The notes under the pieces: generated by a model | Told to the model about the DNA's origin: nothing | The model's database searches: none | Seen by the model: the letters and a program-made list of their open reading frames with translations, nothing else | Position numbers and translations under genes: made by a program | Virus record (IMG/VR): IMGVR_UViG_3300020221_000074 | Span: 1-31,035 of that record | From: a virus | Direction: 5' to 3' (one strand) | Length of the DNA stretch: 31,035 bases | Shown: piece after piece, positions 1 through 31,035 of the stretch | How positions within the stretch are numbered: the stretch's first letter is position 1 | Layout: each line of letters begins with the position of its first letter

Positions 1-2
1 AA

Positions 3-127
3 GCCCAACAAAGCGTGTACCTGACCGCCTCTGGCGCGGGTGGGCGTGGCGACAATCCCCTGCAATCTAGTTTTATTGCAGATGACCCGTCCGCTAAACA
101 CGGCGGCAGGTAACGCAAAAGTTAGGC
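3..127 (+). other. attC-like recombination site 1 (integron cassette boundary)
   Basis: The site opens with GCCCAAC (3-9), which fits the R'' consensus RYYYAAC, and closes with GTTAGGC (121-127), which fits the R' consensus GTTRRRY. Just inside, GCGTGTACCTGACCGCC (12-28) pairs with GGCGGCAGGTAACGC (103-117) if one G and one A are left unpaired. That matches the extrahelical bases expected in a folded attC. The centre holds a small hairpin, CTGCAAT (60-66) with ATTGCAG (75-81). Length 125 bp is normal for attC. No integron integrase lies in the window. Confidence 0.7.
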
Positions 128-133
128 TTCTTC

Positions 134-652
134 ATGCAAAATAATCTCCCTCCCATCCTTGATGTGTGCTGCGGAAGCAAGGCGTTTTGGTTCAATAAAA
201 ACGATACTCGCGCCATCTATCTTGACATACGAAGTGAAACAATCCAAGCCGATAAGCGCAAAGGCAGAAAGCCAATTGAGATAAAACCAACATATATGGC
301 AGACTTTCAAAATATCCCGTTTCCCGATGAATCGTTTCATCTTGTCGTATTCGACCCACCCCATGTAACAGCCGCTCAAACTGGCTGCGTGCTTGCGTAT
401 TATGGCGTTCTTGGTGATAACTGGCGCGAAATGTTACGCAATGGTTTTGCAGAGTGTTTCCGTGTTCTAAAGCCAAATGGAACGCTTATTTTCAAATGGG
501 CTGAAACAAAAATCAGCGTTTCCGAAGTTTTGAAACTCACGCCAGAAAAACCGTTATTTGGGCATAAGTCTGGCAAGTTATCAAAAACGCATTGGATGAC
601 ATTCACGAAGCCTAAGATCAGGCTAACAAAGCGTCCACCCGACTTTTGCTAG
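134..652 (+). CDS. Class I SAM-dependent methyltransferase (phage DNA-methylase type)
   Basis: A 172-residue protein with a compact Rossmann methyltransferase layout. Residues 9-15 (LDVCCGS) are motif I, which binds S-adenosylmethionine. DPPH near residue 74 corresponds to the (D/N/S)PP(Y/F/W/H) catalytic motif IV of amino-methyltransferases, and FRVLKPNGTLIFKW (about 109-122) is the post-catalytic strand region. From memory, similar small proteins recur in phages and are annotated as DNA methylases; the target base cannot be told, but adenine N6 or cytosine N4 is most likely. The start lies seven bases after attC-like site 1 with no clear Shine-Dalgarno. The last ten codons read into attC-like site 2. 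Both are usual for integron cassette genes. Domain assignment is firm, substrate is not. Confidence 0.82.
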   Translation: MQNNLPPILDVCCGSKAFWFNKNDTRAIYLDIRSETIQADKRKGRKPIEIKPTYMADFQNIPFPDESFHLVVFDPPHVTAAQTGCVLAYYGVLGDNWREMLRNGFAECFRVLKPNGTLIFKWAETKISVSEVLKLTPEKPLFGHKSGKLSKTHWMTFTKPKIRLTKRPPDFC

Positions 653-754
653 TCGTCCGAAAAGATGGAAAACTCGGACGTAAAGTCCGAAAAGATGGAA
701 AACTCGGACGTAAAGTCCGAGAATTATGGCAGGTTGGCGCTTACTTCGAGAGGC
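621..754 (+). other. attC-like site 2, degenerate right end
   Basis: The left half, GGCTAACAAAGCGTCCACCC from 621, matches the left half of site 1 closely: AACAAAGCG followed by a TACCTGAC/CACCCGAC block. The right half, GGCAGGTTGGCGCTTA (728-743), is complementary to AAAGCGTCCACCCGAC with a few mismatches. The expected terminal GTTRRRY box is not recognisable at about 743-750, so the site may be worn or inactive. The centre has been expanded by a 30-bp tandem repeat. Confidence 0.5.
661..720 (+). repeat. 30-bp perfect tandem repeat, two copies
   Basis: Two identical 30-bp units occupy 661-690 and 691-720. Each unit contains TCGGAC-GTAAA-GTCCGA, a 6-bp inverted repeat, so the block can fold into two hairpins; a further GTCCGA lies at 655-660. 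The array sits in the central spacer of attC-like site 2 and ends 42 bases before the cytosine methyltransferase start codon. Reading it as coding sequence only adds repetitive basic residues, so I treat it as non-coding. Confidence 0.9.
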
Positions 755-762
755 AAAGTAGC

Positions 763-1953
763 ATGAAGTTTATCTCACTGTTCTCAGGCATAGGCGGCTT
801 CGATTTGGCGTTTGAACGCGCAGGCATGGAATGTGTCGCCGTGTGCCCCGTTCCAAAGGCTGAATTATTTGATGATGTCCGAAAGGTAGGAAAAGAAACA
901 CATGGAAGAAAAACAATTGACCTTGTTTGTGGTGGATTCCCCTGTCAGGATGTATCCATCGCAGGGCGACGCGCTGGTCTCGCTGGTGAACGCTCTGGCT
1001 TGTGGTTCGAGTTTGCCCGAATCATTGACGAAATTGAACCGCGATGGGTCGTTATCGAAAACGTCACTGGTCTTTTATCCAGCAATAAAGGACAAGACTT
1101 TGCCGTCATCGTTCAATGGTTGGCGGAGCGCGGGTATGGTGTTGCCTGGCGGGTGCTTGACGCTCAGTTTTTCGGAGTTCCCCAACGAAGGCGGCGCGTG
1201 TTCATTGTCGCAAGTTTTGGAAACGGAAGCGCCACCGAAGTATTATTTGAGTCCGAAGGCGGCGAAAGGGATAATCCAAAGGGCGGAGAAGCGGGGAAAG
1301 AAGTTGCCTACTCACTTAGAGCAAACGCTTCGCACAGTGGCGACAAGGGAGACGGCGGAATAAATACAACATTTGTTCCCTACGATTTTTTTCAGATTAC
1401 CGCTCCGATAAATAGACAGAACAGAAAATCGGGCGACCCAATGCACACACTGGCGAGTTCAAATGCCCAGTTTGCCCATGTTGTTTTTGACCGCCAACGC
1501 TCAGATGAATACGGCGAAGGTTCAGAGAATGTATCAACGCTTTCAGCGCGAGATTATAAAGGCGCAACTGATTTGATTTTATGGGAGCCACGTTCACAAG
1601 ACGGGACGCCTAGAATACATGAAAGCGGCATAGTTCCAACGCTAAACACAGCGCAGGGGAGGCAAAGGCAGTCAATGGTTGGAGTGCGTCGCCTTATGCC
1701 GATTGAGTGCGAAAGGTTACAGGGCTTTCCCGATGGATGGACAGACGGACAAAGCGACACGCAAAGATATAAACAGTTAGGAAATGCCGTTGCCGTTCCT
1801 GTGGTTGAGTGGATAGGCAGGCGTATCGTAAAGGCTGAAACACCGCCTAACAACCGCTTGCACTCTGACGCGGCTCCCGCGCAACAAGCATTATTCACCC
1901 CCGAAGATTTACCGTCCGAAGGGAAGTTACCTGCTAAATCCCCCCGCAGGTAA
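763..1953 (+). CDS. C5-cytosine DNA methyltransferase (Dcm family) with an N-terminal deletion
   Basis: A 396-residue C5-cytosine methyltransferase. Motif I is FSGIGGFDLA (7-16). Motif IV is GGFPCQDVS with catalytic Cys61. Motif VI is the ENV triplet at 99-101. Motif VIII is QRRRRVFIV (141-149). Motif X near the C terminus is RYKQLGNAVAVPV. The variable target-recognition region lies between VIII and IX. The start is ATG 763; the open frame continues upstream only through the tandem repeat. Between Cys28 and FDDV (36-39) the protein is about 12-15 residues shorter than family members such as M.HhaI. The missing part includes the motif II acidic residue that contacts the SAM ribose, so activity is in doubt. 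The last ~36 codons are read from attC-like site 3. Confidence 0.85.
   Translation: MKFISLFSGIGGFDLAFERAGMECVAVCPVPKAELFDDVRKVGKETHGRKTIDLVCGGFPCQDVSIAGRRAGLAGERSGLWFEFARIIDEIEPRWVVIENVTGLLSSNKGQDFAVIVQWLAERGYGVAWRVLDAQFFGVPQRRRRVFIVASFGNGSATEVLFESEGGERDNPKGGEAGKEVAYSLRANASHSGDKGDGGINTTFVPYDFFQITAPINRQNRKSGDPMHTLASSNAQFAHVVFDRQRSDEYGEGSENVSTLSARDYKGATDLILWEPRSQDGTPRIHESGIVPTLNTAQGRQRQSMVGVRRLMPIECERLQGFPDGWTDGQSDTQRYKQLGNAVAVPVVEWIGRRIVKAETPPNNRLHSDAAPAQQALFTPEDLPSEGKLPAKSPRR
902..1363 (+). CDS. Possible overlapping gene inside the cytosine methyltransferase (+1 frame)
   Basis: A 153-residue frame lies wholly within the cytosine methyltransferase gene. Its translation contains SEFPNEGGACSLSQVLET followed by KYYLSPKAAKGIIQRAEKRG. 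From memory this resembles a conserved small phage protein family with the pattern CSLSxVLET...YxLSPKAxxGIxxRAxxRGKxLP, usually annotated as hypothetical and linked to DNA methyltransferase genes. AGGA sits 11 bases before ATG 902, a weak ribosome-binding site. The likeness may simply arise because the main frame is conserved at the DNA level. No function is proposed. Confidence 0.4.
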   Translation: MEEKQLTLFVVDSPVRMYPSQGDALVSLVNALACGSSLPESLTKLNRDGSLSKTSLVFYPAIKDKTLPSSFNGWRSAGMVLPGGCLTLSFSEFPNEGGACSLSQVLETEAPPKYYLSPKAAKGIIQRAEKRGKKLPTHLEQTLRTVATRETAE

Positions 1954-1968
1954 AGCGAACCGTTAGCC
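1845..1968 (+). other. attC-like recombination site 3
   Basis: GCCTAAC (1845-1851) fits the R'' consensus exactly, and GTTAGCC (1962-1968) fits R' at six of seven positions. The left arm AACAACCGCTTGCACTCTGAC follows the same scheme as sites 1 and 2. The right arm GCAGGTAAAGCGAACC parallels GCAGGTAACGCAAAA of site 1. Length 124 bp is one base different from site 1. A perfect TTACCTGC/GCAGGTAA hairpin lies in the right half. The end of the cytosine methyltransferase gene runs into the site, as is common in integron cassettes. Confidence 0.65.
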
Positions 1969-1997
1969 GCGCCTTGCTACATAGAAAGGAAAATGAA

Positions 1998-2207
1998 ATG
2001 TCATACAGTGGTCGCATTGTCTTCGAGAGTGACATCGAAGGCACGGGTTGTACCTATCCCGTTGAAGATGTCATCGAGTTTGAAGCACGCCTAACACAGC
2101 GGTTACCCGACTTGTCGAAGGATAAGGAAGAATTTCTTTCCTTTATGCAAGATATTTTGAAATCGGAGTGTCATTGCTCCGTACAACATGGAAAAGGAGA
2201 TCTATGA
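1998..2207 (+). CDS. Small acidic protein of unknown function
   Basis: A 69-residue protein that I do not recognise. I place the start at ATG 1998 rather than the upstream ATG at 1974 because AGAAAGGA (1983-1990) gives it a good Shine-Dalgarno at about 7-bp spacing. The sequence is soluble and acidic in its middle (CTYPVEDVIEFEARLTQRLP). Two cysteines near the C terminus (CHC) could bind metal, but this is not a known motif. The stop overlaps the next start as ATGA (2204-2207), so the two genes are translationally coupled. An attC-like half-site is embedded at 2089-2111. Confidence 0.6.
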   Translation: MSYSGRIVFESDIEGTGCTYPVEDVIEFEARLTQRLPDLSKDKEEFLSFMQDILKSECHCSVQHGKGDL

Positions 2208-2764
2208 AATTACCACCCGATTTTGCAAAATTCCTGCGTGACGAAACCCGTCCGATCCACTTGCGTAAACTTGAAATTTTCATCCGCGTGAGGGGATGGA
2301 AAGAGGATAATGAACACCGCATACCCTCAGTCATGGAATACTACGCCGCAGTAGGGCGAGAGACGGGTTGGAGCGCAAAAACAATCGAAAGATCGCTCCT
2401 TGCGCTTCGTGAATATGACGATGAAAAACTACGCGATTGGTTTCAGAACGGTATTACCTTTTCCCATCTTGAAACGGCGAATTGGGCAACGACTGTCAAC
2501 GGCGCAAAACATTTTGAAAATCCCGCCGCCCTGCTTGATGATGCTGTGCAAGTGGGAAATGCAGAAAACAAAACAATGACGGTTGAGGAAATGCAGGCGC
2601 ATACTTTAAGCGAGCAAATCCCCCGTTCAAAGACATACAGAGAGGTTGGTTTTTTGTCCAGGCTGAGTGAAGGATTACCGATCAAACTAGGCTGGTCGTC
2701 TGAAAAGACAAAGACATTTCGGGCAATAGTTGCGGATTTGATAGCATTTGTGGAGGCAAATTGA
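2204..2764 (+). CDS. Hypothetical protein, helical N-terminal domain
   Basis: A 186-residue protein of unknown function. The start is ATG 2204, preceded by AAAAGGAGA (2190s) at a good distance; an in-frame ATG 36 bases upstream lacks a comparable site. The N-terminal 80 residues look like a helical domain, with RKLEIFIRVRGW, then VGRETGWSAKTIERSLLALREYDDE, reminiscent of a winged-helix or regulatory fold. That is only an impression. The C-terminal part is polar. It belongs to the 1998-3050 chain of overlapping small genes; its stop TGA is contained in the start region of the next small gene. Confidence 0.6.
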   Translation: MKLPPDFAKFLRDETRPIHLRKLEIFIRVRGWKEDNEHRIPSVMEYYAAVGRETGWSAKTIERSLLALREYDDEKLRDWFQNGITFSHLETANWATTVNGAKHFENPAALLDDAVQVGNAENKTMTVEEMQAHTLSEQIPRSKTYREVGFLSRLSEGLPIKLGWSSEKTKTFRAIVADLIAFVEAN

Positions 2765-2868
2765 AAATCCCTTCCGAAAAGACGCTTGAAAAATATGGAC
2801 GTGAATGGCTTGACAACTTGCCGAGCGTCTTGAAAAACAGACTTGACTTTGTGGAAGGAAAAATATGA
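2761..2868 (+). CDS. 35-residue small protein, TTG start
   Basis: An open frame of 35 codons begins with TTG at 2761 and ends with TGA at 2866-2868. It overlaps the preceding stop codon (ATTGA) and its own stop overlaps the next start as ATGA. GGAGG about 6 bases before the TTG can serve as ribosome-binding site. The peptide is short, charged and helical-looking (EKTLEKYGREWLDNLPSVL). Without this frame there would be a 100-base gap in an otherwise gapless chain of coupled genes, which is the main argument for it. Confidence 0.5.
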   Translation: MKIPSEKTLEKYGREWLDNLPSVLKNRLDFVEGKI

Positions 2869-3050
2869 GCGCATCTATATATACAACTTCATGGATGGAG
2901 TGGACAATCTCCGTCTGGATGGATAGAATTGGTGAATGGCATTACATTGCCACAAAAGGAAAAAAATATCTTGCCGATCGTATAGAGGCAAATAATCGCA
3001 TCGAGGCGGCCCGAAGGGTCGTAGAGAGATTACAGGATTTTACATGTTAG
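2865..3050 (+). CDS. Small protein of unknown function
   Basis: A 61-residue protein with a strong Shine-Dalgarno, GGAAGGAAAAAT, before ATG 2865. The N-terminal half is aromatic (MEWTISVWMDRIGEWHYIATKG) and suggests a small beta-sheet. The C-terminal half is a charged helix (ADRIEANNRIEAARRVVERL). It closes the coupled small-gene cluster. Its last codons overlap the left end of the inverted-repeat element at 3046, so the native C terminus may have been altered by that insertion. Function unknown. Confidence 0.55.
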   Translation: MSASIYTTSWMEWTISVWMDRIGEWHYIATKGKKYLADRIEANNRIEAARRVVERLQDFTC

Positions 3051-3226
3051 GCGGCTGTATGCAGAGAGTTATGGCAATAAGAGAACCGAAGCCCGCACGA
3101 GATATTACACTTTGCCAGGTGGCTTGTGCGCGATACGTAGCCCTCGCAGTCGCGTTCCGTGCTGACGTTTGCGGCAACATGGCTTCATGCCATGCAGAAC
3201 TGCCTCTTTGCACAGAGCCGCCTAAC
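3046..3226. repeat. Inverted-repeat-bounded element, 181 bp, non-coding
   Basis: The element starts with GTTAGGCGGCTGTATGCAGAG (3046-3066). It ends with the near-complement at 3204-3226, whose last 11 bases (AGCCGCCTAAC) pair perfectly with the first 11. Inside is a perfect 6-bp hairpin, CATGGC-TTCAT-GCCATG. The ends carry the same heptamers as the attC sites but in the opposite sense (GTTAGGC outside left, GCCTAAC outside right), which is not an attC. No target-site duplication is obvious. An open frame across it (3044-3253) has odd composition and I do not call it a gene. Confidence 0.6.
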
Positions 3227-3249
3227 TGGAAGTCCAAAAGGAAAAAAAC

Positions 3250-3876
3250 ATGAACGACAAACGGATAGTCGATCTGCTTGACGATAACAACTCCAGTTGG
3301 TTTCAAGACAACATAGTGTCGAATGCTCCTGTCATTATTGCTGTGTTTGCAAATTTTGTCGTAATTTTTGCGGATGTTCGGGCATACGATGTTGTCTATA
3401 AATTAACCGGCAGTTGGTGGAAGGCTCTCTCGGCGTCCCTCGCCTGTGCCATTCCGTTTATTTTGTGGGAAATCGGATGGCAATACAATCACACTACGGA
3501 CGCATGGCGCAGATGGTCGTTGTTCATGGCCGGGATTGCATTCTTTACGTCGATTTTCCTCGGCGTTGCCGATTTTCTAGATTTCAGTGGAGAATGGGCG
3601 GATATTCTACTCGGCGGCGTGGTTGTTCTAACCGGTCTTCACACCGTTATGGGTTTCCTCTATTACTACAATGATCCTTCCGTGGCGCGTAAAAGACATA
3701 AGGCGCAGGCGATAGGAACGATGCTGGATCGACAGATGAATGCAAGAGTCGCAAAAGAACTTTTGAAAAGCGGACGAGACCTTTTAGCAGTGATGAAGGA
3801 ACTGGAAAAAGAATATAACCCCGAAGACGTGGATGCTGTCATGGCAATCCTGCGGGGTAAAAAACGCCCAAACTGA
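3250..3876 (+). CDS. Four-span membrane protein, cytoplasmic tail
   Basis: A 208-residue integral membrane protein. Four hydrophobic segments lie at roughly 27-44, 56-77, 88-109 and 115-139. They are followed by a ~70-residue charged, helical, soluble tail (ARVAKELLKSGRDLLAVMKELEKEY). AAAAGGAAAAAAAC gives a clear ribosome-binding site before ATG 3250. It is too large and has the wrong tail for a classical holin, though it lies upstream of holin-like genes. Possible roles are membrane anchoring, superinfection exclusion or lysis control; none can be chosen from sequence. Confidence 0.7.
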   Translation: MNDKRIVDLLDDNNSSWFQDNIVSNAPVIIAVFANFVVIFADVRAYDVVYKLTGSWWKALSASLACAIPFILWEIGWQYNHTTDAWRRWSLFMAGIAFFTSIFLGVADFLDFSGEWADILLGGVVVLTGLHTVMGFLYYYNDPSVARKRHKAQAIGTMLDRQMNARVAKELLKSGRDLLAVMKELEKEYNPEDVDAVMAILRGKKRPN

Positions 3877-3954
3877 CGGGGCGGGCTAATCCCCCGCCAG
3901 AATCGTCAGATGAAATCCTGATCATGATCAGTCCGACAACAGGAGACGAACCGT

Positions 3955-4308
3955 ATGACATCCAAATACAAGGCGGCTCTGACAGAAAATATCCAGCTGT
4001 TGTCCTCAGAAGAAAACATAGAGGCAAAGGCGCAACCATCCTCACAATCTCAAAAAATGGACAACATGCCAACCTCTACCCAGACTACGAAGGCGCGATC
4101 CGCGAGTACCTCCAACGCCGACAACAAAACAGCGGTAAACGCCCTGATGCTAAGGGCGGCGTTGTTGTCCCTGGAGAAAGCGGGTTTGCTGAAGCGGTAT
4201 AAGGTGTTGTCAAAAAGCGACGCAACAGGCTTGCCTGTTGTCAAAGAAATTCGAGTTGTCCTTGATCCGTCTATTTGGTCTGAGGATTTTCGGCTGCACG
4301 TCGGATAA
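3955..4308 (+). CDS. Small two-part protein with S/T/Q-rich linker
   Basis: A 117-residue protein that I do not recognise. Residues 1-60 are rich in Ser, Thr, Gln and Asn and look disordered. Residues 60-117 form a folded-looking module (TAVNALMLRAALLSLEKAGLLKR, then a beta-rich end). I chose this frame over an alternative at 3924-4202 because AGGAG (3941-3945) lies 9 bases before ATG 3955, whereas ATG 3924 has no such site. The stop codon lies inside a perfect palindrome (4301-4319). Confidence 0.55.
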   Translation: MTSKYKAALTENIQLLSSEENIEAKAQPSSQSQKMDNMPTSTQTTKARSASTSNADNKTAVNALMLRAALLSLEKAGLLKRYKVLSKSDATGLPVVKEIRVVLDPSIWSEDFRLHVG

Positions 4309-4319
4309 TTATTATCCGA
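4301..4319. promoter_or_regulatory. Perfect palindrome at gene junction
   Basis: TCGGATAA-TTA-TTATCCGA is an 8-bp inverted repeat with a 3-base loop. It overlaps the stop codon of the upstream gene and lies 10 bases before the lipoprotein start codon, which has no visible Shine-Dalgarno. There is no following T-tract, so an operator or a translation-control hairpin is more likely than a terminator. Confidence 0.45.
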
Positions 4320-4328
4320 TACAATTAT

Positions 4329-4661
4329 ATGGACAGAGATGGCAAGTTTTTGCGATATATCGTTCTGCTTATATTAGTTTCGCTGGCATGTGGTGTTAAT
4401 ACAGGTATTCTTATTAACGCCCCGACGGTAGAAGTACGTCAAGCGACCCCGATTCCGCAGATTGGGGAATCCGTCACTGTGATAGTAGAAAATGTTTATC
4501 TCCGATCATGGGAGGGCGAAATAATGTCCAGTGCAAAGTTGGGCGACACTTTCATGGTTGTAGATTTGGGGGACGGAAGAGGTTGGATAGTGGGGACATC
4601 GTGGTATATTTGGATGGGGTGTACCAGCGCGGCTGATGAAAGGAGGTGTTTGCCGAAATGA
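4329..4661 (+). CDS. Lipoprotein with SH3-like domain
   Basis: A 110-residue protein with a lipoprotein signal peptide. A basic N terminus (RDGKFLRY) and hydrophobic stretch IVLLILVSLA lead to lipobox SLAC with Cys21 as the likely lipidation site. After a short linker, residues ~45-95 (GESVTVIVENVYLRSW ... LGDTFMVVDLG ... GWIVGTSWYIW) resemble a bacterial SH3 domain. It would be exported and tethered to the membrane facing the cell wall. Roles could include spanin-like lysis help or blocking of superinfecting DNA entry. No Shine-Dalgarno precedes ATG 4329. The stop overlaps the next mini-ORF as ATGA. Confidence 0.65.
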   Translation: MDRDGKFLRYIVLLILVSLACGVNTGILINAPTVEVRQATPIPQIGESVTVIVENVYLRSWEGEIMSSAKLGDTFMVVDLGDGRGWIVGTSWYIWMGCTSAADERRCLPK

Positions 4662-4708
4662 ATAAGTTTAACAGTGAAGTGAATAGGGATCAGAGTGTGG
4701 TACAATAA
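4658..4708 (+). CDS. 16-residue mini-ORF with consensus Shine-Dalgarno
   Basis: AAAGGAGGTG, an almost complete anti-16S match, lies 10 bases before ATG 4658. The frame gives 16 residues (MNKFNSEVNRDQSVVQ) and stops at TAA 4706-4708, 18 bases before the holin-like gene. Its start overlaps the lipoprotein stop (ATGA). The very strong ribosome-binding site suggests a translated peptide or a leader that couples translation into the next gene. Coding status is uncertain. Confidence 0.4.
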   Translation: MNKFNSEVNRDQSVVQ

Positions 4709-4726
4709 CCAAAAAGGAGCAATAAA

Positions 4727-4915
4727 ATGAAAAAACTAGACGGATATAAGACAGTTGTTTTCTTTGTATTAAGTTTACTTGTGGCATTAGCCAACTTGTT
4801 TGGATTTGCAGATTTTCGGCTTTCATCCGAACAAAACGAACTGCTTCTGGTTGCAGTCAGTGTTGGCGGATTGCTGCTTCGTTATTTGACCAAAGGCGAG
4901 ATTTTCAAAGGTTAG
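4727..4915 (+). CDS. Small two-span membrane protein, holin-like
   Basis: A 62-residue protein with two hydrophobic segments, about residues 9-27 (TVVFFVLSLLVALANLFGF) and 40-55 (LLLVAVSVGGLLLRYL), and a short charged C terminus. AAAAAGGAGC gives a good ribosome-binding site before ATG 4727. Size, topology and position next to another small membrane protein fit a class II holin, which would permeabilise the membrane and release the GH25 endolysin. The endolysin is encoded on the opposite strand at 6998-8107. Holins have little sequence conservation, so the call rests on topology. Confidence 0.6.
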   Translation: MKKLDGYKTVVFFVLSLLVALANLFGFADFRLSSEQNELLLVAVSVGGLLLRYLTKGEIFKG

Positions 4916-4938
4916 TCCAAATACGGACACCGCGCCCT

Positions 4939-4975
4939 GCTCCGCACGAGATGCTGGTACAGCACCGTGCGGAGC
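4939..4975 (+). promoter_or_regulatory. Long GC-rich hairpin between holin-like genes
   Basis: GCTCCGCACG (4939-4948) pairs perfectly with CGTGCGGAGC (4966-4975), and within the loop TGCTG (4952-4956) pairs with CAGCA (4960-4964). No T-tract follows, so a simple intrinsic terminator is unlikely. It may stabilise mRNA or control expression of the following gene, whose start codon is 26 bases downstream. Confidence 0.5.
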
Positions 4976-5000
4976 ATCTGGACGGGCGAATGGAGGTATT

Positions 5001-5255
5001 ATGGCGGCAAGAAAAACACAGTCGGACAAGTTGGATCAAATTATGGAGAAGGTGAGCGAGATACAAAAAGAATTGCTCGAACGTAAACATTTCGACCAAA
5101 AGACGCTTGTCCACGAGGAAATGCTGCTTGGTAATGGCAAGCCAGGCTTTCAAAACATCCGCGATAAGGTTCTGTCGTGGGACGTCAAATTCACGGCGAT
5201 TCTACTTCTCGTATTGGGGGACATCATATTACGAATAATACAACAATCCTATTAA
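5001..5255 (+). CDS. Small membrane protein with N-terminal coiled coil (XhlA/holin-like)
   Basis: An 84-residue protein with a charged helical N terminus (DKLDQIMEKVSEIQKELLERK, residues ~9-29) and one C-terminal membrane segment (KFTAILLLVLGDIILRII, about 63-80). This layout is like hemolysin XhlA-type or antiholin proteins that partner with a holin. GGAGG lies 6 bases before ATG 5001. It follows the two-span membrane protein after a hairpin-bearing spacer, so the two may act as a holin pair. The call rests on topology and position, not on sequence motifs. Confidence 0.55.
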   Translation: MAARKTQSDKLDQIMEKVSEIQKELLERKHFDQKTLVHEEMLLGNGKPGFQNIRDKVLSWDVKFTAILLLVLGDIILRIIQQSY

Positions 5256-5273
5256 GAATCGGACAGATCACCC

Positions 5274-6092
5274 ATGAAAAAAAAAGAAAAAGACCGACAA
5301 AACGTCGTCGTGTCCGATATTCACGCCGGTTCGTCCACTTCTATTTTTCCTCCCTCGATAACTCTGCCTCCATTGATGGAGATGGAAGGCGACAGGAAGA
5401 TCTACGCCCAGTTCCATCAATTGAAAATATACGATCACCTGATGGCGCAGGCGAAGAGGATAAAGCAATCATCCCTTCCGAAAACCGTCATATTCAACGG
5501 GGACCTGATAGAGGGAACGAGATTGAGGACAATTCAATTGTCGGTTCCTATGCTGGACGATATGAGACTTGTCGCAATCGAAATAATGGAAACTTTTCTC
5601 GATGCAATGGGGTTTTCAGTAAAAAACGGCGACGAGTTGTACATTACCAGCGGTACGGAAGTTCACACAGAATTTATAGAGGCTTACATCGCCCGACATT
5701 TTCAGCATCTGGGAGCGGTGTATTGCGACACGGGTGAGCTGATACAAAACGGACGGCGGATATGGTTTACGCATCAATGGGTTGGAGCGGGTAAAGGACA
5801 CAATGAGGGTAACGCGATCTATAACGGATTGAAGGCAATTTATTACGACTGTCTGAAGGAAAAGAAAGAAATGCCCGATTTAGTCATAGGGTCGCATTTT
5901 CATAAATCCGCCTTAGGCTCATACAGTCAGTCGTGGAATACCTATTATGGAATAATCTCCCCCTCGCTGCAAATGAAAACCCGCCACGCTTTGAGAGCGA
6001 GCGGGTTTCAGCGTAACGACATAGGCATAATCGACTATGACATAACAGCGGAAGGAGCTTTTATATTCCGTGACCCTGTGCTTATGCCGTGA
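5274..6092 (+). CDS. Calcineurin-like metallophosphoesterase
   Basis: A 272-residue phosphoesterase. Metal-binding motifs are in order: DIH (Asp15, His17), GD (Asp77) in FNGDLIEG, GTEVH (127-131) where the family usually has GN-H-(D/E), a His at 167 in THQW, and GSHFH (206-210), the GHxH motif. This is the calcineurin/Mre11 fold, able to hydrolyse phosphodiesters or phosphomonoesters with two metal ions. Substrate cannot be predicted; small size argues against a full SbcD. The Asn of the fourth motif is replaced by Thr. The start follows an A-rich run (nine A after ATG) and has no Shine-Dalgarno. It is convergent with the late operon, with 12 bases between stops. Confidence 0.75.
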   Translation: MKKKEKDRQNVVVSDIHAGSSTSIFPPSITLPPLMEMEGDRKIYAQFHQLKIYDHLMAQAKRIKQSSLPKTVIFNGDLIEGTRLRTIQLSVPMLDDMRLVAIEIMETFLDAMGFSVKNGDELYITSGTEVHTEFIEAYIARHFQHLGAVYCDTGELIQNGRRIWFTHQWVGAGKGHNEGNAIYNGLKAIYYDCLKEKKEMPDLVIGSHFHKSALGSYSQSWNTYYGIISPSLQMKTRHALRASGFQRNDIGIIDYDITAEGAFIFRDPVLMP

Positions 6093-6104
6093 TGTATGAT
6101 GAGA

Positions 6105-7013
6105 TCATTGTTCTGGAACATACGGCGAATATTTTTCACCGGCGGAGACAAGTCTCACGTGTTCTTTTCGTATTAGATTAGTCCCACCTCGTGAGCCAAG
6201 CGGAAACGGCGTCCCAGTTCGTTCCAAACCCAGATAATCGCAAATGACTTTGATTTGCGGATACATTGAAACTGTCCAGCGCTTATCGGGCAATTTCACA
6301 ACTGTCTGTTCCGTAGCCCAATGGATGAGATGCTGTTTGTCGATGACGCTACTCAATAACGGCGGCGGTTTCAGAAAATCGAATGCTTCGACGACATAGT
6401 ATTTATCCCACTTGTCCAGTATTTTAACTATATTGCCGGTGGTAGTCAAACATTTCCACTCATACGGTTTTCGTCCAATATTGCGACCGGTCACATAATC
6501 GGCATAGCCATTCTCAGGCGCGGATGTGTCCGTAAATGAACGATGGTCTTCGATTAGATTTACATACGCCCATGTTAAACTGCCGTCTGTGCATTTCGCA
6601 AAAGTGTACAAATTTGGCGCAACTGGAACATCGATTTTACCTTCCTCATAATGATATTCGATTTTTCCCTCCGGCGCGCGTCCGTTCAATTGATAAGCCA
6701 AAAGTTCCTTGAGCCAAAACTGCCATTCTCTTGACAGCGCCTGTCTGTCATAGATAGCGCCATTGTATCTACCCCACAACATTCTCGTAGACGGCAGTGG
6801 ACGTTTATATCCCGGTTTTCCAAAATTCGGCATGAGTTGACGAGGCTGTCCCCAAATGTCGGGTGGCTTAAAACCATTCTCAGGCAATTCCCAGTCGTGC
6901 AACACTCGCGCATATTGCCCGTCATTCGGCACGCGCAGATCTATATCTCGCCGCAATACCGGCTTATCCGATCTATTGCCGATCGTAAGATGAATGTTTA
7001 TTGTTTTTTCCAC
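6105..7013 (-). CDS. Hypothetical phage protein downstream of endolysin
   Basis: A 302-residue protein of unknown function, the last gene of the late operon. The frame is open further upstream, but that part overlaps the endolysin end and reads as low-complexity shadow (rich in R, N, G). GTG at 7013 is the most sensible start, giving a 16-base overlap with the endolysin. The protein is rich in Trp, Tyr and Pro. A strand-rich part around TGNIVKILDKWDKYYVVEAF and a C-terminal beta-like segment could be SH3-type or carbohydrate-contact modules. Position suggests a lysis or virion accessory role; this is inference. Confidence 0.55.
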   Translation of the reverse strand: MEKTINIHLTIGNRSDKPVLRRDIDLRVPNDGQYARVLHDWELPENGFKPPDIWGQPRQLMPNFGKPGYKRPLPSTRMLWGRYNGAIYDRQALSREWQFWLKELLAYQLNGRAPEGKIEYHYEEGKIDVPVAPNLYTFAKCTDGSLTWAYVNLIEDHRSFTDTSAPENGYADYVTGRNIGRKPYEWKCLTTTGNIVKILDKWDKYYVVEAFDFLKPPPLLSSVIDKQHLIHWATEQTVVKLPDKRWTVSMYPQIKVICDYLGLERTGTPFPLGSRGGTNLIRKEHVRLVSAGEKYSPYVPEQ

Positions 7014-8107
7014 AACACACCGTCCACACTGACGCCGGTCACCGTGCCATTCTCGATGTCGATCTGTACATCTGCATTGATTGACGGTGTGGATGCCGGA
7101 GTTGGATTCGGTTCCGGAGTTGGATTTGGAGTACCTTCCGTACTGAAATCCTTGCAGATCGGCGTACCTTTGTGTATGTATGCCATCCAGCCGACAATCC
7201 CTTTGTAATCGATTCTCAGCCACTTATCGCCGATGTCCTGGTATGGCGTTTTTTGTGTTGCTGTAAATAGTTCATCGCCGCTGACGACCACATTCGCAGG
7301 TACATTGGCAAGCACCCGACCAAGTGTACTGGATAATGTGCGAATTCTGGTATCGTTTGAAATTGTTGTCATTCGATATTTCATTGTTTGCTCCTTATTA
7401 GATCGATCGATCGGCAGGACGCCGTCGATATTGAACATCTTGTGAAACTTCTCCAGCGTCCCGTTGAAATAATTCAGGTCGACATTTTTGCTGTCATAAA
7501 TGCCGTATTTTCCAGCATCTCCCTTGTCTGTATATTGCCACAGAGTCCAGTCCGACCAGGGCTTTGGCAGGAGCGGTTTGTCTACTTTATAGTTGGCAAT
7601 CCACAGCGGGAAATTGCTCCACCACTCCGCCATGCTGTATGACATGCCTGCGGTATGCTCCATCCAGTAATAATAACCGGTGTACACCCCTATTTTTATG
7701 TCCTTATCTGCCGCCGAAAGTCGTAAAATAAAATCCTGCCAGTCCTGCCAGCGTCTCCATTTGCCTCCATAGTTGTCCTCGAAATCACACCACAAGCCCA
7801 GTTCGCCATAATCGTCGTCAACGATCGATAGCCACAAATCCGCCTGTTTCTTCGGCTCGGCGCGACTATCGTAAAACCAATAACTGCCATGCGGCAATCC
7901 CACCGCCCTGGCTTGCTTGCGGTAGTTTTGGAACTCCCTGTCCTGCCAATTATTTTGACCGGCACGGAATACGGCAAAATTGGCATTGAGTCGCATCGTA
8001 TCGAAATCGATCTCGCGCCTATCAGGGTCGCTAACAGGGAGATTCTGCCAAAGAGAAATATCAACGCCGGTTGTTTCCAACTCCTCCTCCCGGGATAATG
8101 TGTTCAT
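6998..8107 (-). CDS. GH25 lysozyme endolysin with SH3b domain
   Basis: A 369-residue muramidase that cleaves the glycan of peptidoglycan for lysis. The GH25 barrel runs from about 13 to 225: GVDISLWQ opens it, and CDFED gives the catalytic DxE pair (Asp108, Glu110). IGVYTGYYYW and WTLWQYTD are further family motifs, and DLNYFNG closes the barrel. An SH3b cell-wall-binding domain (about 242-315) follows, then a Pro-Thr linker (NPTPEPNPTP) and a short C-terminal strand region. GGAGAGG before ATG 8107 fixes the start; an ATG 36 bases upstream lies in the tnpB end. No signal peptide, so it needs a holin. A tnpB gene sits 20 bases upstream. Confidence 0.9.
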   Translation of the reverse strand: MNTLSREEELETTGVDISLWQNLPVSDPDRREIDFDTMRLNANFAVFRAGQNNWQDREFQNYRKQARAVGLPHGSYWFYDSRAEPKKQADLWLSIVDDDYGELGLWCDFEDNYGGKWRRWQDWQDFILRLSAADKDIKIGVYTGYYYWMEHTAGMSYSMAEWWSNFPLWIANYKVDKPLLPKPWSDWTLWQYTDKGDAGKYGIYDSKNVDLNYFNGTLEKFHKMFNIDGVLPIDRSNKEQTMKYRMTTISNDTRIRTLSSTLGRVLANVPANVVVSGDELFTATQKTPYQDIGDKWLRIDYKGIVGWMAYIHKGTPICKDFSTEGTPNPTPEPNPTPASTPSINADVQIDIENGTVTGVSVDGVLWKKQ

Positions 8108-8126
8108 TTGCACCCCTCTCCAATAC

Positions 8127-9365
8127 CTACCAAAATCTACCATGAGATTCTGTGCTTGGTTCCTGTATCAACGAGGTCGCCAACGATATTTCTGTTGGTC
8201 TTATATCACTCTCCACAGGCGTGACTTTCCGAGAAACTCCCGGTAGTTTTGGTGCTAAATTCTTGAGATTAATTGCCGCGTTCAAGTCGCGGTCGTGTAT
8301 TGCACCGCAATCGCAAGTCCATTCCCGATCCGATAACTTGAGTTCTGAATTGATGCAACCGCAAAATCGACATAGCTTGCTGGAAGGAAAGAATCTACCA
8401 GCCAACATCAATTCGGAGCCACACCAAATCGTCTTGTACTCCAACTGCCGACGAAACTCGGCAAATCCGACATCGCTGATTGCTTGCGCCAAACAATGGT
8501 TTGCCAACATGCCCGACACATTTAGGTCTTCAAGCACAATTGCACTTGGACGTTCGTCATCTAGCTTGGTTTTTGCCACGATAACTGAAGTCGCCTTGTG
8601 CAGTGTATCACGCCGGATATTGGCTATTCTTTGGTGTATTTTGGCAACTTTCCTCCGTGTCTTTTCTCGATTCTTGCCGCCTTTCTTTCGGCGTGATAGC
8701 TCACGCTGAAGTCGCTTTAATTTTGCTTGTGCTTTCTTCAGTGGCTTCGGGTTCTCAAATCGCCGTCCGTCAGAAACAACGGCAAGCTCTTTAATTCCCA
8801 AGTCAACGCCTACAGGCTCTCCGGTTGCCTGGGTAACTTCTATCTCCTGTCGGCACTGAACACTTACAAACCATCGTCCGGCAGACTCGGACACTGTAGC
8901 AGACAAGATATGAATACCATCGGCTGGAATGTAACTATGTTCTTTTAGTCTAAGCCAGCCAATACGGGGGAGTTTGACATGTGTCTCAGCGATGTGAATT
9001 GCGCCTGTTAGCCTAAAACTTCCAATGCCGTTTTTCCGACTCTTGAACTTGGGAAAGCCGGGTTTTTCGCTATTCTTCACGCGACGGAAGAAGTTTTGAT
9101 AGGCTTTGTCCAAGTCGCGTAAAGCTTCTTGGGGGGCTGCCTTGCTGACCTCGTACAACCATGGAAAATCTGTCTTTTTTAGCGCGTTTAATTGCCGATG
9201 CTGCTCAATGGCATTGCTCGATTTGCCCGTTTCCTCATATTCTTGCTTTCGCCGCGCAAGTCCCCAGTTCCAAGCGAATCGAGCAGCACCCGCATGTTTC
9301 AGCAAAGCAGTTCGCTGAACATTGTTTGGGTCAATTTCAACCTTATATGCTCTAAGAATTTCCAC
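8127..9365 (-). CDS. tnpB: TnpB, RNA-guided nuclease of an IS200/IS605- or IS607-type element
   Basis: A 412-residue TnpB. The split RuvC nuclease is intact: Asp188 in GVDLGIK (RuvC I), Glu279 in VLEDLNV (RuvC II), and Asp358/Asp360 in HDRDLNAAINL (RuvC III). A zinc ribbon is present (CRFC at 332-335, CDC at 351-353). The N-terminal helical part begins with RAYKVEIDPN, typical of the family. TnpB proteins are RNA-guided DNA nucleases; the guide (omega) RNA normally overlaps the 3' end of tnpB and the element's right end, here near 8100-8250. The start is GTG 9365, with AAGGA about 11 bases upstream. No tnpA is present, so the element would need a transposase in trans. Confidence 0.92.
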   Translation of the reverse strand: MEILRAYKVEIDPNNVQRTALLKHAGAARFAWNWGLARRKQEYEETGKSSNAIEQHRQLNALKKTDFPWLYEVSKAAPQEALRDLDKAYQNFFRRVKNSEKPGFPKFKSRKNGIGSFRLTGAIHIAETHVKLPRIGWLRLKEHSYIPADGIHILSATVSESAGRWFVSVQCRQEIEVTQATGEPVGVDLGIKELAVVSDGRRFENPKPLKKAQAKLKRLQRELSRRKKGGKNREKTRRKVAKIHQRIANIRRDTLHKATSVIVAKTKLDDERPSAIVLEDLNVSGMLANHCLAQAISDVGFAEFRRQLEYKTIWCGSELMLAGRFFPSSKLCRFCGCINSELKLSDREWTCDCGAIHDRDLNAAINLKNLAPKLPGVSRKVTPVESDIRPTEISLATSLIQEPSTESHGRFW

Positions 9366-9410
9366 TGGCCTTTTTCCTTCGCTCGGCTGAACGTTTCCCG
9401 TAGATTATAG
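8127..9410 (-). mobile_element. tnpB-only insertion element between tail-region and endolysin genes
   Basis: The tnpB gene with its promoter interrupts the otherwise packed late operon. The exact ends are not resolved. The left end lies somewhere between the promoter and the stop codon of the 9429-10058 gene. The right end is near the tnpB stop, about 20 bases before the endolysin start. No long hairpin typical of IS605 ends is visible, and such elements make no target duplication. Confidence 0.55.
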
Positions 9411-9432
9411 CAGATTATCCGCTAACTGTTAA
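9404..9432 (-). promoter_or_regulatory. Strong sigma70-type promoter upstream of tnpB
   Basis: On the minus strand TTAACA (9432-9427), a 17-base spacer and TATAAT (9409-9404) form a near-consensus promoter, with TGC before the -10 giving an extended -10. Transcription would begin near 9397, about 32 bases before the tnpB start, and could also read into the endolysin. The -35 overlaps the stop codon of the upstream gene. Confidence 0.6.
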
Positions 9433-10058
9433 TAGCCTTCCTTTTTCGTCCCGTCAGTAATCATTTTCATTTCCCGATCCAACAATGGCGGATCAACGAT
9501 ACTTGCTTTGTCCGGCAGTTGCATCAATCCAGAGTTTTGTATTTCACGCCATGTATGTGGATTACTCATAGCCTTTCGTATTGTTGCGGGGGTGATTGCG
9601 CCAATCGAGAGTATTTCAGATTGTGCATCTTTCAGAACATTGATAGTAAACTCGTTGGCGGCATTTGCCTCGAACATTTCCTCGTCTGTATAAATCGTAC
9701 CGTCATCGTGTTGTAATCTGGACGGCTCCGCCAATATATATGCCTCTTGTAAAAGGCGTTCCAGTATTTTGATTTCGCTTCGGTTAAGTTCAAACGCCTC
9801 TCGCTGAGACGGGAAGAAAGATTCCGCTTCGAGTATTTCCGCCTTTGCGTTCAGGATCAGGTGCAATTGCGCCCGGTTCTTTTCCAGAGCATCCAACTCG
9901 GCAAGTTTGGCTTGATACTTTAGAGCTGATACCTCTTCAAGGACGGCCGCGCGAACACGTCCCTCCAGAAAACTGCGCAGATGTTTTATCTTCTCCCAAA
10001 TGGTTTCCCCCATGACCAGATAGCGATAATTAAATTCCGTATTAAGTTTTACGCCCAT
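9429..10058 (-). CDS. Hypothetical helical phage protein
   Basis: A 209-residue, mainly helical, charged protein that I do not recognise. Residues ~20-75 (IWEKIKHLRSFLEGRVRAAV ... LAELDALEKNRAQLHLILNAKAEIL) look like coiled coil. ATG 10058 is preceded by GGAGCATAAAA, where GGAG is the ribosome-binding site; the upstream gene's stop lies in the same stretch, so the genes are coupled. Placed right after the tail-fibre gene, it could be a fibre chaperone or structural accessory. That is inferred from position only. Confidence 0.6.
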   Translation of the reverse strand: MGVKLNTEFNYRYLVMGETIWEKIKHLRSFLEGRVRAAVLEEVSALKYQAKLAELDALEKNRAQLHLILNAKAEILEAESFFPSQREAFELNRSEIKILERLLQEAYILAEPSRLQHDDGTIYTDEEMFEANAANEFTINVLKDAQSEILSIGAITPATIRKAMSNPHTWREIQNSGLMQLPDKASIVDPPLLDREMKMITDGTKKEGY

Positions 10059-10060
10059 TT

Positions 10061-10783
10061 TTATGCTCCATATCCTGCGGCAGCAAGACCACTCCTGGCT
10101 GTACCTACGCCGGTTGTATCCGCTGCAACTACCCCGAGATTCGAAACAAGATTCGTCATGGATACGACGGCGCTGGTATATCCATACCCAAAGATAGCTT
10201 TGTCACCCCCATATCCTGCGGCAGCAAGACCACTCCTGGCTGTACCTACGCCGGTTGTATCCGCTGCAACTACCCCGAGATTCGAAACAAGATTCGTCAT
10301 GGATACGACGCCGCCGGTCCATCCATACCCAAAGATAGCTTTCGCTCCTGTTAGCCCTGTTCCAGAAATAATCCATTCTGTCGCAGTTATTTTCAAAGCC
10401 GTTGCAATACCATTTGCAGCGAGTTTGCGGCTTCCGGTGGCGCCCTCCCCTGCCAGCCGCATGGTGTCGGTTGTTATTGCGATGATCAACACTCCCGCCC
10501 CATTCTGATTTACAAATGTAATAGCTGTACCAATTGGAAAAGGAACGCTGGAATTTGCCGGGATTGTAAAAGTTCTTGCTGTTGTGTCATCCGAAGGATG
10601 GAGGATGTGCTTTGCCTCATCGGATAGCACGACGGTATAATCTGCGCTCTTCGAGATTTGGGGTGATCTCATGATATCCAACAAAGTCATTTTAGACGTT
10701 GTGCCAGCGACGTTGACAACGGACACATCGGTTGCAGGGGTTGCCGAACTTGCGGCTGGAAGTTGTGAAATTTTTGTTCCCAT
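10061..10783 (-). CDS. Tail-fibre-like protein with duplicated C-terminal repeat
   Basis: A 240-residue protein. Residues 1-40 (KISQLPAASSATPATDVSVV) match the style of many phage fibre N termini that begin with an ISQLPAA segment. Residues ~45-145 form a beta-rich domain (TVVLSDEAKHILHPSDDTTA, then TFTIPANSSVPFPIGTAITF), common in fibre proteins, where it precedes receptor-contact parts. Residues ~147-240 are two near-identical 47-residue repeats built from AIFGYG, VVSMTNLVSNLGVVAADTTG and TARSGLAAAGYG; such repeats resemble Kelch-like blades. Likely located on the virion surface or tail tip. Confidence 0.7.
   Translation of the reverse strand: MGTKISQLPAASSATPATDVSVVNVAGTTSKMTLLDIMRSPQISKSADYTVVLSDEAKHILHPSDDTTARTFTIPANSSVPFPIGTAITFVNQNGAGVLIIAITTDTMRLAGEGATGSRKLAANGIATALKITATEWIISGTGLTGAKAIFGYGWTGGVVSMTNLVSNLGVVAADTTGVGTARSGLAAAGYGGDKAIFGYGYTSAVVSMTNLVSNLGVVAADTTGVGTARSGLAAAGYGA
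10071..10352 (-). repeat. 141-bp direct repeat in the tail-fibre gene, two copies
   Basis: Copies lie at 10071-10211 and 10212-10352, with a period of exactly 141 bp (47 codons). Differences are few and clustered at the junction region (for example GGCGCTGGTATAT versus GCCGCCGGTCCAT). Near identity at the DNA level means recent duplication or ongoing gene conversion. Expansion or loss of whole units would keep the reading frame. Confidence 0.9.
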
Positions 10784-10792
10784 TCGTTACTC

Positions 10793-11140
10793 CTAACGCG
10801 AGCGCATCAGCCCGGATTTCTCATTGACGACATTGATCTTGACATACCCGTGTTTCTGCTGGCTTGTCTTGTTTACAGTAACCACGACCGCAACTATGTA
10901 AAAATGCCCACCCAGCAGACTTCTGATGGGCGCGGTGGTAACGATGTTCCCGGAAACCGAAGCCGCACCCGTTGGCATATGGGTAGAGGAAAGGTCTGTT
11001 CCCGTGCCATCCTTGAAGATTGCCACGCCGTCGTTATACGGTGTGGTTACAAGCTGCACACTCGTAAAATCGTCGAACTGCATGGCGACCGGCTCCACAT
11101 CATATATGCCAAATTCGTATTCCTTGTAGATTTTCGTCAC
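10793..11140 (-). CDS. Small structural-like protein
   Basis: A 115-residue beta-rich protein of unknown function. The start is GTG 11140 with AGGTG just upstream. A stretch VSGNIVTTAPIRSLLGGHFYIVAVVVTVNKTS suggests an immunoglobulin-like or jelly-roll strand pattern typical of small virion proteins. No catalytic motif or membrane segment is evident. It lies between the fibre gene and another small gene, with short spacers on both sides, and is probably part of the tail module. Confidence 0.55.
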   Translation of the reverse strand: MTKIYKEYEFGIYDVEPVAMQFDDFTSVQLVTTPYNDGVAIFKDGTGTDLSSTHMPTGAASVSGNIVTTAPIRSLLGGHFYIVAVVVTVNKTSQQKHGYVKINVVNEKSGLMRSR

Positions 11141-11152
11141 TGCACACCTATC

Positions 11153-11482
11153 TCACACATGGGTCAATTCTACTATGTAGGTCGTCGATAGATTCTCTGA
11201 TAATATTTCGACACCTGTTTCTGCAAGTATGTCAACGCCTGCTTCGTTGTCCAGAAAATCCACCAGCGCTGCGCTGTAAACTTCTGGAATTCTTACGTGC
11301 GCCATATCTTCGGACTTGACATGCGCAATAGAGACAACCCAATCTGCCGTCGCTTCAGACAACAGCACAACACCCGCTTCGGTATCGATTTCAGCGCCCG
11401 CCTCGTTCAATAATTCATCGCTGCCGGCGTTGAAAGTCGAAAACTGTGTATCCTTGCTTCTTACATGCGCAATCTCGGTCAC
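11153..11482 (-). CDS. Small acidic protein with internal duplication
   Basis: A 109-residue acidic protein. It holds two similar segments: LLNEAGAEIDTEAGVVLLSE followed by VSIAHVKSED, and FLDNEAGVDILAETGVEILSE followed by VELTHV. This suggests an internal duplication of about 45 residues. The start is GTG 11482, overlapping the previous stop as GTGA. Function unknown; its place in the tail module suggests a structural role. Confidence 0.55.
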   Translation of the reverse strand: MTEIAHVRSKDTQFSTFNAGSDELLNEAGAEIDTEAGVVLLSEATADWVVSIAHVKSEDMAHVRIPEVYSAALVDFLDNEAGVDILAETGVEILSENLSTTYIVELTHV

Positions 11483-11937
11483 AGGTAATATTTCCTTATC
11501 AGGTCGTCGATCCGCTGCTTGTTCGTGAACAGTGCCGCATCGATACGTCTGATGTCGTTGATACCGAGTTCATGCAGCGGTTCGCTGAGAAGCATATCGC
11601 GTTCCGCATCCTGCATCTTTTGCGATTCGGTCTTATGGGCGATCTCTCCGTCGATCTCGTCTGCCCACAAACCGTCGACCAGAAAGTCGATATTCTTTCC
11701 GCGTCCCGGCAGGGTATAAGCCGTCGGCACCTCGAACTGGAAAATATAACGTTTGTTCGCCCGTTCCAATCCTTTTGCCCACGCCACTTCCGTCGAGTAC
11801 GCCTTTTTCCCCTGTATTATACCACCGACTTCCTTTGGAACAGGCGCTCTATTCTCACGATTCAAAGCCTGTTCGGGGGTTTTGCTTTTTGGAAGCCTCA
11901 GGTAGGGCGTTTTGGTTCTAATATTTGATGTCATCAT
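11479..11937 (-). CDS. DUF559/Vsr-like PD-(D/E)XK nuclease-like protein
   Basis: A 152-residue protein. TEVAWAKGLERA (about 49-60), FQFEVP, KNIDFLVDG (about 82-90) and EIDGEIAHKTESQKMQDAERD (about 94-114) together look like the DUF559/Vsr restriction-endonuclease-like fold. In that fold a conserved Glu, an Asp in xxDF and an E-x-DGE-x-H-x strand bind metal. The C-terminal helix (DDLIRKYYL) fits. Such domains nick or cut DNA in repair or mobile-element contexts. In a tail module it is unusual; it may be a moron-type gene or a structural protein that kept the fold. Annotated by motif likeness only. Confidence 0.5.
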   Translation of the reverse strand: MMTSNIRTKTPYLRLPKSKTPEQALNRENRAPVPKEVGGIIQGKKAYSTEVAWAKGLERANKRYIFQFEVPTAYTLPGRGKNIDFLVDGLWADEIDGEIAHKTESQKMQDAERDMLLSEPLHELGINDIRRIDAALFTNKQRIDDLIRKYYL

Positions 11938-14275
11938 CCGTATCGACTTCCAGCGCGCTGAACTGTACCGTACCGGTCAGTTTCTTATCGACTTCATTGT
12001 AATTGTCTATGAACAAGCGCGGAGATTTGATAAGCACATCTACATTATCCATCTGAAGCATCTTGCTTTTCATGCCCACTTTTCTCGCAGAGCGGGAAAC
12101 CTTCAAAAGCCAGTTGTATACCTCCATCGGGTTGTTGTCGCGGCTGTGTCCTATTTTGATTTGCAAGTTCCACTGCCGTTTGCTGATCGTTCTGGACACT
12201 CCCACCATGACCGTCGCTGAAATCAGCGGCGTAACGGTATTATCGCTTGTTCCCAGCCTGAGACGGTAAGCCAATTCATTCTCATCCTGTACATCCAGCT
12301 TGACCTTGTTGATCGGACTGCTGAATGCAACGTCCGCAGGCGTCCAGCTCGATGTGCCTACATCCTTTCCAGCCTGGTAATCGATCTCTACCGTTGTATT
12401 CTGTCCCAAATTCTTGGAGATCAGGTCGAGTCCTTCGTAGAATTTGGGAGATTGAAATGCCCCAAAATCATGGACGGTGGAAACAACGTAGCCGCTCCAC
12501 ACGTAGCGGGTGTCTGTATCCCTGAAGGGTAGCAACCCGTTGTCCGGCTGGTCGATATGGATCAGGTCGTTTCCGCAATTGATCCACAAACGCGCAGGCG
12601 AGGTTGTTCCGTTCTGGCTCTGATACCACACGTTCCTGACCCGTATGCCTGATTTCCATGCCCGCCACATCTCGTGCCAGGTCATCTTCTTCGAATCGAA
12701 GAACCAAACCGAACTTGTTCCTGTTGTCCCTGCGTCTACACCCTTATAAAATCCGCCCAACCCGGCGCAGTATGCCGAGTCCACACCCTGCCGTCCTTCC
12801 GGCATTCCCACGCCCTGCCAAAGTCCGATGTCCTGGTGCATCAGCCCGGACATGAATTCTGTCGAATAGGAGAATGCGTAATACAAAAATCCGCCCATGC
12901 TGAGAAGCGGCATATATGCCGCGTTCTCGATCACCGCATTCAACCCCGTATTCTCTCTTTGAATGAGTTCGTTTGCAAACAACGAATCATAATAAATGGA
13001 ATATAAGTCCTTCTGAGTCCTGGCAAACACCTTGTCGTCGTGCATTTCCATGCCGACGATATCGAAGCCCTTCTCGAAACTCCAGGTATCTGCCGGAACC
13101 AGATCGGTATTATATGCGGTTACAGGTGCGCGTTTGACGCAATATGTATCGCCGGCAGCCGCCGCGTTCCTGGCCATGAATATCTGCGCCCCCACTGTCG
13201 GAAAGGTGCCTGCCATGATCAGGTCGGCTTTATTCGTGGCGGTCGCATCCAGGTTCAACTGCGGCGCGCCGCCGTTGTGGTCGAACTGCATAATGGCGGT
13301 ATTGCCTGCGCCTGTTCCCATTGCAAACCAGCCCAGGTTGTTCGATACAGCCACCGATTTTACAATGCCCGATATGGCGTCGCCGGTTGGAGAAACTGTT
13401 GCCCAGGCATCCGTAGTTTCATTCCATAATTTGATGACGGAGTTTCCAGTGGATGGCTGTGAAACGGCATACATGTTCGTGCCGATCTGCATCGGATGCC
13501 ACTTCACATCCGTATCCGCATCGGACAGCAGGTAATATGGCTTGAAATCTGCGGCCAGCCATGTAGTCGAAGACGGGTTCGAAATATAATACCCGCCTGT
13601 ACTACCGGCATCCACCCCGATTTCCCAGTGTGAAGTACCGTCGTCACCGGACGCGCCGTAGATCACCAGCCAGTGGCTCGAAAAAGCTTGGGTGGTCGCC
13701 CAGTCGAAAGTCACAAATTCATCCAGTGTGTCCGTAATATCGGAAACTGTCTTTGTCACAGTCTTTGCCACCGCGCCGTTTGGCAGACCGCCGCTGTTTG
13801 CCCGTATCTCGAAGGTCAATGTTCCAGGTGTGCCGCGCCTGCGAATCAATAGGTTGACCATATCGAAGGTAGCCGCGCCTGTAGGCTGGACTGCCACAGC
13901 ACGATTCGAACCGGTCAGCGCGATCCATTTGACGGAACCGGGCATGGATTGTTCGCGCGTCCTACCCAATCCTGTGCTGATCTTCCATAATGATTGCAAA
14001 AAGAGTTTTTTAGGAAATTTAGTTACAACTCCGCCGCTTTCCCTGAAACGAGTCTGATCCTCATAATAGAACTCCCCCAATGCGCCGCCTTCCCAGGTTT
14101 CTTGCTCGAATTCGGAAAAGATCGAGTCGCCGCGTTTGAACCTCCCACCGCCGCTGCCCGACGACAGAGTGGAACCCGATTGCGGAAATTCATAGATGGA
14201 ACTAAGTCCCCCATCCAACTTCAGGTCATAGACCTCCGAGCCGTCTTTGAATAGAAGATCGTTCTTGATTATCAT
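11918..14275 (-). CDS. Large tail protein, probable tail hub/tube (T7 gp12-like size and place)
   Basis: A 785-residue beta-rich protein. Repeated stretches such as WLVIYGASGDDGTSHWEIG, NMYAVSQPSTGNSVIKLW, LGWFAMGTGAGNTAIMQFD and FLYYAFSYSTEFMSG suggest beta-propeller-type blades. Tail tube/hub proteins of short-tailed phages such as T7 gp12 have similar length and often a propeller. I do not see a lysozyme or cleavage motif. Start ATG 14275 overlaps the preceding stop (ATGA), and the stop lies 20 bases inside the next gene. Role inferred from size, fold impression and position after the adaptor-like gene. Confidence 0.6.
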   Translation of the reverse strand: MIIKNDLLFKDGSEVYDLKLDGGLSSIYEFPQSGSTLSSGSGGGRFKRGDSIFSEFEQETWEGGALGEFYYEDQTRFRESGGVVTKFPKKLFLQSLWKISTGLGRTREQSMPGSVKWIALTGSNRAVAVQPTGAATFDMVNLLIRRRGTPGTLTFEIRANSGGLPNGAVAKTVTKTVSDITDTLDEFVTFDWATTQAFSSHWLVIYGASGDDGTSHWEIGVDAGSTGGYYISNPSSTTWLAADFKPYYLLSDADTDVKWHPMQIGTNMYAVSQPSTGNSVIKLWNETTDAWATVSPTGDAISGIVKSVAVSNNLGWFAMGTGAGNTAIMQFDHNGGAPQLNLDATATNKADLIMAGTFPTVGAQIFMARNAAAAGDTYCVKRAPVTAYNTDLVPADTWSFEKGFDIVGMEMHDDKVFARTQKDLYSIYYDSLFANELIQRENTGLNAVIENAAYMPLLSMGGFLYYAFSYSTEFMSGLMHQDIGLWQGVGMPEGRQGVDSAYCAGLGGFYKGVDAGTTGTSSVWFFDSKKMTWHEMWRAWKSGIRVRNVWYQSQNGTTSPARLWINCGNDLIHIDQPDNGLLPFRDTDTRYVWSGYVVSTVHDFGAFQSPKFYEGLDLISKNLGQNTTVEIDYQAGKDVGTSSWTPADVAFSSPINKVKLDVQDENELAYRLRLGTSDNTVTPLISATVMVGVSRTISKRQWNLQIKIGHSRDNNPMEVYNWLLKVSRSARKVGMKSKMLQMDNVDVLIKSPRLFIDNYNEVDKKLTGTVQFSALEVDTDDDIKY

Positions 14276-15162
14276 GCCAACTCAATGGGAGGAAACTCAT
14301 CGCTTGCAATGCCTTTTCCGAAATCGAAGGTCTTGTTCCTTATTGCGGGTGCGCGCTGCGGGTGTTCGATCTTTGCCAGATCGAGTAACCCGGCCGCTTT
14401 GCGTTCTGCGCCAAGCCAGAATTCGTCCCCGCCCTCATTGCGCTGGTTATACCAGTCGGTAATCTTGTACCTGAAAGCGGCCTTGATCTGGGCATATTGC
14501 AGAGTGGGGGAAATGGTCGAGTTATAAGCTGTCAGTTTGGCGTGAAAATCTCTGTACCAAAGTTGTAATTTATATCCAGCGGCGTATTGAGCTATAATCA
14601 ACGTATGAGCCGTTCCAGCCGCCGCCGGAATAACATCATACTTGACGGGTGCCCAACGGTTGTCATTCGCGTCTGTGGTAATCCTTTGAATTTCAACGGC
14701 ATATAAATTCTCTTTGGTGATTCCCAGAGGCAGGGTGTATTCAGTCTGGTTTGCAGCTGTGGTCAGGCTGGTATCCACCAGTTCCAGGCGCCCCAAGTCG
14801 GAGATTACTTCGTTCGCCATGACGATCATTTGCTGTAAAGGCACAAGGTCTGAGACAATGACGATTCTGTCTCCTGAAGCGACAGCCGCCGTAAAAGCGT
14901 CTGTGGTAAAACGATAATTCGCCTCGTCGTAGGCGGATATTCTCTGATATTCACCCTGGGGAGCCGCACCCGCTCCGGCCGCATCGTGTTCCACGAACGC
15001 CGTCCAACGTTTTGCAAAATCCTCCAGCGGGGGTTCTTCGTCGCTGGCATACAGACTGTTCTCTATCGTGGACGAAGAACCCCCGCTGGCCAAAAACGGC
15101 TCGTTCGCCAGTCCGAGATCGATATATCCGTCAAGCAAGAGATTACCCAATGTTTTAGCCAT
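14272..15162 (-). CDS. Probable head-tail adaptor-like structural protein
   Basis: A 296-residue protein. The N-terminal ~50 residues are variable; the middle has QTEYTLPLGITKENLYAVEIQ and LIIAQYAAGYKLQLWYRDFH, strand pairs often seen in phage adaptor and tail-assembly proteins. The C-terminal helix block (ALIKAAFRYKITDWYNQ-type, AERKAAGLLDLAKIE) would fit a connector. It directly precedes the large tail protein with an ATGA overlap, like gp11-gp12 in T7. No enzymatic motif. Function inferred from order and composition. Confidence 0.5.
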   Translation of the reverse strand: MAKTLGNLLLDGYIDLGLANEPFLASGGSSSTIENSLYASDEEPPLEDFAKRWTAFVEHDAAGAGAAPQGEYQRISAYDEANYRFTTDAFTAAVASGDRIVIVSDLVPLQQMIVMANEVISDLGRLELVDTSLTTAANQTEYTLPLGITKENLYAVEIQRITTDANDNRWAPVKYDVIPAAAGTAHTLIIAQYAAGYKLQLWYRDFHAKLTAYNSTISPTLQYAQIKAAFRYKITDWYNQRNEGGDEFWLGAERKAAGLLDLAKIEHPQRAPAIRNKTFDFGKGIASDEFPPIELA

Positions 15163-15457
15163 ATTTCAGCCTTCTCTTTTTTCTTCGCCTTTCGAATGCT
15201 TCCCACGCTTCCGCATACTCCCTGGACGAGCCAAATGTATAAGTATGACCGGGTTCGATATCGGTTCGCTCCACTTCGTTCACTACTGCGTCGAGGTCGT
15301 ATTGTTCCTTTATCTCTTTCCCGATCTCCGGGTCTTTGACTGTGAACATGCCGTTCCTGCCGTAGCGGTAGAACTTCTTGCCGACTTGTAAACCTTTTTT
15401 GCCGGCGTTGTTATTTACAACTTCGTAGACGCGCTTCTTAGCCAATCTGAGTTCCAT
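15155..15457 (-). CDS. Small basic protein of the capsid-tail junction
   Basis: A 100-residue protein with basic ends (RLAKKRVYEVV at the start, ERRRKKRRLKYG at the end) and an acidic middle. Not recognised. It overlaps neighbours on both sides by 8 and 20 bases, so it is part of a tightly coupled run. A DNA-contact or head-completion role is possible but unsupported. Confidence 0.55.
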   Translation of the reverse strand: MELRLAKKRVYEVVNNNAGKKGLQVGKKFYRYGRNGMFTVKDPEIGKEIKEQYDLDAVVNEVERTDIEPGHTYTFGSSREYAEAWEAFERRRKKRRLKYG

Positions 15458-15734
15458 GCGGTATGTCGCCGCCTACGAAATTTCTGACAAATGCGGCGTG
15501 TTGGCGGTCTTTTTCGCTGATGGGCAGGGGTTCGGGAACGATTTCCGAAGCCAAAGTTCCGGCTGCGTCAACCCATTCGCACCATACCTTCGATTCTCCG
15601 AGAACTCCATTCGCGCGCTGAAGATGCATTGCGCCATGATTACCGTCATGCCCCATGTCTTTCTCGCAGGACAAGTTGTCCGGCTGCCCCCCTAGATCCA
15701 TCGAATGTTTATTGATATGTCCACATGCGCTCAT
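15438..15734 (-). CDS. Small Cys/His-rich protein, possible zinc binding
   Basis: A 98-residue protein whose first 40 residues contain CGH (4-6), a Cys at about 23 in LSCEKDMGHDG, and several His (HDGNHGAMH). Spacing is not a textbook finger, but metal binding is plausible. AAAGGAAATAAA before ATG 15734 is a good ribosome-binding site, and only one base separates it from the upstream glycosyltransferase-like gene. Function unknown. Confidence 0.55.
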   Translation of the reverse strand: MSACGHINKHSMDLGGQPDNLSCEKDMGHDGNHGAMHLQRANGVLGESKVWCEWVDAAGTLASEIVPEPLPISEKDRQHAAFVRNFVGGDIPHGTQIG

Positions 15735-15735
15735 T

Positions 15736-16428
15736 TTATTTCCTTTCGAGTATTTCGAATATGTCGGCGCGAGGATAAACCTCCAATGCGCCTCCTATGG
15801 TACAGTTGTAGATCGGGACGGGACTGCATCGCTTCGCCATTTTATGAAGGGTCAGCATGTTCCCGTTATCCATCGCTGTTTTGTCGGTTGTGTCCCGTGT
15901 ATAGTTTGGAATGGCGTGGTTTTTGTTCACATCCGGCGTATATCCCAGGTCGCATCCAAGCAGGTAGATTTCAGAATATCCAAGCATAACTCCAAGCTGG
16001 ATCATCGCGGACATCCCGCCGAAGGCTGTACAAAGCGTCGGGAAGTGCCAGGACTGGGTGGCTTTGTAGTTGTCCCACTGGTACGCCGAATCCTTGCATT
16101 TTTTCAACCAGGTGACATTGGGTACGTCCCCAACCCCGCTTGGCAGGTATTCGTGCAAACAATGGGTTTTGGGATAACCTTCCCTGAATTGCTCCCACAG
16201 GAACAATTTGCATCCGTGCCGTACAGCCCACTCGATTTCATCCTTCCAACTCATCCGGTCGTATGAATTATAGTCGATCTTGAAATAATGCGTGGGGATG
16301 AAGTCCCATTGGTGGAAGTCGGAAATCCGGTTCCACTTGTTCATCACCATTACATCCTCGCTTTTCAGCAGGTTCATGGGTGTGTCTTTCAGGGATGGGC
16401 CGCTTCCGACTAGAAATATCCTGGACAT
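15736..16428 (-). CDS. GT42/DUF115-like glycosyltransferase-fold protein (copy 1)
   Basis: A 230-residue protein. GSGPSL (8-13) is the nucleotide-binding loop of the sialyltransferase-like (GT42) and DUF115/MptE-like families. DVMVMNKWNRI follows as the second strand. GYSEIYLLGCDLGY (150-163) is the family's later strand motif, and NH (170-171) followed by NYT gives a candidate catalytic His171. IYNCTIGGALEVY closes the fold. Enzymes of this fold transfer sugars from CMP- or other nucleotide donors; DUF115 members modify flagellin or surface sugars. The start forms TAATG with the upstream paralogue's stop. Donor and acceptor are unknown. Possible roles are virion glycosylation or change of host surface sugars. 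Confidence 0.7.
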   Translation of the reverse strand: MSRIFLVGSGPSLKDTPMNLLKSEDVMVMNKWNRISDFHQWDFIPTHYFKIDYNSYDRMSWKDEIEWAVRHGCKLFLWEQFREGYPKTHCLHEYLPSGVGDVPNVTWLKKCKDSAYQWDNYKATQSWHFPTLCTAFGGMSAMIQLGVMLGYSEIYLLGCDLGYTPDVNKNHAIPNYTRDTTDKTAMDNGNMLTLHKMAKRCSPVPIYNCTIGGALEVYPRADIFEILERK

Positions 16429-17066
16429 TAGAACAATTTCTCCAATACAACCCGCTCGTAGGCTTCCAAAGTACCGCCTACTCCCGCGTTGTATATCTTT
16501 ACCGGACTTGATCGAGCCGCAACCATGTGCGCGGCCAGAATATCCATGTTGTTGTATCTTGGGCTGCGCATTCCGGCTGTGTAGTTATCGTCGAAGTGGT
16601 TCTGTTTCTCTTTATAATCGAGATCGCATCCCACAAGATAAATAGGCCCGAAACCCCGCTGTACCGCTATCTGTATTGCAACATTCACGCTTGAACCAAA
16701 ACCGCAGAGCAGGGGGAAGTGCCATAAGTGGGGGCTGTCCTGTTCGTCGAAGTGTTTAAGGTGATGCGTGCAAGAGGCAATGGCGTGAAAGTTCCTGTTT
16801 CTGTCCAATTCCTGCATTCCTTTCAAGAACCATACGTTTGCCCAGACCTCGCATTTCAGATCTTCGATGTGCAGGCGCAGGTCTTCGACATAATTCAATG
16901 GAGATTGGGTTGCGGCTTCTTCTGCACGGACGTAGAATTTTGGCCTCCATTTTGTGTAGGGATATATAAGGCTGATGGAATTCACTCCAAAACACGCCTC
17001 GTTTTGTAAAAGTTCTAAGTTCGTACTAGCGAGGCTTTTACCGTTTCCAACGACAAAGCACCGCAT
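16428..17066 (-). CDS. GT42/DUF115-like glycosyltransferase-fold protein (copy 2)
   Basis: A 212-residue diverged paralogue of the next gene downstream. It shows the same landmarks in order: GNGKSL (7-12), ACFGVNSISLIYP, GFGSSVNVAIQIAV, PIYLVGCDLDY (141-151), NH (156-157) with NYT four residues on, and KIYNAGVGGTLEAY. The Pro of the GxGPSL loop is replaced by Lys. The shared NH-x3-NYT block makes a functional His likely. GGATGG lies just before ATG 17066. The two genes are coupled through TAATG. A tandem duplication followed by strong divergence suggests two different sugars or acceptors, or a heterodimer. Confidence 0.68.
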   Translation of the reverse strand: MRCFVVGNGKSLASTNLELLQNEACFGVNSISLIYPYTKWRPKFYVRAEEAATQSPLNYVEDLRLHIEDLKCEVWANVWFLKGMQELDRNRNFHAIASCTHHLKHFDEQDSPHLWHFPLLCGFGSSVNVAIQIAVQRGFGPIYLVGCDLDYKEKQNHFDDNYTAGMRSPRYNNMDILAAHMVAARSSPVKIYNAGVGGTLEAYERVVLEKLF

Positions 17067-17233
17067 ATTCCATCCGCCTTTCTCAGCAGTCTTTTGCTGT
17101 AATTCTCAGCCAGTGTTCTGGTTCTGAACGGACCTTGTTTTGTCAGACGGGCGTACTTGCCGCGATATACGTAAACAATATATATCTTCCTGCCATTCAG
17201 AAAATCCTTTTTAATGCTTGTGCCAAAGAGCAT
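17015..17233 (-). CDS. Small basic protein, tentative
   Basis: A 72-residue basic protein (KIYIVYVYRGKYARLTKQG, then TRTLAENYSKRLLRKAD). It fills the space between two better-supported genes and overlaps them by 52 and 37 bases, which is more than is usual here. AGGA lies 5 bases before ATG 17233. The strand-then-helix pattern looks protein-like rather than random. Function unknown. Confidence 0.45.
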   Translation of the reverse strand: MLFGTSIKKDFLNGRKIYIVYVYRGKYARLTKQGPFRTRTLAENYSKRLLRKADGICGALSLETVKASLVRT

Positions 17234-17460
17234 TCGATCCTGTCTTTCCAGGTGGGAAATTGTCTTACCGTAGTTTGTCCTTTGTACTCGAATACACCGT
17301 CCCCAATGTGACGATAAATATGATCCGATACGCGTCTGCCCTTTCCATCCAGGATCGGATAGATCAGCATGTGATCGTTGTTGAGCGGATTACCCGTTAC
17401 CTCAGCGCCTTTTTCCTCGCCGTCTTTCGGGCCGCCTTTGAATTTTATGACAATTTGCAT
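17197..17460 (-). CDS. Small phage protein following the capsid module
   Basis: An 87-residue protein starting MQIVIKFKGGPKDGEE. The frame is open upstream to a TTG at 17496, but those codons are the GC-rich hairpin at 17469-17494, so I start at ATG 17460. No Shine-Dalgarno is visible there; expression may depend on read-through or hairpin state. The protein has a strand-rich pattern (MLIYPILDGKGRRVSDHIYR, then FEYKG) and a C-terminal helix. Function unknown. Confidence 0.5.
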   Translation of the reverse strand: MQIVIKFKGGPKDGEEKGAEVTGNPLNNDHMLIYPILDGKGRRVSDHIYRHIGDGVFEYKGQTTVRQFPTWKDRIECSLAQALKRIF

Positions 17461-17468
17461 TGTAAGAT

Positions 17469-17494
17469 GGGGCGGGCGATACATCGCCCGCCCC
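17469..17494 (-). terminator. Perfect GC-rich hairpin after the decoration gene
   Basis: GGGGCGGGCGAT (17469-17480) and ATCGCCCGCCCC (17483-17494) are perfect 12-base complements separated by two bases. It lies 8 bases beyond the stop of the decoration-protein gene in the direction of transcription. There is no U-tract after it, so it is better read as a partial terminator, mRNA 3'-end stabiliser or processing site that lets capsid transcripts outnumber tail transcripts. Confidence 0.55.
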
Positions 17495-17501
17495 AAGTCT
17501 A

Positions 17502-17942
17502 TTAGGTGGCTACGGTCATGGTTTGGCGGTGTCCGCCAGGGCCGGTTTGCAGAGCGTACACATACGTTCCGTTACAGCGTACACACACACCGCCACCGAT
17601 GATTTCGGAAGCAGTGGACAGTGCCACGCTGTCTGCGGCTGCATCATTAAACGTAATCAATGTGTCCGCCGCTACGGCTGCAACTGTGATGGCAACATCC
17701 GCCACAGCCACAAACTCGAATTCCCACGGCCCGTCAGCGATGGCGGGCAGGGTGAACGTCACGGCTGTGGTTGCGCCGTAGTTCGTAAATATCGCACCGG
17801 TATCTCCGGCAAGAACGGTATAAGCCGCCACCTTGTCGAAGTGTTTACGATAGAAGGACAGATTGGGAATCGCGCCGTATTCATCTACGGACACGTTGCG
17901 CCCAATCATATACATACCGTTGTTCGAAAAAAGTTTAGCCAT
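17502..17942 (-). CDS. Probable capsid decoration/head protein
   Basis: A 146-residue beta-rich protein (TAVTFTLPAIADGPWEFEFV, VADVAITVAAVAADTLITF), of the kind that follows major capsid genes and binds the outside of the head. AAGGAG lies 7 bases before ATG 17942. It begins 10 bases after the major capsid protein and ends just before a strong hairpin, so it shares the capsid transcript. No enzymatic motif. Name based on size, composition and position. Confidence 0.6.
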   Translation of the reverse strand: MAKLFSNNGMYMIGRNVSVDEYGAIPNLSFYRKHFDKVAAYTVLAGDTGAIFTNYGATTAVTFTLPAIADGPWEFEFVAVADVAITVAAVAADTLITFNDAAADSVALSTASEIIGGGVCVRCNGTYVYALQTGPGGHRQTMTVAT

Positions 17943-17952
17943 TTTGGTCTCC

Positions 17953-19161
17953 TTATGAGTCGCGGCCTAACGAGAATTCGCCGCGAATCAGGCGGTTTTC
18001 AGCATAGCGCGCCATTGCCCCGTACCATTTCCAGGCCAGAGAGACGAATGTATCGGCATATCCTTGTTTCTTGGGTCCGACAATCGTACCATAGCGCCCG
18101 TTGCCCATTTCGCTTGCGTAAACCAAAGCCAGCGATTGAGGCCCGCCGAATACGGCAGTACCGACAGAGTCGTTGTTATTGACAGCGACACCGACGGCGT
18201 GCGCAAAACGGAAGCCGCCGTTAGGTCCTTGTCCAATCGCGCCGACGGTTGTACCGCTGATGGACGAAACCTTGATCTGTTCATTGGTTGGATAGTGGGT
18301 ATTGCCTGTTTCCTCGGTGCCTACGTTCAACAGCATACCGACTGCAATACTTGTGCCGGAGGCAACAGTAAATGTCAAGTCGCCTGGGGCAATAGCTGTA
18401 GTGGCAACAGTAGTCGCAATGGCTGTGGCGTTGTCCGCTCCCGCGCCGAGGAAGGTCTTGGCCCACGGGCTGACTACGATGCGGAAGTTTCCAACCGATC
18501 CAAGTTCGTTGTTCAGTAGAATCTTCTGATTCTGATATTCGCCGATTGCGAGGATGACTGCCGAGGTGCGCAGATCGCTCCACATCTTAGGAGGCATGAT
18601 CACAATATGCTGAGGCCCATTGGGGGTCTCCCAGCCTGGAGCATGTGAGTCCATGAAATCGCCCATGACATCGTCGAAAGCGGTGATGCTGATCTCATTT
18701 GCGCCGGAGTTCAACAAAGCACGGGCAGCGGGGCGATAAACATTGCCTCCCTGCAAAGCCGCGTTCTGGGCTACGAGATCGACCGATTCCACCATATTCA
18801 GCCCCAATTTCTTGAAGCGAGCCGAGGCATAGGGGGTATAAGTTTGCATTAAAAGCAGTTCACTGTCCGTAATCGCATTGATACGGGAAGTGGGGGTCAC
18901 AGAAACCGTGCCGTCAGACAACTGTACGGGTGTGACATCATAGACCTGTGAAATCGTGCCGGTCACAGGTTCCAAGTCGTTCAGGAAGGGTAAAACTACG
19001 CTTGAACCGCGAAACAGTTCAGACTGCGGTTTATCGAAAACCGCATCGTCCGCCAACTGGCTGTAAAGCCAGGCTGGTTCAGCCGCTTGAAGATAATCTT
19101 CGACGTACTGCGCCCGAATCGAACTGTCGAGTTCGGTAGTTGTGTTATAGCCGCTGGCCAT
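17953..19161 (-). CDS. Major capsid protein, N4-gp56-like
   Basis: A 402-residue protein. The N terminus (TTTELDSSIRAQYVEDYLQAA, then PAWLYSQLADD), the GSSVVLPFLNDLEPVTGTIS segment, and SRINAITDSELLLMQTYTPYA closely follow the N4-gp56 family of HK97-fold capsid proteins, which lack a large cleaved delta domain. A ~60-residue strand-rich insertion (GDLTFTVASGTSIAVGMLLN ... SSISGTTVGAIGQGPNGG, around residues 250-310) probably forms a surface-exposed domain. The end EMGNGRYGTIVGPKKQGYAD ... FVSLAWKWYGAMARY fits the family's C terminus. It follows the scaffold gene by 12 bases and would be the most abundant virion protein. Confidence 0.82.
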   Translation of the reverse strand: MASGYNTTTELDSSIRAQYVEDYLQAAEPAWLYSQLADDAVFDKPQSELFRGSSVVLPFLNDLEPVTGTISQVYDVTPVQLSDGTVSVTPTSRINAITDSELLLMQTYTPYASARFKKLGLNMVESVDLVAQNAALQGGNVYRPAARALLNSGANEISITAFDDVMGDFMDSHAPGWETPNGPQHIVIMPPKMWSDLRTSAVILAIGEYQNQKILLNNELGSVGNFRIVVSPWAKTFLGAGADNATAIATTVATTAIAPGDLTFTVASGTSIAVGMLLNVGTEETGNTHYPTNEQIKVSSISGTTVGAIGQGPNGGFRFAHAVGVAVNNNDSVGTAVFGGPQSLALVYASEMGNGRYGTIVGPKKQGYADTFVSLAWKWYGAMARYAENRLIRGEFSLGRDS

Positions 19162-19173
19162 TTTCTACTCCGA

Positions 19174-19815
19174 TTATTTTGTCGCCCTCAATTCCTTTAC
19201 CAATTCTGCACGGCGTTCCTTGTTATCTTTCGTAGGATTGTTTTGCAGTTCCGATAATTCGGCGGCAAGTTGATCCCGGTCGGGTTTTGCCGATAGAGGC
19301 CTGCCGTTCAACGACGGCGAGGTTTCGAGGGACGGGTTGGGTTTGGAGTCCAGACGTTTTTTGAGACGGAACGCCGCTGCTTCGAAGTGATCGAGATTTC
19401 GATACTCGCCCCTTAGAAGTGCAATCGTTTCCGAGTCTTTGGTGTCCAGACCGACATCTGCAATGATCTTCGCCCACCCATTCGCGTCCGCCGTTCCACT
19501 GCCTTGTGAAACAGGCTTCGAAACAGAGCTTTGTTCCAGGTCGCGCAGCCGCATTTCGAGTTTTACCTCCGGCGGTATTGCCACGCCCAGCGCTTCCAGC
19601 TCTGCCAGTCCGCCAACTGCCTTCTCCAACTTTGCGATGCGCTTGTCTTTGGTACTTTGTGCGATCTTCTCGAAGTCGGGTCGCAACAGTTCGGCGACTT
19701 GCTTTGCGAGTGCCTGCGAATCTATTGAAACTTTGCTGTCGGAAACCTCGTCCTTAAACGTGGGTGTTGGCACATCCTCGCTCACAACGGGTTCCCCGCT
19801 TTCCAATTCGGTCAT
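19174..19815 (-). CDS. Capsid scaffolding protein
   Basis: A 213-residue highly charged, helical protein with an acidic N terminus, a coiled-coil middle (about 30-100, with LAKQVAELLRPDFEKIAQSTK and KLEMRLRDLEQSS) and a basic helical C terminus (ERRAELVKELRATK) that would contact the capsid shell. Immediate upstream position to the major capsid gene is diagnostic for scaffolds. AGAAAGGAAAATAC gives a good ribosome-binding site before ATG 19815, and a promoter lies just upstream. No protease motif is seen. Confidence 0.72.
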   Translation of the reverse strand: MTELESGEPVVSEDVPTPTFKDEVSDSKVSIDSQALAKQVAELLRPDFEKIAQSTKDKRIAKLEKAVGGLAELEALGVAIPPEVKLEMRLRDLEQSSVSKPVSQGSGTADANGWAKIIADVGLDTKDSETIALLRGEYRNLDHFEAAAFRLKKRLDSKPNPSLETSPSLNGRPLSAKPDRDQLAAELSELQNNPTKDNKERRAELVKELRATK

Positions 19816-19838
19816 TGTATTTTCCTTTCTTTTTTTAC

Positions 19839-19866
19839 ATTATACACCAGTTTTTACTTTTGTCTA
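19839..19866 (-). promoter_or_regulatory. Promoter for the scaffold-capsid genes
   Basis: On the minus strand TAGACA (19866-19861), a 16-base spacer and TATAAT (19844-19839) form a strong sigma70-type promoter. Transcription would begin near 19832, giving a leader of about 17 bases that carries the scaffold Shine-Dalgarno. The -35 contains the stop codon of the giant virion gene. It sits in an AT-rich 48-base gap, the longest in this part of the operon. Confidence 0.6.
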
Positions 19867-22800
19867 CTCCTCTTTCAACAAAAGCTGAATCTGCCGCCAG
19901 GCGGCATAGCCGCTCATGTCGAATTTCTTCTCCGCCACTTCTTTCAACTGATTCATGGCTGAGTATTTGAGATCGCCGCCGCTCGAAGCAGCTTCCACGA
20001 TCGCCTTTTGCAGGGATGGAGAAAGAACTTTCTGCCAGTCTGCCCACGTCGGGCCTGGAACTTCCGTTGCCGCAGTCCGTATATCCTGCTGGATCCCTGA
20101 CATCTTGTATTCCGGCCTGATCGTGTACGGCATGGGTACGGGAATATTCGGGGCGGTTTCCAATATCTTCCTGTCCGATTCTTTGTACAACTCCTCCTGT
20201 TTTCTATAGTACCCGTCGAGATATATCTTCTTGTATTTCGAAGCCTCGCCGGGAGAGAGTAATTGCAATTCGCGGTATCTGGCGAACCTTGCTTTCATAT
20301 CCGGGTACAGTTTGTCCAGTTCGTCATAGACCTGATTTTCATAGTAGCGGGTCACAACCTCCAGTCCGCCGTAATAAGCGGTCAGAATTGGGCGTTGCAC
20401 GATATATGAATTCTTGAATTCGAAAGCCAGTTCCACTTCAGGATTGAGTTCGAGATAAGCCTCCTTGTCGGGTGCGTCGAAAAAGTCGGACATCTTCTTC
20501 TGTATATCAACACCAAATCTTCCGCTCATTTCCGCGACCATTTTCCCGTATTCGCTCTTGGCAAGTTTCCACTCCTCGCGGGTGGCTCCATCAGGCATGG
20601 CTAGGATGACCGCCAGGTCGATAATACCGGCTTCGAATCTGGCTCTATCCTGGTCGTTAAGTCCCATCTTGTCGAAATCGCCCTTGTTCTCATAGAAAGA
20701 TTCCAGCATGTACGGCTCAAGACCCGCCAGTTCGGAGAACGTGGCGGACTGCCCCGGCTGTATCCTCGACATGACATTATAAGTCAGCGCCGCCAACTGT
20801 TCTTCGCCTGCCTTGCGCCCGAACAGCATAACATCCATGAATGCATATTCCTCACGCAGGATGTCGAATCCCCGGCTGTACTCATCCGCCGTCATCATAT
20901 TCCTGGAAGTGACCAGCACGTTGTACTTGTCCCAGAATTCACTTATCTTGACATCCTCCTGTGTTCTCACGCGCAGTCCCGCGCCGAGGAAGTAGGAGGA
21001 AAGTTCGCCTGCAAACCGCTTGTCAAGCATGAGGCTTACGGCGGTATTCCACAACTGACCTTCTTTCTTGCTCGTCGCTTCTATCGCTTCTTCGCGCGTT
21101 ACAGGTAGTCCCGTCTCAGGGTTGATCATCTTCTTGTCATACATGATACCGAACATGGCAGCGACATGGTTTCTTTCATAGCGCGTCATATTGCCTTCCA
21201 TCATCAGCGCAAACGGGTCTAGTTCGACAGGCTTTCCGAAGGCGTTCGAAACCGACTTTATTACGGAGGTCTGTGGGAACATCCTGCCAAACCAGAGTTC
21301 CGAGGCCTCTTCTTCACTCTTATTATACAGGTCGATTGCCACCGCCCATGAAACCAGCGGAGAGAAAGTAGGTCCCATTTTGTTTGCGTCGTCGATCAAA
21401 CGTGTCACGGCGTTCACCCTCCTGCGCGGATCATCGAAGTCTACATTCGTAAGGTTGTAGATCGGATTGATCATGGATTCCAGGTTGATCATATATTGGT
21501 TGTTTCCATCTCCCGAAATGACAAGGTTGTTCCGCATCCAGTCGGGCAGTTCCGAATGGCGTTTCTGGTTGTAGTCCTTCAAAGCCAGATATGCTTTTGC
21601 CCATTTTGGTTCCGAAATAAGCGTTTCCAGGGCATTCCTGTATGTACGGGTAGTCCAGTAATGAAAGGTGTTTCCCAGCAGATAGGATAACGCATGGTCG
21701 GCATAGGTCTTGTTGTAATCGTGAAGCAGAAAATTAGCATAGTTCTCACCAGTCGCCAATGCTTCGATCTGAACGACGGACATACGCTTCTCGAAAGCAG
21801 GTTTCAGCGCGCGCAGTTCCTTTTCGATGTCCAAACCCGGTGTTGGAACGGTGACAGCCCAATTCCTCACGATTTCATTCTTCCATGCTTTTACGTCGTC
21901 CATGAAAGCTGGAAGCGCCTCGTATTCCGCACGCGCAGGTGTCGGCAGATCGCCTGCATACGGAGAGACAAGTTTCTCCTTGATGATTCTTTTTGCATCC
22001 CAATACGACGCCCCTCTTCCAACGAATTTCTCGTCCCCGATCCAATCGGGAAAAATCTTCTTATAGTCGCCGATGGCGTCTGCAAGGGTTTTGCTCTCAT
22101 CCACAACCTGCAAGTTCCTGAACATGCGTTTGTAGGCAAAAACCTGTTCGAGTTTATATGCCTCCAGCTTTGCCTTGGCCGCAACCCGGTACGGATTATC
22201 GAGACTTGTGATCGTTCCAGCCAGATCGTCCAGGCTTTTACCGAAAACCTGCGCACCCTCGTTCAGGTACTTCAACGTATCCTCGTAAGACTTGGTATTG
22301 CGCCTGTACCACGAACTTGCCTTGAACTCGAAAAAAGCCGCCCATGCCAGTTTTCTGAGTTTTTGGGGTGTAAGACTGTCGAAATCAATATCCGGGTGGA
22401 TTTTACTCAGCGTGAACATCTCGGACTTGTCTATTCCGATGAAAGGGGTGTCCCATATCTTCTTCGCCGTCTCGACGACTATTTCGTCGGACTTGAGATA
22501 ATCGTTGATGATATTGATTTCTTCGCGCAGTTTGTTGCTGTTCTCGTAGGTCAATGCTTCATTTGCGCGGTATATCTTATGCTTGATCGGCGTGAGTTTA
22601 TCGATTGCCGCTCGTATCTCCGACACACTTTTCTGCTGTCCGGCAAGGTGATCCATCGCCTCCACCGACATATTGACAACATAGTTCATCTCCGTCTTGA
22701 CGTTCTGCCATGCCTGGATGAGTCCGTTCATCATATTCTGTGTTTCTTTGTCGCCATACTTCTCCAGCTTCTGGGCAAGCTCGGAAAGCTCCTCGCCTGC

Positions 22801-25308
22801 CTTTGCGAACCAGGGCAGTTTGGCGGCTTCATCCAATACGCCTTCCCTGTATTTTTTTGCAAAATCGTCAACCGCTTTTACAAATTCATCCGGTGTGCGG
22901 GCAGTCTGCTGCAAGTCGTAGAATTTGCCCAACAGCCCCATGTCATCCAGTTTTCGCCTCAAATTCTCAGACGGCTCTACGATCTGCCGAACATTGATAT
23001 TACCGTCCTTGAACCAGTTTCTGAACGTGTTCATGCCTTTTTCGAAATTGCCGTAATTTCTATTCATGGCAGCATACAACAGTCCCTTTTTATCACTGTC
23101 CAGTTTTGTAATTACCGCATCCCATTCAGGCAGGTTGCGTGTCACATTGGGCAATTGCTGAAGAATATATTCCGACCCCTTTTTCAGGATGATCTCCTGG
23201 CGCGTCAATTGTTCCGCCCTGCCGATCGAGGGCAGAAAACCCGGAATGGACTTGCCGAAAATCTTGAATTCGCGGGGAACCATCTTTCCGATCCCACGCG
23301 CCGCACCGGAGGAAACCATACCCATGCGTTCGATGATCAATGTCTCTTTGAGGTTGCCGATATTTCTGGTCAGGGTTTTATTCAAGCCGCCAAACGCAGT
23401 CAACGATGCTTCCAAAGCTGTTCCAAGTCCGACATGCAGAGCAGTCAATAAGGCCTGTCCGCCGATATTCCTGATAAAAGCACGCGGTACCAGGTGCATA
23501 AACGTAAACGCCATGCCTTTGCTTGTAAGGTTGACTGCTGCTTCAGGAAGGTGCGTGGCTTTCGTCACCTGCTTGATCAGCCAGGGTACATTATCATACG
23601 TTTCAGCGAGTTTCAGCGTCCTGGCATCAGTCATCACACCCGCTATTCTATTTGCCTCTTTTTTCAATACAGCGGCATACATGGTATCCACAGACGGAAC
23701 GATATCATCCACAACACGGGTCAGGGTCTTGGTGAATTCTTCGGCAAGCGTCAATGGATCACCCGCATGTTTTGTCGCCAGAGTTGTGATACCCTCATTG
23801 GACAAACGGGACAATATTTCGCTTGTCATTCTGCCCGCGGACGAAAAAAGAAGCTTTCCATGCCCGGTTGCCCATAAGTTCCCAGCTGCCTTGACACCTT
23901 CAGGCCCTCCCTTTCTCCAGGCTGCCATATCGCGCATAATCTGCAAAGCGGTGTCTGTGCGTCCTTTCGAGATCGTGCCGTTGATGGCATTGACGACCAG
24001 ATTGGCGTGCCTGGAAACCACATCCACCTTGCCTGAAGAATCAAGAGAGAACAATTTGTATTCATCCCTGTGAGTCAGGCGGACAGTCTCTTCCGCCGTA
24101 CGCTTGAGAATGAGGCTGGCACGTCTTTCATTAGCCACATCTCCCGCTGCATTCAGGAACATATTCTTTATTTCGGTGGGAATATCGCTGTATAATGCAA
24201 GTCCTTTTTCAATGCGGTATGCCTGCCCGATTGGAAGCCCCGTGAATTTATAAAGCGTATCTCCAAAACTTGGAATTCTGGCAACTGTGCGCCAGGGCAG
24301 ACTGTAAGTGCGGCCAAAAAGAGTAACTACATCTCCTGCTTTCGATGCCAGGGCAGGTACTTTCAGGGGCAAACCAGAATAAGTTAATGGAGAACCGAAA
24401 ATAGACCCAAGCACCTCGATGCCGGCGCGTCCCAGACTTTGTGCCAGCAACCCTGGGTCCTTACCCTCCGCAATGCCCTTCTCCAGTTCCGCCCTGGCAT
24501 ATTCATCCCAGATCATCGTATAAGCCATGTCGGAAGCGGCACGGTATTTTCCCGTTTCCTTCCATACCTCTCCCCAGCTGGTCTTGTTCTTTTGAACAGC
24601 GGAGGCAATCGTGTAAATATCTTTACCGATACTTAATATGTTTTGGGCAAACAATTTCTTCAGCCAGGTATCATTCGAATCCTGATTGTATCTGTCCGCC
24701 ACCGCATCAATACCTGCAAAGGTCGAATGTATCTTGCGCATGGCAGTATCGTCAAGGCTAAGCAGTTCCAGTCCGCCCCACAACAGATTTTGTCCAGTAT
24801 CCTTTGCAAGCCTTACGAACTGTGCAGCAGCGGTCATTACCTTGTTCTGTCCAGCCGCACCCGCAATTCTCTGTTCGATGTCGACGTTGGCGGCCTGCCT
24901 GCCTATTTCCTCGGAAGTCAGTCCGAAGAAATTCTCAGCCCAGTCACCCCATTTGGATTCCTCGACTCTTTCCGCGCCGATTTTTACCTTCATGTCGTAC
25001 TCGGATTGAAAATATGTCTTTTGGATATCGGTTAGTTTATCGAAGTCCTCGAAGTATTTTTCAGGGTCGGTCAGGTCTGCCCATGTCTTTCTGATCCAAC
25101 CTTTGAAGCCGTCACCGTAATACGGCAACCCGTTATCATCCATAGCCAACGCCCCATACGGCTTGGGAGGCGTCAAAGAAAGCGCAGGTTCTTTTGGATC
25201 AGTAAAAGGAACTTTAGGAGCGGCTTTAGGAGCGGCTTTGGGAGCGGCTTTGGGAGCGGCTGGGGCATAAGGATTACCAAGCGCGTCGGTCAGTGGTTTG
25301 ATCGGCAT
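19864..25308 (-). CDS. Giant 1814-residue virion protein, probable ejected internal protein
   Basis: The largest gene in the window. Residues 16-34 are four APKA-type repeats, then a Pro-rich linker. The rest is long and largely helical, rich in charged and aromatic residues, with coiled-coil-like parts and one extended hydrophobic region at about 599-640 (MAFTFMHLVPRAFIRNIGGQ, then ALLTALHVGLGTALEASL). That region could enter a membrane. I see no lysozyme, protease or polymerase motif. Position between portal and scaffold, size, and amphipathic helical nature match internal virion/ejection proteins of short-tailed phages (compare T7 gp16, about 1300 residues). It is unlikely to be a tape measure given the gene order. 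Starts with TAATG coupling to the LysM gene. Confidence 0.6.
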   Translation of the reverse strand: MPIKPLTDALGNPYAPAAPKAAPKAAPKAAPKVPFTDPKEPALSLTPPKPYGALAMDDNGLPYYGDGFKGWIRKTWADLTDPEKYFEDFDKLTDIQKTYFQSEYDMKVKIGAERVEESKWGDWAENFFGLTSEEIGRQAANVDIEQRIAGAAGQNKVMTAAAQFVRLAKDTGQNLLWGGLELLSLDDTAMRKIHSTFAGIDAVADRYNQDSNDTWLKKLFAQNILSIGKDIYTIASAVQKNKTSWGEVWKETGKYRAASDMAYTMIWDEYARAELEKGIAEGKDPGLLAQSLGRAGIEVLGSIFGSPLTYSGLPLKVPALASKAGDVVTLFGRTYSLPWRTVARIPSFGDTLYKFTGLPIGQAYRIEKGLALYSDIPTEIKNMFLNAAGDVANERRASLILKRTAEETVRLTHRDEYKLFSLDSSGKVDVVSRHANLVVNAINGTISKGRTDTALQIMRDMAAWRKGGPEGVKAAGNLWATGHGKLLFSSAGRMTSEILSRLSNEGITTLATKHAGDPLTLAEEFTKTLTRVVDDIVPSVDTMYAAVLKKEANRIAGVMTDARTLKLAETYDNVPWLIKQVTKATHLPEAAVNLTSKGMAFTFMHLVPRAFIRNIGGQALLTALHVGLGTALEASLTAFGGLNKTLTRNIGNLKETLIIERMGMVSSGAARGIGKMVPREFKIFGKSIPGFLPSIGRAEQLTRQEIILKKGSEYILQQLPNVTRNLPEWDAVITKLDSDKKGLLYAAMNRNYGNFEKGMNTFRNWFKDGNINVRQIVEPSENLRRKLDDMGLLGKFYDLQQTARTPDEFVKAVDDFAKKYREGVLDEAAKLPWFAKAGEELSELAQKLEKYGDKETQNMMNGLIQAWQNVKTEMNYVVNMSVEAMDHLAGQQKSVSEIRAAIDKLTPIKHKIYRANEALTYENSNKLREEINIINDYLKSDEIVVETAKKIWDTPFIGIDKSEMFTLSKIHPDIDFDSLTPQKLRKLAWAAFFEFKASSWYRRNTKSYEDTLKYLNEGAQVFGKSLDDLAGTITSLDNPYRVAAKAKLEAYKLEQVFAYKRMFRNLQVVDESKTLADAIGDYKKIFPDWIGDEKFVGRGASYWDAKRIIKEKLVSPYAGDLPTPARAEYEALPAFMDDVKAWKNEIVRNWAVTVPTPGLDIEKELRALKPAFEKRMSVVQIEALATGENYANFLLHDYNKTYADHALSYLLGNTFHYWTTRTYRNALETLISEPKWAKAYLALKDYNQKRHSELPDWMRNNLVISGDGNNQYMINLESMINPIYNLTNVDFDDPRRRVNAVTRLIDDANKMGPTFSPLVSWAVAIDLYNKSEEEASELWFGRMFPQTSVIKSVSNAFGKPVELDPFALMMEGNMTRYERNHVAAMFGIMYDKKMINPETGLPVTREEAIEATSKKEGQLWNTAVSLMLDKRFAGELSSYFLGAGLRVRTQEDVKISEFWDKYNVLVTSRNMMTADEYSRGFDILREEYAFMDVMLFGRKAGEEQLAALTYNVMSRIQPGQSATFSELAGLEPYMLESFYENKGDFDKMGLNDQDRARFEAGIIDLAVILAMPDGATREEWKLAKSEYGKMVAEMSGRFGVDIQKKMSDFFDAPDKEAYLELNPEVELAFEFKNSYIVQRPILTAYYGGLEVVTRYYENQVYDELDKLYPDMKARFARYRELQLLSPGEASKYKKIYLDGYYRKQEELYKESDRKILETAPNIPVPMPYTIRPEYKMSGIQQDIRTAATEVPGPTWADWQKVLSPSLQKAIVEAASSGGDLKYSAMNQLKEVAEKKFDMSGYAAWRQIQLLLKEE
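25213..25260 (-). repeat. 12-bp tandem repeat, four copies (APK repeats)
   Basis: Four units of TTTAGGAGCGGC or TTTGGGAGCGGC lie at 25213-25224, 25225-25236, 25237-25248 and 25249-25260. They encode the alanine-lysine-proline repeat near the N terminus of the giant virion protein. The period is a multiple of three, so unit gain or loss keeps the frame. Confidence 0.9.
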
Positions 25309-26804
25309 TAGCCAATTCTCCAGATGCTTTTCGAAGTACCGTACGAAGTCTGCATGGCAAGTTGTTTAGCCGCCTTCAACCGCATTAATTCCTGCTGTGC
25401 CAGCGTTGATTGTTCGAGTGAAAGATAGCCCGAATTAATAAACCATTCCAACTGTCGGATGGCGGTTTCAGAATCCACTTCATGCGCCATGATCTGGTCG
25501 AACGCTTTCTGGTTCTCAGGACTTAATGGCTGCACAGTACCGGCAGGTTGAGGCTGAGGTTGAGGCTGAGGCGAGGAAGGTGAGGGTTCCTCGCCGCCAC
25601 CGCCCCCCCCCACCGCTTTAGGTTTATATATTGGTTTATATATTTCTCCCCCACCCCCTCCTCCGGTGGGGGAGGGGGCTGTTGGAGTAGGCTTGTTGTT
25701 ACTGTTTGGAAAGTACCAGAAATTTCCCTCGTCGTTATGGATGCCACCAAGCGCTTTCAACCTCTTTTCGTTCGCCCAGGGTTCGTCCGTATAAATAGCC
25801 AGTTCGTCATCCATAATAAAGTAAGGCACGAAATTTTGATCCACTTCGCCGGTATCGACGCGGTGTTGGTCTGCTTTCCTGAGCGCCATACCAGGGGTAA
25901 GTTTCACACCCGGCGCAGTCGAAGGCAGGTCGAACGCCTGTGTTTTCGGATTATACACAGCGCCATAGCCGCCGTCGATAAGCGGTATCTTAAGGGCGTC
26001 TTTTACTTCCTGTGGCAGATATGGGTACATATTTGCCGGTACGGAAGGCGGCAGAAGTCTAGTTTCGATAATACCTGTTATCTCCCAGTCACTCATTGCC
26101 AAAAGCAGGCGGGCGTTCAGTCTGTTTATCTGGTATTTCAAATTGGCTTTTGCAATATTCGCAATCGCTTCGTCGCCCATCAGGTCCCTCAAAATATATT
26201 TTTTTTCCTCTGGTTCCAAATTCTGTGAAACAGAGGCTGCGCTGGCCACAGCCGATGAGACTGTTGCTTCGCCGACGCCGATTTTAGCCGGGACAGGCTT
26301 TTTCCCAGCTTTTTTTTCCCAGACAAGCTTTTTGCCAGATGCTTGAACCTCGGGAGGGAAAACCGGTTCCCGAAATTTTTCAAGTGCCAAATTGAACAAA
26401 TTGTTCAACTGTGAAACAGCGCTGGATAGCGGCTGCGGTTGCGTTATATCTGCGATGGGCGATGGGCCTATCTGCGGCAGATACCATGGTTGTGTCTGCG
26501 TATCTGCGATATCTGCTTGTATCTGCGACGGTAGTATGGTTGGAACGGCAACCCATGAGCCGGCCGGAGGCGTACTTTGCATGGATGGATTCGCTCCCAC
26601 TAAAGCCTGCGGAGTGACCCCATACATGCCGGCGATACTTCCAATGCTTTCATTTCCCGTCACCTTATGATATTGAAGTTCTTCCGGTTCAAGCTTGTTG
26701 AACGAGCGAAGCGGCTTGACAACAGGGACGGATGTTGTCTTTAAACGTTTTTCCTGTTCTATATCATACAGGTCTTCCGGCGCGTACTGCGCTTTACGAG
26801 GCAT
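25308..26804 (-). CDS. LysM-domain virion protein
   Basis: A 498-residue protein with an N-terminal LysM peptidoglycan-binding domain (about 45-90: YHKVTGNESIGSIAGMYGVT, then PQALVGANPSMQ and VAVPTI). A Pro/Gln-rich linker follows, then a helical middle (KYILRDLMGDEAIANIAKA). Another region contains two poly-Gly tracts flanking IYKPIYKPKAV and a PQPQPQPQP run, and a C-terminal helix bundle follows. No muramidase motif is seen, so it binds rather than cuts the wall. Between portal and giant virion protein, it is probably an internal or tail-tip protein that anchors the ejection complex at the cell wall. Coupled to both neighbours by overlapping start/stop. Confidence 0.7.
   Translation of the reverse strand: MPRKAQYAPEDLYDIEQEKRLKTTSVPVVKPLRSFNKLEPEELQYHKVTGNESIGSIAGMYGVTPQALVGANPSMQSTPPAGSWVAVPTILPSQIQADIADTQTQPWYLPQIGPSPIADITQPQPLSSAVSQLNNLFNLALEKFREPVFPPEVQASGKKLVWEKKAGKKPVPAKIGVGEATVSSAVASAASVSQNLEPEEKKYILRDLMGDEAIANIAKANLKYQINRLNARLLLAMSDWEITGIIETRLLPPSVPANMYPYLPQEVKDALKIPLIDGGYGAVYNPKTQAFDLPSTAPGVKLTPGMALRKADQHRVDTGEVDQNFVPYFIMDDELAIYTDEPWANEKRLKALGGIHNDEGNFWYFPNSNNKPTPTAPSPTGGGGGGEIYKPIYKPKAVGGGGGGEEPSPSSPQPQPQPQPAGTVQPLSPENQKAFDQIMAHEVDSETAIRQLEWFINSGYLSLEQSTLAQQELMRLKAAKQLAMQTSYGTSKSIWRIG
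25603..25674 (-). repeat. Homopolymer, 12-bp tandem repeat and hairpin in the LysM-gene linker
   Basis: A run of nine C (25603-25611) is followed by two copies of GGTTTATATATT (25621-25632, 25633-25644). Then comes a perfect 10-base hairpin, CTCCCCCACC (25646-25655) with GGTGGGGGAG (25665-25674). The message strand is G-rich in two clusters and could form G-quadruplexes. The tract encodes the poly-Gly and IYKPIYKP linkers. Confidence 0.8.
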
Positions 26805-28576
26805 TATCCACCTCCATCGGTCATTTGCGCCGGCTGTCCCGTAATCTGTTCACGGGTTGCACCCGGATTGCTCATGGCGGGCGGTATTCCGCCTGTGGCA
26901 GGAGTCCTGCCCATCGAAGCTGGTTGCTGTTGCTGTTGTTGCTGTTGTTGCTGTTGTTGCTGTGCCAAAGCCTGCTTTGCTTCCGTTTCAGGAGCAAGCA
27001 ATATTCGTTTCGAGTTGGCTTGTATCTTGGCGATCTCTTCCTGTTCGTCGCCGTACTCCATAAGGCTGACTGCCGGATCGTCGTCGATACCTGCAATCTC
27101 GAACTGTGCTTTTCTCGGAAGGAACATCTTCTCGCCCGAATTGATAGCAAAGTTAAGTCTTTCCTGGCGGTCGGAGGGGGAATTCGGACGCAGTTGTACC
27201 GTAATGATCCATTTGTCGGGCCAATCATCGCTTTCCTGCGGGTTGAGCGATAGCATTGCGCCCATCATCTTCGTATCGTCGTACATACCGACATTCTTCA
27301 TGCGCTGTCCCATGATGGCGGTCTTGGAATATTTAGACCAATACATTTCGATGCACAGTGCGCCCTCTATAACATGCTCGATCAAATTCCGAATGTCCAC
27401 CAAGCTTTCCCTGGCAGTTTGAAGCAATGTGTTGATGGTCGAATAGGGAGTACCCGAAGCCATACTATCCAGGCTGGACAATATTCTGGATACGGAGGTG
27501 CTATTTGCAATACCCTGTTCGAAATGTGCTATGACTGTATTGATATTGGGATCGGTCTGGGCGGGATTCATCTGCCCGATCTCTTCGTTTAGTTTCAACT
27601 GTACCTGTGCGGCAGGATTGGTATAGTCGACACGAACACCTTCGCCCGAAGCTGTTTTTGTCCATGTCCTGGCCTGCGCAACAGTAGCCGTGATCAGTGC
27701 GGTACGCATCGACAACAGGATGTTCAAATTGTCGAGCTGGCCGGTATCCACCACCGCCTTCAGGATTGGGTCGTTCCCGTATGCACATACAATCGGGATG
27801 AAGCCGAGTTTGTGTTTCTTATTCAATATTTCATGATCATTGCCTGTCCCTCCGTTGATGTTCTCGTCGAACGAAAACCATTCGACATGATCTTCATAAT
27901 CGTAATAAGTATACAAGATCCCGGTAGTCTCATATAGGTCGGCTTTCTTGTTCTTTTCTTTCGTTTCAGCGACTATTTTTGCGGTCAATTTTTCCCCGAA
28001 TTTGTCCACCACCTGCTGTACCGTTACTTTCTGTGTCAGCAGAATGTCCTCCATGATCGAATCGCTGAAGCGCGGATGTGCTTCGCCCGGATGAAACAGC
28101 TTCCAGGTAAATCTGCCGGAGCGTTTGATCGCGCGGACGCGCGCGGAGCTTTCTCCCTTGTACTGGAAATCGTTATCGATGACCTCCATTGCCACAGCCA
28201 GATATCTGACGGCGTGGTCGGCAATTATATCCAGCGGTCTTTTGGCCGATTTTCTGTTCGTCAGCCACAGGTTATATTCCAGGACATCCTCGATGATACC
28301 GGCCTCTTTCGCGTTCATCTCATTAGCAAAGGGCGGCAGAACAGTGATCTGCACCTTGCTAGACGACATCACCTTGCGCGCGGCGGCATAGGCATCGTGG
28401 ACGGACGCGGATTTGTATTCGACGAACCAGTCCATATCCAAATCGGGAACAATATCCAAAAGATCGTTCCCTCCCCTTATGGCGGTATCTATATCGTCGA
28501 ATAGTGATTTTCTCGACTTTTCCTCCTCCGATTCCAGAATCAGTCTTGCAAGTTCCTGATATTTTTCGAGTTCCAT
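26804..28576 (-). CDS. Portal protein
   Basis: A 590-residue protein placed directly after the large terminase, forming the dodecameric DNA-entry ring. The core has the long mixed alpha/beta layout of podovirus-type portals. KLGFIPIVCAYGNDPILKAV and LDNLNILLSMRTALITATVAQ precede the long stem helix region, and the wing/crown helices follow (INTLLQTARESLVDIRNLIE). The C-terminal ~60 residues are disordered with 13 consecutive Gln, then Pro/Gly/Met-rich sequence. Start ATG 28576 is preceded by GAGAGG. Call by position and overall pattern, not by a diagnostic motif. Confidence 0.75.
   Translation of the reverse strand: MELEKYQELARLILESEEEKSRKSLFDDIDTAIRGGNDLLDIVPDLDMDWFVEYKSASVHDAYAAARKVMSSSKVQITVLPPFANEMNAKEAGIIEDVLEYNLWLTNRKSAKRPLDIIADHAVRYLAVAMEVIDNDFQYKGESSARVRAIKRSGRFTWKLFHPGEAHPRFSDSIMEDILLTQKVTVQQVVDKFGEKLTAKIVAETKEKNKKADLYETTGILYTYYDYEDHVEWFSFDENINGGTGNDHEILNKKHKLGFIPIVCAYGNDPILKAVVDTGQLDNLNILLSMRTALITATVAQARTWTKTASGEGVRVDYTNPAAQVQLKLNEEIGQMNPAQTDPNINTVIAHFEQGIANSTSVSRILSSLDSMASGTPYSTINTLLQTARESLVDIRNLIEHVIEGALCIEMYWSKYSKTAIMGQRMKNVGMYDDTKMMGAMLSLNPQESDDWPDKWIITVQLRPNSPSDRQERLNFAINSGEKMFLPRKAQFEIAGIDDDPAVSLMEYGDEQEEIAKIQANSKRILLAPETEAKQALAQQQQQQQQQQQQQPASMGRTPATGGIPPAMSNPGATREQITGQPAQMTDGGG
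26924..26962 (-). repeat. CAA/CAG trinucleotide repeat, 13 codons (poly-Gln)
   Basis: Thirteen uninterrupted CAA or CAG codons encode a poly-Gln tract in the portal C-terminal tail. The codons alternate in a semi-regular CAG-CAA-CAA pattern, so it behaves as a 9-bp minisatellite as well as a trinucleotide run. Confidence 0.95.
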
Positions 28577-28591
28577 GTTTACCTCTCTCGT

Positions 28592-30298
28592 TTACCTCTT
28601 TTTCCTTCGCCCAATTCCAGCCCAGGGGGATTTCTGCACAGCAGGTTTCTCCCAGATGTTTCTGACAGTCTCACTGTCTGCGCTGGTTACGATCTGCGTC
28701 CATACCTCCGGCATGTCGAAGATCGCCATCAACAGACTGTCGGCCACGTCCCATTCACTGGCGGTATCGCTGAAATTAGGATAGCCGCTCAAATAGCTTC
28801 TCAATCTATTCAAGTACGGGGTATCTGCATTCGAGACCATGATCAGCCCGTTCCTGAACAGGGGTTCAAGGAAATTATACCCCCGAAACTTTTTACCTCG
28901 CTCCGGGCTTTTGGGAAGTTCCCCGACCCGATGGGTACTGAACCTGACGCCGGCATTCCTGCTCACCATCGAGGCAAATAATACGCCTGCCCCATCTATC
29001 TCGATGCTGGCGCGCTCGAAATTGGGATACATTCTCTGGGTATTGACAATATGCCTTTCGCCGTCATCCGCACTACATTTCTCGACGATGCCGTCGTAAA
29101 CCACCGCTTTGTTGAATGGCGTCTTTAGTACCATACTCAACGCAAAATGGCTGATGCCTCCCTCGCGCCCGGTTACCATCGGGTTGGTAGCTACCGGATC
29201 GACGCCGCAAACCATCGGCCAGCCCGCATCGATATCCATGTGCGGAAAGGATTGATACCGGTACGCCTGCGTACCGGCTTTCGACAAATCCAATTGTATC
29301 ATTCTTGCGAATTCGGTCGAGGATGTAACGCGCCGTTTTCGTTCCACCCATTCTCTTCCCCGTTCTTCCTCCCAGGTGTATTCGATTACTCCATCATGCT
29401 CGACATACCCCGGTGTGAATACATGCACAAACTCACCCGTTTTCTTGCAATAATCGATGACATCGTTCTCCGTCCAGGGCGTGCCGATCACAATCGTGGT
29501 GGTCTGCTGTGTAATCGCAAAGAAGATGGTTCCCTGCAATATCGTCAGTGTTGCCTTCAGTTCACGCTCACTGGAAGAATTCGTCTCGTTGACGATATCG
29601 TCTATGACCATCAAGCCTGTCGGGTGTTTGCCAATGATACTGTCAGACCCATATCCTACACCCAGCAGTGTCGGCGCTTTACGCTCCGCAATCTGTCTCT
29701 GCCAGTTATCCGCCGTAATATCCGTACGTTTTACAAAATAACCCTTATCTCCCCACCCACTTTCTTTGTCGGGTTCGACATAAGGAAAACAATACTTCCA
29801 CCCAGGACTTCTTTCGATGATTTCCGCTATCTTTGCCGAGTTGTCCTTCGCAATACCGTCACCCACTTGAATCAACAAATTCTCTTTTTCCGGAAACAGC
29901 CCAATGTTCCAGGCTGTGAATCCAATCGTAATAATGGTGGTTTTGGCACTTTCGCGGAACGCCTCTATGACCGTGCCTGTTTTGTTCAGCCGCTTCTGGT
30001 CTATGATCGCATTGAACCACGCACGGCTGTGGGCAGGCAGTTCCTTGCCAGTCCAACACCAGAAGAAGTGCCTGAACCCGCTCCAGCTGTGCCGTCTTGC
30101 CAGCTCCCCGCGTTTGCGATATTCCGCCTCCAGCCCTTTGTCATCCCTGATACTCTGCGCAATTGCCTCCCACTGTTCAGGTGTCTTCGCTTCTGTAATC
30201 AGCTCCTCCAGCACCGTTGTAGATAGGGCGTATACACGCTCTGCCTCCGCTATGCTCATGTCAAGTTCTTCGGCTAGTTCTGCTAGGTTAAGTTTCAT
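28592..30298 (-). CDS. terL: Terminase large subunit
   Basis: A 568-residue packaging motor. Walker A is RESAKTT (115-121), with Ala where Gly is usual, as in a subset of phage terminases. Walker B is GLMVIDD (228-234). GTPW (272-275) is the coupling motif. The RNase H-like nuclease begins at CGVDPVATNP (Asp367), continues with SIEIDGAG and ends with DVADSLLMAI, giving the three acidic residues. The N-terminal ~60 residues contain a helix-turn-helix-like segment (AELAEELDMSIAEAERVYAL). No clear Shine-Dalgarno precedes ATG 30298. It drives genome packaging at the portal together with the small subunit. Confidence 0.9.
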   Translation of the reverse strand: MKLNLAELAEELDMSIAEAERVYALSTTVLEELITEAKTPEQWEAIAQSIRDDKGLEAEYRKRGELARRHSWSGFRHFFWCWTGKELPAHSRAWFNAIIDQKRLNKTGTVIEAFRESAKTTIITIGFTAWNIGLFPEKENLLIQVGDGIAKDNSAKIAEIIERSPGWKYCFPYVEPDKESGWGDKGYFVKRTDITADNWQRQIAERKAPTLLGVGYGSDSIIGKHPTGLMVIDDIVNETNSSSERELKATLTILQGTIFFAITQQTTTIVIGTPWTENDVIDYCKKTGEFVHVFTPGYVEHDGVIEYTWEEERGREWVERKRRVTSSTEFARMIQLDLSKAGTQAYRYQSFPHMDIDAGWPMVCGVDPVATNPMVTGREGGISHFALSMVLKTPFNKAVVYDGIVEKCSADDGERHIVNTQRMYPNFERASIEIDGAGVLFASMVSRNAGVRFSTHRVGELPKSPERGKKFRGYNFLEPLFRNGLIMVSNADTPYLNRLRSYLSGYPNFSDTASEWDVADSLLMAIFDMPEVWTQIVTSADSETVRNIWEKPAVQKSPWAGIGRRKKR

Positions 30299-30353
30299 TT
30301 TGTGAGAAGTCGAACATTTGGAATTTTGGGAAAAATTTAATCGGGGAGGCTAC

Positions 30354-30426
30354 ACAGACAAACAATAACACAACACTCAGACGTACCCCATCGAGACGAG
30401 CGAACACAACAGACAAACAATAACAC
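30354..30426 (-). repeat. 18-bp direct repeat between the terminase genes
   Basis: ACAGACAAACAATAACAC occurs at 30354-30371 and again at 30409-30426, 55 bases apart, in the 142-base gap between the small and large terminase genes. Such iterated motifs near terminase genes can be packaging (pac/cos) or terminase-binding sites. No gene is supported in the gap. Confidence 0.85.
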
Positions 30427-30440
30427 CAGCCGAAATTTGT

Positions 30441-30932
30441 CTATACATCAGCATCCGTCTCAGCATCCGCATACACTGCATCCACCACGTCGCCAACCGC
30501 CAGACGCCGCCGCAGGACAACTGCGACGATGTCCACGTCGCCCAGCCCGGGCGCTGGGACGGCGGGAGCCGGGGCGACTCTGCCGACCGCCGGCTCAGCA
30601 AGCCCGGTGTGCAGCAGCAGAAACTCCGCCGCGCGTGTCGCAGCTACGCCGGCGTCGGGCGTGGTGGAGATCGCCTGCTGCGTCTGCGCAACCTCTGCCA
30701 GCCATGCCTGCCTGCCAAACCTCCGCCGCAACTCCGCATCCTGCACGCCGTCCGCCAGCGCCGCGCGGATGAGACGCCGCTTTTTCGCGAGGCGCGCCGC
30801 GTGCATCTCGTGCGCAGTCTCGGAGGTGATAGGGGGCGCACCGCCGCCGCGGACACCCGGGAGCCAGCGCCCCCTGGCGTCGCGAGTGGGGGGCGCTGCG
30901 GTATCTGTTGTATCTGTTGTATCTGTATCCAT
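30441..30932 (-). CDS. terS: Probable terminase small subunit, GC-rich
   Basis: A 163-residue protein. TRDARGRWLPG followed by GGGAPP is like the N-terminal segment of terminase-small-like (DUF5681-type) proteins, and the helical part after it (KKRRLIRAALADG, ELRRRFGRQAWLAEVAQTQQA) fits DNA binding. Location directly before the large subunit supports the role of recognising the packaging site. The N terminus has a DTTDTTDT repeat from three 9-bp units (30901-30927). Base composition is extreme (about 73-82% GC in the 60-base stretches I counted, versus about 45-58% in two stretches elsewhere). There is no Shine-Dalgarno; a -10 box lies six bases before ATG 30932, suggesting a leaderless message. 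Confidence 0.6.
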   Translation of the reverse strand: MDTDTTDTTDTAAPPTRDARGRWLPGVRGGGAPPITSETAHEMHAARLAKKRRLIRAALADGVQDAELRRRFGRQAWLAEVAQTQQAISTTPDAGVAATRAAEFLLLHTGLAEPAVGRVAPAPAVPAPGLGDVDIVAVVLRRRLAVGDVVDAVYADAETDADV

Positions 30933-30934
30933 GG

Positions 30935-30950
30935 CTGCATTATAACACTT
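30935..30950 (-). promoter_or_regulatory. Extended -10 promoter for the late operon, probably leaderless
   Basis: TGTTATAAT, an extended -10 element (TATAAT at 30944-30939 on the minus strand), lies only six bases before the small-terminase ATG. Transcription would begin at or next to the A of the start codon. No -35 match is found at 16-18 bases. If this is the late promoter, it may need a phage or host activator. Confidence 0.5.
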
Positions 30951-30981
30951 TTAATCGTTGAAAATTGGTGTCTCAAAAACC

Positions 30982-31010
30982 TTGACAATCAAGTGGCTTG
31001 ATAGTAAGAT
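30982..31010 (+). promoter_or_regulatory. Consensus rightward promoter with palindromic operator
   Basis: TTGACA (30982-30987), a 17-base spacer and TAAGAT (31005-31010) form a strong sigma70-type promoter. The spacer holds ATCAAG-TGG-CTTGAT (30988-31002), a perfect 6-base inverted repeat placed where a repressor would block RNA polymerase. It is divergent from the late operon and would drive genes beyond the right edge of the window. Confidence 0.6.
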
Positions 31011-31035
31011 AGGGATAGTTGAGTACGTGGTACAC

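Follow-up and report, generated by a model that had tools for sequence, protein, structure and literature searches.

Methyltransferase cassettes and attC sites of an Anaerolineales/Chloroflexota type at one end of a tailed-phage contig

Results

Methyltransferase genes and attC sites at the left end

The DNA analysed here, which we call the window, is a linear IMG/VR virus record of 31,035 bp (IMGVR_UViG_3300020221_000074), taken at its full length. The following features were recognised in it.

3-113, plus strand: C-terminal tail of an upstream cassette gene, truncated by the contig end (AQQSVYLTASGAGGRGDNPLQSSFIADDPSAKHGGR*)
3-127 (125 bp), plus strand: attC site 1, intact; R'' GCCCAAC at 3-9, R' GTTAGGC at 121-127
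134-652, plus strand: MT1, a 172-aa SAM-dependent DNA methyltransferase of the phrog_954 family with a DPPH motif
621-739, plus strand: attC site 2, decayed; the left half is kept, the right stem arm is missing and the R' box reads GTTGGCG (733-739)
655-714, plus strand: two exact 30-bp repeats in tandem, each a hairpin unit, within site 2
763-1953, plus strand: MT2, a C5-cytosine DNA methyltransferase, its C-terminus encoded by site 3
1845-1968 (124 bp), plus strand: attC site 3, diverged with the plan intact; R'' GCCTAAC, R' GTTAGCC
1998-2207, plus strand: 69-aa ORF with an attC-type left half within the frame (EARLTQRLPDLS)
2089-2111, plus strand: attC left half alone (GCCTAACACAGCGGTTACCCGAC), two mismatches, right half absent
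3046-3226, plus strand: 181-nt structured element without an ORF, bounded by GTTAGGC...GCCTAAC, with the ends GTTAGGCGGCT and AGCCGCCTAAC
3250-3876, plus strand: 208-aa membrane-protein-like gene flanking the array
6105-30932, minus strand: phage late region, with the endolysin (6998-8143), capsid (17953-19161), portal-like (26804-28576) and large terminase (28592-30298) genes

The two methyltransferase genes lie in one orientation, as the earlier note had read them, and both were identified with Pfam and PHROGs. MT1 matched phrog_954 (E 1.8e-64) and Methyltransf_11 (E 1.2e-9) and has relatives in 234 phage records; MT2 matched PF00145 (E 8.9e-66) and TIGR00675. MT2 retains the PCQ and ENV motifs and the C-terminal GN motif (GNAV), and it is without 12 residues that are kept in its relatives in Virus Rctr41k and in the viral contigs G001, L298 and G048. 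Aligned with M.HhaI, these residues correspond to motif II, including its acid. In C5 methyltransferases the motif II acid binds the ribose of SAM, and this feature of an active enzyme is missing from MT2. The protein encoded in the window may therefore be inactive, or the 12-residue deletion may be an error of assembly. The 69-aa ORF at 1998-2207 had no family match in Pfam or PHROGs and is likely to be an older cassette gene; for the ORF starting at 2168, no relatives were found.

It had also been claimed that the gene ends run into the sites, and this proved correct: MT1 stops in site 2, which encodes its C-terminus RLTKRPPDFC, MT2 stops in site 3, and site 1 is read through by an open frame, with a type of tail (AQQSVHLTASGAESPTLNPLQMSLFAEVSPATIGGR) that also occurs in the viral record G006. 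The stops inside attC, together with the open frame through site 1, indicate that attC encodes the C-terminal tail of each gene. Some attC-encoded tails contain motifs resembling clamp-binding motifs, QMSLF among them and QQALF in the MT2 of the window; such tails were seen at L262 11559-11938 (minus strand), L263 2230-2610 and window 1845-1953. Judging from these motifs, the cassette proteins may be tethered to the replication clamp.

To evaluate the sites, a covariance model was derived from 28 attC sites of other viral and host contigs, the window sequence being excluded. In the alignment behind the model, 96.4% of cells were paired compared with 81.1% in shuffles, and 94 cells had changed on both sides with the pairing kept, a number that none of 500 shuffles reached. 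Site 1 scored 55.8 bits (E 1.3e-14), the match spanning both stem arms, and the fold of its bottom strand has an energy of -30.9 kcal/mol (z -4.2). Site 3 was weaker, at 29.6 bits (E 8.6e-7) and a fold z of -2.5. The covariance-model search that the earlier note had called for thus matched two sites, and the outcome of no attC hit did not occur. Sites 1 and 3 both carry RYYYAAC/GTTRRRY boxes, with C at the last R of GTTAGCC in site 3, and both show an imperfect stem with an unpaired centre, extrahelical bases, a variable loop and a bottom-strand fold; in site 1, the unpaired bases described in the earlier note fall at the positions expected from the family alignment.

The earlier description of three sites on the attC plan, two of them 125 and 124 bp long, therefore stands for sites 1 and 3, in both length and folding, and has to be reduced to a half site for site 2. 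The left half of site 2 has two mismatches to the left-half motif, and the whole site scored 9.5 bits (E 0.83), with a right box that reads GTTGGCG and without the imperfect-stem fold of the bottom strand; the position of this box was set by the start of the MT2 cassette homology. The tandem copies at 655-714 form terminator-like hairpins on the minus strand. When up to three mismatches are allowed, the window contains three copies of the left-half motif, compared with 0.00 copies expected in shuffles. The third copy is the left half at 2089-2111, for which the fold was not significant. Neither this left half nor the inverted-repeat element at 3046-3226 had been described in the earlier note; when both are included, the array reaches approximately 3.2 kb.

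No tyrosine recombinase was recognised among the window proteins scanned, and neither intI nor attI was recognised. With two attC sites 1.8 kb apart and no recognised intI, the left end qualifies as a CALIN; it does not qualify as a complete integron, since no intI was recognised in the window and the contig ends at site 1.

The flanking element and the phage genes

The element at 3046-3226 has a fold z of -4.3 and an 85% identical copy located directly 3' of the last attC in the viral record G036; between two sequences, five compensatory pairs were observed. Elements of this kind, with GTTRGGC...GCCYAA ends, are thus seen in the array regions of two phages (window 3046-3226 and L283 9269-9452, minus strand). 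Rfam gave no match for the whole window or for the region 2900-3300, and the element could be a gene-less cassette or a new structured RNA.

The flanking gene at 3250 has a 65% identical relative in the attC-bearing phage contig G002 and weaker ones in G018 and G036. Similarly, the genes at 3955, 5001, 5274 and 11918 have relatives in G047, G016, G020, G001, G006 and G039, all of which carry attC arrays. In the late region, the terminase matched phrog_38 (5e-41), and the capsid phrog_1357 (3e-15); the match of the portal was weak (1.6e-4). By its predicted terminase, portal and major capsid genes, the window phage is a tailed phage (Caudoviricetes). Terminase and capsid searches of IMG/VR revealed no close relatives of the phage as a whole.

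Several other features of the phage region were observed. A TnpB-like IS200/IS605 accessory protein (8127-9365, minus strand; phrog_506, E 6e-125) is encoded between late genes, with no TnpA seen adjoining it. Two adjacent, similar-looking genes (15736-17066, minus strand), one of which matched a family of phage sialyltransferases (phrog_4603, E 1e-8), may modify surface sugars. The G+C content is clearly higher at the right end (0.59 at 30001-31000 compared with approximately 0.50 elsewhere), and a small terminase gene may lie within 30377-31035.

Cassettes shared with Virus Rctr41k and other viral contigs

The DNA of the MT2 cassette (window 733-1863, plus strand) is homologous to positions 6761-7938 of Virus Rctr41k (KX853513.1). 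In both genomes, the R' box (GTT) marks the left edge of the homology block, which stops approximately 18 nt into the next attC; this suggests divergence or exchange of that attC. L298 and G001 show the same left boundary at the R' box, upstream of which the sequence is unrelated. Including Virus Rctr41k, three other viral contigs contain this C5-methyltransferase cassette. Judged by its sequence boundaries, MT2 is a gene cassette, a mobile unit that extends from an R' box across one gene as far as the following attC. Other cassette genes are also held in common, MLNLQPITYPEACKF by G011, G023 and G049 and MKNKRLDVQCAGF by G006, G007 and G012.

Virus Rctr41k has six attC sites, two of which enclose the MT2 relative, and its integrase gene, annotated as xerD-like, scored 383 bits with TIGR02249 (cut-off 265). 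The presence of intI and six attC sites indicates a complete integron (L372, KX853513.1, 4680-10101) in which the MT2 relative is one cassette among others. Over window positions 1-8000, no relationship of late genes to Virus Rctr41k was seen at the DNA level.

Spread of the attC type and comparison with host integrons

The left-half motif is very common in the genomes of Anaerolineales and other Chloroflexota, and it was found in 102 stretches of IMG/VR contigs. The covariance model recognised approximately 300 sites in 83 viral loci of IMG/VR. All 50 viral records that were searched whole carried 2-14 attC sites; the records had been selected for already showing such sites. A large terminase was identified in 32 of the 50 (23 through phrog_2 and nine more through phrog_38 alone), which indicates that most of the attC-bearing viral records are true tailed-phage contigs. 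The earlier statement that cassettes next to phage structural genes are rare accordingly holds in relative terms, but about 80 IMG/VR loci bear this attC type.

The sites and cassettes of phages and hosts differed in several respects. Phage attC sites are often 81-111 nt long, compared with 124-139 nt for host sites in the sets examined. Sites shorter than 120 nt made up 87 of 150 viral and 0 of 136 host sites (Fisher p about 1e-32), the two sets having been fetched with slightly different patterns; at least one such site was present in 24 of 27 viral records and in none of 56 host loci. A few short host sites appeared under a looser host search, so the split in length is strong rather than absolute. 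The stop codon lay inside attC in 83/107 viral and 9/80 host cassettes, and in 48/66 and 8/76, respectively, when ORFs of at least 90 aa were considered. The median cassette size was 457 bp in viruses and 944 bp in hosts. Methyltransferase cassettes numbered about 10 of 65 in phages versus about 5 of 76 in hosts, an enrichment that is suggestive but not strong.

The inner arm GACCGCC, which defines the subtype of site 1, was found in 10 of 101 viral left halves versus 1 of 241 host left halves, and among the loci fetched, the best full-length BLAST relatives of site 1 were mainly viral contigs. When window positions 1-3230 were compared with 46 attC-bearing host genomes, 23 of which carry intI, only two weak matches were obtained, both inside the MT2 gene. 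At E 1e-60, the MT2 protein was found in none of 298 Anaerolineae genomes, in a search that had no positive control among those genomes. On this sequence evidence, arrays of this kind are widespread in related environmental phages and unlike those of the likely bacterial hosts.

Integrases of the attC-bearing phages

A nearly full-length IntI-like gene was present in 10 of the 50 viral records, eight of the genes scoring above the curated cut-off. In these ten records and in Virus Rctr41k, intI and the attC sites share one strand and the sites mainly follow the integrase gene, although in two of the phage arrays this order holds only if the contig is circularly permuted. In contrast, the six host loci with both in view had attC upstream of intI on the opposite strand; one more host locus, which the tree places as sister to Rctr41k, has attC and intI on one strand. 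Seven of the 11 phage IntI proteins form one clade (G010, G013, G017, G035, G039, G042 and G043; the IMG/VR records behind the loci L012, L137, L141, L169, L178, L187 and L188) that has support of 99/100, is distinct from the main group of 21 host IntI proteins and has intI co-directional with the array. The IntI proteins of Rctr41k, G025, G023 and G049 fall outside it. In G010, G017, G042 and G043, a terminase gene was observed near the array, in some cases across the contig ends, and G010 and G017 look circularly permuted with a break between intI and the array.

Discussion

How might an array of methyltransferase cassettes have come to lie beside the structural genes of a phage? We consider it highly probable that the left end of the window is a phage-borne CALIN with attC sites of an Anaerolineales/Chloroflexota type in a tailed-phage genome, that at least one integrase-dependent capture brought in the methyltransferase cassettes, and that these came from a pool held by phages. 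By attC type alone, the host of the window phage would belong to the Anaerolineales/Chloroflexota. In established integron biology, the substrate of IntI is the bottom strand of attC in its folded form, and cassettes are joined at G^TTRRRY. In the mechanism that we propose, at least one capture of this kind would have placed the cassettes in the phage, with an IntI supplied by the host or by a co-infecting phage that carries an integron, and the cassettes would have been drawn from a pool circulating among phages rather than straight from a host chromosome. Sites 1 and 3 appear from their structure to be still usable; because site 2 has lost its right arm, MT1 and MT2 would move together as one two-gene cassette. 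Site quality falls from site 1 on the left to the half sites on the right, as would be expected if the entry point lay to the left, beyond the contig. The likely benefit to the phage would be methylation of its DNA against host restriction, though the MT2 of the window is probably inactive. The identity of the sites, the homology among phages that follows cassette boundaries and the phage setting are seen directly in the sequences, whereas the host, the origin of IntI, the current activity of the sites and the roles of the enzymes are inferred.

The earlier note had left two alternatives, namely that the phage captures cassettes or that it sits beside a chromosomal integron. The second, in which positions 1-2000 would be host DNA next to a prophage, or the prophage would lie inside the integron, draws on the abundance of the same attC left half in Anaerolineales genomes (with intI in 23 of 46), on the tendency of repeats to break contigs, this contig ending at an attC, and on the position of that end 2 bp before site 1, from where the array could continue into non-phage DNA. 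We regard it as improbable: the MT2 cassette, the subtype of site 1, the element at 3046-3226 and the gene at 3250 are closest to attC-bearing phage contigs and not to Anaerolineae genomes; genes of the window end inside the sites in the manner of phage cassettes, whereas host arrays have 124-139-nt sites with the stops before attC; and neither attL/attR nor a phage integrase is visible. The evidence thus favours the first alternative. A chimeric assembly, in which a cassette array was joined to an unrelated phage at a repeat, is conceivable in a metagenomic contig with repeated attC sites, and the contiguity of array and phage is judged here from shared genes rather than from a second assembly. 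A false junction would be easiest at an attC, yet more than 1 kb of non-repetitive DNA and a second shared element separate the last intact attC from the phage genes, and the same association recurs in dozens of independent viral contigs, one of them a phage genome in GenBank; we therefore give this explanation very little weight.

It is less easy to set aside the view that the attC sites are fossils, no longer used in recombination, and that the methyltransferases are by now ordinary, fixed genes of the phage. In favour of this view are the broken site 2, the weak site 3, a fourth site of which one half exists and the absence of IntI; nevertheless, site 1 is fully intact and folds well, and the MT2 cassette has moved among unrelated phages. 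As an account of the whole array we find this view unlikely, and for part of the array it is compatible with a phage-borne CALIN filled by integrase-dependent capture.

We speculate further, with a confidence only slightly better than even, that the window is part of a phage-adapted cassette system: phages of Anaerolineales would share a pool of compact cassettes of their own, in which short attC sites double as the 3' ends of genes, mobility is maintained by a phage-specific lineage of IntI with its gene co-directional with the array, and many of the genes are DNA methyltransferases, so that the pool would be distinct from host integrons and would serve the shuffling of counter-defence genes. 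Phage integrons have so far been regarded as host cassettes captured now and then, with 21 phages in the one survey found. The present data suggest instead a permanent cassette economy, adapted to phages, in a bacterial phylum that is abundant but little studied, comprising integrase-bearing phages, integrase-less carriers and shared methyltransferase cassettes, and they make it testable whether phages shuffle anti-restriction genes by means of integrons. They also reveal an integron missing from the annotation of a deposited phage genome, that of Rctr41k. No paper naming Virus Rctr41k was found among the open-licence papers searched, and the phage-integron survey makes no mention of it. The same papers yielded no account of the phage-adapted class of sites and cassettes, the phage IntI clade or the Rctr41k integron; the cassette pool and the clade with co-directional integrase and array are apparently unreported.

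CALINs with methyltransferases in phages are themselves already published, and the window adds another example. Qi et al. 2023 (PMC9892861) described CALINs in virulent phages, including Polaribacter phage P12002L with two DNA methyltransferases, and showed that phage CALINs are recombined by IntI1. The window resembles the P12002L CALIN in being a phage-borne attC cluster without an integrase, in its methyltransferase cassettes and in the inverted GTTRRRY motifs at the array edge. It differs in its Anaerolineales-type attC family, in the phage that carries it and in belonging to a large phage population with a distinct attC length class; moreover, recombination was tested in that study, whereas the window array is known from its sequence. 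With Virus Rctr41k, a phage from a DAMO enrichment, the window shares the same C5-methyltransferase cassette between attC sites, but Rctr41k has its own intI and thus a complete phage-borne integron. The chromosomal integrons of Anaerolineales/Chloroflexota have the same left and right attC halves and R boxes as the window, but in the sets compared their sites measure 124-139 nt, their cassettes are twice as long, their genes end before attC and their intI is divergent from the array. Finally, integron parts are also carried by Vibrio Va_90-11-286_p16, by P1 with a class 1 integron and by Shewanella M16-3, all of which captured host or class 1 integrons, whereas 7 of the 11 phage IntI proteins described here form a separate clade.
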